A stretch of 64,000 nt of DNA, taken from IMG/VR virus record IMGVR_UViG_3300044700_000691, positions 62,001 to 126,000 of that record; one strand, written 5' to 3'. Numbering within the stretch: the first letter of the stretch is position 1; each line of letters starts with the position of its first letter. A model generated the notes under the pieces. The model did no database searches and was not told the DNA's origin. It worked only from the letters and a program-made list of their open reading frames with translations. The translations under genes and the position numbers were made by a program. This DNA is from a virus. Positions 1-64,000 of the stretch are shown here, one piece after another.

Positions 1-218
1 AGGGCTGGGTTAGCAAATATTTTTATTTTTTTGACCGCTTCAATATTGTTAAAAACTATTGCATCTAGTTTTAATAAAAATCTATCCATAAAGGCAGACA
101 CTCCAAGCATATATGGAGATACTGTTTTTTCAATAATCTTATCTTTATATGAAAACCCTAAATATAGGCGATTTTCTTTTCTCTCAATGGATTTTCTAAA
201 AATTGAATCTCTATGCAT
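1..218 (-). CDS. partial protein of unknown function downstream of baseplate wedge gene
   Basis: An open frame begins with ATG at 218-216 and runs off the left edge of the window without a stop (72 codons visible). It begins MHRDSIFRKSIERKENRLYLGF and continues with a mixed basic and hydrophobic sequence without a motif I recognise. The ATG lies two bases after the stop codon of the gp6-like gene (221-223), so the two are probably translated from one late mRNA. Its position right behind a baseplate wedge gene makes another baseplate or tail protein likely, but that is context only. A plus-strand frame over the same bases looks like a shadow. Confidence 0.6.
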   Translation of the reverse strand, partial: MHRDSIFRKSIERKENRLYLGFSYKDKIIEKTVSPYMLGVSAFMDRFLLKLDAIVFNNIEAVKKIKIFANPA

Positions 219-220
219 AG

Positions 221-1888
221 TTAGTTTAATCTTGTTTCATCTCTAAAGAAGATGTTAATTGCACAAAGTTTATCATCTGACATTCCAGATTCATAAACGT
301 TGCCAGTTTTATCCCTAAAACCGCCTCTAATAATTGCAAACTCATTTGGCTTAATAATAATATCATTAAATGAATCTAGTCCATCCAGTGGCGCATTTAC
401 CATATTTGGATTGTTAATTGCAGATGCCTCATTAGCTTCACCGATAATTTGAATACTAACTGAATCGACTCCGCTAATTCCCTCTACTAGTTTAATTAAA
501 TCACTTTTTGGAATACGATCTTTACGCGTGTTATTAACAAAATAGGATCCTATTTGTTCAACGATTTGACCTTTAATTGAATCTTTATCGTAATCCGCAA
601 ATGTAACCAAGCTAATATTTAAAGCATATTTCTTTGGAATTGGATCTAGTAGTCTAACTGTGGTTGATATAAGTTCGGTTCCAGATTTTTTAATATATTT
701 TAATAATTCTGTTTTTTGGAATGCAGTTAACTTAAATCGATCCTCGATTAGGTTAAAGTAGTCAACTCCACGTGCAAATATTTTAGTAATATCTGGTACT
801 AAGAATATATTAATTACCCGATTGTCATCAGGATCTAGCGTAACCCTAACCGAAGAAAACATTTGTAGTTTTCTCATTAGGACTTCATAATTATCAACAT
901 TAACCAGTGCAAAGTTTTTACTTGCCTTTGGCGCAAGCAGTCTAGTTAAAGCTAGTGACTCTGGATCTGTTCCAAAATTTGGCGAATTTACACAGCTTAC
1001 TGTTACCATATCAGTAAGAGTTACCTCTTCACCTATTGTGTTTAGTGCAGTATCAGTAAATGTAAAAATTAATTCAGATAAGGCATCTGTAACAATATTA
1101 CCAACTGCACCTTCTGTTATTAAATATTCAACAATAATTTCAGCTCCAGTTGGTGGAATTTTTCCAAATGAACCATTTCCAAAATAGATATCAAGACCAT
1201 TAGTAATACCAGTTTTGCAAACATAACAGTTACCATTTCTTGGAATATCTAGCATTGATTGGTAATTTTCCCAGCGCTCTCCATTAACATAGACGTTAAC
1301 TAGGAACTGGTCAATTAAAAAGTTATTTGGATATCCTAACTGTAAACTTTGAAAAGCTTCTCCAGTACTACCAAAGGTTTGTTGCTGAAGTCTACCCTGT
1401 CTAATTGTAAAGTTTAAGCCAGTCGTACCTTTCATATCTAATCGAGCTTCGTCTCCTGGCATTTCCACTACATAATTTAATCCATTGTTTTCACAATTAA
1501 GATTCATGTATTTTGTAAAAATTAATCTATTGCCTGGAATTTTAGTAAAGTCTACTTTTAAACTTGGCTTAACCTGAATCGTGCCGACTGCTGATAGAGC
1601 TCGGCTGGGATTGTGTCCAGATAGTGAAGCTAGTGAATAGACTGAAGATGGGCGGTTTGCCTCATAAATATTAAGTTCAGTAATCGAGTCTTCTATATAG
1701 AATAAAATCAGCTCAGTTAAGTTATGTAAAACTATCAAAAGCTGACCAAACGGGGAAGCTAACGTAAAAATGTCGCCGCTCGTTTTAAATTTCTGTTGTA
1801 GAAACTGCACAGACTCCCTGTATAGTTCGGTAGCATTTGTGCTTAGCCCTTTAAAAAGCTTGTATGTTGGTGAAAGTGTTTCAGCCAT
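221..1888 (-). CDS. baseplate wedge protein, gp6 / baseplate J-like
   Basis: A 555-residue protein resembling the baseplate J family, which includes T4 gp6, the wedge subunit forming the continuous ring of the contractile-tail baseplate. Support is the central-to-C-terminal segment around residues 320-370 (LAPKASKNFALVNVDNYEVL followed by SSVRVTLDPDDNRVINIFLV). This matches the family pattern of a conserved post-linker helix (VNVDNYEVLMRKL) and a strand describing the encoded geometry. It is followed by repeated alpha/beta segments (LLDPIPKKYALNISLVTF; KGQIVEQIGSYFV). T4 gp6 is about 660 residues, so this one is somewhat short. A late-promoter octamer (1909-1916) lies 20 nt upstream of the ATG, and no Shine-Dalgarno sequence is visible. 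The assignment is from remembered family patterns, not a search; the exact T4 equivalent is less certain than membership of the J-like family. Confidence 0.7.
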   Translation of the reverse strand: MAETLSPTYKLFKGLSTNATELYRESVQFLQQKFKTSGDIFTLASPFGQLLIVLHNLTELILFYIEDSITELNIYEANRPSSVYSLASLSGHNPSRALSAVGTIQVKPSLKVDFTKIPGNRLIFTKYMNLNCENNGLNYVVEMPGDEARLDMKGTTGLNFTIRQGRLQQQTFGSTGEAFQSLQLGYPNNFLIDQFLVNVYVNGERWENYQSMLDIPRNGNCYVCKTGITNGLDIYFGNGSFGKIPPTGAEIIVEYLITEGAVGNIVTDALSELIFTFTDTALNTIGEEVTLTDMVTVSCVNSPNFGTDPESLALTRLLAPKASKNFALVNVDNYEVLMRKLQMFSSVRVTLDPDDNRVINIFLVPDITKIFARGVDYFNLIEDRFKLTAFQKTELLKYIKKSGTELISTTVRLLDPIPKKYALNISLVTFADYDKDSIKGQIVEQIGSYFVNNTRKDRIPKSDLIKLVEGISGVDSVSIQIIGEANEASAINNPNMVNAPLDGLDSFNDIIIKPNEFAIIRGGFRDKTGNVYESGMSDDKLCAINIFFRDETRLN

Positions 1889-1908
1889 CTTGGCGAATTC
1901 TTTTTTAT

Positions 1909-1916
1909 TATTTATT
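1909..1916 (-). promoter_or_regulatory. late promoter -10 element (AATAAATA)
   Basis: On the minus strand the sequence reads CCTAATAAATAATAAAAAAG, ending 20 nt before the ATG of the gp6-like gene. It matches the recurrent element of this window and the T4 late consensus TATAAATA at 7 of 8 positions. Confidence 0.65.
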
Positions 1917-1974
1917 AGGGATAATTGAACTTTGGAAAAGATTTTACGTCGCTCAAGACTAAATAGATAATTCT

Positions 1975-1989
1975 TTAGTATTATACTAA
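1975..1989 (+). promoter_or_regulatory. putative tmRNA promoter -10 with overlapping dyad
   Basis: TATACT at 1982-1987 lies 9 nt before the first base of the tmRNA, a normal spacing for a sigma70 -10 box. It sits inside a perfect 7-bp inverted repeat, TTAGTAT-T-ATACTAA. No good -35 hexamer was found. The element differs from the late promoters, so the tmRNA may be transcribed by host-type holoenzyme. The dyad could be an operator or chance in AT-rich DNA. Confidence 0.35.
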
Positions 1990-1996
1990 GAAATAT

Positions 1997-2463
1997 GGGG
2001 CTGTTTTGGCGTTTGACAAGCGGTCGTAGTTCTTTGAATGCAGGCGGAGTTAGTATTGGAAACTCTTTAATAACCTATACAAACAATAACTGACAATAAG
2101 TCAACTTGGACTTTCGAAGACGCAATGTCTTTCGTAGGTGCAGATTTAGCAGTAGCTGCCTAATCTCTCCCGTATCACTCATGGGACTTTAAGAAGAAGT
2201 GAAAGCCAAATCCAGGTGGCTCCCTTAATAGTCAAGGCTGACCTTGAGCATCTGATCGTGGACGATCTATACAGGGGGCGAAAGAGTTGGAGTAACAGGT
2301 CGGAGCTCTACTAAATAACTTCGAGACCGGGTTGTTTGAAAGTTTGGTTCCTACATACATCAAACTTTATATTTTGTCCGTTTAGAAAAATGGACTAAGC
2401 CTGTAAATGAATTCATTGAAGTAGCCGGATTGGACACGGGTTCGACTCCCGTCAGCTCCACCA
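1997..2463 (+). ncRNA. ssrA: transfer-messenger RNA (tmRNA)
   Basis: This is a complete one-piece tmRNA of about 467 nt, somewhat longer than most bacterial ones. The 5' end GGGGCTG (1997-2003) pairs with CAGCTCC (2453-2459). The third pair is G1999-U2457, the alanine-tRNA identity wobble, followed by discriminator A and encoded CCA (2461-2463). A T-arm with 5-bp stem (2436-2440/2448-2452) and loop TTCGACT precedes the acceptor strand. A D-loop-like GGCGTTTGACA follows the 5' strand, as in other tmRNAs. A tag reading frame ending GADLAVAA-stop closes at 2161-2163. The remaining about 290 nt would hold the pseudoknots. tmRNA with SmpB releases stalled ribosomes and tags the nascent protein for proteolysis. 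No smpB gene is visible, so host SmpB would be needed. It lies between the minus-strand gp6-like gene and a plus-strand late operon. Confidence 0.93.
2089..2163 (+). other. tmRNA tag-peptide reading frame
   Basis: The frame read back from the TAA at 2161-2163 encodes TDNKSTWTFEDAMSF then VGADLAVAA. The C-terminal AVAA resembles the protease-recognition ends (ALAA, LVAA, AVAA) of known tags. The in-frame upstream stop is TAA 2071-2073. The resume codon cannot be fixed: ACT (2089) gives 24 residues and GAC (2092) gives 23. Both are long compared with the usual 8-18, although mycoplasma tags reach the mid-twenties. Confidence 0.7.
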
Positions 2464-2483
2464 CTGTAGTATTTTTCTAGGTG

Positions 2484-2491
2484 AATAAATA
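2484..2491 (+). promoter_or_regulatory. late promoter -10 element (AATAAATA), close to ATG
   Basis: The sequence GTGAATAAATAACCATATG puts the octamer at -13 to -6 relative to the A of the start codon at 2497. In T4 that is its distance from the transcription start. If used as in T4, the mRNA would begin at or next to the ATG. Confidence 0.6.
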
Positions 2492-2496
2492 ACCAT

Positions 2497-3246
2497 ATGA
2501 AGAATACAAATACTCAGGATATATTCCTACGTAATCTTACAATCTCCCTACTGGATCTATTAAATAGACAGTTGGAGATTGAATTATGGCGTGACGATCG
2601 CCCAGAAATTCATACAATTCCTTTTTACTTTAATCAAGGAACCGACGAAGGCTTTATGCAAGATTTCTTTATAGGAATTCCTTCTACCTGTAAAATTTCA
2701 CAAATGGCAGAAGGTAACTATGATCCTATTCCAAGAGGAATTATTACCTTAAGTTCATTTAATGTAAAATCTTCAGATCTTGTTAATAAGTATGTTAGAG
2801 GAACCTTTCAGCGCGATGAATTTGATGAAAATGATGCAAAGAAAAGTAAAGCCTATTCAGCAAGACTCTATTCCCTGCCACTTAAAGTAAACTTTGATGC
2901 AAAGATTATTGTAGATAATCTTAATAAAACATTTAAGGCAACTGAAAAACTATTTGATCTTTTCTATAGTAATCGAGTAATGTATTTTCAATATAGAGGA
3001 ATCAGGATCCCTGCTCTATTTGTTTTTCCAGATCAGGCAACAAATGATAAAGCCTACAAATTTTCTTACACTGACAATAATAAAATAACTATCACATTTC
3101 AAATTGAAATTGAGACCTACTTTCCAAGCTTTGATAAAACTACGGAAATGTATAGAGGAAATGTTATCGACCAAATCTTAATGAAGACTGTTGATAATGA
3201 TTCTGGTCAATTAGATGGTAAAACTTGGATAGACGGCACAGAATGA
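2497..3246 (+). CDS. virion protein, possibly tail-sheath terminator / gp15-like
   Basis: A 249-residue protein without signal peptide or membrane segment. The N-terminal half (about residues 15-110) has a pattern of a helix, a strand pair (QLEIELWRDDRPEIHTIPFY) and a segment rich in hydrophobics and aromatics. Residues 125-225 hold SLPLKVNFDAKIIVDNLNKT, then ATEKLFDLFYSN and a C-terminal QIEIETYFPSFD. This layout is reminiscent of T4 gp15-type tail-completion proteins, in which a probe for partner loops precedes a long helix, but the likeness is weak and from memory. It is the first gene of a plus-strand unit with a late promoter 5 nt from the ATG. Its stop overlaps the next gene's start (ATGA), so the two are probably coupled. 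Confidence is high that it is a gene and low for the named role. Confidence 0.6.
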   Translation: MKNTNTQDIFLRNLTISLLDLLNRQLEIELWRDDRPEIHTIPFYFNQGTDEGFMQDFFIGIPSTCKISQMAEGNYDPIPRGIITLSSFNVKSSDLVNKYVRGTFQRDEFDENDAKKSKAYSARLYSLPLKVNFDAKIIVDNLNKTFKATEKLFDLFYSNRVMYFQYRGIRIPALFVFPDQATNDKAYKFSYTDNNKITITFQIEIETYFPSFDKTTEMYRGNVIDQILMKTVDNDSGQLDGKTWIDGTE

Positions 3247-4049
3247 TGAAATACCTATTAGAATACCGAAAATTTGTCCTTAATGAAGGAGGTAATGCCT
3301 TTCCTGAAACAGTTTCAGTTAAGCGCGAAGATATCCAAAGAATCGTTGCAGAGTTTAACGATAAGGTAGTCCAGGGAATACTTGGAAGCCAGCCTGGTGA
3401 ACCGATTGGTAGCTGGAAACAGAAACCTATTTCAGGCGATATTGATTGCCTGGTATACACAGATTTGGAACTTCCTAAAATTGTAGAACTATGCAAAGCT
3501 CAAGGAATTGATGCAAAAGCATTTTATGGTTTTAATATTGTGTCAACTAATTTTACGCCAACTGGTCATGAGCCAGTGCAAATTGATATTTTCGTAAGAC
3601 CTCAAACTGCAAATAAAGAGGCAACTGATATTTTCTATAAAAATATTGAAGAGGATCCAGATACAACTAAACACCGTGTCTATTTCCTGTTTACTGTATT
3701 AGATTCGCGAAAGGAAGATATTGAAGGCGATCCAGCTAGCCCTTCTAAATTTACAGGCTATATGTTAAGACCAGACGGTCTCTATAAGATTGTTAAAGAG
3801 ATGAAAAAGGTTAACTATAAAATTATGGATCGTCAATTAATAGCTGAGTCAGCAGAAGATATGGCTAAAGCAATTTTTGGTCAGCCTCTACCATTTAGCG
3901 AATGGAATACCTTTAAGAAAACTTTTGATCTTTTTATAAAGTCTCCGCTCTATCCAAATAAACAGGAGATTATAGTGGCCTACACTGAGAAATTAAAAGA
4001 AGAAGGATTACCTTTGCCAACTAGTGTTATGCTAGATTCTTACGTTTAA
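3243..4049 (+). CDS. predicted DNA polymerase beta-superfamily nucleotidyltransferase, possibly head-packaged
   Basis: I place the start at ATG 3243 (or the adjacent ATG 3246), which overlaps the preceding stop as ATGA; an in-frame ATG at 3225 would overlap further. The product is about 268 residues. A nucleotidyltransferase-like signature is visible: G48-S49 (ILGSQPG), then SGDIDCLV with D66 and D68, and a third acidic residue in VQIDIFV (D115). In that superfamily, GS and three carboxylates bind nucleotide and metal. The gap between GS and DxD is about 17 residues, longer than usual. The N-terminus MMKYLLEYRKFVLNE-GG resembles the T4 capsid-targeting sequence, which ends in a gp21 protease site (L/I-x-E). 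If so, the enzyme would be packaged in the head, cleaved after residue 15 and injected. Its 3' end is interlocked with the stop of the convergent gene. Substrate unknown. Confidence 0.6.
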   Translation: MMKYLLEYRKFVLNEGGNAFPETVSVKREDIQRIVAEFNDKVVQGILGSQPGEPIGSWKQKPISGDIDCLVYTDLELPKIVELCKAQGIDAKAFYGFNIVSTNFTPTGHEPVQIDIFVRPQTANKEATDIFYKNIEEDPDTTKHRVYFLFTVLDSRKEDIEGDPASPSKFTGYMLRPDGLYKIVKEMKKVNYKIMDRQLIAESAEDMAKAIFGQPLPFSEWNTFKKTFDLFIKSPLYPNKQEIIVAYTEKLKEEGLPLPTSVMLDSYV

Positions 4050-4678
4050 CCAATATAGTTAAGACCCTCACCAAAATCTAGGGCAATATCGAAGTTATAG
4101 AATTGGAATGATACTTCAAACGTATTAAATTTTGGCGCATTTTCATTATATGACAGTGAAATATTAGTCATGCCCGATAGAATTGGGTGATTAAATACAA
4201 TCGACGAAACTGCATAACCTTCATTATTTAGGAGAGTTAATCGGATTGGATCCATTGTAATACCCTGAGGATCTTGCACAAATGGTTTACCAACACCATT
4301 TAGAGACCTGCGTAAGTTAGTTGGTTCTAAATTACCTTGATCTAAATAGTTAAGCGCATTATCTAAAAAGATAAAATAATTTAGGTAAGCATCACTTAAC
4401 TTAAATTTGATTGTAAATTTACGTTCAAACATTTCAGCAATTGGCTTTGCACTATGAAACTCTTGCATTTTACCAAGAGGTCTTACTTGACTTACCATTG
4501 GCACAGTAAAGCCATTAAATGTAACTGACTGAATAGTCGATGCCATGAAATCTTCAATAGTCTCATACGGCATAATGAGGCTATTATAATATTTCTCGTA
4601 TTTCTTACTTATCTGCTTTGAGAAGAAAGTATCTGGGAAACTAATTAGGAATCCGTTTTGTCTTGCGCTTAGTATCAT
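4046..4678 (-). CDS. tail tube-fold-like virion protein
   Basis: A 210-residue protein. Features include QSVTFNGFTVPMVSQVRPLG, then FERKFTIKFKLSDAYLNYFI and a C-terminal ISLSYNENAPKFNTFEVSFQ. Conserved beta-strands, a helix that packs across them, and a closing strand 'FEVSFQF' recall the T4 gp19/gp54 tube fold (T4 gp19 is 163 residues). I infer a tube, tube-initiator or related inner-tail protein; alternatives are a baseplate hub component. A late-promoter octamer lies only 6 nt from the ATG. The gene ends 4 bp inside the convergent nucleotidyltransferase gene. Confidence 0.5.
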   Translation of the reverse strand: MILSARQNGFLISFPDTFFSKQISKKYEKYYNSLIMPYETIEDFMASTIQSVTFNGFTVPMVSQVRPLGKMQEFHSAKPIAEMFERKFTIKFKLSDAYLNYFIFLDNALNYLDQGNLEPTNLRRSLNGVGKPFVQDPQGITMDPIRLTLLNNEGYAVSSIVFNHPILSGMTNISLSYNENAPKFNTFEVSFQFYNFDIALDFGEGLNYIG

Positions 4679-4684
4679 ATAGAT

Positions 4685-4692
4685 TATTTATT
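4685..4692 (-). promoter_or_regulatory. late promoter -10 element (AATAAATA), close to ATG
   Basis: On the minus strand CCTAAATAAATAATCTATATG: the octamer ends 6 nt before the ATG at 4678. T4-like geometry would start transcription at or next to the start codon. Confidence 0.6.
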
Positions 4693-4702
4693 TAGGCTAA
4701 CC

Positions 4703-4732
4703 AAAAAAGGCTGCACTTGCGTACAGCCTTTT
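4703..4732 (-). terminator. intrinsic terminator after the 149-residue gene
   Basis: A stem AAAAGGCTG / CAGCCTTTT (4705-4713 / 4724-4732) can be extended inward past one mismatch to a 4-nt loop. Read on the minus strand it is followed by a T run (4709 down to 4703). It ends the transcript coming from 5205 and lies just before the promoter at 4685-4692. Confidence 0.75.
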
Positions 4733-4755
4733 CTCAGTAGTAGTAGGGTTGGCAA

Positions 4756-5205
4756 TTATGCTTCTACAAACTTAAAGAATGTAGGGTAGTTATTACTACT
4801 TTTTACATCATTAAGTGTTTCCAATTTAATTGGATGATACGACAATTCCTTTTCTTGACTTAATAAGCCATTGAATTCGGTGTTAAATTCAGCAAATTTA
4901 GGATTCATTTTAGAAACCTCTTTACCGTCTTTGTCCATTTCCTTGATAACCATTTGTAGAGAAACTCCACCTTGGTCGTCAGCTGTGCCGTATTTTTTGA
5001 TCAGTTCCTCACGTTGTGCATCTAAGGTTTTTACCTCGGCTAACACAATGTCATTTAATTGATTAATCCAGTATTTAGCCACAAGACCAATTTCTTCGTC
5101 TAGGATACCGGTTTTTATCTTCTCTCCAGTTTGCTGGTTGATCAAGCCGCTAAGTTCGCTTTGTAGAGAGTAGATTTCAAAAAGTTTTACTGTTAAGTTC
5201 TTCAT
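4756..5205 (-). CDS. small soluble protein of unknown function
   Basis: A 149-residue protein, mostly charged and probably helical: an N-terminal helix MKNLTVKLFEIYSLQSELSG, a long central helix around residues 45-75 (NDIVLAEVKTLDAQREELIK) and a C-terminal segment ending YPTFFKFVEA. There is no signal peptide or membrane segment and I recognise no motif. The gene is a separate transcription unit, with a terminator upstream (5263-5294) and one downstream (4703-4732). No late octamer lies in front of it: the 100-bp upstream gap has ACTATAGTATAAG, which could be a host-type -10. It may therefore be expressed at a different time from its structural neighbours. Confidence 0.7.
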   Translation of the reverse strand: MKNLTVKLFEIYSLQSELSGLINQQTGEKIKTGILDEEIGLVAKYWINQLNDIVLAEVKTLDAQREELIKKYGTADDQGGVSLQMVIKEMDKDGKEVSKMNPKFAEFNTEFNGLLSQEKELSYHPIKLETLNDVKSSNNYPTFFKFVEA

Positions 5206-5262
5206 GAAGTTGTTACTTTTTTGTTTCTTATACTATAGTTTTAGTATCAGGTTTTATTTCAT

Positions 5263-5294
5263 AAAAAAAGGGGAATAAAAAATTTTCCCCTTTT
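5263..5294 (-). terminator. intrinsic terminator after the 115-residue gene
   Basis: A stem AAAAGGGGAA / TTCCCCTTTT (5266-5275 / 5285-5294) with an A/T-rich loop is followed on the minus strand by a run of T (5269 down to 5263). It lies directly after the stop of the gene at 5313-5660. Confidence 0.8.
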
Positions 5295-5312
5295 AAAGAT
5301 TAAAAAATCAGA

Positions 5313-5660
5313 TTACGGTAATTCTGGTTCAGCTGGAGGTGTAACTGGCTCAGGTGCCGCTGCTGGTGCGGGTTGAACCCATTCAGTATCTCTAACTAGA
5401 CCGGCTTTAGCCAATACAATATCAACAAATACCATATCATCAGTACCCCAAGTAGAGGTATCTTCTGACGTGCAGTTAATGTGCTTAGTCATAATTTGAA
5501 CAGCTGGGGTAGCTGGTGATCCTGGCATAGGATCTGTTTCATACAAATTAACAGTGGCAGAAGATCCGCCTGATGCTAAGTCATAGTGCATTAAGTGAAT
5601 AGTAGCAAATTCTGCAGTTTTGCCAAATCCGATAATCGATTCGATTTTTACTTTTAACAT
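5313..5660 (-). CDS. small protein with proline-rich tail, unknown function
   Basis: I use ATG 5660 as the start (115 residues). An upstream in-frame TTG at 5669 would add three residues. The N-terminal approximately 90 residues look like a compact beta-rich domain (MLKVKIESIIGFGKTAEFAT; VNLYETDPMPGSPATPAVQI). The last 20 residues are a Pro/Ala-rich tail (APAAAPEPVTPPAEPELP), typical of a flexible linker. A variant late promoter GATAAATA lies 19 nt upstream and an intrinsic terminator follows. It closes the tail end of the LamG cluster, so a small virion or decoration protein is plausible but unproven. Confidence 0.65.
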   Translation of the reverse strand: MLKVKIESIIGFGKTAEFATIHLMHYDLASGGSSATVNLYETDPMPGSPATPAVQIMTKHINCTSEDTSTWGTDDMVFVDIVLAKAGLVRDTEWVQPAPAAAPEPVTPPAEPELP

Positions 5661-5679
5661 TGTGAACAATATTTTTTAT

Positions 5680-5687
5680 TATTTATC
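5680..5687 (-). promoter_or_regulatory. late promoter -10 element (GATAAATA variant)
   Basis: Minus strand TACTAGATAAATAATAAAAA; the octamer ends 19 nt before ATG 5660. It differs from the T4 consensus only in the first base. It lies in the short gap behind the LamG gene at 5693. Confidence 0.5.
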
Positions 5688-5692
5688 TAGTA

Positions 5693-7024
5693 CTAAGCTA
5701 GTCCAAAACGGGTTTGGTACTTCTTAAAGTTTTGAGTAACTTCAGCTTGCGACAGGACTCGATTGTAAATTTTAGCAACTGGGATTTCTCCATTATATGG
5801 ACCAGTTGTAGCCCCATGCCTCTTTCCAAATATAATAACTGAATTAAAATTATAATTAAGGATTGGGTATGCGGTAGTGGTCAATATTAATTGGCCATTT
5901 CTATATAGCTTATAACTGTAATTAGAATATGTTGCAACTAGGTGCACAAACCCTGTAGTAGTTTCCTTTACCCCCGACCAAGCAGTTCTTTCAAATCCAG
6001 TTGACCCAAACCCCCAGCCTTGGCCAGTTTCATTGTATACAATTGTATCAAATGGCTCTCCACTTTCTCCCATTATTCCAATGACTCCTCCGGCTTGATG
6101 ATTTATATCATATACTCTAGTAACAGCTTCATACGTTTTATCTGTAATATTTGGTAAAAATACTCCAGTTTGACCATAGTCGTTTGTACCATCAAATATT
6201 ATTTGTGCATTTGCATCAAAAGAAACAGTTGATATATTAATTGTTGAATTTCCTGCCAAAGGTAAAAGACCCTGTGTTGCAGACCGAGTATAGGCTGAGC
6301 TATATTGAGTAGCATGTGGTTTTACTTCTAATTGAACGTCTGCTATTCTTAATTCGCCAGCGCCAACTGCATGTCCATAAAAATACATGGTTGGTCCACT
6401 ACCTAACTGACCATAGTCCTTGGCCATAAATGTGATAGATACCCTTTGCCAAGTATTAACCTCTGTATTATATCCATTTTGTAAGCCATCATGGAAATCA
6501 TTATAACCACGAGTGGGACTATAAGAATAGATCCCAACATGAGCGGCTCTGTCTAGATTCTCAACGTACTGTAACCAAGATATTGTGTAAAGTGTTCCAG
6601 CAATAATTCCTATACTATTTAGTGACGCTAAGCCTGTCCCAAAATATTTAGCTTGCCAAACGCCCGTTTCATTATACATTCTCACGACAGGCCGCTGTAT
6701 AATAGTATCAAATATCCAATAAGCATGTCTAGTATTATACCACTCAACTCCTGAGTTTGCAGTATTGATACCAGTGTTTAGGTAATATGAAATATCTCCG
6801 CCGTTTGTATTAAAAACTCGAATTGCGCCTGGATGATTGGCTGCTATATTACCTGTGCCAGATTCTGGCATATATGATTCGTATGACCCATCTAATCTGG
6901 CATTTTGATGATAAATGTGATTGGTAGTAGGCTCCCCTAAGTAAGAGTTAACTGTATCTATTGTGTCGTATGCAAAAATTAACCCGCTTGAAACTGATGC
7001 ACCAAATCCGTATTGTATTGCCAT
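5693..7024 (-). CDS. LamG/concanavalin-like domain virion protein (type B)
   Basis: I place the start at ATG 7024 (MAIQYGFGASVSSGLIFAYD), giving 443 residues. An upstream extension would overlap the previous gene by 120 bp in another frame, and the chosen ATG is one base past its stop. Related starts (SGLIFAFD..D..NSY.GEP..N) begin the proteins at 8113 and 9695. Residues about 35-270 form a beta-rich carbohydrate-binding-like region. The C-terminal approximately 180 residues look like a LamG/concanavalin A-like jelly roll (NAQIIFDGTNDYGQTGVFLP ... GEIPVAKIYNRVLSQAEVTQ). The ending YNR-x-L-x(3)-EV-x(2)-NF is shared across this cluster. LamG folds in phages are surface-exposed and usually bind glycans, so receptor binding or capsid/tail decoration is inferred. 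Confidence 0.75.
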   Translation of the reverse strand: MAIQYGFGASVSSGLIFAYDTIDTVNSYLGEPTTNHIYHQNARLDGSYESYMPESGTGNIAANHPGAIRVFNTNGGDISYYLNTGINTANSGVEWYNTRHAYWIFDTIIQRPVVRMYNETGVWQAKYFGTGLASLNSIGIIAGTLYTISWLQYVENLDRAAHVGIYSYSPTRGYNDFHDGLQNGYNTEVNTWQRVSITFMAKDYGQLGSGPTMYFYGHAVGAGELRIADVQLEVKPHATQYSSAYTRSATQGLLPLAGNSTINISTVSFDANAQIIFDGTNDYGQTGVFLPNITDKTYEAVTRVYDINHQAGGVIGIMGESGEPFDTIVYNETGQGWGFGSTGFERTAWSGVKETTTGFVHLVATYSNYSYKLYRNGQLILTTTAYPILNYNFNSVIIFGKRHGATTGPYNGEIPVAKIYNRVLSQAEVTQNFKKYQTRFGLA

Positions 7025-7025
7025 A

Positions 7026-7739
7026 TTATAATCCGTATCTTGTTTTCTGTACGTTAAAGTTTTGAAGGACTTCTTGCGCTGATAGAGCTCGGTTGTACAC
7101 TCTAAATTGAGAGAAAGATCCTTTATATGGAGCTCCGCCATTCGCATAAGTGCCTAACCCGTAACCATTACTACCCCTACCCATACCGCCATTGTGAAAA
7201 TTAAAATTAGAGGTTCCATCTACCCGAATTCCATTTACATAGGTATTTAAACTTCCTATGCTACTATTAGGTACGGTATCGGTAAATACCCAAGTAAAAA
7301 TGTTCCAAGTATTATTAACCCAACTTCCCATGCCGCCTGGATAATCTCCGCTTGGACTACCGGGAAAGTAGTGAGAGCCCATGCAGCTTGTATGACAATA
7401 AAACATAGGGCCGTAATTTCCATTAGTTCCCATTGATATAATTCCATATGATCCGCCTTGATCTAATCCATTATGATAAAACATTAGCTCTAAGGTAAAG
7501 CTAGAAAGTCCTCCAGTTAATGTAGAGTTTCCAATCCAATCGTTAGTGCCGTCTAGGGTTAATGCTTTAACACCGTTGATTGTTGTATAACTAATTCCAT
7601 TATACAAGGTACCATGATGGTTGCCGCCAGCTAAATCATACCAAGTAGAGCCGCTGCCCGGATATGAGTTAGTATCAGCTGCATCTAGCGCCAATACTAA
7701 GCCGGTTGTAATAATTTTAGGTGAGAAGTGTAAAGCCAT
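7026..7739 (-). CDS. LamG/concanavalin-like domain virion protein (type A)
   Basis: A 237-residue protein that is essentially one LamG domain. It begins MALHFSPKIITTGLVLALDA followed by A-D-T-N-S-Y-P-G-S-G, a signature it shares with the protein at 11037. Strands such as SFTLELMFYHN and WNIFTWVFTD, a G-rich loop (RGSNGYGLGTY) and the C-terminal FRVYNRALSAQEVLQNFNVQ are typical of the family. It has a late promoter 6 nt upstream and directly precedes a type B paralogue. Decoration or glycan binding is likely; the ligand is unknown. Confidence 0.75.
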   Translation of the reverse strand: MALHFSPKIITTGLVLALDAADTNSYPGSGSTWYDLAGGNHHGTLYNGISYTTINGVKALTLDGTNDWIGNSTLTGGLSSFTLELMFYHNGLDQGGSYGIISMGTNGNYGPMFYCHTSCMGSHYFPGSPSGDYPGGMGSWVNNTWNIFTWVFTDTVPNSSIGSLNTYVNGIRVDGTSNFNFHNGGMGRGSNGYGLGTYANGGAPYKGSFSQFRVYNRALSAQEVLQNFNVQKTRYGL

Positions 7740-7745
7740 ATAAGA

Positions 7746-7753
7746 TATTTATT
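7746..7753 (-). promoter_or_regulatory. late promoter -10 element (AATAAATA), close to ATG
   Basis: Minus strand GCCAAATAAATATCTTATATG; the octamer ends 6 nt before ATG 7739, the third case with almost no room for a leader. Confidence 0.6.
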
Positions 7754-7765
7754 TGGCTTAAAAAA

Positions 7766-8113
7766 TTATTGAGGCCAATTAGCTTCAATTGGAGAAGACC
7801 ACTCCTCAGTTGCAAGAAGAGCAAGGATTTCCGAATGAGTTAATTCTGGATAAGAGTCACTCCAAACCGAAGGCCTGCCATAGGTTCCGGCTATGGTCGT
7901 AAAAGTCGATTCTTCCATAGATTCAGGATTTAACATTGTTGTGACAATATCTTCTTCGACTACTTGAATTTCATATTTAATAAATGTTTTGGTTCCATCT
8001 AGTGAATATCGTAGGGACTCTTGATTAAATTCTAAAACCTGATCGAAATTGATAGATTCGACTAGGGCAGATGGAATTATTAACCATCTTCTGTTTTCAA
8101 ATGGGGTTTGCAT
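7766..8113 (-). CDS. small protein of unknown function in LamG cluster
   Basis: A 115-residue protein beginning MQTPFENRRWLIIPSALVES. It is acidic, with a central strand-like region (YSLDGTKTFIKYEIQVVEED) and a C-terminal EILALLATEEWSSPIEANWP. No motif is recognised. Its ATG overlaps the stop of the upstream LamG gene as TAATG, so translation is coupled. The small genes at 10918 and 11718 also sit next to LamG genes, and such partners might be assembly chaperones or small structural subunits. That is inference from position only. Confidence 0.65.
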   Translation of the reverse strand: MQTPFENRRWLIIPSALVESINFDQVLEFNQESLRYSLDGTKTFIKYEIQVVEEDIVTTMLNPESMEESTFTTIAGTYGRPSVWSDSYPELTHSEILALLATEEWSSPIEANWPQ

Positions 8114-9681
8114 TATAAATTAAATCTTTTTTTGTATGCTTTAAAGTTTTGAGATACCTCAGCCGCAGTTAGGGCTCTATTATAAAATTTAACAACATCG
8201 ATTAAACCTGCCCAATTATGCCCACCACCTGAGTATCTGGAACCTATACCACGATGGGTTGTACCAGAAGATAGTGTATTAACTGAACCAGTTGAAACTG
8301 ATGCTTCTAGGTTTCCATTTAGGTAAACGCTAACGGTTGAGCCATTCCAACTATATGCTACATGGTAATATCTATTTGCTGTAATGGTAGAGGTTGTTCT
8401 GGCTCCAGTAGTATGGCCGCCGTTTCCATCAAACCAATTTGATCCATTGTGTAAGTCTATTCCAAAAAAAGTTTGACCTCCATAATTGTATAGAGCAATC
8501 CAAGTACTTGCTTCTTGAATATAAAGCTGATTATAAGAACTTGGTAAAGAAGTCGGCTTACAAATAAATTCATAGGTGGCTCGAGTAAAGCCAGATTGTA
8601 AATTTGTTGATAGTGGTATATAGTCATTTGTTCCGTCAAAGGTAAGGGCACCCGCTGAATCAAATGAAACGTTTGCTACATCAAGTATGGCAGATCCAGC
8701 AACAGTAAGCAAAGATTGGGTTGAGCTTCTAGTTCCTGCAACAAATGGCGTTGGATGAGTATTTTTTTCAACCTGAATATTTGCTAAATCGTATTTGTCG
8801 AGTGCGCCTGGCCAAAAATATGAAATTACATTTTCATTAATTGGGGTAAATTGAAAAGACTGTCGTGTCCACACTCCAAGCGGGCCATGTGTATAACCGT
8901 GACCCCAACTCGTTGGGCTAACACTGCCATAATTATAATTTTGCATCGAACCATATGCATTAGCGGTTTGCTTGTTTAGTGCCCTTGTCCAAAATGAATA
9001 GGTATGAACCTGTCCAGGAACAACGACTGCATCTGGTCCATATGACATACCGTCTGCGCTCTCTGGACGGTGTGCATGTAATCGCATGCAATCAGTTTTT
9101 TGAGAAGGATAAAGATCAAATCCTCCAACTATAATTTCTTTTACTAATCCTGAGTTGGGTAGATGTGGAGGACCCCACCACTTAGTCGGAAACCCGCTAG
9201 AATTTACTGAAACCCGCTGATCTAACCAAAATGAATCATGTACTTTGTGTCCTCTTGTTGCAGGATTAATATAACCTTGATCCCCGCCTTGTGAGCCATT
9301 ATATTCATGTAAGCTAAATTGAGTGTTTGAAATTTTCTTAGCAAAGTAATTAACGCCAGCTGTTACCCCACCCCCTGTTGTTTGAGGAGTAATAACATCA
9401 AACGAATAAATTCCATGGGAACCAGCCGTTGTAATAATATTACCAGAAACGCTTGATATAGCTGGAATATCCCAATGTACTGCACAGCCATTATTTCCAC
9501 AATACTTATTTGTATTATAGGTGGCCCAACCGTTACCAAAAGTTGGATAACTGTTTACTTGAGGAGAGGGTATAGTATTTACAGCAGGCTCGCCCTTATA
9601 ACTATTAAAAAAATCTGCAACATCAAACGCAAATATTAATCCAGTTGAAATTTGTCCATTATATCCTTTACGACTTGGCAT
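8113..9681 (-). CDS. LamG/concanavalin-like domain virion protein (type B, longest)
   Basis: A 522-residue protein. The N-terminus MPSRKGYNGQISTGLIFAFD and the following NSYKGEPAVN match the type B family. Residues 80-180 contain a separate beta-rich block (NIITTAGSHGIYSFDVITPQ; GVNYFAKKISNTQFSLHEYN), a module seen in other phage adhesins. A LamG-like domain occupies about residues 335-522 (GALTFDGTNDYIPLSTNLQS ... VVKFYNRALTAAEVSQNFKA). It ends with KKRFNL. It is surface-exposed in the virion by family precedent. Stop and next start form TAATG at 8113. Confidence 0.75.
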   Translation of the reverse strand: MPSRKGYNGQISTGLIFAFDVADFFNSYKGEPAVNTIPSPQVNSYPTFGNGWATYNTNKYCGNNGCAVHWDIPAISSVSGNIITTAGSHGIYSFDVITPQTTGGGVTAGVNYFAKKISNTQFSLHEYNGSQGGDQGYINPATRGHKVHDSFWLDQRVSVNSSGFPTKWWGPPHLPNSGLVKEIIVGGFDLYPSQKTDCMRLHAHRPESADGMSYGPDAVVVPGQVHTYSFWTRALNKQTANAYGSMQNYNYGSVSPTSWGHGYTHGPLGVWTRQSFQFTPINENVISYFWPGALDKYDLANIQVEKNTHPTPFVAGTRSSTQSLLTVAGSAILDVANVSFDSAGALTFDGTNDYIPLSTNLQSGFTRATYEFICKPTSLPSSYNQLYIQEASTWIALYNYGGQTFFGIDLHNGSNWFDGNGGHTTGARTTSTITANRYYHVAYSWNGSTVSVYLNGNLEASVSTGSVNTLSSGTTHRGIGSRYSGGGHNWAGLIDVVKFYNRALTAAEVSQNFKAYKKRFNL

Positions 9682-9694
9682 ATCTTAAATTATT

Positions 9695-10915
9695 TTAACA
9701 GAGGTAGCATCCTCTATTTTCATATCTGATTCGGGTTCTGTTATAAATTTCTAATATCTCAGGTTGAGCTAGGACTCGATTATATGCCAAAGCCATTGGA
9801 ATTTCTCCAAGATATTTAGAGTGGTATTCGCCTCCTATCATTGGCTCAGATCCTAAGTAGGTTCCGCCATAAAATCCGGTATTTACACTGGCAACTTGCG
9901 AGCCGTTTAAATATAGTTTAAGTATACCATCGGTCGATCGTGTACAGGCTAGCATATTCCAACCAGTTGGCGTGCCGCCTCCACCTAGAAGATATTCACT
10001 AGTTCCATTATTGTTTGCAACCCAAGCCGCAATTCCACCATGATAATAACTCATTAACTTAAGGCCAGCTCTATAATCAGGCGATGTGCAAATTAAAGTT
10101 CTATGTGGAGCACCCGTATCGCCATACCACTCAAACCATGCAACTAGAGTTTGATTTTGTGATAAATTTGCGGCAGAAATACCGCTTACCGTTAACCAAT
10201 TATTTGTGCCGTCTAAATAGATTGTGCCATCGCTAAGATAGCCGGCTCTAGTTAAATCAATTTGACCTGTGCCAGTTACATCAAGTAAACCGCCGGTGGT
10301 GCTTCTTGATCCAAGTACAAGCGGCGTTGAAAATCCTTTTTGTTCAAGCTGAAAACCAAAATATGCGAGTTTTTCGCCAACAAAGTCGCCAGTATAGCTG
10401 CTCATATAGAGGCCATTTTCATTAGCTTGGGTTGTTACAGTAGCCGACAGTCTAATCCACTTATGTCTGGGCCAATTTAGGTAATTAGTAGATCCATTAT
10501 AGGCAAATGAGCCAAGCGAATTATTATTAACTGCAGTTCTAACATAAGGCGCAGATGCAAGGGTTGTTCCAGTAAAATAAAAATAAATTGAAAAACTATA
10601 TATTGTACTTGGGCTTACTGGAACAATTGAACTGCCTATATGCTGACTCCCAACTGCAGTTACGGTTGAACTAAAAACTTTAAGACCAGATGTATCGACA
10701 TTTGCAATTACGGGTTTAGCAATTGATGTGTCATTATCATTAAATGTGGTTGATCCACTGTTAGTCCACCAATTTGAGTTGGAATTTAGTGAAGGATTTC
10801 CCGCATACGCTAAATTTGTAGTAGGCGCCCCTAAATATGACGTATTTTTGTCATTTGTATCAAACGCAAAAATTAAGCCGCTTTCGTTATAATCTAATCC
10901 GCTTTTAATTGACAT
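9695..10915 (-). CDS. LamG/concanavalin-like domain virion protein (type B)
   Basis: A 406-residue protein with the type B opening (NESGLIFAFDTNDKNTSYLG). A first beta-rich domain spans about residues 30-200 (carbohydrate-binding-like, with SNWWTNSG and PRHKWIRLSATVTTQ). A second LamG-like domain spans about 225-395 (GTIYLDGTNNWLTVSGISAA ... IPMALAYNRVLAQPEILEIY). Instead of the usual NFxxxKxRxG ending it closes with YENRGCYLC, with two cysteines near the end, which is unusual in the cluster and may allow disulphide or metal contact. Its ATG is two bases from the 40-residue gene's stop. Confidence 0.75.
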   Translation of the reverse strand: MSIKSGLDYNESGLIFAFDTNDKNTSYLGAPTTNLAYAGNPSLNSNSNWWTNSGSTTFNDNDTSIAKPVIANVDTSGLKVFSSTVTAVGSQHIGSSIVPVSPSTIYSFSIYFYFTGTTLASAPYVRTAVNNNSLGSFAYNGSTNYLNWPRHKWIRLSATVTTQANENGLYMSSYTGDFVGEKLAYFGFQLEQKGFSTPLVLGSRSTTGGLLDVTGTGQIDLTRAGYLSDGTIYLDGTNNWLTVSGISAANLSQNQTLVAWFEWYGDTGAPHRTLICTSPDYRAGLKLMSYYHGGIAAWVANNNGTSEYLLGGGGTPTGWNMLACTRSTDGILKLYLNGSQVASVNTGFYGGTYLGSEPMIGGEYHSKYLGEIPMALAYNRVLAQPEILEIYNRTRIRYENRGCYLC

Positions 10916-10917
10916 AA

Positions 10918-11040
10918 TTATTGCTGTGTGGCAGAGTTTGCCTCGGCTTCAGAATAGTAAATACCAATTAAGTCGGCACCCTCTAGAACAAACCAGCATG
11001 GAGTGCCAGCTAAGTCAATTCCGGTTTCTACGTATTTCAT
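10918..11040 (-). CDS. 40-residue small protein
   Basis: The frame from ATG 11040-11038 to TAA 10920-10918 encodes MKYVETGIDLAGTPCWFVLE followed by GADLIGIYYSEAEANSATQQ. The ATG overlaps the stop of the upstream LamG gene as ATGA and the stop is two bases before the next gene, so the spacing is that of a true operon gene. The centre (TPCWFVLEGADLIGIYYS) resembles a small beta-hairpin, and the C-terminal EAEANSATQQ resembles ends of small phage tail accessory proteins (compare NKAKNAAAQP at 11718). Function unknown. Confidence 0.6.
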   Translation of the reverse strand: MKYVETGIDLAGTPCWFVLEGADLIGIYYSEAEANSATQQ

Positions 11041-11714
11041 CGACCGTGTCTATTTTTTTGTGCATTATAGTTTGCTAAAACTTCTTCGCCAGATAAGGCG
11101 CTATTATAAACCCTTATCGCAGAGATTCCGCCAGCAAATTGACGACCGTCGCCTTCCCATCCAACATTACAGTCACTATAGATATAACCAGCCGCTGCAT
11201 AAGTTGCAACAGTATTAACTAGAGTGCCGTTTACATATTGTTTTAGTGTATTGGTTCCTCTATCCCAAACCGACGCCAGGTGGTGCCAAGCTTGTCTGGC
11301 CATGGTTACGCCAGGTTCGTGATATCCTTGGTTTGTGGTTGCATACCAATAATTACTTAATTGTTGATTTCCTTTATTCCAACTTAGATAAGCATAGCCT
11401 TGAAAAATACAACCGCGATCTCCTCCACTTACTTCAGACGCAGCTGGATAAATCCAAGCCTCTAGTGTAAGTGAATTCATGTATTGGGCTGTACCAAATC
11501 TAATTACAAACCTGTCGCCGACCCCATCTAGATTAAAACACGTTGCACCGCCTAGTGTAGTATTAACTGGGCTGCCATAAATATCTGCATAGAATCCATT
11601 ACCGCTAATATCAGACCAAATTGCGCCAGATCCAGGGTAACTATTAACGTCACCTGCATCCAGGGCTAGGAGTAAATTTCGGGTAGTTATTCTTGGATTA
11701 TAGTGTAGTGCCAT
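11037..11714 (-). CDS. LamG/concanavalin-like domain virion protein (type A)
   Basis: A 225-residue single-domain LamG protein beginning MALHYNPRITTRNLLLALDA, with GDVNSYPGSG matching the type A paralogue at 7026. It has the canonical LamG core: SLTLEAWIYPAASEVSGG, then WHHLASVWDRGTNTLKQYVN and a C-terminal IRVYNSALSGEEVLANYNAQ. The strand pattern and the VNGxLVN loop are the same as in host-derived LamG modules. Binding of a host surface glycan or decoration of the virion is inferred. It ends in RHGR-TGA overlapping the small gene. Confidence 0.78.
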   Translation of the reverse strand: MALHYNPRITTRNLLLALDAGDVNSYPGSGAIWSDISGNGFYADIYGSPVNTTLGGATCFNLDGVGDRFVIRFGTAQYMNSLTLEAWIYPAASEVSGGDRGCIFQGYAYLSWNKGNQQLSNYWYATTNQGYHEPGVTMARQAWHHLASVWDRGTNTLKQYVNGTLVNTVATYAAAGYIYSDCNVGWEGDGRQFAGGISAIRVYNSALSGEEVLANYNAQKNRHGR

Positions 11715-11717
11715 AGA

Positions 11718-11969
11718 TTAAGGTTGAGCCGCTGCATTTTTTGCTTTATTGTGAAATAAGAGAGCATAGTACATAAAGGTATGAGTATAGATTCCATACT
11801 CTGGGGCACCAATATGAATTGGTCCGTTTTCACGTTCACAAATAAAGAATATAGTTGAGTTTACATCAACTATTCCAACGATTTTAAATCTGGAAACTGC
11901 TCCAATGTTGTAGTATGTGTCTAATTCATAGACAGCATCTTCGATTTGATATGTTTGTAAGTTTTGCAT
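11718..11969 (-). CDS. small protein of unknown function
   Basis: An 83-residue protein beginning MQNLQTYQIEDAVYELDTYY, beta-strand rich (VSRFKIVGIVDVNSTIFFIC), ending NKAKNAAAQP. Start and upstream stop overlap as TAATG (11969). No motif is recognised. With the 40- and 115-residue proteins it is one of three small genes inserted among the LamG genes. Confidence 0.65.
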   Translation of the reverse strand: MQNLQTYQIEDAVYELDTYYNIGAVSRFKIVGIVDVNSTIFFICERENGPIHIGAPEYGIYTHTFMYYALLFHNKAKNAAAQP

Positions 11970-13285
11970 TATTCGAATCCTCCCATTTTTCTATTATGTG
12001 ATACAACTTCACCGATAACATAGGTGTGAGCTTGGTCAACTTCAATTTGAACTACTTCCATTTCTCCAATTGATTCAATCGATTCAATTTCGGCAAGTCC
12101 ATTTACTGTTTGTACTTTAGCACCTATCCATAGTTCGGATAGTGCAATAAAGCCCATACTTTCGGTTAAAAATTTGTGATTACTTGATACTTTAAGTTCT
12201 TGGCCTCCAATTACAGTACGGCTAACCATATTAGTTCCAGGATTAACTGCGGTCACCCTGTATGATCCCCATTCACCAGTTGTTTCGTGTTTAGTGTAAA
12301 CATAATCTCCAATAGTAAGCTCTCCAGCGGTCACCCAAGTATTAGGATTAATTAAGATTGGCATATCTGGAGTAGGGCAGAATGTTCCACATATTTGATT
12401 AAGATCTGCATATGCTCCATATAATTGAGATATTCCACAGAAAACAAGTTCTCCATAACAACACGAATACCCAGAGACAGGATTATCTAAACAGTCTCGA
12501 CCTTCCCAATATCCACTACCATCTGAAAAGAAATTATAACAGTTATTAGCAGGAGGTTGATATCCACATGTTGTAGAATTGCTTTCAGCCAGAGAAGAAT
12601 AGGTTCCATTACAACCATTTGAATAAGTATAGTAAAGATCAAATCCTGAGCAATAACTGCTTAGATAAGTTCCATTTGCTGGCGAACAGCAACAGCCGCC
12701 GCATGCAGTGGTACAACCTTGACTTACATCATAGGTTCCGCAGCTACCGTTTGCATATCGATAATAAAGAGTACACCCTGAACAAAATTGACTTAAGTAG
12801 GTGCCATTTGCTGGGCAGCCTGCGCTGGTCGTAATCGTTAAAATATTTGAATAACCCGAATAACCACCGGTTGAGGTACAGGTTATTCGCACTCTTATTA
12901 AATAGGTCATGCTTGAGGCAAGTCCACTAATAGTTCTGGTTGCTGAGCAGCCTCCAGAATCTGTGCTCCAGGTCGAACCGTCGTTTGCACTAGATTCAAC
13001 GTGCATAGTTGTACAATTTGAATAGCTAACATTAATTGTAATTGAACTTGATGTAACTGAATTACTGGAAATACTAGGAGCATTGCAGCAAGCAAACGTG
13101 TGATTATAGTTACGCCACTCAGATATTGAAGCTGGGTTAGCTGAAGAAGGAAAGCTTGGTGAGCACGAATTAATCGCAGCATAACTACCATTCTCAGCTG
13201 AGTCTAGACTAATATTTGTACCAGCTGCACGGCCAAGCTCTGTATTGATTTGGCTCATTGAAACCGTAGTCGCGCCTAGTGCCAT
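11969..13285 (-). CDS. Cys-rich tail protein with FN3-like domain and C-terminal Hint (intein/hedgehog) domain
   Basis: A 438-residue protein in three parts. Residues 1-60 have the start VSMSQINTELGRAAG and ASISEWRNYNHT, which resembles a recurrent phage tail-fibre opening. Residues 66-155 look like an FN3 domain, including CTTMHVESSANDG and GLASSMTYLIRV. Residues 157-300 are Cys-rich with two copies of PANGTYLSxxCSGxxLYYxY. Residues 303-431 form a Hint fold: candidate first Cys C303 (TFC-PTPDMPI), a central strand region with GELTIGDYVY, block-B-like SSNH (H370), block-F-like AHTYVIGE (420-426) and terminal H430-N431. There is no room for a homing endonuclease. The residue after N431 is Arg, not Cys/Ser/Thr, so splicing is not expected; N-terminal and/or C-terminal self-cleavage is. 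Only seven residues follow. It lies next to the 2240-residue S74 fibre. Confidence 0.8.
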   Translation of the reverse strand: MALGATTVSMSQINTELGRAAGTNISLDSAENGSYAAINSCSPSFPSSANPASISEWRNYNHTFACCNAPSISSNSVTSSSITINVSYSNCTTMHVESSANDGSTWSTDSGGCSATRTISGLASSMTYLIRVRITCTSTGGYSGYSNILTITTSAGCPANGTYLSQFCSGCTLYYRYANGSCGTYDVSQGCTTACGGCCCSPANGTYLSSYCSGFDLYYTYSNGCNGTYSSLAESNSTTCGYQPPANNCYNFFSDGSGYWEGRDCLDNPVSGYSCCYGELVFCGISQLYGAYADLNQICGTFCPTPDMPILINPNTWVTAGELTIGDYVYTKHETTGEWGSYRVTAVNPGTNMVSRTVIGGQELKVSSNHKFLTESMGFIALSELWIGAKVQTVNGLAEIESIESIGEMEVVQIEVDQAHTYVIGEVVSHNRKMGGFE

Positions 13286-13286
13286 A

Positions 13287-16200
13287 TTATTCGCCTCTTA
13301 ATTTTTTAACCTCTAATTTAAGATCTTCTATTTGTGCCTGTTGCTCTTTAATAGCCTCAATTAAGAGTGCAGTCATGTTACCATAAGAAACATTATACAT
13401 TCCAGCGTTATCTTGATTTACAACTTCTGGAACAACTTCTAGCGTTTCTTGTGCAATAACTCCAATCTTAGTTCGAGTATCATCAGAATCAGTTCGGTTA
13501 TAAGAAACTCCACGTAGTGCTAAGGTTTTTGCTAGAGCATTTTCAATTGTATGTATATTGGTTTTAACTCTGGCATCTGAGTATGCTGTTACATCTCCAG
13601 CCATTGTAAGATTACCAGACATATCCATTTGCAATCTATTAGTAGATGCTGACCAACCACCAATGCGCATTACATTATCTGAGTCTAAACCAAAGTTTAC
13701 AGCATAATATCCCCCTCTATGAAAAGACATTATTGCACCACCACCATTATTTGAATATGCTTGTAAAGGAGCTGAATCTGTACTTGTATTTCTATTAGAT
13801 ACAAAATAATTTTGTCCTGTCCAACTATGACCATTACCTAATGAATTAGATATGCTGTTAGTATTACCTACTGTTTGAGATGCAATATTGTATGCTGTAA
13901 TAAATTCATAAAATGTACCATATGATGTAGATGTAGAAGCTTGAACACTTATTGCCATTCTTGGTGTACCATTTCTTAATGTATGTAAAGCACACATTTG
14001 AAGTACATCACCACCAGAATAACCATTAATCCAAAGTGTATCTGACCATACAGACCAAGCTCCTGTCATAGCAGCTTTTAATCCAATACCATTATTAAAA
14101 TATACTTGAGGATTAGTTTGTTGACCTCCAGCATAAGCTGTAGCTAAATATGTTGAATAACCACCAATATTTGTTTGGTCTCCAGTATTTGTACCAGAAG
14201 AAGAACCTGAATGGGAACCGCTAAAGTTTGATGAGGCAAAGGTTCCAGCTATCTGCATATTACCAGATGTAGCGTTTATTGCAGCTATTGGAGCATAAGA
14301 TATTCTACCCCAAGTAAATCCTCTACCTGCATCCCCATCATTCATTTGTGTTTTGATAGAATAATCATTAACCGGTCCATACTGATACAATGAAGATGAA
14401 CCCATACTAATTTTATAAGAATCCGATGACCAAAGCTTTAAACCATTACCTTCGCCTGGTGTCACATTATAGAAGGAGTTCTGATTACTTGCGTTTGGCG
14501 CGGAACCTGCGCTATTTGCATATCTTACACCAAGATCAGAAGGTTCAATCCAACCACTTCCTGAATATGCTCCATTATTATAAACGTATCTAGAGTAATC
14601 AACATAATTTCGACCTTCTCCTCTTGAAATAGCTACACGGGAACTAGCGTCAAACAGAGCCCCGGCATATAAATTATTAGCAGCTCTAACGTGTGAATCT
14701 CCATTGCCGACTGAAAATAATTCAGTTGCCATAGTAGAATCATCATAGAATCTAGTTCCACCATATCCAGTATTTGCTCCGATCTTAATTCCAGTGTGAT
14801 ATCCTATATGTAGATCTGGGTAAGGGTGACTCCAGCCTCCTCCACCTTGATAAATTGCATATGAGTGATTACTTGTGTTACCAGAATCTCCACCGACTCC
14901 AGTAAATCTTAGAACACGCAGAGTTCGATCTTCGTTATCTCTAAAATATGAAAAATTATTAATTTCAGTCTCAGTATAGTATCTGTCATCATGTGTATGT
15001 GAAGAAGCGGCCCATCCTCCGTAATTTCCTAAGTCATTTGAGAATTGAGAAAGAGCAGTTGGTCTACCTGTAACGCCGGTCCATGCAACATTGGTTGCAG
15101 TTGCAGCGTTTCCTGAAATATTTGTTTGATCACCAGTGTTTGTACCGCTTAAATTAGCTGCAAACCAGTTACCACTATTATCAGCATAAGCTCCCCAACT
15201 GTTAGATGAAGTTAAGAAACCGATTCTTCCACTATTACAGTGTATTCTTCTTGTAGTTTCATCTGTATCAGTCATGTAGATATCTGATGATGTACTATTA
15301 CCCACGGTTAGCGATCCATAAACTTGAACTCCTCCAGTATCTACTCTAACTCTCCAGCTATCTGTACTATCTAATAGTCCAAACCCTGCAGCATCTCCAT
15401 ACACTGATCCTTTAAGAGTACTTTCATGGTTAAGTCTAAATTGTAAGTGCACAACTGATCCGCCATTACCTGTAATACCCCATATAGAGCCTCCTCTTGA
15501 GTAAAAGTGATTTCCATTTGCCTGATTATAGAGACCAGTATTGTTTGAATTATTTCGGAACCAGCTGTTATTGTATAAGTCAGTAAAGGTTGGAGATGAT
15601 GAAGTTAGGAGAGCTTGGTTTAGATAACTAGATAACCAGGTTCCTCTGGTTCCAAAGTAAATATCGCCATTTACTAAGAAACTGCCATTTGTTCGTATAC
15701 CTGCATTAGGCGCATCTCCATAGAAATAGTAGGTTTCATTACCTACATAAATATTTGAGTCAAATCTAGCAGAACCTCCGCTATAAACCATTTTATTTCC
15801 GCGTACTCTTAGATAGGTACCGTCAGTCATAAACCAGCCGCCGCCCCAGCCAAAGGATAGGTCTTCATCTTTAAGGTAAGTTGAGGTACCTCGACCAAAC
15901 ACAATACCATCGTTATTGCCTAATAATTGAATTGAGCCATTTACATAAAGTCGGTTATTGGTTGGAACTCCAGTTGCACCAGAGTTATCAGAGGCAGTAT
16001 AAGAAAAATCAGTTGTTCCAAATCCAACCCGGCCGTCTTGGCCTACATAGATTGCATTTGTTCCAAACTTACCAATTTGTACAACATTGTTTGCAAATAC
16101 TTCAAGTACAGGTAAACCTGCAAGGGTATTTACGCTATATAGAGAATCTGAAAGATCATCAACTACTGTAAATAGTCGACCGTTAATTCCATTTACAGCA

Positions 16201-19200
16201 AAAGCTTCAGCTCCTTGGCTTGGGCTATTAATCGTTAAGGCACCGGTCATAGTGTCTCCGCTTACATTAACATATAAATTATCTGCAGTTGCTTGTGATA
16301 ATCCGCTTGAAGACAAAGTTACAGAGTTTCCGCCTGAAATACTTAGGGTATTTCCACTAAGGCTTAAGGTTTGACCATCAGTATTTGTGTCTGTATCAAT
16401 ATCATTAAATGCAGCAGTTAAGGTTGAACCATCACCTTGAGTTAAGGTTAAGGTTTTTGTACCAGTGCCGCTAAATGAAATTGCAGTAGGTCTCTTATCA
16501 TATGCAGTATTCCAGTTTGTTGAATTTCCTCCTGTTGCTGTGATAACTCCTACCGTCCAGATACCATAACCAATAGCTGTTTGGGTACTGCCATTAGCCA
16601 TAAATAGTGCTTGGTGTCCTAATCCAGATTTAGATTGTCCTCCTACATTTGTATGTGTCCATGCAATACCATAAAGAGATCCGGGAGAAGTACCATCGGC
16701 AGATACTTTGTAAGCATCTCCCATTGCAAATACACCCTGGTATCGATCGGAAGCATACAGGCCAACTATACCATTACCATAGTTATCGTCTATATAAAAA
16801 TTACCATTAGCTCGAGTTGCTCTTGCTGCAGTACCCGATACATTAATACTCCAAGTACCACTATTATAAACATAGGCAGTACCGTCTGAGTGTTTTAGTC
16901 TACCTCCATATATGTAAACGGTTCCGCCGCCATTACCAAAATACATATCACCACTTGAGTAATGATTAAAATACATTTGATAAACATTGCCTGCTCCACC
17001 TCTTGTGTCTATATGTAAATTACCGTTAGAAGTTCTAATACGAGCGTATGTTGTATCAGTCGACCAACCGCCAAGATGTAAAGCTGCCGCAGCACTATAT
17101 GAGCTAGCTCCGTATAGAATTAATGCAGTAGCATCACCATTTACAATTGTATTTGTAATATTTGTATAAACTCCATTTGTAACAGAACCGGCATTACCTG
17201 AAATATTAGTAACACTAGTTAAATATCCACTGTTATTAGTAAACTGAGAAATATTCATTGAACTTAGAGCGCCGGCTGTAGCTACAGTTTGTGAACCAAT
17301 GTTTGCTGAAGTTATTACAGCACTACCGTTCGCATACAATGTTCCGCCAATAGCAGCATAAGTATTTCCAGAAGTATCTATTTTAAATCTTTCTGTACCC
17401 CATCCATCTGAAGTTGAGTTATTATTTCTATAACCCATGTTTTGAGTAACACGAAAGTTATCATCATTAGAACAATATCCTACATTCCATCTAGTATCAT
17501 TACCTCCATATGAAAATTGAATAGATGGTCTATCAGAATCGGCAGTATTTATTCTATATCTAGCTACAATACCCCAAGAGTGATTACCTCTATCAGATTC
17601 AAAACTGTATGGAATAAAGTCTCCAGTTGCTGATTGTAAAGTTATCCATTTTCCAGATTGTCCATGGCTCGCTGTACCAACGTTACTTCTATGAAACTCA
17701 GAACCATCACTCCAATATTCATGACCCGCGCCTCCAGAAGGGGCTGCCGCTATATAGGTGTGACCATATATCCAGTTATCAGCGCCCGCTGTTGAAATAC
17801 CATTAGGAAAGAATGCAGAATCGGCAGTGTTCCAAGGATTTCCAGGACTTATGTAACCGCCTTTTGCATAGATAACATCTGTGCTAGGATTTACATAAAC
17901 GTGGGTTGTCCCATAAACATTATTACCAGAACCCCATAATAATTGATATGTTGAGTTTGAATTATTATCATAATTTATAGTTACTTGTGAAGATGTTCCT
18001 GCAATATTTGCATAGGCAACTCGTACACCAGCTGGAGTACCTGGAGAAACTTTAAGTTCCCAGTAACTACCACCATCATAGTTCATGTACATATAGTATG
18101 GAGCAGCTCCGCCGTAAACATAACTTCCATCACTAGCATATAATCGTGTAGAGTTTGTTGCGTAAGTAACAGATTGAGAACCAATATTACCGGTTGTGAT
18201 TAATCCTAAGTTTGATATAAAGTTTGCTGGAGTTTGATAACGCATATAGTCATCATCAGAACAATATATTTTATTTATACCACTTGAAAATGCTCCAGAA
18301 GTTGTGTTAATCCATCCCGCTTGAATATATCCATTGGCATCTGTTCTTACAATTTTGTTTACTTCATTGTTTCTACCACCGTGTACTGCTAACCCACCTG
18401 CTGTTGTAGCATTGCTTACAGACTGAGAGCCAATATTACCGGTTGTGATTGCGTCAGTAATGCCATAACCTGAAATTGTAGTTGGTTTACTGGTTAATGA
18501 AGCAAATGTATGCGAATGTGATATTGCTGCATATCTACCATCTAACAAAGATTGTTTCTTAGTTCGGAGACCATCTATACGTGATGAATTGACTGCAGCT
18601 AATCCTAATGGAGCAGGCGCAGGGACATCATATTGATTTGTACCTGACCAAGCATCATCATAAGATAATGTACTTGAACTATATAAAATGTCAGGTGAAC
18701 CGCTTTGATAAAAACCATTAATTGGTTGATCAGAAAATAGGTGATAAACTGCGCCACCTCCACGTAACATAAAGACATACCCCATTGAGTGGCTATATAT
18801 GAACATATCGGCGCATACGTTTGTATAAGATTCGTTAAATACTCGTAAACGATCTGCATATTCAGCACCGCCCCATCCACCAAAATTACCTTCCCAATCT
18901 AAGAGAAGACCTCCATGGTGAACACCTGTTCCAATTGGATCCCAAGGAGCAGGTTCACCATATCCGCGCTTAATAATAATTCTACGCCAAACATCCTGAT
19001 CTCCTCCCCAAAACTGAACAGCATAAAATCTGTCAGGGTCTCCATCAACTGTAATGTCAACAGAATATGGTAAGGTTGTAACGCCTAACATATTAGATAG
19101 GCCGTTAACTTTAGTCCCAGTTAATTGAGATCCACCTAGATATACACTGCTAAATGAAGGGGCACTGTCTGTTCTAACATTTTGATTTAGATAAGTAGAT

Positions 19201-20009
19201 AACCAATTTCCTCTAGTTCCCAAGTAAATATCTCCATTTGCTAAGAAATTACCATTGGTTCTGATACCAGAGTTTCCGGTATCGCCATAGAGGTAATACG
19301 AACCCTGTGAACCAACTGCTGCATTATTATAGCCAGGATAATATGGATGAGTTGAAAGTAGGTCTCCAGTTAGGGTTCCGCCTGAAAGTAATAAGTATCT
19401 ACCATCGTGGTTATGCGAAGGAAGACTTGTTAAATAACCCGCACTTGCATGGTTACCCCATCCGTATGCAGTGTTCCAATTTGAGGCATTATATCCAGAG
19501 GCAGAAATGGTACCAGTAATAGTTAAATTACCACCGTCCATGTCTAAAATTACGCGGCTTGTTCCTCCACCAACAAATTCAAAATCATTGTTATCACCAT
19601 TCCATCTTAAACCCCAGGCATTAGCAGCGGTTGCGTGCGAAGGATAATAATCTCCAGAGATACCCCAAATATCAAAGTTACCATCGCCTACATCTAAACC
19701 AACTATACCGCCAGGAAATCGTGGACGATTTGCTACCGCGGATGGAAATGTTATTTTTCCAGTTATTGTATCGCCAGCCTTTGAAACTTTACCTGCAAGT
19801 GAGCTCGTAAGTGTTGATGAAAAACTTGCATCATTTCCTAAAGCTGCTGCCAACTCATTAAGAGTATCTAGCGCGCCAGGGGCACCATTAATTAAGTTAT
19901 TAATTTGTGTTGTAACATAAGACGTTGTCGCAATGCTGTGAGCCGCTAGGTTTCCAGCATGGATCGCGCTGTGTCCAGCAATTGTAGTTCCTGATATTAA
20001 TTGTGCCAT
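13287..20009 (-). CDS. giant tail fibre with S74 self-cleaving chaperone domain (2240 aa)
   Basis: A 2240-residue repetitive fibre. It starts MAQLISGTTIAGHSAIHAGN, then has a cassette ALDTLNELAAALGNDASF and many GTN, TGNIGSQSV and NISGNAA repeats typical of trimeric beta-structured phage fibres. Several cassettes are shared with the 1960-residue fibre immediately downstream. The last 97 residues (from S2144) form an intramolecular chaperone of the peptidase S74 type: SDARVK with S2144 and K2149 as the candidate Ser/Lys dyad, a strand-turn core (RTKIGVIAQETLEVVPEVV) and a terminal coiled-coil helix (EQQAQIEDLKLEVKKLRGE). In the family, this domain trimerises the fibre and then cuts itself off before the Ser. 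It probably binds the host; receptor unknown. Confidence 0.85.
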   Translation of the reverse strand: MAQLISGTTIAGHSAIHAGNLAAHSIATTSYVTTQINNLINGAPGALDTLNELAAALGNDASFSSTLTSSLAGKVSKAGDTITGKITFPSAVANRPRFPGGIVGLDVGDGNFDIWGISGDYYPSHATAANAWGLRWNGDNNDFEFVGGGTSRVILDMDGGNLTITGTISASGYNASNWNTAYGWGNHASAGYLTSLPSHNHDGRYLLLSGGTLTGDLLSTHPYYPGYNNAAVGSQGSYYLYGDTGNSGIRTNGNFLANGDIYLGTRGNWLSTYLNQNVRTDSAPSFSSVYLGGSQLTGTKVNGLSNMLGVTTLPYSVDITVDGDPDRFYAVQFWGGDQDVWRRIIIKRGYGEPAPWDPIGTGVHHGGLLLDWEGNFGGWGGAEYADRLRVFNESYTNVCADMFIYSHSMGYVFMLRGGGAVYHLFSDQPINGFYQSGSPDILYSSSTLSYDDAWSGTNQYDVPAPAPLGLAAVNSSRIDGLRTKKQSLLDGRYAAISHSHTFASLTSKPTTISGYGITDAITTGNIGSQSVSNATTAGGLAVHGGRNNEVNKIVRTDANGYIQAGWINTTSGAFSSGINKIYCSDDDYMRYQTPANFISNLGLITTGNIGSQSVTYATNSTRLYASDGSYVYGGAAPYYMYMNYDGGSYWELKVSPGTPAGVRVAYANIAGTSSQVTINYDNNSNSTYQLLWGSGNNVYGTTHVYVNPSTDVIYAKGGYISPGNPWNTADSAFFPNGISTAGADNWIYGHTYIAAAPSGGAGHEYWSDGSEFHRSNVGTASHGQSGKWITLQSATGDFIPYSFESDRGNHSWGIVARYRINTADSDRPSIQFSYGGNDTRWNVGYCSNDDNFRVTQNMGYRNNNSTSDGWGTERFKIDTSGNTYAAIGGTLYANGSAVITSANIGSQTVATAGALSSMNISQFTNNSGYLTSVTNISGNAGSVTNGVYTNITNTIVNGDATALILYGASSYSAAAALHLGGWSTDTTYARIRTSNGNLHIDTRGGAGNVYQMYFNHYSSGDMYFGNGGGTVYIYGGRLKHSDGTAYVYNSGTWSINVSGTAARATRANGNFYIDDNYGNGIVGLYASDRYQGVFAMGDAYKVSADGTSPGSLYGIAWTHTNVGGQSKSGLGHQALFMANGSTQTAIGYGIWTVGVITATGGNSTNWNTAYDKRPTAISFSGTGTKTLTLTQGDGSTLTAAFNDIDTDTNTDGQTLSLSGNTLSISGGNSVTLSSSGLSQATADNLYVNVSGDTMTGALTINSPSQGAEAFAVNGINGRLFTVVDDLSDSLYSVNTLAGLPVLEVFANNVVQIGKFGTNAIYVGQDGRVGFGTTDFSYTASDNSGATGVPTNNRLYVNGSIQLLGNNDGIVFGRGTSTYLKDEDLSFGWGGGWFMTDGTYLRVRGNKMVYSGGSARFDSNIYVGNETYYFYGDAPNAGIRTNGSFLVNGDIYFGTRGTWLSSYLNQALLTSSSPTFTDLYNNSWFRNNSNNTGLYNQANGNHFYSRGGSIWGITGNGGSVVHLQFRLNHESTLKGSVYGDAAGFGLLDSTDSWRVRVDTGGVQVYGSLTVGNSTSSDIYMTDTDETTRRIHCNSGRIGFLTSSNSWGAYADNSGNWFAANLSGTNTGDQTNISGNAATATNVAWTGVTGRPTALSQFSNDLGNYGGWAASSHTHDDRYYTETEINNFSYFRDNEDRTLRVLRFTGVGGDSGNTSNHSYAIYQGGGGWSHPYPDLHIGYHTGIKIGANTGYGGTRFYDDSTMATELFSVGNGDSHVRAANNLYAGALFDASSRVAISRGEGRNYVDYSRYVYNNGAYSGSGWIEPSDLGVRYANSAGSAPNASNQNSFYNVTPGEGNGLKLWSSDSYKISMGSSSLYQYGPVNDYSIKTQMNDGDAGRGFTWGRISYAPIAAINATSGNMQIAGTFASSNFSGSHSGSSSGTNTGDQTNIGGYSTYLATAYAGGQQTNPQVYFNNGIGLKAAMTGAWSVWSDTLWINGYSGGDVLQMCALHTLRNGTPRMAISVQASTSTSYGTFYEFITAYNIASQTVGNTNSISNSLGNGHSWTGQNYFVSNRNTSTDSAPLQAYSNNGGGAIMSFHRGGYYAVNFGLDSDNVMRIGGWSASTNRLQMDMSGNLTMAGDVTAYSDARVKTNIHTIENALAKTLALRGVSYNRTDSDDTRTKIGVIAQETLEVVPEVVNQDNAGMYNVSYGNMTALLIEAIKEQQAQIEDLKLEVKKLRGE

Positions 20010-20014
20010 ATTAG

Positions 20015-23000
20015 TTATCTATTTTCAAGATTTTCAATTCTCTCGGTTAATTTTTTAATTATTTCATGCTGTTCTTGAATTGTCTTAATCAAGATTGGCG
20101 CGATACGAGTATAGTTAATACCATCAACTTGACCTTCACTATCATATTTAACTAATTCAGGATAGATTTCAGCAACCTCTTCCGCAATTAAACCAATTTC
20201 AGTTTCGCCAGTTCCACCAATTTTAACATAGTGAACTGGTCTTAGTTGTAAGACTTTATCTAGAGCTGGAGTTAGGGACTCAACTTGAGTTTTATATCTA
20301 ATAGATGATAATTCTATTAATCGATTTGCGATTGTTAGGGTTCCAGTATTACTTACTTCAAGTAAACGGTCTCCATCAATTGCACCTTGCCATATAACGA
20401 AATCATCCATTGTATTTGCACCACCGCCGACTCCACCGTCTGTATTTAGCACAAAATGGTGACCTCCTCTAGATTGGTATTCTAGCCAATAATTAGAGCC
20501 TGCTGCAAAACCTTCGCTTGGATAAGCTGCTGCTCGAATTATATTATAAAATCCGCCAGATCCGTCTCTAAATGCAAGTTCGCCGATGATATTTAAGTTT
20601 CCACTAAGGGTACCTCCACTTAGTGATAAGTAGTAGCTATCTGTAACCTGACTCCTAAAGTGACCAGGCGTAGATTTTCTTAAATAGTTATCACTTGTAT
20701 TTTGAGTCCAAATTTGACCAATAGTTGGGTTTTCTGAGTTACCAGCAGAAGCATTAAAATATGATCCTAAGACATAGTTTGAATAGATATTTCCGCTAGA
20801 GTCTCTTCGTACAATTGTATTTACGTTTGCTGCAGTATCTGAAGTATATCCATCCAATAAATCTGCGTCTAAACCAGAACCAGCTCCATCATTTCCTGCA
20901 TGCCAAGGCGTATATCCAAGAGCAGTAGTAACGTTTCCGCTTGTTATACTTGTTAAATATCCACTGTTATTAGTAAACTGTGAAATATTCATTGAGGTTA
21001 AAGCTCCGGCAGTGGTTGCAGTAGCAGCATTGCCGCTAATATTAGTTTGATCTCCTGTATTTGTACCAGAAGATGACCCACTAAAGTTAGTTGCACTTAT
21101 GGTGCCAGTAACAGAAAGGTTACCCCCACTAGTTAAAGATAATCTTCTAGCAGCGTTCCATTGAATAACAAAATCTGCACCAGCCGCCCCACCAGATCTA
21201 GTCATACCAAGTCTCCAGTGGTCGTTGTACCATTGATATTCATGACCAGAGACTAGGTCATTTGTGGTGTACGAAGATGGAATGTATACAGCAACCTCTC
21301 TTCCTTCACTACCGGTTATTGTTATTGGAGTTGACGTGGTTGCTCCTCTACCTGTTACACTCGCTAGAGTATCGGTTTCTGTATATCCAGTTATGTAACC
21401 TTGAGAAGTTACCCATGATTGAGTTGCTAATAGGTTTCCAGCTGCATACGGTACATATTTAAAATATGCAGTATTTGCAGTAGTTATTTCAAGCGCAACT
21501 ACAGTTGGATCATAGATATCACCATATCCAAGTTTAAAGCTATTTGTGTTAGCATTATTAGTCATTCCCATCGACCACATTGGTGCTCCTGTGTAATCCC
21601 AAGCAGTTCCTTGATATGTGCCCATGGCGGTCATAAACATTAGTGTTGCCTGATTCCCTGTTCCTTGTCGGCTAATGAATACTCTGGCAGTTCCTGTTTT
21701 AGCGCTAACATATAATTCTGGATTAGATCCAGCCAATTGAATTTGTGCTGGGTTAGCACTAATTGGAGAAATGTACAGATTTCCTGTCATTTCATCTCCA
21801 CCTATATTAACATATAGCCCGTCTGCTGTTGCTTGAGAAATTCCAGTTGATGCAAGCGTTACAGAGTTACCTCCTGAAATACTTAAGGTATTTCCAGAAA
21901 GACTAAGCGTTTGTGCATCAGTATTTGTATCAGTATCAATATCTGTCCAAGTTGCAGTTACTGTGCCTCCATCTCTTTGTGTAAGAGTTAGGGTTTTTGA
22001 AGTTGTTCCACTAACTGCAGCTGAAGTTATTGTATCATTATATGCAGAATTCCAATTCGCTGAAGTACCATGACTTGGCGTAGAAATTCCACTTGCATTA
22101 ATTACAATAGGCGCAGAAAAGGGTCCAATATTAACAGTATTATTAGCAAAGGCTTCGATTACAGGAAGACCTGCTACCGTATTTACTGAAAATAGAGAAT
22201 TTGAAAGATCATCACTTACTGTGAACAGTCTGCCATTAACTCCGTTTACTGCAAATAATTCCTGGCCGCTGGTTGAACCAGTAATTACTAAAGGCCCAGT
22301 CATTGTGTCGCCAGTTACATTAACATATAGCGGATTAGCTGCTGCTTGTGTTAACCAGCCGCCATAGTTTCCTAAGTCATTAGAGAATTGAGAAAGAGCA
22401 GTAGGTCTGCCTGTTACTCCAGTCCATGCTACATTCGTAGCGGTAGCAGCGTTTCCAGAAATACCAATTGCCCAAGTGCCGTTTTCCCAAACGTAATTGT
22501 AACCTGAACCAGTTTTTAAATTACCATCAGTTGCTAAATAAAATTTAAGAGCTCCAGATTGAGTAAACTTAATTTCTTCGTTTGAGTCATCTTGTGTACC
22601 AATTTCAAGGTAAGATCCTCCAGCCTGGTTGCCGGTTGATATAAATTTAATAAATGCGGCATCTGTATTTAATCCCCAAGTAAGTCCTAATCCAGATGTT
22701 GCACCAAAGGCAAGATTACCAGTCATTGTATCACCACTTTTAGAAACTTTGTTTCCTATTGATGTGGTAATTGTGGTAGCAAAATTAGCATCATTACCTA
22801 ATGCGGTAGCTAATTCGTTAAGTGTGTCTAGTGTACTAGGAGCCGATGCAACTAAGTTAGAAACAGCTGTGTTTACATAGGTTTGAGTTGCATATCCAGA
22901 AAGAGCGGAGGTTGTAATATAAGCTGGGCCATTGGTTAATTGGTTTAGGTTAGTTAAGTTACCAGCTGTCCATACTTGTGAGTTATCCCAATATAGCCTT

Positions 23001-25897
23001 TGGTCTACTCTCATTTCTAAGAACTTACCAACCACACCACTAATATGAAATGCTATACCGGTCGTTGTGTTGTTATAGGATTCAGTCCAAAGAGCAGCTG
23101 TTGTATAATCGCCGTCGCCTTGCGCTTTTCGAGCGTATAATCCGCCTGCAAATACAGAAGCAGTATTTGTGGTTGCACCACGTCCGGTTACACTAGCAAG
23201 AGTATCAGTTTCTGCATAAGATGTGATATAACCTGCTCCGTTTGTTAACTGATTGTTATTAGTAGGTATTGTTATAACTCCAGTTGTAGCGTTATATGCG
23301 CCACTGCCTGCCGTAAAGCTATGAGCAGCTCTAGCCAAAGCATCCGTATATTGTGTTATTGTAGAACTAATAGCACCAGTTGTATTGTTATAACTAATAC
23401 CTGTGCTTCCACTTAAAGAAGTTAAAGTAATATATGAGCTTGAATCAACGGAACCATCTGCTTTTAAGAATTGGGTACTGGTTCCTCCAGCTTTTACAAA
23501 TGAATTTGCTGTAAAATTACCAGATCCATAAATAGCTCCACTTGGATCAACATATGCTCTAACTGATCCGCCTGACATAAAATTAAGCCGGCCGTACATG
23601 GTTGAACCATCTCTATGAACAATAGGGAATTGATCAATACCTTCGCCATTATCAATTGCGATATTAACGGTTTGTAGATTGACGCCTAAACCAGCTTGAG
23701 GAGTGAATGTAATTTCCCATGTATCAATGAAGTTTGCTCCACCACATGGAATTTTCCAAAATGCAAACTGACCAGTTATGCTTATGTCAGATCCAGTGAA
23801 TGGGCCATAATACACACCGCTTGTATTTCTTACTCTAACCGTAACGTTAGCGGGCGGATAGTTTACCCAGAATCCAAGATAAACGTTACCACTTGAATAA
23901 ACTGCATTTTCTCCATTATTTAATCGGTAGGTTCTAACCCAAGTACTCCCGGCATTTGGATAAGTTCCAGTATAAGAATCAGTTTGTGTATATCGGTTAC
24001 TTCCACCAAATAATAACTCTTTTATAATTACCGGGTTAACTGTAATAGTTTTTCCAGAGAACACACTTTGGGTAATATAATCGCCATATGTAACTGCATT
24101 AGTAATACCATATCCAGCAAGAGTAGTAGGATTAGATCCTGCTGTAACTCGGCCTTTTGCATCAACTGTTACTGATTTATAAGTAGAAGCAGTAACTCCA
24201 GTATTTGATAATGCAGTTGAAATTGAGGTTGTTCCAGATCCAGTAATATCACCGCTTAGTGTTATTGTTTGGTTTCCGGTAATATATGTATTTGTATCTA
24301 GTGACCAAGTATTTGCAGCAGTTTTCTTTAAGAATCCGCTGGTTGCTGCAAGTGCAGCAATTGCATCTAAATCTCCGTCCCATGCCTGAACGTCAGTTCC
24401 AATTACAACTCCTAAGTTAGTTCTACCGTAACCCTTTTGGGTTGCAGTAAGACCTTGTGTATTAATATCAACTCTTAGTCTATTACCCAAGGCGGTAGAT
24501 ACGGTAGTTGAGAATGAAGCGTCGTTTCCTAATGCTGCAGCAAGTTCGTTTAGAGTATCTAATGCAGCTGGCGAGCTTGCTACTAAATTAGAAACAGCTG
24601 TGTTTACATAGGTTTGAGTTGCATAACCTTGTGTTGCGTGATTACCCCATCCGTATGCTGTATTCCAATTGTTTACATCGGTTTGTGTAAAGTTTCCGGT
24701 TGTCCATGCATCAACATATGAAGAATAAGGACTAGTTGAACCCCAAGTTTGTTGCCAAATGCGCATTCCAATACCAGATTTCTTGAACATGATAAGGTTA
24801 TCTGTTCCACCAGACGAATCTGTATAAGAACGCATGTGTATAAAATCTGCGTATGGAGAATTGTTATCATTAGTCCATGACGTAAAACCAAATTTCATTT
24901 GGCCAGCTGTCAGTTCACTGGGAGATATTGTTCGGTTATCTTCTCTAATTAAAGTTCCAGCATATCCTGAAATATTTGTAACAGAAGTTAAATAGCCTGC
25001 GGTAGCGTGATTACCCCATCCGTATGCTGTATTCCAATTAGATTTTTCAGTTGTTGTAATTGACTTAACATGAGAAGGTACAGTCGGATCAGTTTCTGTA
25101 TAGGAAGTAATATAATTTGGAGTCCAATTAACCCATTGCGATCCATTAAATTGTAATAGCTGATTAGTAGCAGCCGATGTTATTGTAACATCAGTTAAGC
25201 TGTCTAAGTTTGTTGGAATTGAAATATTAGTTGCAGATACGGCAGTAACCAAACCTTTGGCATTAACTGTAATTACAGGAACTGCTGTCGCTGAACCAAA
25301 TTGGCCAACGTTTGAGTTAACTGTCGCTAGGGCTAAACCTATATTGCCGTTTGCTGTTAATGGTGAGTTTGCAATTGTAAAGTCTGCACCAGTAATTCCA
25401 ACTGAAGTTAAGGGCGGGGTTACTGTATTATAACCAATCGTCCACCAATAAGTTGTACCATCATAGTAAACTCCTAAGACATCAGTTGCATTTGCAGCTG
25501 GACTTGCAGTATAGGTACCGCCGCCAACAATTGAACTTGAGCCTGGCAGGGTTAGGGTTCGGCTACCAGCTGCATCTTGTTTAACCAAGATTAAACCAGT
25601 ATCGCCAGTTTCCATATTGGAAAGTACTAACGTTCTAGCTCCAGCGAGGGTTACCTTTGCATTTGCTCCAGAGTTAAAGTCCCAAGTAATAGCTGCGCCA
25701 TCAGTCAGGGTTTGCTGAGCCATTGTAACCTTACCATTAACCTTAAGATTGCCGGCAACTGTGAATTTTTTAGTCGCCTGTAGAGTTAATGTAAGATTGC
25801 CATTATCATCATGCTGTAGATACGGTTTGTTCGACGTAGTATTACCTATGAATTCTAATAAACCGGATGCGGGAGTTATCTTGACCGTTTGCGCCAC
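20015..25897 (-). CDS. giant tail fibre with S74 self-cleaving chaperone domain (1960 aa)
   Basis: A 1960-residue fibre using GTG at 25897 as start (MAQTVKITPASGLLEFIG). The N-terminal approximately 200 residues hold an adhesin head-type region (VTLAGARTLVLSNMETGDTG). A long repetitive shaft follows, with ALDTLNELAAALGNDASF-type cassettes twice and GNAATATNVAWTGVTGRPTA once. The last 97 residues (from S1864) are an S74 domain: S-S-I-R-Y-K with S1864 and K1869, then TEIGLIAEEVAEIYPELV and a terminal helix KTIQEQHEIIKKLTERIENL. The end therefore has the same 97-residue length as in its neighbour. Self-cleavage is a family property, not shown here. A late octamer lies 22 nt upstream, overlapping the stop of the preceding gene. 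Confidence 0.85.
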   Translation of the reverse strand: MAQTVKITPASGLLEFIGNTTSNKPYLQHDDNGNLTLTLQATKKFTVAGNLKVNGKVTMAQQTLTDGAAITWDFNSGANAKVTLAGARTLVLSNMETGDTGLILVKQDAAGSRTLTLPGSSSIVGGGTYTASPAANATDVLGVYYDGTTYWWTIGYNTVTPPLTSVGITGADFTIANSPLTANGNIGLALATVNSNVGQFGSATAVPVITVNAKGLVTAVSATNISIPTNLDSLTDVTITSAATNQLLQFNGSQWVNWTPNYITSYTETDPTVPSHVKSITTTEKSNWNTAYGWGNHATAGYLTSVTNISGYAGTLIREDNRTISPSELTAGQMKFGFTSWTNDNNSPYADFIHMRSYTDSSGGTDNLIMFKKSGIGMRIWQQTWGSTSPYSSYVDAWTTGNFTQTDVNNWNTAYGWGNHATQGYATQTYVNTAVSNLVASSPAALDTLNELAAALGNDASFSTTVSTALGNRLRVDINTQGLTATQKGYGRTNLGVVIGTDVQAWDGDLDAIAALAATSGFLKKTAANTWSLDTNTYITGNQTITLSGDITGSGTTSISTALSNTGVTASTYKSVTVDAKGRVTAGSNPTTLAGYGITNAVTYGDYITQSVFSGKTITVNPVIIKELLFGGSNRYTQTDSYTGTYPNAGSTWVRTYRLNNGENAVYSSGNVYLGFWVNYPPANVTVRVRNTSGVYYGPFTGSDISITGQFAFWKIPCGGANFIDTWEITFTPQAGLGVNLQTVNIAIDNGEGIDQFPIVHRDGSTMYGRLNFMSGGSVRAYVDPSGAIYGSGNFTANSFVKAGGTSTQFLKADGSVDSSSYITLTSLSGSTGISYNNTTGAISSTITQYTDALARAAHSFTAGSGAYNATTGVITIPTNNNQLTNGAGYITSYAETDTLASVTGRGATTNTASVFAGGLYARKAQGDGDYTTAALWTESYNNTTTGIAFHISGVVGKFLEMRVDQRLYWDNSQVWTAGNLTNLNQLTNGPAYITTSALSGYATQTYVNTAVSNLVASAPSTLDTLNELATALGNDANFATTITTSIGNKVSKSGDTMTGNLAFGATSGLGLTWGLNTDAAFIKFISTGNQAGGSYLEIGTQDDSNEEIKFTQSGALKFYLATDGNLKTGSGYNYVWENGTWAIGISGNAATATNVAWTGVTGRPTALSQFSNDLGNYGGWLTQAAANPLYVNVTGDTMTGPLVITGSTSGQELFAVNGVNGRLFTVSDDLSNSLFSVNTVAGLPVIEAFANNTVNIGPFSAPIVINASGISTPSHGTSANWNSAYNDTITSAAVSGTTSKTLTLTQRDGGTVTATWTDIDTDTNTDAQTLSLSGNTLSISGGNSVTLASTGISQATADGLYVNIGGDEMTGNLYISPISANPAQIQLAGSNPELYVSAKTGTARVFISRQGTGNQATLMFMTAMGTYQGTAWDYTGAPMWSMGMTNNANTNSFKLGYGDIYDPTVVALEITTANTAYFKYVPYAAGNLLATQSWVTSQGYITGYTETDTLASVTGRGATTSTPITITGSEGREVAVYIPSSYTTNDLVSGHEYQWYNDHWRLGMTRSGGAAGADFVIQWNAARRLSLTSGGNLSVTGTISATNFSGSSSGTNTGDQTNISGNAATATTAGALTSMNISQFTNNSGYLTSITSGNVTTALGYTPWHAGNDGAGSGLDADLLDGYTSDTAANVNTIVRRDSSGNIYSNYVLGSYFNASAGNSENPTIGQIWTQNTSDNYLRKSTPGHFRSQVTDSYYLSLSGGTLSGNLNIIGELAFRDGSGGFYNIIRAAAYPSEGFAAGSNYWLEYQSRGGHHFVLNTDGGVGGGANTMDDFVIWQGAIDGDRLLEVSNTGTLTIANRLIELSSIRYKTQVESLTPALDKVLQLRPVHYVKIGGTGETEIGLIAEEVAEIYPELVKYDSEGQVDGINYTRIAPILIKTIQEQHEIIKKLTERIENLENR

Positions 25898-25918
25898 GTA
25901 TGTAATAGACTATTTGAA

Positions 25919-26347
25919 TTATTTATTCATGTCTATCTCAATTTGTAATGGTTTAACATCTTTACGTTCAGCCTGCACTAAATAAAAAAAAGTTGGCTTG
26001 TGCGAGCCTGCTACTTCAAAATAAGTATCAGTAATATGTTTAATCCACAACGATTGAGATTTACCGAATGGTGTAATTGTAACTGTGATTGAGTCCGCAT
26101 TTGCTAAGCTTGCCCAATATTCTGGAAAAAAGATACGTTTAGCTTCACTCTTTCCTCTAAGGTAGATGCCATGTTCGGGGCCTTCTAAGTTACCGTGCGC
26201 AAGTTTAAAACCTGGCTTGGTTGGATGGTCAATTAAGAACTGCTTGGTAACAGCTGAAAAATTACCATTATGACTAATATCTCCAGACGTTTCGTTATAC
26301 GTCATGTGAGTACTGATATTAACTTGTTTTAGTTTAACTTGAGCCAT
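25919..26347 (-). CDS. tail-fibre accessory protein, stand-alone module
   Basis: A 142-residue protein: ETSGDISHNGNFSAVTKQFL, then RGKSEAKRIFFPEYWASLAN, DSITVTITPFGKSQSLWIKH and PTFFYLVQAERKDVKPLQIE. The combination of a 'FPEYWxxL', a beta-sandwich strand pair and 'FFYLVxAERKDV' is one I recognise as a module found within phage fibres near S74 domains; here it stands alone. It precedes the two fibres in the same transcription direction, with an exact TATAAATA late promoter 26 nt upstream and a terminator behind that. A connector or chaperone for the fibres is a reasonable inference. Confidence 0.65.
   Translation of the reverse strand: MAQVKLKQVNISTHMTYNETSGDISHNGNFSAVTKQFLIDHPTKPGFKLAHGNLEGPEHGIYLRGKSEAKRIFFPEYWASLANADSITVTITPFGKSQSLWIKHITDTYFEVAGSHKPTFFYLVQAERKDVKPLQIEIDMNK
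25920..25927 (-). promoter_or_regulatory. late promoter -10 element (AATAAATA) overlapping a stop codon
   Basis: Minus strand ATGAATAAATAATTCAAATA; the octamer overlaps the last codons and TAA stop of the 142-residue gene and ends 22 nt before the GTG of the 1960-residue fibre. Confidence 0.55.
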
Positions 26348-26373
26348 TTATGAGTTTGTATCTTTTCTATAGA

Positions 26374-26381
26374 TATTTATA
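26374..26381 (-). promoter_or_regulatory. late promoter -10 element, exact TATAAATA
   Basis: Minus strand GGAGTATAAATATCTATAG, an exact match to the T4 late consensus, 26 nt before ATG 26347. Confidence 0.75.
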
Positions 26382-26404
26382 CTCCAAGTTTTGACTTTGA
26401 ATAA

Positions 26405-26432
26405 TAAAAAAGCCTCCATAAAGGAGGCTCTT
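26405..26432 (-). terminator. intrinsic terminator after the 488-residue fibre gene
   Basis: Stem AGCCTCC / GGAGGCT (26412-26418 / 26424-26430) with a 5-nt loop is followed on the minus strand by a T-rich run. It lies between the stop of the 488-residue gene and the TATAAATA promoter. Confidence 0.8.
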
Positions 26433-26458
26433 ATTTAAAAAAATATTTAGTAGTTAAA

Positions 26459-27925
26459 TTAAGCTACTCTATAAGTAATTTCGATTTCATCAGATGCTTC
26501 TAGAGCATAAGGTAATCCTGTTACTCGAACTACTGTGTTTGCGCCCTGTGGCCATACCCAGTTTGTAGTTTTCTTTAACATTACTCCGTTTACTGTAACT
26601 GAAAATACCTCGGCAGCAGCTGTTATCGTAATATCAGTATTACCTGAGGCTGCGGTTGTATATGAAGTTGCTTGGTGAACGTTTAGTGCATTATTACTAA
26701 CGGTTAAGGTAAGTGTATTTGTTGTACCAGGAGCAGCACCGCCGGTTGCAGCAAAGGTTAAACCTTGACCAGTTGCAAAATCTAAAGTATCTGTATCTAA
26801 ATCTAAACTAGACGCAGTAGCACCTTCGGCGCTGATACTTAACTGACTAGCAGCTCCAATTAAGGTTTTAAGATTAGCAAATGTAATTTTTTGGTTGGTT
26901 GCACCATTTGCGGTTACACCAGCAATAAAATCAGAATCTGCAATTGTAGAAACTGTACTTAATTCAGAAAGATCTAAATTAATAGTTAAGGTTCCAGCGC
27001 TATATGCTGTATCGATTCCGTTTGTTCCACCTGCAATTGTTAAAGTTCCGCCTAGTGCAATATTACTACTTCCAGAGTCTCCAGCAAAGGTAATAAACTC
27101 ATTTAAAATCATGGCATTGGTAATACCATTGGCTTTAACGTATAGTGCATCATTGGCATCAATACCAATTGAAGAGTCGTCGTAGTTTACATTAAATTTG
27201 GTACCAGTTCTTGTTAAACCTACGCCAGCTTCAGCAACACCGGCTGCAGAGAATTGAGTAAATTCAAGTTCAACCAGTCCAGCTGGGTTATTAGTAAAGT
27301 CATATAAACCAGCAGCTCCAGTCTGGCCGCTAATTGCTCCGTTCGGTGAACTTAATACCCAACCTGTGTCGCCATATACTGTTCCTTGCTCAACAAAGGT
27401 AAATAATCCGCCAGAAACTTCTCCAATATTTGCAGTTACGTTATCAGCATCTTCGGATCTAATTAATTGACCGGCTTGATATACGTAAATACCGTTTACC
27501 TTACGGCGAGCACCGGTTTGTTGAATTGCAATTAGGACACGATCACCGTCAGTAATGGTAATACCGTCAAGTACAAGCAACCCGATGACAGCCTGTGTGG
27601 TAATCGCTGTATACACATTACCGTCATCTGCGTCGACCCCGTCTAGCTGGCTGTTAGTAGTTATCGCTGGAGTACCGCCTGCTGCTGCAACGTATGTGCG
27701 ATAAACTGCCACTACTGATTTTTTTATATCTAATCCAGTTGCAACCGAATCGACATATTCTTTGTTTGCGGCTTGACTTCCAGATACTGGTAAGCTACTT
27801 ATTACTAAGTTTGCAGCAGGTGTGGTAATTGTACCAGTAGTTAACGTAACTGAACCAGTTGCGCCGCTCAGCTTAGTTAGTGAAACTGACGTATCTTGTA
27901 GTTGTTTACCTTTAATTAGTGCCAT
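26459..27925 (-). CDS. tail-fibre-like structural protein
   Basis: A 488-residue protein beginning MALIKGKQLQDTSVSLTKLS. Residues 55-215 have the recurrent phage-fibre head seen in many myovirus fibres: ANKEYVDSVATGLDIKKSVV, then TITDGDRVLIAIQQTGARRK and VSGGLFTFVEQGTVYGDTGW. The C-terminal half is beta-rich, ending ITITAAAEVFSVTVNGVMLK and an all-beta tip. It has its own late promoter 26 nt upstream and a terminator downstream, so it is a single-gene unit. It is probably a short or lateral tail fibre; no enzymatic residues were recognised. Confidence 0.75.
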   Translation of the reverse strand: MALIKGKQLQDTSVSLTKLSGATGSVTLTTGTITTPAANLVISSLPVSGSQAANKEYVDSVATGLDIKKSVVAVYRTYVAAAGGTPAITTNSQLDGVDADDGNVYTAITTQAVIGLLVLDGITITDGDRVLIAIQQTGARRKVNGIYVYQAGQLIRSEDADNVTANIGEVSGGLFTFVEQGTVYGDTGWVLSSPNGAISGQTGAAGLYDFTNNPAGLVELEFTQFSAAGVAEAGVGLTRTGTKFNVNYDDSSIGIDANDALYVKANGITNAMILNEFITFAGDSGSSNIALGGTLTIAGGTNGIDTAYSAGTLTINLDLSELSTVSTIADSDFIAGVTANGATNQKITFANLKTLIGAASQLSISAEGATASSLDLDTDTLDFATGQGLTFAATGGAAPGTTNTLTLTVSNNALNVHQATSYTTAASGNTDITITAAAEVFSVTVNGVMLKKTTNWVWPQGANTVVRVTGLPYALEASDEIEITYRVA

Positions 27926-27951
27926 TGTTTATAAAGTCTTTTTATTTAAGT

Positions 27952-27959
27952 TATTTATT
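27952..27959 (-). promoter_or_regulatory. late promoter -10 element (AATAAATA)
   Basis: Minus strand CAACAAATAAATAACTTAAA; the octamer ends 26 nt before ATG 27925. Confidence 0.65.
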
Positions 27960-27977
27960 TGTTGATTGTTCAGTAAT

Positions 27978-28904
27978 TTATGCAAGCGTAACTGTGCCTC
28001 CGCTAAAATATTCAAGCAGAATAAGATCAGTGGTTTCTAATCCATGTTCTAAATATGCAGGCCTCGTATAAAGTGAATCTCCTGCCTGCACTTGAGCTAA
28101 TAATAATTGATTTATACCACCAGTTCGGCTAAAAAAGAAAGGAGACGTATTTGAATCTGTTAAGAGTCGTCTTACTCCATTTATACTTATACACACAGTT
28201 GAATCTATATGAATTGCTTTAGTAATTGCAGAGTTTGATGCTAGTGAATAGCTGCCAGTATTTGAAGTATATGACACTTGATTAGCATTGCCTTGTTCAG
28301 CACTTGGAGTAATTGGCGCAACTAGACTTGGAATAACTCGAATATGGCCTCGCATTACGCTTTGGTGAGCTGTACATACATAGAAAAGATCGTCTGGCGC
28401 GTCAAATGGAACTGTCCATAAGATATAGCCGCCGCTACCTTGAGTATTTGTACCGGCACCGCTAGTCGGCATGCCAACTGAATAGGCTGTGCCATTTGCA
28501 CTTCGGATTTGCAGAGTGTGACCTATACTTGAGGCAACTTTAAATTTGTAAATATTTCCTCTAAAAACATAAATCGTTGGATTTGCATTATTACCACTAT
28601 TAAAATCAGCGGCTTCATTAACTAACCATGCAGTATTTTGAAGATGTGCAACAAAAGTTAATAAGTTAGCATTGGTTGGTGAAAATTCAATAAGATCTGC
28701 ATCCAATACTCCGTCCTTAAACCAATACATTTGGTTATCAACACCATTGGCGATTCGGACCTGCATGGTTGGGAATCGAATAGCTTGTGGAATATTAGCT
28801 AATGCTTCAGTTGTTGTTGCATATGGCCCAGAGTACCCGTCGACTGGAACCGGGTTAACTGGTGTAATACCATACGGTAATTGAAGTCCTGGTGTAAAAC
28901 TCAT
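27978..28904 (-). CDS. virion protein with cupredoxin-like domain
   Basis: A 308-residue protein. Residues about 105-195 look like a cupredoxin: ANPTIYVFRGNIYKFKVASS, then H129 in GHTLQIR, a G-rich loop (SGAGTNTQGSGG), and FDAPDDLFYVCTAHQSVMRG containing C177, H180 and M184. His, Cys-x2-His and Met are the four ligands of a type I copper site as in plastocyanin-like proteins. Similar cupredoxin-like modules are, to my knowledge, found in some phage structural proteins. The flanks (residues 1-100 and 200-308) look like beta-rich fibre domains without recognised motifs. Copper binding is a prediction only. The start overlaps nothing and is two bases past the previous stop. Confidence 0.65.
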   Translation of the reverse strand: MSFTPGLQLPYGITPVNPVPVDGYSGPYATTTEALANIPQAIRFPTMQVRIANGVDNQMYWFKDGVLDADLIEFSPTNANLLTFVAHLQNTAWLVNEAADFNSGNNANPTIYVFRGNIYKFKVASSIGHTLQIRSANGTAYSVGMPTSGAGTNTQGSGGYILWTVPFDAPDDLFYVCTAHQSVMRGHIRVIPSLVAPITPSAEQGNANQVSYTSNTGSYSLASNSAITKAIHIDSTVCISINGVRRLLTDSNTSPFFFSRTGGINQLLLAQVQAGDSLYTRPAYLEHGLETTDLILLEYFSGGTVTLA

Positions 28905-28906
28905 GG

Positions 28907-31138
28907 TTATGCGATAGTTATTTGGTGACGGTGATCTGCACTATATGGAATAGCATTGGTCAGCGTGTATATTTTATATGCAACCGGTGTTCCTCCTCCA
29001 TCATTAACATTAAATGTTGAAAGTGTATAATTTGCTGTGATATTTGCGTTTAGTGCATCTAGGTCTAATACTTGAGTTAGGGACATTGTTGCAGGAATGG
29101 CTACTGTAAATATTGTTTGAGCTGCTCCTGTATTTAGGGTAAATGTATTACCAGCATCAGTAAATCTTTTGCCAGATAAGGCTCTAACTCCAGCTGAATT
29201 AGATGGCGCGCTTGCACTAGGTCCATAGAATACCACGTATTTGTAAGTTATGTTATATGAAGCAGTTGCAGTTGTATAAGAATCTGTAACAGAAACTCGA
29301 TAAATTGCGCTAGTTGCTGATGATGTAATTGACGTATCAGTAAAGTTAGTAAATGATCCGCCGGCTGCCACTAGGGATCCAGCTGTTCCGATATTTGTGT
29401 AAGATCCACCATTAAATGAAACTGCATATTGGAATCCACTAATTGGAACATATAGTCGGTTTCTGGAAGTAGATCCCTGTAAAACAGATGAGGTATTACC
29501 GCGTTCTCTAATTTGATTACTTTCAATTGATAGTGAAAGAGTCGAAGCTGGCGCGCTAAATGAAATACTTGGTGATTGATAAGATTGCGGAGTAATTGTT
29601 AAAGTTGCAGTTGCGGTAGCTCCAGCACTATCTGTTACGATATATTGATAATTAAAAGGTTGAGTATTAAAAGCCGAATCTGTTAGAGTGTGTGTATATG
29701 TAGTTGCACCCGTAGTTGACGTTAAGGTAGTCCATGTACCAGAATTATTACGTCTCCACTGTAAAACAGCAGTTGCCGTAGTTGCACCAAGTGTATTAAT
29801 GGTTTTAGCAAAGACTAGCACGTTTGAAATTGCAGTTTGATTAAATAAGATACTGGTAGAGGAACTTAGGGACACGGTAGGAGCAATTGGTTCCTGTGCA
29901 ATAAGGTTAAACACCTCTTCAGCAGTTTTACCCGCTGCGGGAATTGTGTCGCCAGATATAAATCGTCCAACTGTTTTACCATTTGGTAAACTTACAAAAA
30001 CGTCTGCTGAAAATGTAGGTGGCGAAATCGGTCTTACAAAAACAGTTACCTTATCGCTAGATGGATCAGCTACTGCTAAAATTGATGAACTTAAATTAGC
30101 TGGACCTTCCTTGAAATCAAGTTGCTCCATTTTAGTTAAGATCGTTGCAGGCTCGGTTGATGCAATATCGGTTCCATCATTACTTATAGTAAAGGCTGAA
30201 ACTGAATTAAGGGCCTCAGTATCAATTCCAATTGAAACCTGTTTTGTAGTTGAATTAAAATTAATATTAATTCCACCCTCTCCAGCAATTCTGATTATAT
30301 CATTAATAGAAGCAGCTTCAAATTGAATTGCGCCGCTTGCGCTTGCAATTTTAGAAAAACCTGGAGTTTGAACAGGCGAGTTAATAGTTACCTTATTGGT
30401 TGCACCATTAAATGCAACAGTAGTATCACCAGTACCTTCAATTCTAAATGTACTTTGTGGACCGCTTGCACTTAATTGAATATTACCAAGTGCATTTGCA
30501 ATTTGACTAAACGAATTAGTTGAAACATTTGCTGAGCTAATTATAACCCGCTTGGTTACGGCATCTAGACTTACTGTGGTTCCACCCTGACCCTCAAAAC
30601 CAAGGGTATCAGTTGCACTACTTGCACCAAATATTACAGTTCCTTGAGAATTTGCAATTCCAGTAAAAGCTGTTCCGACTGGGCCGCTTGCGGCTTGGCC
30701 GCTAGATAGTTTTACCCAACCGTTATTTTGAGTATATCCATAAAATCCCTCTCCAGCTGGAGCGGTATTATTTGCATAGATAACATCTCCAATAAGACCG
30801 GCTGCACTGAGCTTACCAGTATTATCCTGTAATCTAAGTAAAGGTGTTTGAAATAGGTTAGCAAGGGCAGATTGGGTTGTTAATACGCCATCTGCATCGA
30901 CCTGCATTTTAATAGAGCCGTTTTGTACGACCCTGATAGTAGAACTTGCTGTAATACCAACTGCTGCAATCTGGTTAACCGAAATATTGTTATTGGTCTC
31001 ATCAAATGAGATTGCAGTTAAAAACGCTTGGATAGCCGCCTGTAAGTTATCAAAATTCTGGTTAGACGTCGATATACTCGAGCTTAAGCTTGAATCAGAT
31101 AAATCGGTAATGTTTGTTAAGTTAGAATAGACTCCCAT
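28907..31138 (-). CDS. fibre-like structural protein with Ig-like domains
   Basis: A 743-residue protein. The N-terminal MGVYSNLTNITDLSDSSLSS and a helix around residue 35 begin it. Residues 60-340 have repeated beta-modules, each opening FSQIANALGNIQLSASGPQS, FSKIASASGAIQFEAAS or similar, suggesting three tandem repeats of a fibre module. Residues 420-530 (IAPTVSLSSSTSILFNQTAI) resemble a bacterial Ig-like domain with LQWRRNNSGTWTTL, followed by two more beta-sandwiches. It is a probable virion adhesin or fibre. A late promoter ends 20 nt upstream, and it shares the operon with the cupredoxin-like gene. Confidence 0.7.
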   Translation of the reverse strand: MGVYSNLTNITDLSDSSLSSSISTSNQNFDNLQAAIQAFLTAISFDETNNNISVNQIAAVGITASSTIRVVQNGSIKMQVDADGVLTTQSALANLFQTPLLRLQDNTGKLSAAGLIGDVIYANNTAPAGEGFYGYTQNNGWVKLSSGQAASGPVGTAFTGIANSQGTVIFGASSATDTLGFEGQGGTTVSLDAVTKRVIISSANVSTNSFSQIANALGNIQLSASGPQSTFRIEGTGDTTVAFNGATNKVTINSPVQTPGFSKIASASGAIQFEAASINDIIRIAGEGGININFNSTTKQVSIGIDTEALNSVSAFTISNDGTDIASTEPATILTKMEQLDFKEGPANLSSSILAVADPSSDKVTVFVRPISPPTFSADVFVSLPNGKTVGRFISGDTIPAAGKTAEEVFNLIAQEPIAPTVSLSSSTSILFNQTAISNVLVFAKTINTLGATTATAVLQWRRNNSGTWTTLTSTTGATTYTHTLTDSAFNTQPFNYQYIVTDSAGATATATLTITPQSYQSPSISFSAPASTLSLSIESNQIRERGNTSSVLQGSTSRNRLYVPISGFQYAVSFNGGSYTNIGTAGSLVAAGGSFTNFTDTSITSSATSAIYRVSVTDSYTTATASYNITYKYVVFYGPSASAPSNSAGVRALSGKRFTDAGNTFTLNTGAAQTIFTVAIPATMSLTQVLDLDALNANITANYTLSTFNVNDGGGTPVAYKIYTLTNAIPYSADHRHQITIA

Positions 31139-31158
31139 CTAGGCCCAGTTGTTTTAGT

Positions 31159-31166
31159 TATTTATT
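31159..31166 (-). promoter_or_regulatory. late promoter -10 element (AATAAATA)
   Basis: Minus strand GGATAATAAATAACTAAAAC; the octamer ends 20 nt before ATG 31138. Confidence 0.65.
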
Positions 31167-31184
31167 ATCCCAAACTGGATTTGC

Positions 31185-32495
31185 TTAAAGAGCAATCTCA
31201 GTCTTAGAATCTTTAGTTGCGTGGTATGAAAGTGGTGATCCTACAACAAGACACTCAGTTAAATCCGCTGAAACTTGCATGTTTGGTTGACCTTTAATTG
31301 TTGATTGCTGAATTGTATTAACGCCAGATTGGTTAAAGTTGCAATTAGATAGAGTTGAGTATCTAATATCATTTTTATCAAAAATTGTACACTCTAAAAG
31401 TCTAGAACTTCTAACTTTACAGTTGACTAGTGTACAGTCAGAAAGTTCAGCTTGAATTGAAGACTCCATAAAAATAATATTTGATAGATTAAAACCATTT
31501 TTTATTCGACCTTCTAAAACTTCAACTTGATTTGTTTCTGAATTATAATTTACACGGCCTCTAACAAGTCCGCCATATGTTACCAGGTCAAAAAGTTTTT
31601 CCCTAACCAGATTAAACTTAGCACCAAGTATTTCTGGCCTTGAATCTAGATCCATTGATAATTTAATAAGTGGAAATTTAGTTTCAAAGGTTGCATAAGA
31701 TTTCAAGGCAGTTAAGTGTGACTTTTGTTCGGTTAAGATCTCTTTAATTTTTTCGCGATCTCTATCTGAATAGATTGAATTTGATTTTAAGGTTGAAAAA
31801 AGAGACTCTATTACCAGGTTTAATAATTCAACGGCTTGGGTATTTCTCTTTTCGTAATCCTTTCCACCAATATACTTTATAGTTACAAAACCTTCACTAA
31901 TTCTGTCGAAATTAATTCCAAACTGTTTTGATCTGGGAAAGCTAAATTCCATTTGTGAAGAATAGCTGCCAGACGGCACCGCAGCCTCGGCTATAAATTT
32001 ATTTTTTGGGTATATTAAATTTATAGAGTGTTTATAGATTTTACTTGAGCGAATCTCCTGTGGCCATAATTCAAAGGCTTTAGCTTCATTAAAATTAAGT
32101 AAAAATTTAAATTTATTTAGCTGAGGAATTCTTGCTCCTTCATTCATTTTAGAGAAACCTAAATCAATTTTAACTTTACACAATTCGTTAGTGTACCCGT
32201 TATCTTCAATAAACTTAAATGATTTAAGAAGAGCATTGACTCCTTCATAATAATAGACTGGGCCAATTGTCATTCGCTTCATTTTAAATCCGTTATTATA
32301 GAGATTGGTTAGTCTTGCTCCATTTTCCTGTAAAGGTTTCCAAGCATCTTTAGTTGCGCCAACCTCAATTTCTCTGTGTAGTGCAGATTTGGCTTTTTCT
32401 GCAAGCTGCTGAATTGATTTATTTGAAAAGAAATCAACTGTAAGCACAAATTGTGCGGATTCTACCTGTTCCCTGTTTTTAATGTCTAGTATCAT
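31185..32495 (-). CDS. unknown protein with pentapeptide/beta-helix-like C-terminal region
   Basis: A 436-residue protein beginning MILDIKNREQVESAQFVLTV. Residues 75-120 (TIGPVYYYEGVNALLKSFKF then IEDNGYTNELCKVKIDLGFS) recall phage proteins of the amidoligase-like class, where this place normally reads GIHINIS; the histidines are absent here, so an enzyme would be degenerate. The C-terminal 85 residues contain repeated turns like NLSNIIFMESSIQAELSDCT and YSTLSNCNFNQSGV, which fit a pentapeptide-repeat-like right-handed beta-helix. Such a helix would be a structural surface, and no DNA-mimic role can be assigned. It lies 8 bases after the 687-residue gene's stop. I do not recognise a proven function. 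Confidence 0.55.
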   Translation of the reverse strand: MILDIKNREQVESAQFVLTVDFFSNKSIQQLAEKAKSALHREIEVGATKDAWKPLQENGARLTNLYNNGFKMKRMTIGPVYYYEGVNALLKSFKFIEDNGYTNELCKVKIDLGFSKMNEGARIPQLNKFKFLLNFNEAKAFELWPQEIRSSKIYKHSINLIYPKNKFIAEAAVPSGSYSSQMEFSFPRSKQFGINFDRISEGFVTIKYIGGKDYEKRNTQAVELLNLVIESLFSTLKSNSIYSDRDREKIKEILTEQKSHLTALKSYATFETKFPLIKLSMDLDSRPEILGAKFNLVREKLFDLVTYGGLVRGRVNYNSETNQVEVLEGRIKNGFNLSNIIFMESSIQAELSDCTLVNCKVRSSRLLECTIFDKNDIRYSTLSNCNFNQSGVNTIQQSTIKGQPNMQVSADLTECLVVGSPLSYHATKDSKTEIAL

Positions 32496-32503
32496 AGTTT
32501 ATG

Positions 32504-34567
32504 TTATCTGTTTATACCAATATAAGGAATATTTAATCTTGGACGGCAGTTATCAATTATACGTAAAATTGATTCATCTTTAATGAATAACTGACTAATT
32601 ACAAAATCATGGTCCTCCTCTTGAACCATTGTATTAAAGAGTCTTATATTTGCAATATCAATTGGTGATGATACTAGTCTAAAGTTTTCGTTAATTGAAA
32701 AACTAAATGAACTTGCACCAGTCAAGGTTTTCGCTGAAGTATGGATTTGAGAAATATCATTAAAATTATTTAAATTCGCTGGATCCTGATTAAATCCATA
32801 TATAGTTAGGGCAGTTTGTTTAAATTGACTAGAGACTGGCACAAATATTGCATACCACTTATCAATTTCTAATCTAACTGTATTAAATTGAGTTAAGGTC
32901 GAATTTATTTCAAGCCTAATTGAAACGTTTTTATCAGTTGAATTATTAATTGCAATTGAAGTACCATCTAACTTTAATCCTTGTGATAAATTATTATCGT
33001 ATGCATCAATAAAACTAATTGAATCGGTTAGGGCATTAATTTTAAATAGCGCAAAGTAAGTCATATTAGATTTGTCTTCTCCTAATTTTCCAATTTCATT
33101 ATAGACAACACTATAGTCTCTGGTTAAAATATGTACACGGCCATTTGTATCTGGCTCAAACGCTAATTGGTTTGGTGTAAAGAAATTAGAGTCAGCATAT
33201 CTGTCAATTTTAATATATCGGCCAAGCAGTGGATCGTTTGAATTATATGGGCCTCTAATTTTAATTGGAGCGCCATTACTTAAGTCATATGTTGTTAATT
33301 TATAGCCAGCCCATAAGGAAAATAGTTCAGATTCTTCATATGCAATTAAGGTATATTTAGTTGCAGCATCTTCATATTTAACCGAATCCTTTGTAAAATT
33401 TGAGGTTTTTGGTGTAACTGTAATAGGTAAACTTGGCACACTCTTACTTTCATAATAATATTGAATTAGTGGAGAATAGTTGTAGGTTAGGGTCAATTGC
33501 TTGATTTTAAGATCTGGGTGTAGTGCCTTACGGGTTTCATCAAAACGGGTTGAAATCGTTTTAAATTGCTGAGGCATTGTTGCATCCTTAACTTCGTCAA
33601 TCATTTGATCTGCAAATAATTCATCTGTGCTGGTAATAATATTATCCAAGAAAGTTCGGTCTTCCGCTTTCATCATCATATCAATATTTGGCTGAAACTT
33701 AACCAATTGAATTTTCCAATAAACTGGCTCCTGCATAATTCCACGATATAGGTATGTACCCTGAATCTCGTACATTCTGTTAGTTAATGGAAAATAGAGG
33801 AAATCCTTTTTGCGAGGATTCGACGCTGCGCCAAAGATCGTTTGGAAATATTGGTTATCAATATGGATTTCGAATGGCATTTCAAAATCCACACCAAACT
33901 CTGCGTATGTAGGCTTATTATCTGGAAATTTATTTCCGGGTACAAGCACCTTAATGCATTTTCTGCTAATTGTTTTGAATAGAGTCCACTCCTTGAACAC
34001 GTAGTCCGCAGAGTCTCTATCTGGTTCGGTTTTAAAGTAAACAACCTCATGTCCAAATAATTTGTTAGTATTAAAGCTTAATTGTTTAAAAATATTTACA
34101 GCCTGGTCTGCAGCATATGGATTAAACGACATGGTGCCAGTTGAAATAAGAGCTGGACAAACCTCATCGCTACAAACTATGCTTGGTGTAAATAGGCTTG
34201 GAACAGAATCTGCTGCAACAATTTTAAATTTAATTTCATTTACAACAATTGGATTAGTAAGCTGATTCCTAGTTGTATTATTGTATTCATATTTTAATTC
34301 AACAAATAGATCAGCATTATTAAAAGCAAGTGCGGCAATGTCTGCAATATCGTACCACAGAGACCAGTTTCCACGATCTGTCGAATATCTAAATTTTTTA
34401 CTTAGATAGTTTTGGTTATTGCCATTTAAGTCAACATCGTCAGTAAAACTTGTAATCGAATAGGCTCCCGGTAAAGGATCCTTTGTTGAAAATAGTCTAT
34501 AGTTACTGCTGAATGTCAGACTTGATTTGGAAGTCTCCGGAATAAGCTTTAGGGTAACTGTCTGCAT
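32504..34567 (-). CDS. large structural protein with beta-sandwich (LamG-like) region
   Basis: A 687-residue protein beginning MQTVTLKLIPETSKSSLTFS. The N-terminal region is beta-rich (residues 1-120; SKKFRYSTDRGNWSLWYDIA). Residues 330-380 hold a helical segment. Residues 480-660 appear to be a further concanavalin/LamG-like beta-sandwich (NVSIRLEINSTLTQFNTVRL, EIDKWYAIFVPVSSQFKQTA, SIDIANIRLFNTMVQEED). That ending matches the 'IRLFN' motif used by the LamG cluster. No catalytic motif is seen. It is one of a divergent pair with the plus-strand gene at 34648, with back-to-back late promoters between them. Confidence 0.65.
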   Translation of the reverse strand: MQTVTLKLIPETSKSSLTFSSNYRLFSTKDPLPGAYSITSFTDDVDLNGNNQNYLSKKFRYSTDRGNWSLWYDIADIAALAFNNADLFVELKYEYNNTTRNQLTNPIVVNEIKFKIVAADSVPSLFTPSIVCSDEVCPALISTGTMSFNPYAADQAVNIFKQLSFNTNKLFGHEVVYFKTEPDRDSADYVFKEWTLFKTISRKCIKVLVPGNKFPDNKPTYAEFGVDFEMPFEIHIDNQYFQTIFGAASNPRKKDFLYFPLTNRMYEIQGTYLYRGIMQEPVYWKIQLVKFQPNIDMMMKAEDRTFLDNIITSTDELFADQMIDEVKDATMPQQFKTISTRFDETRKALHPDLKIKQLTLTYNYSPLIQYYYESKSVPSLPITVTPKTSNFTKDSVKYEDAATKYTLIAYEESELFSLWAGYKLTTYDLSNGAPIKIRGPYNSNDPLLGRYIKIDRYADSNFFTPNQLAFEPDTNGRVHILTRDYSVVYNEIGKLGEDKSNMTYFALFKINALTDSISFIDAYDNNLSQGLKLDGTSIAINNSTDKNVSIRLEINSTLTQFNTVRLEIDKWYAIFVPVSSQFKQTALTIYGFNQDPANLNNFNDISQIHTSAKTLTGASSFSFSINENFRLVSSPIDIANIRLFNTMVQEEDHDFVISQLFIKDESILRIIDNCRPRLNIPYIGINR

Positions 34568-34587
34568 TACAGATGGCGCTTTCTTTT

Positions 34588-34595
34588 TATTTATC
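34588..34595 (-). promoter_or_regulatory. late promoter -10 element (GATAAATA variant)
   Basis: Minus strand TTGGATAAATAAAAAGAAAG; ends 20 nt before ATG 34567 and is 25 bp from the divergent plus-strand element. Confidence 0.5.
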
Positions 34596-34620
34596 CAAGT
34601 TTAGCCTGGTCGCTAACTTA

Positions 34621-34628
34621 AATAAATA
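34621..34628 (+). promoter_or_regulatory. late promoter -10 element (AATAAATA)
   Basis: Plus strand CTTAAATAAATATCAATAAA; ends 19 nt before ATG 34648. With 34588-34595 it forms a divergent late-promoter pair. Confidence 0.6.
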
Positions 34629-34647
34629 TCAATAAAGATTCGGCACC

Positions 34648-35448
34648 ATGAAGACTAACCTAAATGTGCCAGTCCTGGATCCACTATGGCTGGCAAATTC
34701 TAAATATGTTGACCTTGAATATTATAATTACGTTATGCTTGGTGCTAAACAAAAGTATCTTGCGGATCTTAAAGCTGGATCTTTTACTAGATTCCACGAA
34801 ATCCTATTTCACTACCTAAATTTAAATACAGTTATTGTTGATAGGGGCGTTTTCGACTCTGCCTATAATTTTAAAAAGGACGATCGTCACGTAATGGAAA
34901 TTATTGCATCTTTAACCCGAAACCGGGAAGAGTATGGCGGAGAAATCTTAAGAATGTCCTCAACCATTCTAGCAGAAGTTCTTACTGAATATTTAGATAT
35001 TATGTTAGATCGACTAGCCTATACTCGACTCTACTTTAATTCAGCAAAATTTCACAAGTTAGATTCGATTTATGTTGCAACTACACAAAATAGAGCTAAA
35101 CTTAATCACATTTGGAAAATTACCAAAGAGAAAGGTGTACCCTTTATGATTAAAGCAAATCACCTAATTGAAATAAACGAATTTTCATGTGAAGACGGCG
35201 AATTTAGCGAACTATTAGGTCAAGTTAAGCCAGAAATTACAGATTTTTCAGCTAAGAAAAATGTCATGGTATTATCTTCAGTAAAGAAAATTAAAGACGA
35301 AACTCTATTTGAACTAGCGTTAGCTACAATTGTTGCTAATAAACTTCTGAATCACTCTAGTGGCTTCAATTCAAACATCTTATTGGATATTAAGTCCATG
35401 TTAGAAAGAGGCCAGGTGATCCCGTATAAGCTTAGATCCTTAACTTAA
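34648..35448 (+). CDS. unknown protein, only plus-strand gene inside the structural block
   Basis: A 266-residue, largely helical protein beginning MKTNLNVPVLDPLWLANSKY. Segments such as EYYNYVMLGAKQKYLADLKA and ILAEVLTEYLDIMLDRLAYT are helices with no membrane segment or signal peptide. A C-terminal HSSGFNSNILLDIKSMLERG follows. I recognise no catalytic motif. It is flanked by structural minus-strand genes and has its own late promoter, so it is a late protein and could be a virion, assembly or chaperone factor. Its stop is three bases from that of the convergent gene at 35452. Confidence 0.6.
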   Translation: MKTNLNVPVLDPLWLANSKYVDLEYYNYVMLGAKQKYLADLKAGSFTRFHEILFHYLNLNTVIVDRGVFDSAYNFKKDDRHVMEIIASLTRNREEYGGEILRMSSTILAEVLTEYLDIMLDRLAYTRLYFNSAKFHKLDSIYVATTQNRAKLNHIWKITKEKGVPFMIKANHLIEINEFSCEDGEFSELLGQVKPEITDFSAKKNVMVLSSVKKIKDETLFELALATIVANKLLNHSSGFNSNILLDIKSMLERGQVIPYKLRSLT

Positions 35449-35451
35449 TTG

Positions 35452-36492
35452 TTATTGGAAATATTGGAACATGGTATTGTAACCACCGCCAGAAGATTCA
35501 GAGTATTGACCAGAACCTCCACTGCTGTAACTGCTGTAACTGTTGCCGCCGCTGTATGTATAAGTTTGGCTCGTAACAGGTGCAGTATAGCTAAACACTA
35601 AGTCAATCTCAGTAATAGTTGTGTTGCCTACACTAATTGCATCTGCAAGTTCTTGAGTAAATGGTTGACTCGTTGAAGTTGTACTAACTGGTAAAGGCGA
35701 CTTCTTTTGCCAATATGAAAACGAATATCCAGAAGGAAGAGATGAAGATATTGATACACTTACATTTTGACCACTTGTAAATTGTCTAATAATTTGATTA
35801 GAGTTACCCGATTGCGGGCTACCCGAAGCTCCGTTTAGCGTAATTGTAATATATTGAGATAGTGTACTCGATGAAATTGACGACAAGTTTGTTTTAAGCA
35901 GATTTACTTTAAAAATACCTCCATTATATGTAGCAGCTGATGCAGATGCTCCAACTGCTGGGGCATAGTTTGCAGAAATAATTCTCCAAGTATAGGTCTG
36001 AGGAGTAGCTAAGGCACGTGATGTACGTTGACACTGAACTACCACTGAATTAATTGGTAAATTTGCAACGGTTGTAATTGCCGCGCTAGTTGAAGGCAGG
36101 GCCGATAGTGTAACTACAGTTGTTTCGGTTCCTCCACTTGTAAATTTAACAGCAAGGGTCGAACTTTTTTGGTTAGTCAAAACATATGTTCTGTGTAGAA
36201 CGCTTGCAGTAGGCGATGGTAAAGTAATACCAGTAATTGCACTAGTTGATCCAACATATACTCCATAATGACCGTTAGTTAACTCTAATAGGCCTGATTT
36301 TTCACTGCCGAAGTATGCAACATTCGGTAAGCTTAGCGATCCATTAAGCATGAAGTGCGAAGTTGGATTAGAAAGAACTGCATCCATGGTTGCATCTTCA
36401 TAATAGTTAAATTTTCCAGCCGCCATTCTGCCATCTCTGGTAACGGTAAACTTAACTGCTTTAAGTATATTTGATAAACTTAATGTTTTCAT
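35452..36492 (-). CDS. fibre-like structural protein with G/S/Y-rich tail
   Basis: A 346-residue protein. It begins MKTLSLSNILKAVKFTVTRD and includes beta-rich repeats (FTSGGTETTVVTLSALPSTS). The C-terminal approximately 40 residues are low complexity, rich in Gly, Ser and Tyr (SGGNSYSSYSSGGSGQYSES), like a flexible surface tail. No catalytic motif is visible. It follows the 537-residue collagen-like gene in the same direction with a 14-bp gap, so both are in one operon. A fibre tip or accessory protein is likely. Confidence 0.65.
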   Translation of the reverse strand: MKTLSLSNILKAVKFTVTRDGRMAAGKFNYYEDATMDAVLSNPTSHFMLNGSLSLPNVAYFGSEKSGLLELTNGHYGVYVGSTSAITGITLPSPTASVLHRTYVLTNQKSSTLAVKFTSGGTETTVVTLSALPSTSAAITTVANLPINSVVVQCQRTSRALATPQTYTWRIISANYAPAVGASASAATYNGGIFKVNLLKTNLSSISSSTLSQYITITLNGASGSPQSGNSNQIIRQFTSGQNVSVSISSSLPSGYSFSYWQKKSPLPVSTTSTSQPFTQELADAISVGNTTITEIDLVFSYTAPVTSQTYTYSGGNSYSSYSSGGSGQYSESSGGGYNTMFQYFQ

Positions 36493-36506
36493 GTGTTATG
36501 TATATT

Positions 36507-38120
36507 TTATACTGATTCGTTTGAATTTGATCCGGAGTTAGTATCAACTAGAGCTGGATCATTTGAATATGCAACAAAGTGCATGCTACCATCTCGGGTT
36601 GTAATAAAAGCTGAACCTGTTCCAGACGTACCTGCCGGACTATCATCTCTATATGTAAAGTTCATATTTCCATTATCATCAAAATATGAATTAAATCCTA
36701 AATAACTTGCGAGGCCAGCCGCTGTTGCAGCACTACCAGTAACACTTAAATTTGGCTGCCTTGGTACAAATAATTCGGTTAGCCCGCTACCAGACAAAGG
36801 TAAACTATTTTTGGTCATTGTTCCAAGGTTAACTTGGTCTGCCAAATATCGGGTATCGGAAACTGCCGATGCTATACTCTTAGTTCCATATACAGTTAAT
36901 GATGAATTGGGGGTACCTCCAACACCAAGAGCAGTTGTTTTTTCAGTTGCGCCAAATCGCTTAGCGATAATTTTCTTAGTATCGCCTAACGCGGTTCCAA
37001 ATACTCCAATTGAAATATCACCAGTTGCACAAATATCAAATGCAGCTTTTGTAATAAGATATGACGCATTTGAAGAATTTATTCCAAGCGAAAGACGAGT
37101 TTTACCAGAAGCAGTTGCGCGTTCAAGCAAAAGTCCATTTATATCAAATACCGCGTCGTTTTCGGCAAAGCTTTTAATTGCAGAAGATCCTCCAGTATAT
37201 AGCGTAACTCCATTGTGGGCTGAGCCGTCCATTTGAGATGCTCTAAACTTAAAGGCTGATGTTGCACCATTAACTGAATTAGTATACGATGAATCTCCAC
37301 CTACATTAAATTCTGAAAGAAAGTAAGAAACAGATGGACTCGCTGACGTATTGTTTATTAGCGCATGTTTTATTCTAAGATTATTCTCAGAAAAACTCAT
37401 TTGGTGCTGACCGTTTGGTAACTTGTATAGCGAACCTAATTGAATATGATAACGACTTGCAGATTCATCTGAGGTAGTTACAAAATTTGAATATATTGTT
37501 GTAATTGCTTTACTAACATCAGTAATTAGTGCATCAACACTTCCGTTTGCAACAAAGTTAGCTTGGTATTTGTCTAAATCAAAGTTATTTAAAAATAGGG
37601 TTGAGTTATTATAAGTTGATGCAGAACTTCCATAATTTATTCCATCCGGGTTGACGACAGCTAAGTCTGCTCCAGCATTTTTTAAAAATCTTACTATTCC
37701 ATAATTTTTCTTTTTAGTACTTGCAGTAAAGGTAGTATCAGTGTCACTAATTGTAAATAATTGTTTATTTAAAAAGAACTCAGTCGATACTGCTAAAAGA
37801 TCGTTTATGTTAAATATTTGAGACCACGCGGTTGCCGTTTTATTATAAAATATACCGCCGGTTGTAATAAAAATATCGTCAACTATTGCGGTTGTGTTGG
37901 TGGTTTGGTCTGATCCACTAAATATTCTAGAGCCCTTTGCTCCTCTAGGTCCAACTTGACCAGCTGGGCCGATTCCGCCTATCGCACCGGCAGGGCCGCT
38001 TGGGCCAATATCGCCTATTCCTAATTCAATTAACTTAGTAAAGTTAAAATTTAGTTTGTCTGACAATACGGCTTGGCTATCTGTTGTAAAAACCTCTTTA
38101 AGATTTAATTGTGCTGGCAT
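36507..38120 (-). CDS. fibre-like structural protein with collagen-like repeat
   Basis: A 537-residue protein with ten consecutive G-x-y triplets at about residues 36-65 (GDIGPSGPAGAIGGIGPAGQ continuing to VGPRGAKGSR). That is the minimal triple-helix signature, which in phages marks a trimeric stalk. Before it is a 35-residue helix (LKEVFTTDSQAVLSDKLNFN). The remainder (about residues 66-537) is beta-rich and repetitive (YTNSVNGATSAFKFRASQMD), ending with a 60-residue region of strands. It has no late octamer of its own and shares spacing with the giant gene before it (two bases between stop and start). Confidence 0.7.
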   Translation of the reverse strand: MPAQLNLKEVFTTDSQAVLSDKLNFNFTKLIELGIGDIGPSGPAGAIGGIGPAGQVGPRGAKGSRIFSGSDQTTNTTAIVDDIFITTGGIFYNKTATAWSQIFNINDLLAVSTEFFLNKQLFTISDTDTTFTASTKKKNYGIVRFLKNAGADLAVVNPDGINYGSSASTYNNSTLFLNNFDLDKYQANFVANGSVDALITDVSKAITTIYSNFVTTSDESASRYHIQLGSLYKLPNGQHQMSFSENNLRIKHALINNTSASPSVSYFLSEFNVGGDSSYTNSVNGATSAFKFRASQMDGSAHNGVTLYTGGSSAIKSFAENDAVFDINGLLLERATASGKTRLSLGINSSNASYLITKAAFDICATGDISIGVFGTALGDTKKIIAKRFGATEKTTALGVGGTPNSSLTVYGTKSIASAVSDTRYLADQVNLGTMTKNSLPLSGSGLTELFVPRQPNLSVTGSAATAAGLASYLGFNSYFDDNGNMNFTYRDDSPAGTSGTGSAFITTRDGSMHFVAYSNDPALVDTNSGSNSNESV

Positions 38121-38122
38121 CT

Positions 38123-41100
38123 TTAGATAAATTTCATTTTTGGTTCAATTATTAAACTTAATCGACCGGTTGTTTTTAAGGGAATTCTTAATTGAACAGA
38201 TCGTCCGTCTTTAATATTTATTTGGACTCCTTCTAGTTTCTTGTACCCTAACGCATAGCGCTCTGCCGCGGTTTTGGTAATAATTTCAAGGCCAGTCGGC
38301 TGGCTCTTATCTTCTATGTACCAGAATACAAGTTGGTCAATTGCATAGTTAGGTAAAATGTTCTCGATTGCATACTGTTTAACGTATGACGAAAAATCGT
38401 ATGATCCAAGTATTTCTGGATTTCTAGCAGTTGTATCAATATCAAAGCTGCCTGAAATTTGAGATTCTAGGCCTAATGATAAGACCTTTGCTGCAAAAAC
38501 ATTAGTTAAGTTTATATCAACTTGAGAGTCGCTAGTGTTTACTTTGTATAAAACGTCAGCCTCTCTATTAATATAGTCAGCCGAAATCGATGGAAACTCC
38601 AGTATTTCGCTAGAAGAAAGTGAATCTATTTCAATAGACGTCGGTAGCGAGGCAAGTTTAGCCATAAAATAAGAATCTTCGGCTATACGTCGGGTGCCGT
38701 ATGCTGGAATAGAATCAGTTTTATTAATATATTCTAAATGGAAGCCATAGTCCCAATTTGATGCAAGTAAATAAAGGTCACCGTTTGAGATTGGAGTTTC
38801 TCCAATTAATTCAAAGATTGGTTTATACTTATCGTTACCTTCCAGCTCTAGAATTTTCTTTTCTGAAACTTTGATATGTTCAAATCCTTTTACTTCAAAG
38901 AATCGATTTGCGTTTGGATTAAATTTGCAATTTGCGTCTTTAACTATTTCTAAATTTAAAGTTGTATCTGGCATAAATGCGGTAACTTCTCTAAAAATAG
39001 GAGAATAGGTTGAACCGTGTCTTCTTAGGAAAACCGGATTTTGTAAATACGATTCAGTTGCAGTATAGCCAACTAAGTTGGATGCCTGTCTTTTACTTGT
39101 AGTTTCGGCTTGCGTTAATTGTAGATTAACTGGTGAAACAGTTGGTATCTTTAATTTTTCAACAATGGTAGCCTCTTCAATTTCAATATAAAACTCATTT
39201 GTTGTTTTTACTCCGTTTGAATAGGTAGTATAGGTTACATTATCTCGGCCTCTATCAATTGATCGCTTAAACTCATTGAAACTTAATCTCTTAAATAATC
39301 CTTTGTAATAAGATTCTCCTCCAAGCAAAAGGGCAAAGTTTACTGATTCCCAATAACTAGTATCAAACGCAGGGATAGTTGATTCTCTTTTAATAATTTT
39401 ATCAATATTAAAGGTTGTTGCACCTGAAACAGTTTGTGCAGTTGGAATACCGGTAAATGCAAGTTCGCCAATTCCAGAGTCAGATCTCATTACAACACCA
39501 CTTGGCAAAATCTCCGAAATACCAGATTCATTTGATAATCTATAGATAGTTTGCTTAATTATTCTAAGAAGTTTTTTGTTTGCATCTCCTGGATAAGCTA
39601 AAATATTAAAGACTGAATTTGTTTCTGATGCCAGTACTTGTGCATTTGGATAGGTATATCCGGTGTCGCCAGTAGCTGTATTTTTTAATTCTAAAATATC
39701 AATAACGTTTAATAAAGTAGTACCTGCATAAGCTACCCGGTTTTGTGTAGCAAGCGCATGGCTAATATCCGATTGATAAAAATTAATAGGCGCCGCCGAA
39801 TTTTTTTGGAAAAATTTGACAGTAACGGCTGACCCAGTTGAGGTCGCAGCTGCCGATAACGTAACTTTAGTTATAAGTTGGCCGTTTGCATCAAGCGCAG
39901 CATTATTAACGCTAACTACATAGGCATTGGCCGGAATACCAGTGCCTGTTACATAGACTTTATTTGACGCATTATAGTTTAAACCAGTTGAATCACCATA
40001 CGATGCTAATTCTAAATTTGTATCGGCTTGTAAATATAGGTCAGCTGAACCTGATGTAATAGCGGCAGGCCGACTTTGATTTGATATATTTGATACAATT
40101 GCCTTGGACAAGGTTACGGCTGTGCCATTAACTGAATTGACTCTGGTTCCAGGCTTACTCCATCCAACAATTTCAACTTCAGATCCAATTAAAATTGAGG
40201 TGGCTGGCGCTGAGCTTAGCGTGATAATCGAAGAACCTCCTTCTACACTAGCAGTTACAGCTGGACTGAGAGCACTTCCAATTATTGTAGTTTGGTTAAC
40301 AAATGATTCTTTAATACTGTTTGATGTAATAATTCGGTTTTTAATAAATGGATATAAACTTAGTCCAGCTACACCATATGCATTATTTTCAGTTGTCGTA
40401 ATTCCTTGTGAAGTTCCTCCAGGAAGAGTAATAGTAGTTAAGGCTTGACCTTCTCCACTTGACAGGAGTCCATTTGAATTAATTGGAAAATCTAGCGTAA
40501 ATTCTTCTGGATTAGCTGTACCAAATACTTTAATTATAGTGGAGTCTTTATACGATAACATACTATTAACGCTAACTTTATTAATCTCGTCAGCTATTTG
40601 AATATCCGAGCCTTTATCTAACGAAAATACAAATGGTAACCCTCTGTCTCCATATCCAGCCGGCCTTGATAAATCTAAACTATTTACTAGATTTATGCTA
40701 CTGTAACTGTTAGCTAGTGTATTATACTTTTTGTTTTTTGCATAATACATAAAGGCTAACGTAATATCAGAAATTGATAGAATCCCGTTAGCCGTACTAA
40801 TTTGATTTATATTAAGTTTATAGTCAGAAAATGAAGCTGGCATATTATTGAATACATGCTGTTCATTTTGAGAAAGGCCGCCGGTTTTAGTTACAAGTAA
40901 TTCGGTTGGACTGGACACCAATGCATTTGATTTACGGCTAACTCTTAATTCAACTATTAACGTAATAAATTTAAAGTCTCGTGATTCAATAAATTTAAAT
41001 TGAATAGGATTTTCACCAGAGTATGGTGTCTCTTCTATTACCTTTAGGATTGACGTAAAACGATAATTATTAAAACGATTGGATTCTCTAACATATTTAA

Positions 41101-44100
41101 GAGCGCCGGATAATTCTTGTTCCACTGTATCTTGCACGACCTCTTTAAATACAAACTTAATTCCTTTAAATATAGATTTAGCAATGCCAGACACAGAGTC
41201 TTTTTTAATTTGGGAAAATCTATATTGCGTTCTTGCACAAGGCGTCATAACTCCATTATTTAAATAACTTGGAGTAAAAATAAAGTAGTCCTCAAAATAT
41301 CCAGCTTGCGTTACAGCTAGTGTTGGGTTAAACGGCGTATCAAAATATAGTTTGTTTTGAGACGCGGCAGTTATGTCATTAATATAATCATATAGAGATT
41401 CAATATAAAACCACTCATGCGTCATTAAACTTGAATCTGGCTCAACTTTATTTGGCTCGGGTGAAAAATTATTTACACCAAAAACTAAATCCGCATTTAA
41501 CCGATACGGGTTTGATCTTGAATCAAGGGAACCGTCTGCTCCCCATTTACAGATGTACTTAACCAATCGGTTTTTTCCAGCATTTTCAATTAAAAATCTT
41601 TCGTAATTTGAGTCGTACTCTGATGTAATTTTTCCGCTTGTAAATCTATCTCGATAAATGTATGATACTGTTTTAGAAGGAGAAACTTCAGCATAGTCTG
41701 ACGTGATTGTAAAAAATCCTTTAAAATCTAAAATATCTGGAGTATTATCAGCAAGCTCAACATCATAAGTAGGTGTTGTTAGTGATAGTGCTGGAATTAC
41801 AAACGGATCTCCGTTTATCGCTTCAAATTTAACAACCGTTGGTAGTACTGTTTTTTCAATTAAATCTCCATCACTATATGTAGACGTTCCAATTTTAATA
41901 CTACCATTTAAAACTCGATATGCAGATTTTCCTAGGTTAATCATATTAATTCCTTCTGGAATAAATGCAGATTTCCAGACATCACTTAATTGAGTAGACG
42001 CGTATTGGCTATCAGTATGGTCAAAATCAAAATCTTTAATTGGGATAATTGATAATGCACTAATTGTTGGTTTATATTTCTTTTTAATTTGAACTAGTCC
42101 AAATTTTAAAAGAGCTTCTGTGCCGTTTTCTGTTAATACGTTTATATTATTATCGTAATAGTCTACTGCTTTAATTTTATCAGCTTCGCTAGTAAATGTA
42201 TTGGTGTTTATGTAATCTATACTCTTAACAATATTTTCAATTTCAACCCAACCAGAAGGCGATTGTACTAGAATATCTGCCTTATTTGTATGTAATTTAT
42301 TGAAATATTGGCCTTCAACTGAAATATGCGAGGATAGTGCTGAGCCAGGCTTAAAATTAACTACTTGACATCCAATTATGTCAGTTTGGTCTAAATTTCC
42401 TATACCAAACGTTAGGGTTTTTACTCCAGCTTCTGCAATCAAAGTACCAAATAAGTAGTTAATTTGATTAATACTGGGTGAAGCTTCGCCATATACAATA
42501 TAATCGCTATTAGTTAAATCGATAGTTGTACTAGAACTTGTTCCAAGTAGGTCGGCTGCCGTTTTCTTAAAAATTGGCTCGTCTGATATAGTTATCTTAA
42601 GGTCACTACTGGCTGGAATATATTGGGCAGCATATTCTAATGAAACATTACCTTCGGTATTTACAACAATAAATATTCGGTTTTGATAAGAAAATGCTTT
42701 AAATCCACTGTTTTGTATAGCGTTAATTGCTTCGGTTATCGACTCTGCAATTTTTTGTAATTGAGTCGCTAGATCTTCCTGCTGTACAACATTAATACTA
42801 TAGTAAAATTGATCTGGCCCATATTCATTGTATAGAGCAAGCGCTCCAAGTAGAGTCGACCCATTATATGAAAAATTAGATACCGCAGTAAGTGTTTCAA
42901 ATCTCTTAGAATTTTGATTAGTCGCTTTTCCATTTGGATAATAAATTCTAAGTTGATCTAGGTGGTTTGGGATTGCGTCAATTGAAATTTCAATAAATGA
43001 TTGGATTCCACCTTCTGTATAATCGGCAGAGTCTTCCATAAATGTTTCAGTTGGACCGTGTAGTAGAGACAAATCTATTGATTTACTCGAAATCTTTAAT
43101 TTTGAATCTAAAATATTTGCTTGCGTAACTTTATGTAAGTTACCTAACTTATCTTCAAGTGTGATAATACCAGCTCCATCTAATTCAGACAATGCAGAAG
43201 AAACCGACGCTGGAATTGCATGAAATTTTAAGTCTAATCCATTTTCATTAGTTTGGGTAAATGGTGTTTGCGCATATTCATATGTGTTAGGATCAGTAAT
43301 GGTTGGAGAATTTAATGCAAGCGCAGCATGATCGCTTAAGTCAAAATCTAGCTCGGCTAACTCTACAGTATTACAGTAAATTCCAAAATATCTATTAAAT
43401 TCAAAGTCGTCTGACGTGTCGTCAAATAGAAATTCTAGATTTAGAATATTTGGATAAATTACAGAGTTTCTCTCATAACCTAGAGTTACATATTCTTCAA
43501 AGTCAGTAATAGTTTTACCGCCTATAATTAAGTCTTGTAGGTTTTCAAATTTTTCAGTGTAACAGCCAACTTTATAGGCAACTCCCGAATATGATGCAAG
43601 CAAGCCTCTGTTAAATGGAAAGTTTAGTGTAGTCGACGGAAATAACGGATTGCTCTGCATCTTTTTAAGATACGTACCGATATGCGAGTCTACTCCTAAG
43701 TCAAAGGTTTTTATAATTTGAGCACCATCCAGTATGCTTTTTAAATGTCCAGCCTTGGCATATGGATAGCTTGCTTTGGTTTCCGAAATTGGCAAGTGAC
43801 TTGCCCCGGGGATTTTAAAAATTACAAATTTTTCTGGGACCTCTTTATTTAAATATATTGGCGCAAAGTACTTGAACTTTTCAGAATAATTCTTTGATAT
43901 ACAGTATCGCGCGCCTGAAAAATATTCAGAAAAATCGTATTGGTCAGCAAAATTTGATGATGTTGAATCCAGTGCGACATTTGTTTTTACGCCAAATACA
44001 ATTGATTCTGGCGTATTTCCATTACTAAAAAATCTATATAGATTTGAATCATGATTAGACGTTGGGTCAATTGGATAGGCTTTATACTTATCATTTGCTA

Positions 44101-44245
44101 ATTCAGAGCTTGCCTCAATTGATTCAAAATATAAATTTTGGTTAGCATCTACCACTAACTTAATATTCCCTGTAAGTTTAGGGTTAGTTCTAACTAATCC
44201 AAATGATGTGTCAAAAGGTGTAATCTTTTTATAAGATAATGCCAC
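38123..44245 (-). CDS. giant virion structural protein (2040 aa), unknown role
   Basis: A 2040-residue protein starting with GTG at 44245 (MALSYKKITPFDTSFGLVRT). Its N-terminal section has an acidic patch, then a core rich in Asn, Ser, Thr and Tyr. A region around residues 1380-1460 (ITLSSAPATSILIGSEVEIV and AVTLSKAIVSNISNQSRPAA) resembles repeated small beta-modules. I see no enzyme motif, signal peptide or transmembrane helix. The length and place in the virion block suggest a large tail or baseplate-associated protein. The nearest gene before it ends 22 bases upstream. I do not recognise the family. Confidence 0.65.
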   Translation of the reverse strand: MALSYKKITPFDTSFGLVRTNPKLTGNIKLVVDANQNLYFESIEASSELANDKYKAYPIDPTSNHDSNLYRFFSNGNTPESIVFGVKTNVALDSTSSNFADQYDFSEYFSGARYCISKNYSEKFKYFAPIYLNKEVPEKFVIFKIPGASHLPISETKASYPYAKAGHLKSILDGAQIIKTFDLGVDSHIGTYLKKMQSNPLFPSTTLNFPFNRGLLASYSGVAYKVGCYTEKFENLQDLIIGGKTITDFEEYVTLGYERNSVIYPNILNLEFLFDDTSDDFEFNRYFGIYCNTVELAELDFDLSDHAALALNSPTITDPNTYEYAQTPFTQTNENGLDLKFHAIPASVSSALSELDGAGIITLEDKLGNLHKVTQANILDSKLKISSKSIDLSLLHGPTETFMEDSADYTEGGIQSFIEISIDAIPNHLDQLRIYYPNGKATNQNSKRFETLTAVSNFSYNGSTLLGALALYNEYGPDQFYYSINVVQQEDLATQLQKIAESITEAINAIQNSGFKAFSYQNRIFIVVNTEGNVSLEYAAQYIPASSDLKITISDEPIFKKTAADLLGTSSSTTIDLTNSDYIVYGEASPSINQINYLFGTLIAEAGVKTLTFGIGNLDQTDIIGCQVVNFKPGSALSSHISVEGQYFNKLHTNKADILVQSPSGWVEIENIVKSIDYINTNTFTSEADKIKAVDYYDNNINVLTENGTEALLKFGLVQIKKKYKPTISALSIIPIKDFDFDHTDSQYASTQLSDVWKSAFIPEGINMINLGKSAYRVLNGSIKIGTSTYSDGDLIEKTVLPTVVKFEAINGDPFVIPALSLTTPTYDVELADNTPDILDFKGFFTITSDYAEVSPSKTVSYIYRDRFTSGKITSEYDSNYERFLIENAGKNRLVKYICKWGADGSLDSRSNPYRLNADLVFGVNNFSPEPNKVEPDSSLMTHEWFYIESLYDYINDITAASQNKLYFDTPFNPTLAVTQAGYFEDYFIFTPSYLNNGVMTPCARTQYRFSQIKKDSVSGIAKSIFKGIKFVFKEVVQDTVEQELSGALKYVRESNRFNNYRFTSILKVIEETPYSGENPIQFKFIESRDFKFITLIVELRVSRKSNALVSSPTELLVTKTGGLSQNEQHVFNNMPASFSDYKLNINQISTANGILSISDITLAFMYYAKNKKYNTLANSYSSINLVNSLDLSRPAGYGDRGLPFVFSLDKGSDIQIADEINKVSVNSMLSYKDSTIIKVFGTANPEEFTLDFPINSNGLLSSGEGQALTTITLPGGTSQGITTTENNAYGVAGLSLYPFIKNRIITSNSIKESFVNQTTIIGSALSPAVTASVEGGSSIITLSSAPATSILIGSEVEIVGWSKPGTRVNSVNGTAVTLSKAIVSNISNQSRPAAITSGSADLYLQADTNLELASYGDSTGLNYNASNKVYVTGTGIPANAYVVSVNNAALDANGQLITKVTLSAAATSTGSAVTVKFFQKNSAAPINFYQSDISHALATQNRVAYAGTTLLNVIDILELKNTATGDTGYTYPNAQVLASETNSVFNILAYPGDANKKLLRIIKQTIYRLSNESGISEILPSGVVMRSDSGIGELAFTGIPTAQTVSGATTFNIDKIIKRESTIPAFDTSYWESVNFALLLGGESYYKGLFKRLSFNEFKRSIDRGRDNVTYTTYSNGVKTTNEFYIEIEEATIVEKLKIPTVSPVNLQLTQAETTSKRQASNLVGYTATESYLQNPVFLRRHGSTYSPIFREVTAFMPDTTLNLEIVKDANCKFNPNANRFFEVKGFEHIKVSEKKILELEGNDKYKPIFELIGETPISNGDLYLLASNWDYGFHLEYINKTDSIPAYGTRRIAEDSYFMAKLASLPTSIEIDSLSSSEILEFPSISADYINREADVLYKVNTSDSQVDINLTNVFAAKVLSLGLESQISGSFDIDTTARNPEILGSYDFSSYVKQYAIENILPNYAIDQLVFWYIEDKSQPTGLEIITKTAAERYALGYKKLEGVQINIKDGRSVQLRIPLKTTGRLSLIIEPKMKFI

Positions 44246-44267
44246 GTGTTTCTACTTAATTTTTATA

Positions 44268-47200
44268 TTACATAAAATTAGTTAGAGAAGAGTTCAGTGA
44301 TAAATTAAATGCTGAGCTTCTAAGAATATCAGTTAAATCTGATATGTAAACTCCGCCTCCGCCTGATCCGCCGTGTGGCGTAAATATAGTTGGCGAAGTA
44401 ATAATTGTATCACGCTGATGCTTACCACTAACCTGTATATCGAACTCAAATAATCCACTCTTAGTGTAAATATCAAGTCCAATAATTTTTGTATATGTAA
44501 TATTAGTTAATTTTTGACCGGTTGACCAACCTCCAATTTCACCGATTTTATCAGTGGTTCTAAATTGGAAAACTATTGGAACTGTTATTGAAGCAGCAGA
44601 TCCAGCAGAAACCGTTCTTTTTGACGATCTTGAGTTTGATCCATCTACTGAAATAGAGGCATATGATTGCGGCATCATAAATAAGTACGATCCGCAGGTT
44701 TTTGCACCAATTAGATAATCATCGCCAGTCCCAAATCCAATTTTAATTGGAAAAGTATTTAGCGCTGAATATAATACGTCGCTATATGCATAAGGCGATT
44801 CTGGGGTTACCCTTTCCGCTTGTGCATAGTATGGAACTCCAAATTCATTGGTTCCTGCTTCTGCGCTTGTGTTAAAGTGAACCGCGTGAGAAAAAGGTAA
44901 ATATACTTGACTTGTATTTGTGATAGCATTTCCTGAAACTTCGTATGGTGCGCTTGCACTAAGGCCTAAGAAATTATTACCATTGAATGAACCGTTTCCT
45001 AAGTTTTTAAGGAATGGGTGATCTTTATGAATACAGAATTCAGTAAGGGTTCCACCTCCAGCCGGAACGCCGCCGCTAAGGCTGCCATTCCAAACATCAA
45101 GAGCTCCTGCTGCTCCAGGAATAGATGGAATATAGTGTCCACCCATATAGTTAGGTTTTCCAGGGACTACGTTTACCGTATCAGTAAATTTATAGTTTTG
45201 GTTAGTTGCATAAGATGACACATTGATACTAGACGTTGAAGCAGATTGGTCTAGCATATCTCCAAAATAGAGACGTTTACTATTATCTGCGTTAAAGTAT
45301 CTAGCATAAATATATTGGCTTTTTACTTGGGATGATTGATAGCCGGTTCTTTGTGTAAATGCAGCAAAGCCTGCTCTAGAAACTCCATTTAAATTAATTG
45401 GAGCTTTATCGTATCTTAAATATGTATTGTATTGAGTATCAGTATTTGCACCTGGGAAAGATGTTGGTGCAGCCACTCCAATTCCTCCGCCTAAGGTTGA
45501 AATTAATTCAAGCGGGGTTTGTGAAGCATTTCTAATCTTAACTTGATATTCTTTAGATACAACTTTACCTTTATCTAAAGAACCGTCTGTTAATTTAGCA
45601 GAGTCTACATAATATCCAGCAAACAAATCAACGGTTTGACCATTTGTAACCTGTACTTCGCTACCCTCTGGGGTAATTATGCTAATAATAAGTTCAGCTG
45701 TTGCGGTAGAAAGAGACGCTTGAATTGCTGAAAGAGACTCTGATATTTCTTTTAACTTATCGTATAAAGAAATAGCGGTGCCGTCTGCTAAAAAGAATCC
45801 TGACGCAACCGCATCTGTTGTATGTGAATAATACTTATCTTTACTAGTAAAGGCGGTAGATAGGTGAAGATCTAATCCTCTAGCATTTAATTCTTCCTGT
45901 AGGGAAATTCTGCTCTCGTCTGCCATTGCCTGCTGAGCAATAAGGGTATTTTCTTCTGCTGATTGAATATTTGATGGAAAGTCTATTGTAATAGCGTCAG
46001 ACCACTCTGATTCAACTGGATTATCTGGAAAACCTGCTTCAGAAAGAGATTTAATTTTAATTTCAACAGATTCACCTTTTCTAATTGCAATATCCAATTG
46101 ATTAATATTAACTGATTCCGGATCTGCAACATTTTCCTCAGTCCATTCGTAAAGACCAGTTGTTGAGTTATATGTCTTTTGCTTAGCCTTTGTTAAAGTC
46201 TCTGTCCATGGAGAAAAATAGCCAGTTCTTTGAGTTCCAGCTGCATCTGTAAATGTAATAGGGTCGGCAGCGGCTGCATCTTTGTTTAAACTTAGATACC
46301 TATATGCAATTTTGAACTGAACTGTTTTTTGTAAGCCGTACGGCGAATCAATATCAGCTGGAATTTCCCAAAATCCTCTAACTCGATATTTAGGGGAAAC
46401 GCTAAATTCTGGTGAAGTTTTTACGTTTAGGGAAAGTTCTTTAACTACTGTAGATAATTGAGAAAATGACTGCGATCTTGCTGAAGTTTTATTATTTAAA
46501 TCAGATTGTGCTTTAAGTCGAATTGCATCATTTTGATTACCTGATGAGTTAATTGTCTTTTTAAGAGTATCAATAGATTTGTCCAATTCTCTTAATTGAG
46601 AATTAATTGATTCCTTTTGTGAAACTAGAGTTTTTACCGTAGACGCAGAGTCCGTATTAGTTACGTGTGAATCTATTTGTAAAACTTTAAAATTTGCTGA
46701 ACTAAGCGTTGGTGCATTTGGCTGAAATCCTAGAGAATTCGGCAATTTCTTTTCCTTTGCGAATGATAAAAATAATAGGCCAAAGTCTGCAACAAAATTA
46801 TTGTAGTATTCGTTTAGCGTTAAATTTTGACCGCTTTGTAGAGTAATTTGCAATTCATTTGTGTAAATTCCAAATCCGTTTGAAATAAAATCAACAGTTA
46901 AGTCCATTTTTGAACTTATTGGTTTTATAAAAATTACTTCGCGTTCGTTATATCCAATGTTTACAGCAAGGGTTGGAGATCTATATAGTTCAGGTTTAAT
47001 TCTTAAGTTTTCAAAAAGAACAATTCCATCTGATCCAAATACTCTTTTTAAAATAACTGATTTATCTTTAGTATCAACTGACTCAACTAGATATTCTGAA
47101 TTTTCTTCAGTTATTACTCTAGCGCCAACCGATAATTCTCTTCGCTGTGCAGCTGGAGTAGATCCAGTTACATCGGTGTATTCTAATTTATCAAGAACGT

Positions 47201-47942
47201 ATTTTACTTTACTGTAACTTAGGATTTCGCCGTTAATAGTTTCAGGCACAGTTATTTCAGAAATAGTTTGAACTTTAAACGTTCCACGATATCTGTTAAT
47301 TGCTCCAGGTAAATCTACAATATTGGTATCTTCAAAATAAGAAATTCCAGCATTTACTAAATCATTTAATAGAGTTGTGTAATTAACGGAATTTTTACCT
47401 TTGTAATTATTATTAAAAAATGTAATTAAGTCAGTATCTTCTCCAACATTTACAATAACTCTTCTAATTTCAAACTTAGAAATATCATCTGATACATAAT
47501 TAGTTACGTCAATTGGAACATATAGTAGTGGGCTAAGGAAACTCTCAAAAAACCAGTTATTTTTGGTTTTAAATCTGGTTGGTAAACCTAAACTAGCATC
47601 TCCGATTTTTTCAAGATCTGAAATAGTTTTAGTTATGTCGTTAAGCTCAAATCGTTTAACGTTGCCTTGATCGTCCTTAACTCCAATTGTATTACCGTTT
47701 GCGTTAAGAAGAGTCTTAAATTTAGTATCGATTTCTTCAATACGACCATTCATATATCCAATTGATGGAATTGGAATAGTTGTACTTAAAGTTGGATCAT
47801 CTGCATCGATTCGAGTAACTTCAACTTGGCTAGAATTTGTAGTTAGAGCCTGATTCATTTTTGAAATAAGCTCTTGTGCGTTAGCGGTTTGTACGCCAAG
47901 CGAATTTAAGATCTCTGATAAAGAATTAGTTCCTTCAGCCAT
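44268..47942 (-). CDS. large virion structural protein with coiled coil (1224 aa)
   Basis: A 1224-residue protein beginning MAEGTNSLSEILNSLGVQTA. A coiled-coil/helical segment is visible at about residues 440-490 (LVSQKESINSQLRELDKSID then TLKKTINSSG). After it, residues about 520-650 look like an Ig/FN3-type domain (VQFKIAYRYLSLNKDAAAAD, ESVEIKIKSLSEAGFPDNPV). The C-terminal about 350 residues are beta-rich. No motif identifies an enzyme. Its start overlaps the preceding stop as TAATG (47942), so it is translationally coupled to the 709-residue gene. A tail-, baseplate- or fibre-associated protein is inferred from context. Confidence 0.65.
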   Translation of the reverse strand: MAEGTNSLSEILNSLGVQTANAQELISKMNQALTTNSSQVEVTRIDADDPTLSTTIPIPSIGYMNGRIEEIDTKFKTLLNANGNTIGVKDDQGNVKRFELNDITKTISDLEKIGDASLGLPTRFKTKNNWFFESFLSPLLYVPIDVTNYVSDDISKFEIRRVIVNVGEDTDLITFFNNNYKGKNSVNYTTLLNDLVNAGISYFEDTNIVDLPGAINRYRGTFKVQTISEITVPETINGEILSYSKVKYVLDKLEYTDVTGSTPAAQRRELSVGARVITEENSEYLVESVDTKDKSVILKRVFGSDGIVLFENLRIKPELYRSPTLAVNIGYNEREVIFIKPISSKMDLTVDFISNGFGIYTNELQITLQSGQNLTLNEYYNNFVADFGLLFLSFAKEKKLPNSLGFQPNAPTLSSANFKVLQIDSHVTNTDSASTVKTLVSQKESINSQLRELDKSIDTLKKTINSSGNQNDAIRLKAQSDLNNKTSARSQSFSQLSTVVKELSLNVKTSPEFSVSPKYRVRGFWEIPADIDSPYGLQKTVQFKIAYRYLSLNKDAAAADPITFTDAAGTQRTGYFSPWTETLTKAKQKTYNSTTGLYEWTEENVADPESVNINQLDIAIRKGESVEIKIKSLSEAGFPDNPVESEWSDAITIDFPSNIQSAEENTLIAQQAMADESRISLQEELNARGLDLHLSTAFTSKDKYYSHTTDAVASGFFLADGTAISLYDKLKEISESLSAIQASLSTATAELIISIITPEGSEVQVTNGQTVDLFAGYYVDSAKLTDGSLDKGKVVSKEYQVKIRNASQTPLELISTLGGGIGVAAPTSFPGANTDTQYNTYLRYDKAPINLNGVSRAGFAAFTQRTGYQSSQVKSQYIYARYFNADNSKRLYFGDMLDQSASTSSINVSSYATNQNYKFTDTVNVVPGKPNYMGGHYIPSIPGAAGALDVWNGSLSGGVPAGGGTLTEFCIHKDHPFLKNLGNGSFNGNNFLGLSASAPYEVSGNAITNTSQVYLPFSHAVHFNTSAEAGTNEFGVPYYAQAERVTPESPYAYSDVLYSALNTFPIKIGFGTGDDYLIGAKTCGSYLFMMPQSYASISVDGSNSRSSKRTVSAGSAASITVPIVFQFRTTDKIGEIGGWSTGQKLTNITYTKIIGLDIYTKSGLFEFDIQVSGKHQRDTIITSPTIFTPHGGSGGGGVYISDLTDILRSSAFNLSLNSSLTNFM

Positions 47943-50071
47943 TATCGTATTCTATCTATTTTAAAGTCCAAGGTTAAAGAATTTATACAAATGATTTCGA
48001 AAATAGGTCGATTATCGCTGGACCAGCCGTAATCTGTTAATATTCCTATTCTTGTGTTGTATGCTTGAGTAACACTAGAAAAATCTAAATTTGTAGATCT
48101 AGCTAATGCATCAGTTGATAGTGTAATACTATATCCGTTTGTTAAAACTGGATCTGCAAATACTAATCTTAACACTTGGCCTTTTTTCCATTGAGTTAAG
48201 GTATCGTTAATTTTTAAAACCAGATTTCCAGTTAGGGTATGTGAATTCCCAGATTTTTCATGTCTATAATAATTACTAAATGGTACTAGAGGAATTGATT
48301 GAGCTAGCGCAATATCAAAGATTGGGCTTGTTTCAAAATTGTAATCTGGTGTTTCATTGTTGACAACGATTTGGTTACTGATTCCTCGGCTAATTCCTAT
48401 CCCCGATCCGCTTTTTACAACATCTGTATTATATGCAACTTCAAGAGAAGTCTTTCCTGCTACAAAATTTGTAAGTTGACCTTCGACGTTTGTGATTTTC
48501 TCAATAACGTTTTTAGTATTTAAAAATAGCGCGCTATTTGCAAGTAGAGCTTTTTCTAAGCTCGAAAGTCTTGATTCTATATCAGAAGTTTTGCTAGTAG
48601 TTAATAGACTTGACTTAACTTTTTCCCAGTCAGTTTGTAATTGAGTAAATTGGGTTAATTTAGCCTCCTGATTAATTGCAACTGTTTGGAAACGATTCAT
48701 TAAGTCTGTAAAAAGCTCTAAACTGAATCCAGCGTTTGCATTAATATTTTTAATTGGTTCTACCGCAACATCTTCAATTGAAGTATCGAATTTTACGTTA
48801 AGTTTAAATGCATAAGAGTTACCATTAATTTTACTTAATGGATCTGGCTTGTATTTAGCTAGTCTTGGTATTTCAAATTCTAAACCGTTTGGTTGAATTT
48901 TATTTAAGAAAAGTACACCATATAAATTCTTAGCTTTTAATACTTTAGTTACTGGATCAATTACATCATAATAAACAAGAACTGTGTTAAAATCAAAGTT
49001 TTTATTTTGAACATTAATGTCATTAAGTCCAGAGAAGGCTGTTTTTGCGTTTTGTGTTGCCACTAAATAATCAGTAAGCGAAAAGTCTACACATACTCCA
49101 TCTAACGTTGATCTAGTATAATTAATAGTTGTAGTTACGCCGCTATTAGTTTTACTCTTTTTGATTTTCTTATTAACAGCTGTATTATATTTCCAAGTAG
49201 CAGAAGGTGCATCATAAGTACCATCAGTATAGTATGAGTTATTTAAGGTTCCTTGAAACCAGTTTTGCGCGGTATATGTAGAACCTGCGTATGGAGCTTG
49301 CTCCAAAAGCACAGTTGAATCATCTAAATCATAAAATGCATTTAAGCTTAATCCTTGTGGGTGAGTATCACTATAGTGACGACCAACAATAGTTTCACGG
49401 TCTTCAGGTAAATCTGGACTGTGTGTAACTGTCATATTTGGCTTATAATTAGAGTCATCTATTGATTTAAATAGAATATATGGAGTTGACCCTACATTAT
49501 TTGGAACATGTAGGTAAAGTTCGCTATATGAATTTTCTTTACCTTTATATGAGTTAACAATATCGATTTCACCAATATATTGTACGACTTTGCTGTATGA
49601 TGAGCCAACTGCTTCGTCCTCTTCTGTAAAAATTCCAGTAGTAGAGGTTTCTAACGTATTAGCGCCTCTCCAACGAATAGCGCCAGCTTCCTTTAACCAT
49701 TTCCAAAAAACCCTCTCTGATACGTTAAGCGGTAATTCTCTATTATATGAATCCTGAGAAATCAATAGGGCTTCTAGATTCAAAGCGTAGTTTTGAAAAC
49801 TTTGAGCTAAGTTGTAATTTTGATTGCTTTGGTTATAAAGACCAGGATCAGTCATTAATGTTTCACCTTGAGCTTTAAAAAATAGCTTATTATCTGAAGG
49901 AGTTCCATCTGGTGTTCCAACATTAGGTAAATTTAAAAGCACAAAGTTAGAAAACTTAAATTGATTACCACTATTATTAAATGATAAAGTTAAGTCTTCT
50001 AATGAACTCTGGAAAGTGTAAAATATACCCTTTCTAGTTGTTATTGGTTTTATAATAGGAGCAACTGCCAT
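47942..50071 (-). CDS. large virion structural protein (709 aa)
   Basis: A 709-residue protein beginning MAVAPIIKPITTRKGIFYTF. Beta-rich segments alternate with a helical segment (about residues 450-540: ELFTDLMNRFQTVAINQEAK, IESRLSSLEKALLANSALFL) that would form a coiled coil. The tail ends in SLTLDFKIDRIR. No catalytic motif is seen. Start and upstream spacing are unremarkable; downstream coupling is by TAATG with the 1224-residue gene. Probably a tail, baseplate or capsid-associated component; I do not recognise the family. Confidence 0.65.
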   Translation of the reverse strand: MAVAPIIKPITTRKGIFYTFQSSLEDLTLSFNNSGNQFKFSNFVLLNLPNVGTPDGTPSDNKLFFKAQGETLMTDPGLYNQSNQNYNLAQSFQNYALNLEALLISQDSYNRELPLNVSERVFWKWLKEAGAIRWRGANTLETSTTGIFTEEDEAVGSSYSKVVQYIGEIDIVNSYKGKENSYSELYLHVPNNVGSTPYILFKSIDDSNYKPNMTVTHSPDLPEDRETIVGRHYSDTHPQGLSLNAFYDLDDSTVLLEQAPYAGSTYTAQNWFQGTLNNSYYTDGTYDAPSATWKYNTAVNKKIKKSKTNSGVTTTINYTRSTLDGVCVDFSLTDYLVATQNAKTAFSGLNDINVQNKNFDFNTVLVYYDVIDPVTKVLKAKNLYGVLFLNKIQPNGLEFEIPRLAKYKPDPLSKINGNSYAFKLNVKFDTSIEDVAVEPIKNINANAGFSLELFTDLMNRFQTVAINQEAKLTQFTQLQTDWEKVKSSLLTTSKTSDIESRLSSLEKALLANSALFLNTKNVIEKITNVEGQLTNFVAGKTSLEVAYNTDVVKSGSGIGISRGISNQIVVNNETPDYNFETSPIFDIALAQSIPLVPFSNYYRHEKSGNSHTLTGNLVLKINDTLTQWKKGQVLRLVFADPVLTNGYSITLSTDALARSTNLDFSSVTQAYNTRIGILTDYGWSSDNRPIFEIICINSLTLDFKIDRIR

Positions 50072-50092
50072 TTTGCGCTCAGGGTTTTATTT

Positions 50093-51115
50093 TTAAATGT
50101 TATAGATGGCGTTTGAAGCACCAGTTACAACAAGTCTTGATTGATTTGCTCCCCAACTTGCAGGAAGGTTTGCACTATTTTTAACTGTTCCAACATTCAT
50201 TAAGGTAACAGAAGATGTAAATAGGTTACTACTTAATCCAACTGCCCATTGTGAAGCTAGTGTAGTATGAGTTGAATCTAATCCAACTGCATCTTGGTCT
50301 AACACTGCAAAGTTTTGTCCAATTACTCTAATTTTATGAGTTGCTGAATTGGTTGTAGCAAAGGTTTCGTATACTCCACTTACATGTGTAACAGTTCCAC
50401 CAGATGTATAGGTGACAGCTCTTACCATAATTGTAAATTCTTGACCGCTTCGTACCGGAGAAGTGGCGTCATTTATAAGAACAATATCAATACCGTCTGT
50501 AATTGTACTCTGGAAAGCAGATCCGCTATAGAATGAGCTTGCATCAAGAGTTAATATAATTAATGATTTACTAGTTGCAGTTAGAGTAACTTCGGCTTTT
50601 GCTCGGTTTGCACCAGCTACCGCAACCAGGGTTTTGGTAACATCTTCTCGGCTATTAGAGAAACTTCCTGTGATATTTACGGATCCAACTAAATTGGACT
50701 GGCCGTTTGTTGTAATTGCACCAGTAAAGGTTGATGTACCAGAGATTGCTAGACCTGCTGATGAAATCGATGCATTTGCTACAAGTAGACCTGTTGTAAT
50801 TTTACCAACGGTTGCACTGTTAACTGTATCAGTTTCAAATTTAATTAAATCTGCAGTACCGTTTGCATTTTTAAAATACAACTGGCCATTTTGAATGGTT
50901 AGTACTTTAGTTTTTAACTCTGTTAATGGAGTTAAGGTTGTGTCCGGGTCAACTCCGATCTTTTTATCAGAAAGGTCGATTTTTAAGTTGTTAATTAGAT
51001 CTTCTACTTTACTCTTAAGCAATCCGGTATTGCTATTAGAGATAATACGCATATCTGATACATACGTAGTTTCTAGAATTTCTTGTGTTGATAGTGATAG
51101 TGCAACAAAAGCCAT
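50093..51115 (-). CDS. structural fibre-like protein
   Basis: A 340-residue protein beginning MAFVALSLSTQEILETTYVS. Residues 60-170 are Gly/Ser/Thr-rich fibre repeats (ISSAGLAISGTSTFTGAITT), and residues 170-300 a beta-sandwich (AEVTLTATSKSLIILTLDAS) like the distal heads of fibres. It has a late promoter 21 nt upstream. The upstream region shares 18 identical bases with that at 57616, suggesting a recent copy of the promoter. A short tail-fibre or head-fibre role is inferred. Confidence 0.65.
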   Translation of the reverse strand: MAFVALSLSTQEILETTYVSDMRIISNSNTGLLKSKVEDLINNLKIDLSDKKIGVDPDTTLTPLTELKTKVLTIQNGQLYFKNANGTADLIKFETDTVNSATVGKITTGLLVANASISSAGLAISGTSTFTGAITTNGQSNLVGSVNITGSFSNSREDVTKTLVAVAGANRAKAEVTLTATSKSLIILTLDASSFYSGSAFQSTITDGIDIVLINDATSPVRSGQEFTIMVRAVTYTSGGTVTHVSGVYETFATTNSATHKIRVIGQNFAVLDQDAVGLDSTHTTLASQWAVGLSSNLFTSSVTLMNVGTVKNSANLPASWGANQSRLVVTGASNAIYNI

Positions 51116-51136
51116 TTGTTTTATTCTATTTTTTGT

Positions 51137-51144
51137 TATTTATT
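51137..51144 (-). promoter_or_regulatory. late promoter -10 element (AATAAATA)
   Basis: Minus strand GCTAATAAATAACAAAAA; the octamer ends 21 nt before ATG 51115. These 18 bases are identical at 57616-57623. Confidence 0.7.
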
Positions 51145-51209
51145 AGCAGAGTGTTAGCTTGCAAATAATAGCCGATTAGCCTTCTTGTACTAACAAAACA
51201 GAAACTGGC

Positions 51210-52034
51210 TTATATAGTACTTAAATTTATCTCTGTTCCATTATTTCTGTTAATAATAGTACCATCTGCTAAGATTTCGTAATCATCAAAATTAATATCA
51301 ATCATTTGGGCATCTGCTCGTAGAGAGTTTTTAGCTAAACTTGAAGTGATTGGTCTAGAGTTTAAACTACTTTCAATATAGTCAATATAGTCGTCTTTGG
51401 CCATTACTTTAACGAATCTTCTTTCTGGAAGAGGGTGTTCATTTCCCCAAAGATCAATAACGGTTCCGGATATTTCATATTCACCAACTTCGTCAAATCT
51501 CCAAATAAAAGTCCAGCCTGCTTCAACCTCTGCCATTGTAACCGGAGAAGAACCCGATGTAACATTGACAAGTTTCCATAACACTGTAGATTTTCCCATG
51601 ACTTCTCTTGCAGAGATAAACACTGGAAGATGTTTGGGAACAGTTAGACGATCTGTCGCAATTTTTAATTCAGAAATATCTAGTGAATTTTTAGTAAAAA
51701 ATGAAGGAATGAATCCTACCTGTTTTCCGTCTTTATATGAAATATACCCAAGATTTTTCCAATATTCTGGTTCATGCACCTTTCTAAGTACCTCAACACC
51801 ATTTTCAATAAACTTTCTTCCGTAAATCTGATCGTTAAGCGGGGCATACACCATAAGGTTTTCGACGTCAAACGCTGGTATAATTCCATACAATTTTAGT
51901 TGCTCAAGATTTGACATTTGCTCCTTAGAGTAGGTGTCAACCGGCTCATAATAAGAATACTTATTATTTGAACTAAATACAACATTGGCACTAGGTAAGC
52001 CAATTGCAGATATGTTAACGTAGGTGATTGGCAT
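51210..52034 (-). CDS. virion protein with PKD-like beta domain
   Basis: A 274-residue protein beginning MPITYVNISAIGLPSANVVF. Residues 150-210 (TVLWKLVNVTSGSSPVTMAE, GWTFIWRFDEVGEYEISGTV, IDLWGNEHPL) have the alternating strands of a PKD/Ig-like domain. It ends in an acidic tail with a repeating FDDYEILADGTIINRNNGTE. It overlaps the upstream 1015-residue gene as TAATG, so is translationally coupled. It is probably a structural partner of that protein. Confidence 0.65.
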   Translation of the reverse strand: MPITYVNISAIGLPSANVVFSSNNKYSYYEPVDTYSKEQMSNLEQLKLYGIIPAFDVENLMVYAPLNDQIYGRKFIENGVEVLRKVHEPEYWKNLGYISYKDGKQVGFIPSFFTKNSLDISELKIATDRLTVPKHLPVFISAREVMGKSTVLWKLVNVTSGSSPVTMAEVEAGWTFIWRFDEVGEYEISGTVIDLWGNEHPLPERRFVKVMAKDDYIDYIESSLNSRPITSSLAKNSLRADAQMIDINFDDYEILADGTIINRNNGTEINLSTI

Positions 52035-55000
52035 TAATTGTGGTTAATTTTTAATTTAGCAGATCTAACTCCAATTGAGTTTGGTTGAACTCTAATTTTT
52101 ACGTTATATGTATCGCTAGGGTTAATATCAATACTATTAATTGCGCTAACCTCAGTTTCAGTTTGACCAGATGTTAATACCAGTTTAAATTCATCTGAGT
52201 CTTGGTCTAGTGTTATTGTCTGTATTGCAAGTTTACTAGAGGAGCCTGTGTTTGTAATTGGTATAGTTAGGTCTCTGCTTGCGCCAACCTCAGTTGAATT
52301 AAAAACAATAGGGGCGTTAGCGGATCCGACGGTAAAACTTGGAGCAGCTACTAAGATTGATACATTGACTCTATTTGATGAGGTGCCGCTTGATCCAAGT
52401 ACTCTAAATGTAAACAGATCAGTTCCAGTATAGTCCTGGTTTGGAATATATCTAATTACGTAATTATTAAAGGTTACTGTTCCTTGGGTTGGGTTTGCTG
52501 TTATATTAAGTCCGTTAAATATTGACCCATTTAAATTAACAAAAGACAGTGTATTAATATCTACATATAGGTTTCTGCCTACGGTTTGTTGAGGCACCTG
52601 CGATAAAATTGGAGATGCAGCTTGTATAATAAGCGATCTGGTTGAAGATGTTGTTTGAATAACACCTGTACTATTGTTTGTTCCAGTTACAGTAATATCA
52701 TATGTGCCAGCGGCAACGGCAGTATATGTTATTGGATTATTATTTGTACCTGACCCTAAACTTGATGTAATAACATAATTATTAACATATTCAGAAGCAG
52801 CACTAAATGTGATATTTGAGCCGCTGCTGATTGGATTTGCAAATATCTGTAAATTTGCAAAATCTATAACTGGCATAGGAGGCAATACTGTTACTGGAAT
52901 CTGTTTAGTAAAACTATTTAGTAGCGAATAATTTTTAAATGGTGAATTATAGATCACGGTTAAGGTTGGTGTAACCTGTTGATTGTCATTGGCAATTACC
53001 CATGTTGCAGTAAATGATCTACTTACATTGTTTGGTATAAAGCTAGCCGAAAGTGTTGTGCCGCTTTGGCTAACAGCAACACTATATAGACCGTCTGTTG
53101 CAAATTCAGGAATCCACTCTGGTGAGTCCGGCTGGGTCGTAACTTGAACCATCGAAGCTATTCCTTGTCTTAATTGAGTATACGATAAATTTATATCGGA
53201 AACTGGGCGACCTATTACCAGCTCTCTATTTACGCTAAATTCAGATCCGTCTTGAAACAAACCAGACAAGACTATTCGATAATAACCAGGAACACTTGGC
53301 CTAAATGCAAGGGAGGTTAAATCTGCTGCATATTGATAATACGTCCACATTTCTGGAGCTTGAATTGATGCAAGGTCAGTTGTTCCGTTGACTATTGCAA
53401 ACGGTTTCCATATAGTATCACTTGGACTATATTTTCTTTCTACCGCCCAGGTTAGAGTAGTTAAATTAACCTGTTGTAGAGTAGTCGTTAACTGATATAC
53501 ACCAGGCCTCGGATCTTCGCTCGTAGGGTCAAACGTTGAAATATAAGATCGGTTTGAATTTGCAGCAGAATTTGTAATAAATCTATATGATTCAGCTGAT
53601 TCATTACTTTCAGATAAAGCAATTGTTGTTAACCCTAATTGGGCTAAATTAGTACCAGCTGCAATACCTGCTGTGTTGACCGATACTGCGGCTGAATATA
53701 AAAAGGTGAGCCCATCGTCTCTTTGAGCATAGGCTTTTGCATAATACTGAGTATTTGCAGTAAGGCCGGCCAATTGACTGATTAAGGCAGCTGGACTAAT
53801 ATTTGGTGCAAGAACGCCTGTTTCGACTTTAACTACACCAGCCGCGCCATCTACTAAATTGGTAGAGTTACCCAGTTTAAATAAAAGACCATATCTAGTG
53901 TAGATATCGCCGGAACTATTAGTAAATGTTGAGCTTAGGGTAGCGCCGGTTTGAGTTAGGTTACTTATAATTGGAGTTGATATATTACTATTATTACTAA
54001 GGGTAGTAAATGTCGTAATTTGAGATGTACCATTTCCAGTTGAGTTAGTTGCGACTGCATCCACTGTATATTGAGTAAGCGGAGTTAATCCAGTAAACTG
54101 CACAGAAATTCCAAGATTAAAGCTTGTTATGGCTATACTTGATACTAAAACTGAATTTTGATATAGCCTAAATCTTACTGCTGTTACATCACTGCCGCCG
54201 TTATTTGAAATTGTTGTGGTTACAGTTGCAGTACTTGCAGTTATTGCACTAACCGTTGGTGTAGTTAAGGTAGCAACCGTTCCGGTTGATGTCGGCGTAC
54301 ATGCTGTATATTCAATCGTTGCACCACATGGAGTGCCTGTTCCAGACGCTGGTGTTATTACATATCGCGTTTGAAATCTTTGATATGATCCGTTTCTTAG
54401 TTGGCATGGAGAAAATGCGCCAGCCACCCAAGTTTCTTGAGTTGCACCATAACCCCAATTACTTAGCACACAATTTACTGGCGTCGAAGCTGGCGCACAT
54501 GCTGAATCGCTAGTACAGGTTGAGGTGCCGCCGGCTACTATAATTCCATATGATCCTGGGTCAAATATAGGTTCACCGTATAATAATATAGTTGGTGTAG
54601 TTGATGAACACATATATAGTGTTCTGACATTGCCTGAAGTCGTGTAAATTGACCAGTTTGATGCAAATACTTGAGAAGTGAATTGGTCGCCGACTGGAGT
54701 ATACCGAAATTCTACATCCGATAGTGAATTATCCACTGTGTTAATTGCAATTGAATAACACATTGACTCGGGTTGATTGCCAATATATCCAGGAGAACAA
54801 TCATCATCCGCTGTACATGGAGAAGAACCTCCAGTTAAGGTCATGCCGTATTCTGAGAAATTTGAAATTTGACCAGATACTAAAAGAACTGGTTCACTTT
54901 GTCCAGATGCACAAAAATAATAGGTATTTCCTTCTGGGCCCATTGATGCTTCCATATACATTTGGTCCAATTGAATAGAAATTGGTTGTGGTTCTCCAGG

Positions 55001-55081
55001 TTGAGTATACACTAAAGTTTTTCCAAATCTTTCAACTGAATCTGGTATAGTTAATTGATAACAAAAAGCGAATACTGACAT
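52034..55081 (-). CDS. large structural protein with TSP1-like, FN3 and Ig-like domains (1015 aa)
   Basis: A 1015-residue protein. Residues 54-95 and 155-198 are a duplicated Cys-containing module (first copy from YYFCASGQSEPVLLVSGQIS, second from LYMCSSTTPTILLYGEPIFD). Residues 204-261 look thrombospondin-1-like (CVLSNWGYG, FSPCQLRNGSYQRFQTRY, CGATIEYTAC), normally a cysteine-bonded module. FN3-like domains follow from about 270 (SVQFTGLTPLTQYTVDAVAT). The C-terminus (VRVQPNSIGVRSAKLKINHN-like) recalls the ASPM/hydin-type Ig domain. Functions of such modules in phages are mostly adhesion. There is no late octamer in front of this gene; it starts one base from the previous stop. Confidence 0.65.
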   Translation of the reverse strand: MSVFAFCYQLTIPDSVERFGKTLVYTQPGEPQPISIQLDQMYMEASMGPEGNTYYFCASGQSEPVLLVSGQISNFSEYGMTLTGGSSPCTADDDCSPGYIGNQPESMCYSIAINTVDNSLSDVEFRYTPVGDQFTSQVFASNWSIYTTSGNVRTLYMCSSTTPTILLYGEPIFDPGSYGIIVAGGTSTCTSDSACAPASTPVNCVLSNWGYGATQETWVAGAFSPCQLRNGSYQRFQTRYVITPASGTGTPCGATIEYTACTPTSTGTVATLTTPTVSAITASTATVTTTISNNGGSDVTAVRFRLYQNSVLVSSIAITSFNLGISVQFTGLTPLTQYTVDAVATNSTGNGTSQITTFTTLSNNSNISTPIISNLTQTGATLSSTFTNSSGDIYTRYGLLFKLGNSTNLVDGAAGVVKVETGVLAPNISPAALISQLAGLTANTQYYAKAYAQRDDGLTFLYSAAVSVNTAGIAAGTNLAQLGLTTIALSESNESAESYRFITNSAANSNRSYISTFDPTSEDPRPGVYQLTTTLQQVNLTTLTWAVERKYSPSDTIWKPFAIVNGTTDLASIQAPEMWTYYQYAADLTSLAFRPSVPGYYRIVLSGLFQDGSEFSVNRELVIGRPVSDINLSYTQLRQGIASMVQVTTQPDSPEWIPEFATDGLYSVAVSQSGTTLSASFIPNNVSRSFTATWVIANDNQQVTPTLTVIYNSPFKNYSLLNSFTKQIPVTVLPPMPVIDFANLQIFANPISSGSNITFSAASEYVNNYVITSSLGSGTNNNPITYTAVAAGTYDITVTGTNNSTGVIQTTSSTRSLIIQAASPILSQVPQQTVGRNLYVDINTLSFVNLNGSIFNGLNITANPTQGTVTFNNYVIRYIPNQDYTGTDLFTFRVLGSSGTSSNRVNVSILVAAPSFTVGSANAPIVFNSTEVGASRDLTIPITNTGSSSKLAIQTITLDQDSDEFKLVLTSGQTETEVSAINSIDINPSDTYNVKIRVQPNSIGVRSAKLKINHN

Positions 55082-55082
55082 A

Positions 55083-57599
55083 TTATAGTTGAGTTACTTT
55101 TACGGTAAAATTATTTGTATTTGAACTTTCTTTTGCGGTTGCATATACTTGATTATTTACCGCACGATATCTAAATTTAGAAATTGCACTATGCGTTGAA
55201 ATATTTAATTGATCAACTAAATTGGTAACGCTAATATAGCTAGGCACCGTATATGGATCATGTAGACCCAATCTAATTTTGTAACCTATTGTCGGAGCCG
55301 CAATTGAAAATCCTTGTAAAAAATCAGATTGATAAGATAATTGATAGAATTTTGTATGAAATAGGTCTCCAATTTTAGCATCAGCCAGATCACTCATTCT
55401 AGGTTTTAGCGAGTTGTCGCCTACTCCCCAACTATAAGAGTAATCTGAAGTTAAGGTAGAGTCGCCCAATTCTTTGTATTGACCAGTTAATTTATCCTTT
55501 ATTTTGGCACTAGTTGGTGAAGTATTATTACTAAAATTTGCGGAATAGTATGCCCAATCAAAAAGTTCCTTTTCTAAATCGATTGCCCCTATTTTTTGTG
55601 TAAATGACGCAATTGTTACGTTTGGGTTAAACATATAACTGCCTCCCATATCTCCAACTGTAACATTGGTTAAATCTTTAAATTGATATGAAAATTTATC
55701 AGAAGTTCTGGTAAATCCAATAGTTGATGCTATTGTTGGTTTTACGGTAAACTTAATAAAGTCTACTGAAATACCTGCAAATTGGTCATACACTCTTAAT
55801 TCAATTAAGTAGTCTCCAACATAGGGTAAAAAGTGAACAATTTGATTAAAATCATAGATTGATCCACGGAAACTCCACTTATATGGGTTAGGTGCATTTT
55901 TGGTAATAATCCACTCAGCATCAACTAAATTTAAATATGTTATAATATCTCTAACCTTAGCTCCTTCTGTTTCTAAGTCTGCAAATGTGATTCCGTCATA
56001 GTCCATTATTTTATATTTAGGCAGGTTTGCTGTTAATATAATTGGACATGCAAGTTGTTCTTTAACGTTAACTTCTCCATTTGACCAGTAATAGGCCCTA
56101 CCGTGTTTTTTCCACTCTTCGGTTTGTACTTGATTATAGAAAACCTCAACCGCACTAATTAATGCTAATTGTTGAGTTGCTGAATAGTGTTGTTGGTTAT
56201 CGTATGGATTAGCAATTGCAGAAAATACTCCACTTTTATTTTTACCAGTGTTAAACGAATATTTAGGAAAGCCTGTTAAAATTTTAGTTGGATCAGTTGA
56301 ATCAGCTTCAGCTGAATAAAATATTGGTCGAATATCTCTAATATAAGGAACCGCAATGGTTGAACCTGGAAAATCAACCGCTGCTTTAATTTTAGTATTA
56401 ATATCAATACTTCTTGATTGTACGTCGTCTGACCAATATCTAATATTGAATTTTTCAAAAAATATAAACTCGCCAATAATATCTCGAACTACTACATGAA
56501 TAGGTAAAATTTCGCGTTTTACCTTTTTGGCAAGGCCGTCTAATTTATAGAAAATTTCAGCTGGGGTAAAGTCAGTGGTTTCAATTACTTCTGGTAAGCC
56601 ATCTTCATCGTAATTATCTGTGGCTTTAGTAAACTGATAGCATAGGGCAATAAATGAGGTCTTTTTAAATTGACCCGAATCTAAAACCGCACCACCGGTT
56701 GAAACATATACCATGTCATCGATTTTGCCGTCATCTAAAAAGTCTGTTATGTTAACTAGCGCAAATTGGTTTAGTGCAGCAGACGAATTATTGGTGTTTT
56801 GCCAAAATTCCTTAACGTCTAGTGTATCTTTATAACCAAATAGGTTTATAAAATTGCTTAAGCCTTTGTAGGTTCCAACATATGGAAAAACCTGATCCCT
56901 ATTTACAAGAAGCTGTTTTCTGGCTTGGTCGATTTGAGTCCAATCTGGTAGGGCCTCTTTAATATCATAATCCTTTAGTAATTGGGCGTCGTCTTTATGG
57001 AAAGATATTCCAAAATTTTCTAGCCACATTCTATATCTAGAGTCCTCGTCTTCGCCCTCACCATAATAGTCAAGTTCTAGGATTTTAGTTCGGCTTAAAA
57101 CCGATCCACTAGAAAGCGTTTCATGGTAGGCTATTAGTTTTCTCTGGTAAATCGATTCTTCAATTGGAGAAAAAGCAACGTTAATTTGTAGGGGTAAATT
57201 TATATCAAGTTGAGAAGAAGATCCATTTGAATAATCCGAATGATTAATAATAACCTGGTTAACCTTTTCAATATAAGGAGTATCTACATTACTGTTGCCG
57301 GTTATATCCTGTTTAACTAAATATAAAAAGAATGCCTCGTCGGTTGAGTCAGCTGTTTCCCATTTAACAACAATTCTTTCATTTTGAGAAAGTTTAGGAA
57401 ATTTATAACTGTTAGAGTCCTTTTCTACTAAAAAAATCTGGCGGCTGTCATATAATCCAACTGAAACTGAATTAATGTATTCTCGGCCGTACCACCAAGA
57501 GATAGTATCAGAAGAACCTGTCTCCTGGTTGAACTTAGTTGTTTGAAGGTTATAGTTTTCACCAAACTTATCAAAAAATATGAGATTAGTCAGTTGCAT
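55083..57599 (-). CDS. large baseplate-associated structural protein (839 aa), possible gp7-like
   Basis: I take ATG 57599 as the start (an in-frame TTG at 57602 precedes it), giving 838 residues beginning MQLTNLIFFDKFGENYNLQT. A conserved-looking segment at about residues 215-280 (QARKQLLVNRDQVFPYVGTY, KGLSNFINLFGYKDTLDVKE) is of a type seen in T4 gp7-class baseplate proteins, but this is from memory and unverified. Later parts are beta-rich (residues about 560-640, a PKD-like domain: WIITKNAPNPYKWSFRGSIY). T4 gp7 is near 1030 residues. It opens the largest operon and has a late promoter 16 nt upstream. Confidence 0.6.
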   Translation of the reverse strand: MQLTNLIFFDKFGENYNLQTTKFNQETGSSDTISWWYGREYINSVSVGLYDSRQIFLVEKDSNSYKFPKLSQNERIVVKWETADSTDEAFFLYLVKQDITGNSNVDTPYIEKVNQVIINHSDYSNGSSSQLDINLPLQINVAFSPIEESIYQRKLIAYHETLSSGSVLSRTKILELDYYGEGEDEDSRYRMWLENFGISFHKDDAQLLKDYDIKEALPDWTQIDQARKQLLVNRDQVFPYVGTYKGLSNFINLFGYKDTLDVKEFWQNTNNSSAALNQFALVNITDFLDDGKIDDMVYVSTGGAVLDSGQFKKTSFIALCYQFTKATDNYDEDGLPEVIETTDFTPAEIFYKLDGLAKKVKREILPIHVVVRDIIGEFIFFEKFNIRYWSDDVQSRSIDINTKIKAAVDFPGSTIAVPYIRDIRPIFYSAEADSTDPTKILTGFPKYSFNTGKNKSGVFSAIANPYDNQQHYSATQQLALISAVEVFYNQVQTEEWKKHGRAYYWSNGEVNVKEQLACPIILTANLPKYKIMDYDGITFADLETEGAKVRDIITYLNLVDAEWIITKNAPNPYKWSFRGSIYDFNQIVHFLPYVGDYLIELRVYDQFAGISVDFIKFTVKPTIASTIGFTRTSDKFSYQFKDLTNVTVGDMGGSYMFNPNVTIASFTQKIGAIDLEKELFDWAYYSANFSNNTSPTSAKIKDKLTGQYKELGDSTLTSDYSYSWGVGDNSLKPRMSDLADAKIGDLFHTKFYQLSYQSDFLQGFSIAAPTIGYKIRLGLHDPYTVPSYISVTNLVDQLNISTHSAISKFRYRAVNNQVYATAKESSNTNNFTVKVTQL

Positions 57600-57615
57600 C
57601 AACTTGGCTTTTTGT

Positions 57616-57623
57616 TATTTATT
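57616..57623 (-). promoter_or_regulatory. late promoter -10 element (AATAAATA)
   Basis: Minus strand GCTAATAAATAACAAAAA, ending 16 nt before ATG 57599. It starts the main structural operon directly behind the sigma factor gene. Confidence 0.7.
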
Positions 57624-57640
57624 AGCCAGGAAATGGCAAG

Positions 57641-58060
57641 TTAGATCGTGTAGATTTCGCTCTCGCCAGAGTGGCTTAGTGAAATCGTAATTATCTTTTC
57701 GCCTTTTCCAATATGCTTATAGATCTTTTTATATTCTTTAGCATATCCGTTTTTTGAGATTTGTGTAAAGTAGGCAAATGCATTATTTGATTTCTCTTCA
57801 TTAAAGTTTCGCCAGTATCGCAAAAGGTCCAATTGCGCGGATTGAATACAGTCCTCGCGGTCTAGCGGATTTTTAAATACTAGTTTTTGGATAGCACGGT
57901 TTGACAACAGGATAAAATATTCAATTGCTTTTGGAGAAAGCTCCCCCTTTGTGTGCTGGTAGCCAGTTTCTTCATTTAAGTACCCGTGTTTGCATCGGAT
58001 AATTTCGTTAGTAAAGTCTCTATTATTAATATAGAACTTTGGGTCTTTAATTCTTGCCAT
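57641..58060 (-). CDS. late sigma factor, gp55-like
   Basis: A 139-residue protein resembling T4 gp55, the divergent sigma70 that directs late transcription (gp55 is 185 residues, so this one is shorter). The key stretch is about residues 67-110: LDREDCIQSAQLDLLRYWRN, FNEEKSNNAFAYFTQISKNG, matching the sigma region 2 helices (core binding and -10 recognition) with conserved acidic residues and the aromatic AFAYFTQI. The C-terminal tail is basic. Region 4 is absent, as in gp55. It overlaps the nuclease gene as TAATG (58060), so both are co-translated. It lies next to a late promoter at 57616 and fits the TATAAATA-like promoters found in this window. gp33 and clamp homologues are not in the window. 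Confidence 0.85.
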   Translation of the reverse strand: MARIKDPKFYINNRDFTNEIIRCKHGYLNEETGYQHTKGELSPKAIEYFILLSNRAIQKLVFKNPLDREDCIQSAQLDLLRYWRNFNEEKSNNAFAYFTQISKNGYAKEYKKIYKHIGKGEKIITISLSHSGESEIYTI

Positions 58061-58722
58061 TACGTTAGTGCTTGGTAAATTTTTAATACGCTTAAATACG
58101 AATCAACTAGATCGGGAAATGGTGATTTAATCTCAGATGATGTGACTAGTTCTGTTCTATATTTATTTAAGCATTTAGCTAAAGCTGAGTCTCTGGCTGC
58201 ATCTATTTTGGGGTCTTCGATAAATTGATTAAATACATCAAATTTATTAGCATTACCCTTTGCTCCTATTGCATTCTTTAGTTCCGAAGGTGAAAATATA
58301 AAAAGTCCAGATAAATTCTTATCTAAAAGGCGGTCTGCTATAGTTTTCTTTAAGATTCCAGTAGTTTGAACAATATCGACTAAAGAATTACCCTTAGCGC
58401 CATATGCAAAACCTTCAATTCCTACAATAATAGGCTTTTGTATAACTTTAGTTAAAACCGTATCAATTAAAGTATTGACTAATATAATCTGATTTTGTAA
58501 TTTCTTACGTTCAGTGTCTGAATAGCTTGCTCCTTTATTATTCTTTTCTCCTAAATTAACAATATGGATATCTGGAAACTCTAGGTTAATACCTTCTAAG
58601 AAGTGAAGATATGATTTACTTAATTTGGTGTTTGTGACAGCAACCCATTTAAAAGTCTTGAAGTCATGACTGATACAAGCAGCTGGGAAGTTAATAGAGA
58701 AGTCAAATCCTATAATAGTCAC
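58060..58722 (-). CDS. RuvC-like resolvase / RNase H-fold nuclease
   Basis: A 220-residue protein starting with GTG at 58722. Acidic residues in the correct places suggest an RNase H-fold nuclease of the RuvC class: D7 (MTIIGFDFSI), E103 (IIVGIEGFAYGAKGN), and D204 with D207 (FPDLVDSYLSV). The motif SPSELKNAIGAKGNANKFDV (about 144-163) matches the RuvC-type helix linking to DNA. The four carboxylates are those used for two-metal catalysis. Possible roles are resolving junctions or trimming DNA during late replication and packaging; T4 uses endonuclease VII instead. Substrate unproved. Confidence 0.8.
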   Translation of the reverse strand: MTIIGFDFSINFPAACISHDFKTFKWVAVTNTKLSKSYLHFLEGINLEFPDIHIVNLGEKNNKGASYSDTERKKLQNQIILVNTLIDTVLTKVIQKPIIVGIEGFAYGAKGNSLVDIVQTTGILKKTIADRLLDKNLSGLFIFSPSELKNAIGAKGNANKFDVFNQFIEDPKIDAARDSALAKCLNKYRTELVTSSEIKSPFPDLVDSYLSVLKIYQALT

Positions 58723-58821
58723 ATACTTAGGTAATTTGCTATACTTTACTGAAAAATTTATAAAAGGTTTCTAAAACCTTATTCCAAATCACTATAAAAT
58801 AAGGGAAAGGTTTGGGAGGGT

Positions 58822-58891
58822 GTCAGACTGATACTTAGTGACTCTATTCTCTTTATTTTTAAAAATAAAGAATTAAGAGTCTCAATCTGAC
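58822..58891. repeat. long imperfect inverted repeat in divergent intergenic region
   Basis: Three stacked arms fold on each other: GTCAGACTGA (58822-58831) with TCAATCTGAC (58882-58891), 9 of 10 pairing; GACTCT (58840-58845) with AGAGTC (58876-58881); and the perfect palindrome CTTTATTTTT/AAAAATAAAG (58851-58870). It sits between divergently transcribed genes, so it is not a normal terminator. It may be a cruciform, regulatory RNA or protein-binding site. Two further repeats of AAAGGTTT (58763-58770; 58806-58813) and AAACCTT/AAGGTTT are nearby. Confidence 0.5.
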
Positions 58892-58936
58892 CAAAACTTA
58901 AGAATCTTTAGTATATTGTTTTTAAATTATTAAGCA

Positions 58937-59686
58937 ATGTTTACACAACAGCAAATTTCCAAGATGGTCTTTTTTGATATCGAGACCTCAACTACTACCC
59001 AAGCGGTAGATTCATTAAGCCCCGCCCTACAGAGTCAGTGGCATAAGCGAGCCGACTACCTTCGTGATACTCTTTCACAAAAATATCCAGATAATAAGAC
59101 CCTAAGCGATGAGGATCTTTTTACACAGAAAGCTGCACTTCAAGCAGAGTTCGGTCGAATAGTCTGTATCAGTTTTGGTCGTATTGTTTATAGAGACGGC
59201 GAACCTACCTTTAGTGTAGCTGCTATTTCAGGAAAAAACGAAGAAGAGCTTTTACTTAAAGCACAAAAATCTATTTCTAAAATATTTGCAACAGGCGGAG
59301 TCTTAGTTGGTCATAATATTAAAAGATTCGATATTCCTTATCTATGTAAACGACTATTAATTAATGGTCTTGCTATTCCTGATGAATTACACTTTCATAA
59401 TAAAAAACCTTGGGAAATCCCTATGCAAGATACAATGGACGTTTGGTCATTTGGTGCTTGGCAAGAGGGATTTGCTTCACTAGATCTTATCTGTGGAGTC
59501 TTAGACATTCCGTCACCTAAAGGAGCTATGCGAGGCGAAGAAGTGCCAGCTGCATTTTGGCAAGGTCGACTTACTGAAATTGCTACTTATAATATGGAGG
59601 ACGTTATTGCCCTCGGCCGTATTATATTAAAGGTCTCTGGACTAAACTTGTTCGAGGAAGAGAGTATAACAAGAAATACTATATAA
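58937..59686 (+). CDS. DEDDy-type 3'-5' exonuclease
   Basis: A 249-residue protein with all DEDDy exonuclease motifs: Exo I (D14 and E16, in VFFDIETSTT), Exo II (GHN-IKRFD, D132), and Exo III with Y218 and D222 (ATYNMEDVIA). It resembles the stand-alone 'PolB-type' 3'-5' exonuclease family. Length is similar to small proofreading-like exonucleases. It probably acts in DNA replication, repair or nucleotide recycling. No late octamer precedes it; the upstream sequence has TATATTG 18 nt before ATG, which could be a host-like promoter. The gene stops 15 bp before GroEL in the same direction. Confidence 0.85.
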   Translation: MFTQQQISKMVFFDIETSTTTQAVDSLSPALQSQWHKRADYLRDTLSQKYPDNKTLSDEDLFTQKAALQAEFGRIVCISFGRIVYRDGEPTFSVAAISGKNEEELLLKAQKSISKIFATGGVLVGHNIKRFDIPYLCKRLLINGLAIPDELHFHNKKPWEIPMQDTMDVWSFGAWQEGFASLDLICGVLDIPSPKGAMRGEEVPAAFWQGRLTEIATYNMEDVIALGRIILKVSGLNLFEEESITRNTI

Positions 59687-59701
59687 AAATATTTAAACAT
59701 A

Positions 59702-61294
59702 ATGTCAAAAACAATAATTTTTGATGCTGATGCAAGAAACCGATTAAAAGTTGGTGTTGATACATTAGCCAATTCAGTAAAAGTAACAATGGGTCCAGGT
59801 GGACGTAATGTCGTTATCGCAAGAGATGGCGGTTTAGCTGTTACAAAGGACGGAGTTTCCGTTGCTAGAGAAGTAGTATTATCTGATCATATTGCTGATG
59901 TTGGTGCGCAAATGGTAAAACAGGTTGCACACAAAGTTGCGCAGTTAGCCGGCGATGGTACAACCACGGCAACAGTATTAACTCAAGAAATTTTCAATAG
60001 AGGATTAAAAGCAGTTGCGACAGGAGCCAACCCAATCGAATTAAAAAGAGGTATGGATGCTGCTTTAACTGAAATAGTTGCAGCGCTAAGCCAATCATCA
60101 ATTCCAGTTAAAGATCTTACTCACATTCATCAAGTTGCAACAATTTCTGCAAATAACGATGAATCTATGGGTGCTTTAATTACTCAATGTATGGAGGCAG
60201 TTGGATTTGATGGAATTATTACGGTTGAGCAAAGTAAATCAGCTGAAACCTATGTTGATATAGTAGAAGGAATGCAATTTAAATCAGGCTACCTATCACC
60301 ATATTTTATTAATTCTAACGAAAAACCTCAAGTTGAATTTGAAAACGCCCTAATCTTATTAGTAGATGGTAAAGTTTCTGTGCTAAATGATATTGTACAG
60401 TTCTTAGAATATTCAAATCAAAAGGGTCGTCCACTATTAGTTATTTCTGAAAGTGTAGACGGCGATGCTTTAAATACAATGGTTCTTAATAAATTAAGAG
60501 GAACAATTAAAGCAGCAGCGGTTAGAGCTCCAGGCTTTGGAGAATTACGTAAAGAAAACCTAGACGATATTGCAATCCTAACTGGCGCCAAAACCGTCTC
60601 TGAACGAGAGGGTTATTCATTAGCTGAAACCATTGCTTCTGAAGTATTAGGTTCAGCCACTAAAGTTATTGTTACAGCAGACTCTACTACAATTATTGGT
60701 GGAGAAGGCCTGCAAGACTCGATTAAAGAGCGTATTTCAGATATTAATGCTCAAATTGAAAACAGCACAAACGAATCAGCAACCCTAATTCTTAAAGAGC
60801 GTATTGCTAGAATAGATGGTGGAGTTGCTATTATTAAAGTAGGAGCCCACTCTGAAATTGAAATGCGTGAGAAAATTGACCGCATTGACGATGCAATAGG
60901 TGCAACCAGAGCGGCAGTTGAAGAAGGTATTGTTGTAGGCGGTGGAGTTGCACTTTGTAAAATTGCTGAAGAATTAACACCAACTATTGCTCAAACCCAA
61001 AACTTTGAACATAGACTAGGTCGTACAATCTTATTAGAATCATGTCTAGCACCATTTAGAGTTATTTTAACTAATGCAGGAGAGTCACCAGATGCAATTC
61101 TTTCAGAAATGAAGAATAGAGGTCAGGAATATAATGTAAAAACCAGAGAATATTGTAATTTTATTGACTCAGGTATTATTGATCCAGCTAAAGTAGCCAG
61201 AGTAGCTATTGAAAATGCAGTTTCGATTGCATCTATGATGCTTACAACTGAGGTCTTAATGGTACAAGACCCACCTACAGAAACTAAGGCGTAA
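59702..61294 (+). CDS. groEL: phage-encoded group I chaperonin (GroEL)
   Basis: A 530-residue GroEL homologue with complete ATP-binding residues: GPGGRN (31-36), D50 in TKDGVSVARE, GDGTTT (84-89), D397 of RIDDAIGATRAAVEEG, and GGG near 413. The apical domain (about 190-375) is conserved (LLVDGKVSVLNDIVQFLEYS). The C-terminus ends TEVLMVQDPPTETKA and lacks the GGM tail of bacterial GroEL, a feature also known from some phage chaperonins. No groES or gp31-like cochaperonin gene is visible, so it may work alone, as described for phage EL, or use host GroES. It might fold the giant fibre or capsid proteins. Confidence 0.95.
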   Translation: MSKTIIFDADARNRLKVGVDTLANSVKVTMGPGGRNVVIARDGGLAVTKDGVSVAREVVLSDHIADVGAQMVKQVAHKVAQLAGDGTTTATVLTQEIFNRGLKAVATGANPIELKRGMDAALTEIVAALSQSSIPVKDLTHIHQVATISANNDESMGALITQCMEAVGFDGIITVEQSKSAETYVDIVEGMQFKSGYLSPYFINSNEKPQVEFENALILLVDGKVSVLNDIVQFLEYSNQKGRPLLVISESVDGDALNTMVLNKLRGTIKAAAVRAPGFGELRKENLDDIAILTGAKTVSEREGYSLAETIASEVLGSATKVIVTADSTTIIGGEGLQDSIKERISDINAQIENSTNESATLILKERIARIDGGVAIIKVGAHSEIEMREKIDRIDDAIGATRAAVEEGIVVGGGVALCKIAEELTPTIAQTQNFEHRLGRTILLESCLAPFRVILTNAGESPDAILSEMKNRGQEYNVKTREYCNFIDSGIIDPAKVARVAIENAVSIASMMLTTEVLMVQDPPTETKA

Positions 61295-61308
61295 TTAAAT
61301 TATGCTGC

Positions 61309-61337
61309 AGTCTTCGTTAAATAAAAAAAAGAAGACT
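61309..61337 (+). repeat. short inverted repeat between groEL and next gene
   Basis: AGTCTTC (61309-61315) and GAAGACT (61331-61337) form a 7-bp stem around the AT-rich loop GTTAAATAAAAAAAA. It may be a weak terminator or a translation-control hairpin, as its 3' end is four bases from the next TTG start. The loop itself contains TAAATAAA, a weak late-promoter-like sequence. Confidence 0.4.
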
Positions 61338-61341
61338 TACT

Positions 61342-64000
61342 TTGTCAGAAATAGACATTCTCATTGACCAAATTCGTTGCGAACTAAGAGAAAACCCCTT
61401 CTTTACTGAAGGGGATCTTGCAGCTTTAGACGATTGCCTCCCAACGTCAGATCAAATTGAAACTGCTCAAAAGGAAGAAATTACTCAACTAGTAACTGAA
61501 GACCCTTGCGCTAAAAAGACAATCGATGCGGTAAATGCGGAATTAGAAAAAAATGATGCTAAACTAAAAGCAGCAGTTAAGTCTAAATATGTAATTTCAA
61601 GATTAAACGAATTACGGGATCTTCTATATCCAGCTGAGTATTTTTATAAAACACGTCAAGAATTTTTTAATTTAGTCGTTAAAGAACTTGATGCTAGATT
61701 TACGGTTCCTGCCGCTGCTCCATCTTTTACTACAGTCCTAAATAAATTTGAATATAACTCCTATAAATTTAACGTTGCTGCAACCACAACTACAATATCT
61801 GAAATAGACAAACTAAATGCAGATATTAAAGACCAAATTGAAGCATATTTTAGTAAAAAACCAACGGGCGTAGGTTCAATCGGCAGAATCTCTCCAATTG
61901 CATATTCTTATAATTCAACAAACCCAACCTTTTTAATAACTTTACCGGGAAAATCTGGGTTCACGGTTAAATCTTCAGAAAATCAAAAAACCGGCAAAGT
62001 CGATCAATTTGGTAATTCTGAAACTAAACAGGTTACAGTTAATATTAAAATATCGCCTGAGGATGCTGTGTATGAAACACAAGCTAAAGTTTTTCAAAAA
62101 AGAAAGTTAGAAGTTGTTAAATTTGCATCACAGCTATATACTGATACAGCAGCAACTGATATTTTATATCCATTTACTGGCTCACTTGCCGAATTTTATA
62201 AAAAGATTGAGGATCCTTTAAAATTATTTACGCTACAGGAAAAAGGTTTAACCACAAGTTCAGCTAACGTTGATAAAAAATTAAAAAAAGAAGGCCTTGA
62301 CGGAATAGTTAAAGAAAAAAGATCAAATGGTACAGAGGAACAGTTCTATATTGAAAATACTGAAAAGTATCAGCAGTTTTATGAAAATCTTGAGCCTAAG
62401 ATTGAAGCTCGTATTGAAGTAGAGCGTCAGAAATTTAGAAAAGACTTAGTTAGCTCTGGTAAATTTTTAAAATTATCAAATCTTGCCAAAAAACAGGTAT
62501 TTGATGTTGTTAATAATGGTAATATAGAGGCAAAACCTACTGAAAAACTTATTGTAAATGGAGTAGAGGTTTTACCAAGCGAATATGGGCAAAATGCTAG
62601 AACTGCAATTAAAAACAGCTCAGCTGAAGTATTAGGTTTAATTAAAGACATTGAAACCCGAATCGCTAAGATAAAGGAGGCAAATTCGCCAAAACCAGAC
62701 GATTTAGCCAAAGCTCTTGCGGCAACTGGCTGTGTTCCGCCTGATGAAGGCCCCTGTAAAAAATTAGCAAAAGCCGGCTCTGACCCATTGGGTTACAAAT
62801 CAATGACCGTGCAGCCAACTGAAGCTAATCCAGATTATACATGTGGCTGTTATTGGAAAGAGGTAACTAAACACCTAAATAAGCTAAACCTATTACCTAT
62901 TCCAGATATTATGCGCCTACCCGCATTAAGATATTGGCCAGTTGGATTAATTATCCCAACTCCATATCCAATTAGAATTCCACTACCTCAAATTTGGTTT
63001 CATATAGTAACCTTAAACTTACCATTTGGTACTCTAGTTATTTGGTATGTACAGTGTGGAATCGTTCCATCACCAATTGTTATGTACATTGGACCAGATG
63101 GAAAAAAGATTATCCTATTAAGTTTTAGAGCACTACAAGGTCAATTTGATCCAGTTGGATATACACTAGATGAAGCCAGCGTTTCTCCATTAGGAATAAA
63201 CCAAACATCAATTGGAAAACCTAGCGGAACTGGCGCAAAGACAATTACGTTTGGTAATATCATGGTAAATGCTAAATTGCAAAAAGTAGCAAAAGTTGCA
63301 GCACAAGCGCAAGCCTTATTGGAATTAGCGGATCCTGGTAAATTAATGCCAAACGGTTTTAATATTCCATTTAAACCAGGCGAAAAACCAGACTGGAAAA
63401 CTGGAGATGAAGATTTTTTAGATACTGCAACTGCTTCCTTAAATGATTTTACCGTATTTGTTAAAAATATTAATCGCACAATTTGCGTTAAAATAGATGA
63501 ACTTGGAGATTTTGAATTACCTAATTTTTCAATCGCATTAAAAAGCGCCCAAGACTCTGCTAAAAATCGACAAACTACGCTAGCCGGCCTTCCGTATAAT
63601 TTTGATCAAGCCTGGCTAAACTGCGATCCAGGTAATCTTTATTCAAATATTCCATCTAACTTCTCACACTCAAACTTAAATATTGATTCTAATGAATGTA
63701 AAGAAATGGTATTATCTCTTTCGCTAGATTTAGATAAATTTTTAGATAAACTTAAACTTGGAACCTATACCATTCCAAAAGACAAGGGCAAATCAATTAA
63801 ACCTGAAGCCATGCTTGATGGAGTAATTGATTCTGTTATGGAGTATATGTCAAGAACAAACTTTGGAAAAGCCAAATCTATCAACTTTAATAAGAAGTTT
63901 AGAAAAGCAATGCGAGATTTAGATTTAAATGCCGCAATTGATGCAGCCGCAGCTAAAGTTGATATAACTAAAGTCGAAAGTGTAACCGCATTTAAGAAAA
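61342..64000 (+). CDS. partial large virion-type protein, truncated by window edge
   Basis: An open frame begins with TTG at 61342 and continues to the end of the window (886 codons). The in-frame stop at 61318-61320 leaves TTG as the only standard start. It begins MSEIDILIDQIRCELRENPF and is soluble and charged for most of its length, with helices around residues 20-130 and 330-480. A Pro-rich hydrophobic patch near residues 519-583 (RLPALRYWPVGLIIPTPYPI; LPFGTLVIWYVQCGIVPSPI) interrupts it, resembling a packed beta-rich core. It follows groEL without its own clear promoter. I recognise no catalytic motif; a large structural or assembly protein is a guess from size and context. Confidence 0.7.
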   Translation, partial: MSEIDILIDQIRCELRENPFFTEGDLAALDDCLPTSDQIETAQKEEITQLVTEDPCAKKTIDAVNAELEKNDAKLKAAVKSKYVISRLNELRDLLYPAEYFYKTRQEFFNLVVKELDARFTVPAAAPSFTTVLNKFEYNSYKFNVAATTTTISEIDKLNADIKDQIEAYFSKKPTGVGSIGRISPIAYSYNSTNPTFLITLPGKSGFTVKSSENQKTGKVDQFGNSETKQVTVNIKISPEDAVYETQAKVFQKRKLEVVKFASQLYTDTAATDILYPFTGSLAEFYKKIEDPLKLFTLQEKGLTTSSANVDKKLKKEGLDGIVKEKRSNGTEEQFYIENTEKYQQFYENLEPKIEARIEVERQKFRKDLVSSGKFLKLSNLAKKQVFDVVNNGNIEAKPTEKLIVNGVEVLPSEYGQNARTAIKNSSAEVLGLIKDIETRIAKIKEANSPKPDDLAKALAATGCVPPDEGPCKKLAKAGSDPLGYKSMTVQPTEANPDYTCGCYWKEVTKHLNKLNLLPIPDIMRLPALRYWPVGLIIPTPYPIRIPLPQIWFHIVTLNLPFGTLVIWYVQCGIVPSPIVMYIGPDGKKIILLSFRALQGQFDPVGYTLDEASVSPLGINQTSIGKPSGTGAKTITFGNIMVNAKLQKVAKVAAQAQALLELADPGKLMPNGFNIPFKPGEKPDWKTGDEDFLDTATASLNDFTVFVKNINRTICVKIDELGDFELPNFSIALKSAQDSAKNRQTTLAGLPYNFDQAWLNCDPGNLYSNIPSNFSHSNLNIDSNECKEMVLSLSLDLDKFLDKLKLGTYTIPKDKGKSIKPEAMLDGVIDSVMEYMSRTNFGKAKSINFNKKFRKAMRDLDLNAAIDAAAAKVDITKVESVTAFKK

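Follow-up and report, generated by a model that had tools for sequence, protein, structure and literature searches.

The locus lies in a window of 64,000 nt, the whole stretch of DNA that was analysed, within a virus record of 216,815 bases. It holds five LamG genes, all open reading frames on the minus strand and forming one operon, and these gave the only LamG matches in the record. The features of the locus, with bit scores for Laminin_G_3 (PF13385) or other support in brackets, are as follows.

13287..20009, minus strand: 2240-aa fibre-like protein upstream of the array (C-terminal Peptidase_S74 chaperone domain, PF13884)
11718..11969, minus strand: s83, small conserved gene that precedes the array and is linked to a Hint-domain gene (55-95 % identity in relatives)
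11037..11714, minus strand: A1, type A LamG adhesin, 225 aa, array position 1 (PF13385, 63.1 bits)
10918..11040, minus strand: s40, 40-aa microprotein, ATGA overlap with A1 (linkage in relatives, dN/dS)
9695..10915, minus strand: B2, type B LamG adhesin, 406 aa, array position 2 (PF13385, 41.6 bits; AlphaFold2)
10283..10813, minus strand: predicted nested domain of B2, approximate extent (split-profile test; PDB structure alignment)
8113..9681, minus strand: B3, type B LamG adhesin, 522 aa, array position 3 (PF13385, 76.6 bits)
7766..8113, minus strand: S, 115-aa small protein, its start overlapping the B3 stop (relatives and LamG linkage)
7026..7739, minus strand: A4, type A LamG adhesin, 237 aa, array position 4 (PF13385, 35.6 bits)
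5693..7024, minus strand: B5, type B LamG adhesin, 443 aa, last array position (PF13385, 44.5 bits)
5313..5669, minus strand: s118, conserved small gene bordering the array (77-91 % identical among relatives, irrespective of array content)

All five window proteins exceeded the curated PF13385 cut-off of 27.6 bits, and the two sub-types recognized by the first-pass annotation proved to be general, the LamG ORFs of 82 related loci being either short, mostly 198-260 aa, or long, mostly 356-531 aa and peaking at about 400 aa. The genes lie where that annotation had placed them, except that the gene at 5693 had been over-extended: the ORF from 7147 runs into the gene upstream of it, and the start consistent with its relatives, an ATG at 7024, gives 443 aa and not 484. 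The motif offered for type A was only approximate, since the 11037 gene (A1) reads NLLLALDAGDVNSYPGSG at this point.

Judged by sequence profiles and a predicted structure, the two sub-types differ by one extra domain of about 190 residues, which type B carries behind the first strand of an otherwise type A protein. When the type A profile was split, its C-terminal part matched 119/119 type B proteins, and both parts matched 71/119, with a median gap of 189 residues between them. The type B structure alignment included 105 of the 119 type B proteins, window copies counted, with 11 proteins left out, including several of at least 489 aa and near-copies. Only about 12 residues precede the first LamG strand in the array proteins; in B2 this strand occupies residues 14-19 and the LamG domain resumes at about residue 212. 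The AlphaFold2 model of B2 (pLDDT 88.6, pTM 0.87) aligned with ConA-like carbohydrate-binding domains at Z up to 19.2, which places it in the ConA-like jelly-roll fold. One such match was AbnA domain 4 (5hon_A; Z 18.6, 187 residues aligned over model range 10-392), whose 206 aa are contiguous and whose structure was determined with an arabino-oligosaccharide present. B2 also matched clostridial neurotoxin binding domains, at 12-19 % identity; this reflects the shared ConA-like jelly roll and does not suggest a toxin. The type B insert did not reach the CBM_4_9 (PF02018) cut-off of 25.9 bits in the window (B3 15.9 bits, zero match in B2 and B5) or in the inserts of two relatives (23.1 bits in a 621-aa protein of locus L005, 22.4 bits in L047).

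The three small genes noted beside the adhesins (115, 40 and 83 residues) are all conserved in relatives, and the suggestion that they may encode partners of the adhesins stands for the first two. S has at least 532 relatives in IMG/VR. A LamG gene lies directly upstream of 62 of 68 S genes, with a median gap of about 12 nt; in a control set of 103 small ORFs, 9 lay directly after a LamG gene. The arrangement of S after LamG is also found in the distant phage S-SKS1 and in a Planctomycetota MAG. The 40-residue gene is real. It has 11 significant relatives, every one of which overlaps a type A LamG stop by exactly 4 nt, and it was found exclusively after type A genes, mostly of one clade. The 83-residue gene is probably not an adhesin partner, since by eye it is also present in L016, a locus with no LamG array; it sits before the array and adjoins the Hint-domain gene.

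S belongs to no curated family. Searches of Pfam and NCBIfam gave no hit at limits of E 1 and 0.1, PHROGs returned just a 12-residue chance match (E 0.19) and Foldseek gave zero match in the PDB at E ≤ 0.001. The matches listed by a fold search of the PDB were all weak and alpha/beta (best Z 3.0), and no family follows from those listed. In BFVD, three small proteins annotated without function matched at E ≤ 0.001. S shares with Tfa-like tail-fibre assembly chaperones a gene position directly 3' of a receptor-binding-type gene, and no sequence match to that family was found in Pfam, NCBIfam or PHROGs. As the PDB yielded no fold match, the role of S was read from linkage, which points to a tightly linked partner of the LamG adhesins. 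The absence of Pfam, NCBIfam and PDB matches for both S and s40 would also fit unrelated small genes carried by chance (morons), or regulators. This we regard as highly unlikely given the position of S directly after LamG genes even in S-SKS1 and the Planctomycetota MAG, the invariable 4-nt overlap of s40, and dN/dS values of 0.13 for S and 0.10 for s40.

A module that usually comprises three adhesin genes and one S occurs in dozens of environmental phages, and the window array is one version of it; the order A-B-B-S recurs in many phages. The 80 loci read were those with the highest scores among at least 532 S relatives, so the sample favours close relatives of S; genes in them were called with a simple ORF caller, and near-copies were reduced to 63 representatives at 90 % S identity. 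Arrays were counted only where bounded (48 in the LamG-only count, in which 15 of the 63 were cut by the locus edge, and 46 in the all-adhesin count). Three LamG genes were present in 27/48, and three adhesins in 34/46 (12/46 deviating) when other folds were counted, using a list of non-LamG adhesins compiled after the arrays had been inspected. With reduction at 70 % S identity, three adhesins were present in 17/24 bounded arrays, or 12/24 for LamG only. Among 50,697 phage records of isolates, six carried the module. No published description of it was found in the literature on LamG, ConA-like or fibrinogen-type phage tail and virion proteins, covered mostly by title. This module of interchangeable adhesins and small partners is widespread and undescribed.

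Within the adhesins, sequence comparison indicates that the ends are conserved by array position and that the middle is swapped between phages. Information per column was 2.34, 1.16 and 2.19 bits for the first 40, middle and last 35 columns of type A, and 1.97, 1.20 and 2.33 bits for type B. Swapping is seen in both directions, the same ends occurring with a new core and nearly identical cores occurring with other ends in otherwise unrelated phages. B5 and the same-position gene of locus L040 are 89 % and 92 % identical at their ends and 29 % in the core, with flanking genes about 99 % identical; conversely, the A4 core is 83 % identical to a gene of L052, a locus otherwise without any matching gene. 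At position 2, the C end is not conserved between the window and L040/L054 (16 % aligned).

Such conservation could reflect the structural frame of the LamG fold only, with no docking and no meaning to array position. Part of it does, since ends from different positions are also alike: identity was 0.54 over the first 35 residues and 0.42 over the last 25. Same-position ends are nevertheless more alike (0.64 and 0.57), whereas cores are equally unrelated in both comparisons (0.29 versus 0.26). Of 5000 label shuffles, 0, 2 and 0 reached the same-position values for the N end, core and C end, in a test that left out L037, a near-copy of the window, and two long position 4b proteins. Recently shared cores can also carry different ends, as in L023 and L069 (core 0.85, ends 0.43 and 0.41), and we consider a purely structural explanation unlikely. 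Position-specific ends around replaceable cores remain our preferred reading.

These patterns bear on the origin of the diversity. The first-pass annotation proposed tandem duplication with diversification, taken here to be local duplication and change by point mutation. Five homologous genes in a row with interleaved sub-types fit this view, and the genes are indeed homologous, adhesin-type paralogues. Recent local duplication with diversification is, however, very improbable. The cores of the window paralogues share only about 20-30 % identity, A1, A4, B2 and B3 are each most closely related to a gene from another phage, B5 matches other phages (37-41 %) better than it matches its neighbours, and the gene order is common to many phages. 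The A1 orthologue, for instance, is 89 % identical in L002/L037 and 60-61 % identical in L098/L100/L110. Diversifying selection by point mutation was not seen in ten genes compared with L037/L002 (dN/dS 0.02-0.20). The only near-identical contig (L001/L036) is identical in its array proteins. Variable cores between constant ends also resemble the outcome of targeted variation by a diversity-generating retroelement. We give that idea almost no credence, because whole cores are replaced and not single codons changed, and the possibly incomplete 216,815-base record contains no match to the reverse transcriptase family RVT_1, which was matched in 3/14 control genomes. Diversity arises mainly from replacement of cores between conserved ends, together with gain and loss of whole genes.

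The surroundings of the array point to the virion. The fibre-like protein matches PF13884 at residues 2144-2197 (55.3 bits), tail tube-like and baseplate wedge genes lie downstream, and there are matches to PHROG 8510, 'virion structural protein'. In Flavobacterium phage immuto, two type A genes in the same order are annotated 'structural protein'. We favour, with a probability of roughly 0.68, the interpretation that the locus encodes an exchangeable receptor-binding set of a tailed phage, in which positions 1-3 and S would form an A-B-B-S module and positions 4 and 5 a shortened second A-B-(B) set. In this interpretation each adhesin is a ConA-like (LamG) jelly roll with a constant, position-specific first strand and C-terminal helix-tail, type B having an extra beta-rich domain nested after the first strand. 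Through its constant ends, each adhesin may be docked at a place of its own on the tail fibre, S (and s40 in the A1 lineage) may aid docking or folding by acting on the constant part, and the variable cores may bind cell-surface glycans.

A more speculative extension, which we consider less likely than not, is that the module forms a hetero-oligomeric tail-fibre tip with a fixed valence of three, assembled by S from adhesins whose ends share a docking code and which may be LamG, LamG with a nested domain, fibrinogen-like or of other folds; the window would then carry a doubled module, the second copy minus one adhesin. If true, one fibre would bear three different, separately exchangeable specificities.

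The module is common in environmental phages, to judge by the IMG/VR relatives of S, and almost absent among sequenced isolates. S offers a handle for locating the adhesins of many uncultured phages, and the partner genes of the module have as yet no family name. Swappable receptor-binding domains are already known; the build of this module differs. It combines small separate adhesin genes, usually three, whose two ends are constant, with dedicated small partners.

The distal tail-fibre locus of T-even phages (Tetart et al. 1998) is among the closest known systems. The arrays described here, in which as many as six adhesin genes follow a fixed order and show three conserved islands, contrast with the single adhesin and short motifs of the T-even phages. 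In the branched tailspike complex of the Ackermannviridae, each virion bears several receptor-binding proteins that have conserved docking parts and variable binding parts and are exchanged between phages by recombination (PMC11414711). The sequence pattern of constant and exchanged variable parts is also seen here, where the docking part is presumptive. Their proteins are trimeric tailspikes with a large N-terminal anchor, XD and TD domains, unlike the small single-domain proteins of the window array, with both ends constant and extra small partners. In the fibre and chaperone module of Alteromonas phage V22/A5, a small gene is paired with a receptor-binding protein, a pair common to distantly related phages (PMC10579305), and S is similarly paired with an adhesin gene. 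The present analysis found no sequence or fold link between S and those chaperones, and S is retained while the adjoining adhesin core changes. Laminin G3 lectin-like domains have been described on virion proteins of cyanophages (S-SKS1, S-PM2) and jumbo phages (PMC7824862). In S-SKS1, too, an S homologue immediately follows a LamG gene, but the LamG domains of these phages form part of long proteins (470-960 aa in S-SKS1), in contrast to the single-domain genes of the window. A close counterpart is immuto (NC_055915.1, 139718-142812), an isolate bearing the module, which has, in this order, a fibre-like gene, two A genes (220 and 233 aa), one B gene (458 aa) and an S homologue of 112 aa that is 61 % identical to the window S. 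The A, B and S genes of immuto are KNV73_gp051 to gp048, and LMO8 is its laboratory host. It differs in having one set, without the second A-B set and with no Hint gene in the stretch examined, and its small genes are annotated as hypothetical.

The genes of the adhesin array and its borders run in the following 5' to 3' order, type A being the short and type B the long LamG genes:

Minus strand, fibre-like protein of 2240 aa, Peptidase_S74 domain at its C-terminus
Minus strand, 438-aa protein with a Hint-like C-terminus
Minus strand, s83, small gene, 83 aa
Minus strand, A1, type A, 225 aa
Minus strand, s40, small gene, 40 aa
Minus strand, B2, type B, 406 aa
Minus strand, B3, type B, 522 aa
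Minus strand, S, small partner protein gene, 115 aa
Minus strand, A4, type A, 237 aa
Minus strand, B5, type B, 443 aa from the corrected start
5313-5669, minus strand, s118, small gene bordering the array
Minus strand, s149, small gene
Minus strand, gene of 210 aa, weak match to a tail tube

All five LamG genes exceeded the Pfam cut-off for Laminin_G_3, and no further LamG gene was found in the whole record of 216,815 bases, of which the window is 64 kb. The array is tightly packed, with the start of s40 inside the stop of A1 and the start of S at the last base of B3. Related genes are labelled 'structural protein' in Flavobacterium phage immuto (NC_055915.1) and there are LamG matches to PHROG 8510 ('virion structural protein'); this annotation, alongside the tail-gene neighbourhood, suggests virion proteins. 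By eye, s118 resembles genes of 168-182 aa at the same place in other phage loci (L016 11261-11779, L067 11097-11645 and L107 3531-4079), possibly as one baseplate-side family.

The Hint/intein-like domain of the 438-aa gene (11969-12390, minus strand) scored below cut-off with the PT-HINT and intein profiles. Its relatives conserve the first Cys, the H of an NH(K/R)FL block (SHKFL in L017) and a terminal HN, with R or some other non-nucleophile after it. The homologue in L016 matches over residues 1-279 only and in L017 the domain sits on another protein, and it therefore looks like a mobile C-terminal domain. Also in the window are a tmRNA gene (1997-2463, plus strand; Rfam RF00023, 104.6 bits) near the array, with a predicted 27-residue tag and its region seen by eye in L001-L005 and L023 too, and a GroEL-like chaperonin gene (59702-61294, plus strand; PHROG 5725, E 1.1e-148).

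The array is a widespread module. Relatives of S were found at no fewer than 532 places in IMG/VR. Among 50,697 phage records 6 had one, and a set of 84,980 species genomes gave 2 places, in a MAG labelled Chitinophagaceae with the order fibre-A-B-B-S and in a Planctomycetota MAG with LamG-S. Neighbours were counted in 63 representative loci with 68 S genes, drawn from the best 80 of the at least 532 relatives. A LamG gene lay directly upstream of S in 62 of the 68 cases, another gene in 4 and the edge of the locus in 2; the median gap was about 12 nt. In a same-locus count, LamG directly preceded 61/65 S genes vs 9/103 other ORFs of 80-140 aa. Exactly three LamG genes were present in 27 of 48 arrays bounded on both sides, and several two-LamG arrays hold an additional gene of a different fold in the same row. 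One such fold is an eight-member fibrinogen-like family (PF00147 cut-off exceeded in two of four scanned), seven members of which share the M-x(3-5)-[GNS]-P start. Including other-fold genes gave three adhesins in 34 of 46 arrays, or 17 of 24 after thinning to 70 % S identity, although the non-LamG list was compiled after the arrays had been looked at, which makes the increase from 27 to 34 suggestive but no test.

Array content varies among relatives. L040 and L054 have the order A-B-B-S-A-B-B, the second-last B being missing in the window, and L037 and L050 lack the whole second set. In L016, a more distant relative found via its Hint-gene homologue, no LamG gene was seen by eye between the s83-like gene and the next small gene. 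Fibrinogen-like proteins, which have their own 70-74 aa partner gene, occupy an adhesin place in or beside the array in L043, L048, L055, L067, L080, L096, L097 and L103, and one type B protein of L005 carries a fused fibrinogen-like piece. L034 (LR756501.1, a 735-kb phage) has A-A-B-B downstream of a fibre gene, its second type B gene (9834-11050) broken into two overlapping frames, possibly by a frameshift. L002 carries two extra genes between s83 and A1 within the adhesin operon (7959-9922), of 323 aa with a signal-peptide-like start and of 334 aa with DUF401 over and CitMHS-like below cut-off.

Comparison of the window with L040 revealed conserved adhesin ends around exchanged cores. The flanking s149 and 210-aa genes are 99.3 and 99.5 % identical, whereas the position-5 adhesins agree in 89 % of the first 35 residues and 92 % of the last 25 but in 29 % of the core; at base level, three conserved islands (start, insert/LamG junction and end) are separated by unrelated sequence. 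Among pairs with unrelated cores (under 50 %), end identities (N, C) were 0.64 and 0.57 for 20 same-position pairs vs 0.54 and 0.42 for 47 different-position pairs, and the differences were reached in 0 of 5000 shuffles for either end. Core identity was 0.29 vs 0.26 (2/5000), a small difference, though also beyond the shuffles. A4 shares an 83 % identical core with a gene of L052, with ends at 67 and 73 % and no match for any other gene of the two loci; L023 and L069 share a core at 85 % with ends at 43 and 41 %, and L098 and L107 have the LamG half alone in common. Cores or half-cores thus pass from phage to phage, and the ends mostly stay with the resident array. Exceptions are position 2 of the window vs L040/L054, with neither core nor C end in common, L056/L103, with core (0.76) and N end (0.73) alike, and L090/L105, with the N end (0.67) closer than the core (0.60).

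Sequence and structure model show type B to be type A plus a nested domain. The consensus of 67 type A proteins and that of 119 type B proteins have in common a start (about GP..v.dGLvlaLDaad.nSY.G) and an end (YNRaLta.Ev.QNYNa.K.RF.l), and past the insert type B continues with a segment resembling that directly next in type A. When the type A profile was cut where the insert falls and its parts searched separately, the C part matched all 119 type B proteins (E < 1e-3) and the N part 71 (E < 0.05), 70 of them within residues 1-20; the median spacing between the parts was 189 residues. In the window, the short N part was weak on B2 (E 0.026), B3 (1.2) and B5 (0.13). Alignments of the B2 AlphaFold2 model (pLDDT 88.6, pTM 0.87) with single contiguous ConA-like domains span the insert, as with AbnA domain 4 (5hon_A, 206 aa; 187 residues aligned, model range 10-392, Z 18.6). 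The insert itself resembled CBM_4_9 only below cut-off.

The s40 genes are a real family. A profile seeded by five of the eventual members or their near-copies found 11 significant members among 6,663 short ORFs, each with its start overlapping the last 4 nt of a type A gene; the linked type A genes form a six-row clade (98) and one separate pair. Against the closest relative with differences, dN/dS was 0.10 for s40 and 0.13 for S (range 0.02-0.20 over ten genes tested). Between the window and L040 (the same contig as L004), S keeps 60 % identity although the adjoining B3 core has 21 %; the constant part is therefore a likelier site of action for S than the binding core. Its confident predicted structure (pLDDT 88.7) had no match in the PDB.

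In a ConA-like jelly roll the first and last strands adjoin each other. Together with the C-terminal helix (residues 384-399 in the B2 model), these strands probably form a docking face that keeps each adhesin at its own position on a fibre; S may aid folding or docking, as may s40 for one adhesin lineage, and recombination at the conserved islands would swap binding cores with docking kept.

In the literature on LamG, ConA-like and fibrinogen-like phage tail or virion proteins, we found no published description of the multi-gene, usually three-adhesin build, of constant ends on both sides of an adhesin or of the S and s40 families. The exchange of binding parts with retention of docking is a principle known from T-even fibres. 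It is also described for Ackermannviridae (PMC11414711), and LamG lectins are reported from jumbo-phage virions (PMC7824862).

Follow-up and report, generated by a model that had tools for sequence, protein, structure and literature searches.

The window analysed here, 64,000 nucleotides of the virus record IMGVR_UViG_3300044700_000691 (positions 62,001 to 126,000 of its 216,815 bases), carries on its minus strand a gene for a 438-aa tail protein that terminates in a Hint (intein/hedgehog) domain (Table 1). The record contains one Hint of the lysine-bearing family described below. The gene sits in a tail-fibre/baseplate operon, its neighbours matching fibre, baseplate and structural families, which agrees with the fibre-operon location given in an earlier, sequence-only reading of this DNA. 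The adjoining 2240-aa fibre gene (13287-20009, minus strand) has a C-terminal Peptidase_S74 self-cleaving chaperone, and the two neighbouring tail genes thus terminate in unrelated self-processing domains. Three successive genes at 8113-11714 (minus strand) share the structural families phrog_8510, phrog_24074 and phrog_17347 and apparently represent a duplicated fibre series.

Table 1. Features of the Hint-bearing tail protein gene, in window coordinates
Feature	Position	Strand	Basis or remark
438-aa tail protein gene with C-terminal Hint	11969..13285	minus	stop codon counted; homologues L001-L006
N-terminal segment, residues 1-65, starting MALGATTVSMSQINTELGR	13091..13285	minus	conserved across all homologues (alignment)
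FN3-like beta domain, residues ~70-153	12827..13078	minus	weak phrog_4971 match and AlphaFold2
Cys-rich repeats, residues 155-302	12380..12823	minus	alignment, sequence
Hint domain C303-N431, 129 aa	11993..12379	minus	phmmer, residues, AlphaFold2, Foldseek
Cys303 (Cys1), predicted thioester nucleophile	12377..12379	minus	Cys in 190/197 family members listed
Glu334 (Hint position 32), family motif TxHE	12284..12286	minus	acidic in nearly all members
His370, block B His	12176..12178	minus	His in 119/122 members
His420 of AHTY, block F	12026..12028	minus	alignment
His430-Asn431, predicted C-terminal cleavage site (Asn cyclisation)	11993..11998	minus	sequence, alignment
Lys433 (+2), proposed acyl acceptor	11987..11989	minus	Lys conserved in family
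C-terminal tail RKMGGFE, 7 aa	11972..11992	minus	sequence

Residues 1-65 are probably the virion-attachment part of the protein. The tail family phrog_4971 weakly matches residues 77-155, and the full-length AlphaFold2 model is poor (pLDDT 41) with the FN3-like beta domain as its sole confident part, so that, for the N-terminal part, the domain plan depends solely on the alignment and on that segment. Of the Cys residues, 24 fall in the N-terminal portion taken as a whole and a single one in the Hint.

The Hint assigned to the end of this protein by the sequence-only reading is confirmed, with phmmer, AlphaFold2 and Foldseek in agreement with the residues that it named: C303, H370 (in VSSNHKF), H420 (in AHTYVIGE) and H430-N431 all stand where it had placed them. 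Block B, with S367-x-x-H370, has the [TS]xxH pattern. A phmmer search against the PDB matched residues 322-431 to the bacterial intein-like (BIL) domain 2lwy (E = 3.3e-5), and both Pfam matches were sub-threshold (PT-HINT, 18.8 bits against a cut-off of 27.7; Intein_splicing, 16.1 against 35.8), so routine annotation would overlook the domain. The structure prediction that the same reading had proposed as a check gave a confident model, built on a 42-sequence alignment, with a mean pLDDT of 89.8 and most of the core at 95-98. Foldseek ranked 2lwy first in the PDB (E = 6.4e-10, TM 0.77/0.86) and BIL2 of Tetrahymena BUBL1 second (6y75, 6tmm; E about 1e-9, the second-best match at 9.8e-10), followed by inteins, with hedgehog only at ranks 37-39 (1at0 at 39); BILs and inteins head the 62 PDB matches with E <= 0.001. 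We are confident from the model that the domain adopts the Hint horseshoe fold. Its dN/dS is 0.16-0.21, and it evolves under purifying selection.

Intein chemistry in general proceeds from Cys1 to a thioester, and Asn cyclisation cuts on the C-terminal side (PMC4031507). A-type BILs are defined by an HN end without a nucleophilic +1 residue (PMC4031507); the domain described here ends in HN followed by Arg, and by this sequence definition it may work like an A-type BIL. It shares with C. thermocellum BIL4 (2lwy) the Hint fold, Cys1, the block B His, the HN end and a +1 residue other than Ser, Thr or Cys, and with A-type BILs generally a modular position in variable, surface-type proteins (PMC4031507, PMC5874633). 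Unlike A-type BILs, the family to which it belongs keeps a Lys invariantly one to three (rarely four) residues past HN and has a TxHE motif, at whose site the aligned 2lwy has no HE; most members stand last in a phage tail protein, followed by a tail of 2-20 residues.

Other Hint classes fit less well. Canonical phage inteins (of terminase, portal, RecA-like and helicase proteins) belong to the same superfamily and also end in HN, but they lie within conserved enzymes, score far lower with the family HMM and carry Thr or Cys at +1 in 8/8 cases from annotated enzymes. A canonical intein is ruled out by R432 at +1 and by the C-terminal position, with seven residues following and Hint-free homologues that end near the domain boundary. 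The PT-HINT domains of polymorphic toxins have the fold and the weak Pfam match in common with it but stand mid-protein with a toxin following, and Lys is mostly absent from +1 and +2 of the toxin-like Hints; this class is ruled out here, with no domain past N431. The hedgehog Hog domain (1at0) shares the fold and the possibility of thioester release of the N-terminal part, and is excluded because only RKMGGFE follows, with no sterol-recognition region, and because the HN is kept.

The Hint is a module that comes and goes. Five whole-protein homologues of the 438-aa protein have it (one identical; two mutually identical), while homologue L006, 63% identical over residues 1-279, lacks it and stops about ten residues or less from the Hint boundary. 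Elsewhere in the window, a 346-aa protein (35452-36492, minus strand) and a 1224-aa protein (44268-47942, minus strand) have no Hint, and their homologues L007 (65% identical) and L118 (30% identical) each have one at the C-terminus. These three pairings show gain or loss of the module at tail-protein C-termini. Between the window and homologue L002, pS is 0.28 in the Hint and its tail (11972-12379) versus 0.67 in the remainder of the gene, a difference that points to movement of the module by recombination and to its recent exchange.

Related domains were collected by methods blind to the residues after HN: DNA patterns that stopped at the HN codons, and a profile (A6) made from the domain minus its tail. 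The DNA pattern recovered at least 120 stretches in IMG/VR and 11 in species genomes (0 in a first scan of these, 11 in a second), variants of its first codon gave 32, 74 and 16 stretches, and A6 added members from Sphingomonadales and Myxococcota genomes. Cultured bacteria that carry the family include Stakelama pacifica, Anaeromyxobacter sp. PSR-1 and Pyxidicoccus caerfyrddinensis. The pattern scans demanded AHTY-type and HN motifs at one spacing, and members lacking them are under-sampled in the resulting set of 197 unique domains listed (72 clusters at 60% identity), which come from phages and prophages. These lysine-bearing tail Hints apparently constitute a large, widespread and undescribed family. 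No curated family in Pfam, NCBIfam or PHROGs covers the set, its weak matches being split among PT-HINT, Intein_splicing and intein-containing enzymes. In the open-access literature, to which the search was confined, neither Hints on phage tail proteins nor a lysine at +1/+2 turned up, nor did any report of cleavage of this family, and the T1 tail-tip paper has no information on cleavage of gpI; the claim to priority is accordingly tentative. Among cultured phages, tblastn found one unannotated faecal phage record (a gpJ-like protein), the remaining matches being canonical inteins, and this near absence may explain why the family was overlooked.

The proteins that bear these Hints are unrelated to one another and include lambda-type tail assembly protein I (gpI-like; phrog_32, E = 2e-54), gpJ-like tips (phrog_5616, phrog_31), phrog_376 tail proteins and collagen-like fibres. 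The domain is usually attached via Gly-, Ser- or Pro-rich linkers, and several genomes have two Hint tail proteins. On one contig, a gpI-like protein and a second large protein encoded about 4.6 kb apart (L197 and L203) both end in a Hint with HN-x-K, a type of pair seen in Myxococcota prophage-like loci of several genomes. Single proteins may also contain family Hints in tandem (L129, L094, L156, L278 and L336), spaced about 5-55 residues apart and with some copies degenerate.

The hallmark of the family is a lysine just past the predicted cut site. All 190 Cys1-bearing members listed have Lys within +1 to +4 of HN, 189 of them at +1 to +3 (+1, 81; +2, 104; +3, 4; +4, 1), counts that come from related, non-independent sequences and carry no formal probability. 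In the first set, 105 of 105 unique domains (50 clusters) had Lys at +1, +2 or +3, compared with a background of 2.6% Lys at the remaining tail positions. Every member of the profile-found genome set scoring above 75, the cut between the family and inteins that was chosen after inspection of the data, keeps the lysine, and the polymorphic-toxin-like Hints from the same profile search have mostly Cys, Asn, Gly or other residues at that site. The +1 residue of the family is either Lys itself or a non-nucleophile with Lys at +2. In a quick tree with modest branch support, the lysine shifted position at least 20 times and was never lost where Cys1 is present; it is retained even where myxococcal members have Arg or Lys for the block F His. 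The shortest tails read Phe-Lys-stop (L171) and Ala-Thr-Lys-Leu-stop (L104), and tails this short imply that the lysine works with the Hint and not within a released protein. Beyond the phages, lower-scoring alphaproteobacterial Hints (L220, L221, L223 and L211) end in HN-[WSR]-K, some of them preceding a DLDGDG-type region, and the terminus of L211 is HN-K-stop, so that the lysine feature may extend past phages.

The sequence-only reading described a non-splicing Arg at +1 followed by a tail of only seven residues, RKMGGFE. Arg and tail are correct, but Lys433 comes next to R432, and with a lysine at +1 to +3 as a family hallmark the tail is not meaningless. Its statement that standard splicing is impossible does not exclude splicing as such, since A-type BILs ligate weakly in the absence of a +1 nucleophile, via the alpha-amine released by Asn cyclisation (PMC4031507). 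It had likened a possible reactive thioester to the one with which hedgehog attaches cholesterol; we prefer a nearer precedent, Tetrahymena BIL2, which is reported to link a C-terminus to a lysine epsilon-amine through an isopeptide bond (PMC8616854). The earlier interpretation as a whole is therefore partly supported.

Seven of the 197 domains listed lack Cys1. Two of these are internal and have RR in place of the lysine, a substitution confined to Cys1-less degenerate domains of one internal lineage in a multi-Hint protein. The other five (L096, L120, L155, L325 and L328) lie at the extreme N-terminus of their proteins and keep HN with a nearby Lys, although L096, L120 and L155 also lack the block B His; they are possibly C-cleavage-only domains. 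Within the aligned set, Gln takes the place of the acidic TxHE residue in just four Hints, all N-terminal and preceded by at most 11 aa, and this restriction to Hints without an N-extein can, as a sequence pattern, be counted in favour of the lysine as acceptor.

We propose that the Hint appended to this tail protein is an autoprocessing domain akin to the A-type BILs. As the conserved residues suggest, Cys303, assisted by His370, would attack the 302-303 peptide bond, leaving the tail-protein body with a C-terminal thioester. The epsilon-amine of Lys433, possibly activated with the help of Glu334, would then attack this thioester in the role of the intein Ser/Thr/Cys+1, and cyclisation of Asn431, predicted from the invariant HN, would release the Hint. 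The product would be a tail-protein C-terminus isopeptide-bonded in cis to the short-tail lysine or, alternatively, in trans to a lysine of a neighbouring subunit or of a second Hint-bearing tail protein, and hydrolysis of the thioester would yield a trimmed tail protein as a by-product. Autoprocessing, which the sequence-only reading had called plausible, we regard as likely given a true Hint in a tail gene with intact residues at its N-terminal (C303, H370) and C-terminal (H430, N431) sites. That the conserved lysine is the acyl acceptor in this A-type-BIL-like processing comes close to an even call; the fuller proposal, in which a lysine 1-4 residues past His-Asn is a splicing nucleophile and tail proteins become isopeptide-ligated in cis or in trans, is put forward somewhat more tentatively.

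The shifting position of the lysine is what a long and flexible nucleophile would lead one to expect, in contrast to a catalytic residue with a set place, and the alpha-amine route, which needs no specific +1 residue, leaves the conserved lysine unexplained. BIL2, the next-best fold match, shares the Hint fold and makes lysine isopeptides, an analogy that may be counted for a lysine acceptor; in the present family a conserved Lys is available. BIL2 differs, however, in being eukaryotic and zinc-regulated, in its sequence (15-16% identity) and in the place of its acceptor lysine, which lies in the following ubiquitin-like domain of the BUBL1 polyubiquitin locus or in other substrates and not directly after HN. 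The Hint fold is common to all inteins, and likeness of fold to BIL2 is therefore non-discriminating. The main point against an acceptor role is that the Cys1-less N-terminal Hints keep their lysine with little upstream to transfer, where it would be either a relic or an aid to Asn cyclisation. A product formed in cis would, moreover, bear only a branched peptide of 2-20 residues, without obvious benefit.

This retention of HN and Lys also suits a rival scheme, in which the domain is a cleavage-only A-type BIL: it would cap the C-terminus or assist folding within its own molecule and then excise itself through hydrolysis of the N-terminal thioester and cyclisation of Asn, while the lysine would tune that cyclisation or dock the tail, for instance against Glu334, and would not be a nucleophile. 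BILs yield chiefly cleavage products, the Hint-free homologues stop close to the Hint boundary, and the Peptidase_S74 of the adjacent gene is an analogous C-terminal, self-removing chaperone on a phage fibre, albeit of unrelated fold and chemistry. We consider this scheme a realistic, if somewhat doubtful, possibility: a docking or charge role does not readily explain a lysine at +1, +2, +3 or +4, and the confinement of the Arg substitution to a Cys1-less lineage is hard to account for. The freedom of the lysine across these positions and its loss together with Cys1 in one lineage lead us to favour a lysine acceptor over cleavage alone. Were the lysine only structural, the C-terminus of the tail protein might instead be passed, as in hedgehog, to an outside nucleophile, either another protein of the virion or an amine, sugar or lipid on the host surface. 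The almost invariant Cys1 and block B His are compatible with such a transfer, as are the location on tail tips and fibres and the Gly-rich linkers ahead of Cys1 (26 of 50 cluster representatives have three or more Gly among the ten residues that precede the Hint), but it is unlikely for a domain that stops at HN and a short tail, has no sterol-recognition-like region and, unlike hedgehog, keeps the HN for C-terminal cleavage. Least probable is a degenerate or selfish intein remnant that performs no useful reaction and is tolerated at the C-terminus; its patchy presence in the same gene, the absence of a homing endonuclease and the degeneration of some members would fit, but purifying selection on the Hint and the near-invariance of Cys1, HN and Lys across 72 clusters do not.

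Few bacterial intein-like domains have, to our knowledge, a known role in nature. The Hint family accounts for tail-protein C-termini left blank by annotation, and its abundance in uncultured phages, on receptor-binding and tail-tip proteins, makes virion maturation or cross-linking the role to test. A near-universal lysine 1-3 residues past the predicted cut site suggests that the domain may join proteins, beyond removing itself, and presents lysine as an intein nucleophile as the candidate chemistry at the splice junction. The family could supply new protein-ligation tools and, if the proposal is true, would represent a lysine-dependent new mechanistic class of protein splicing that acts in virion assembly.
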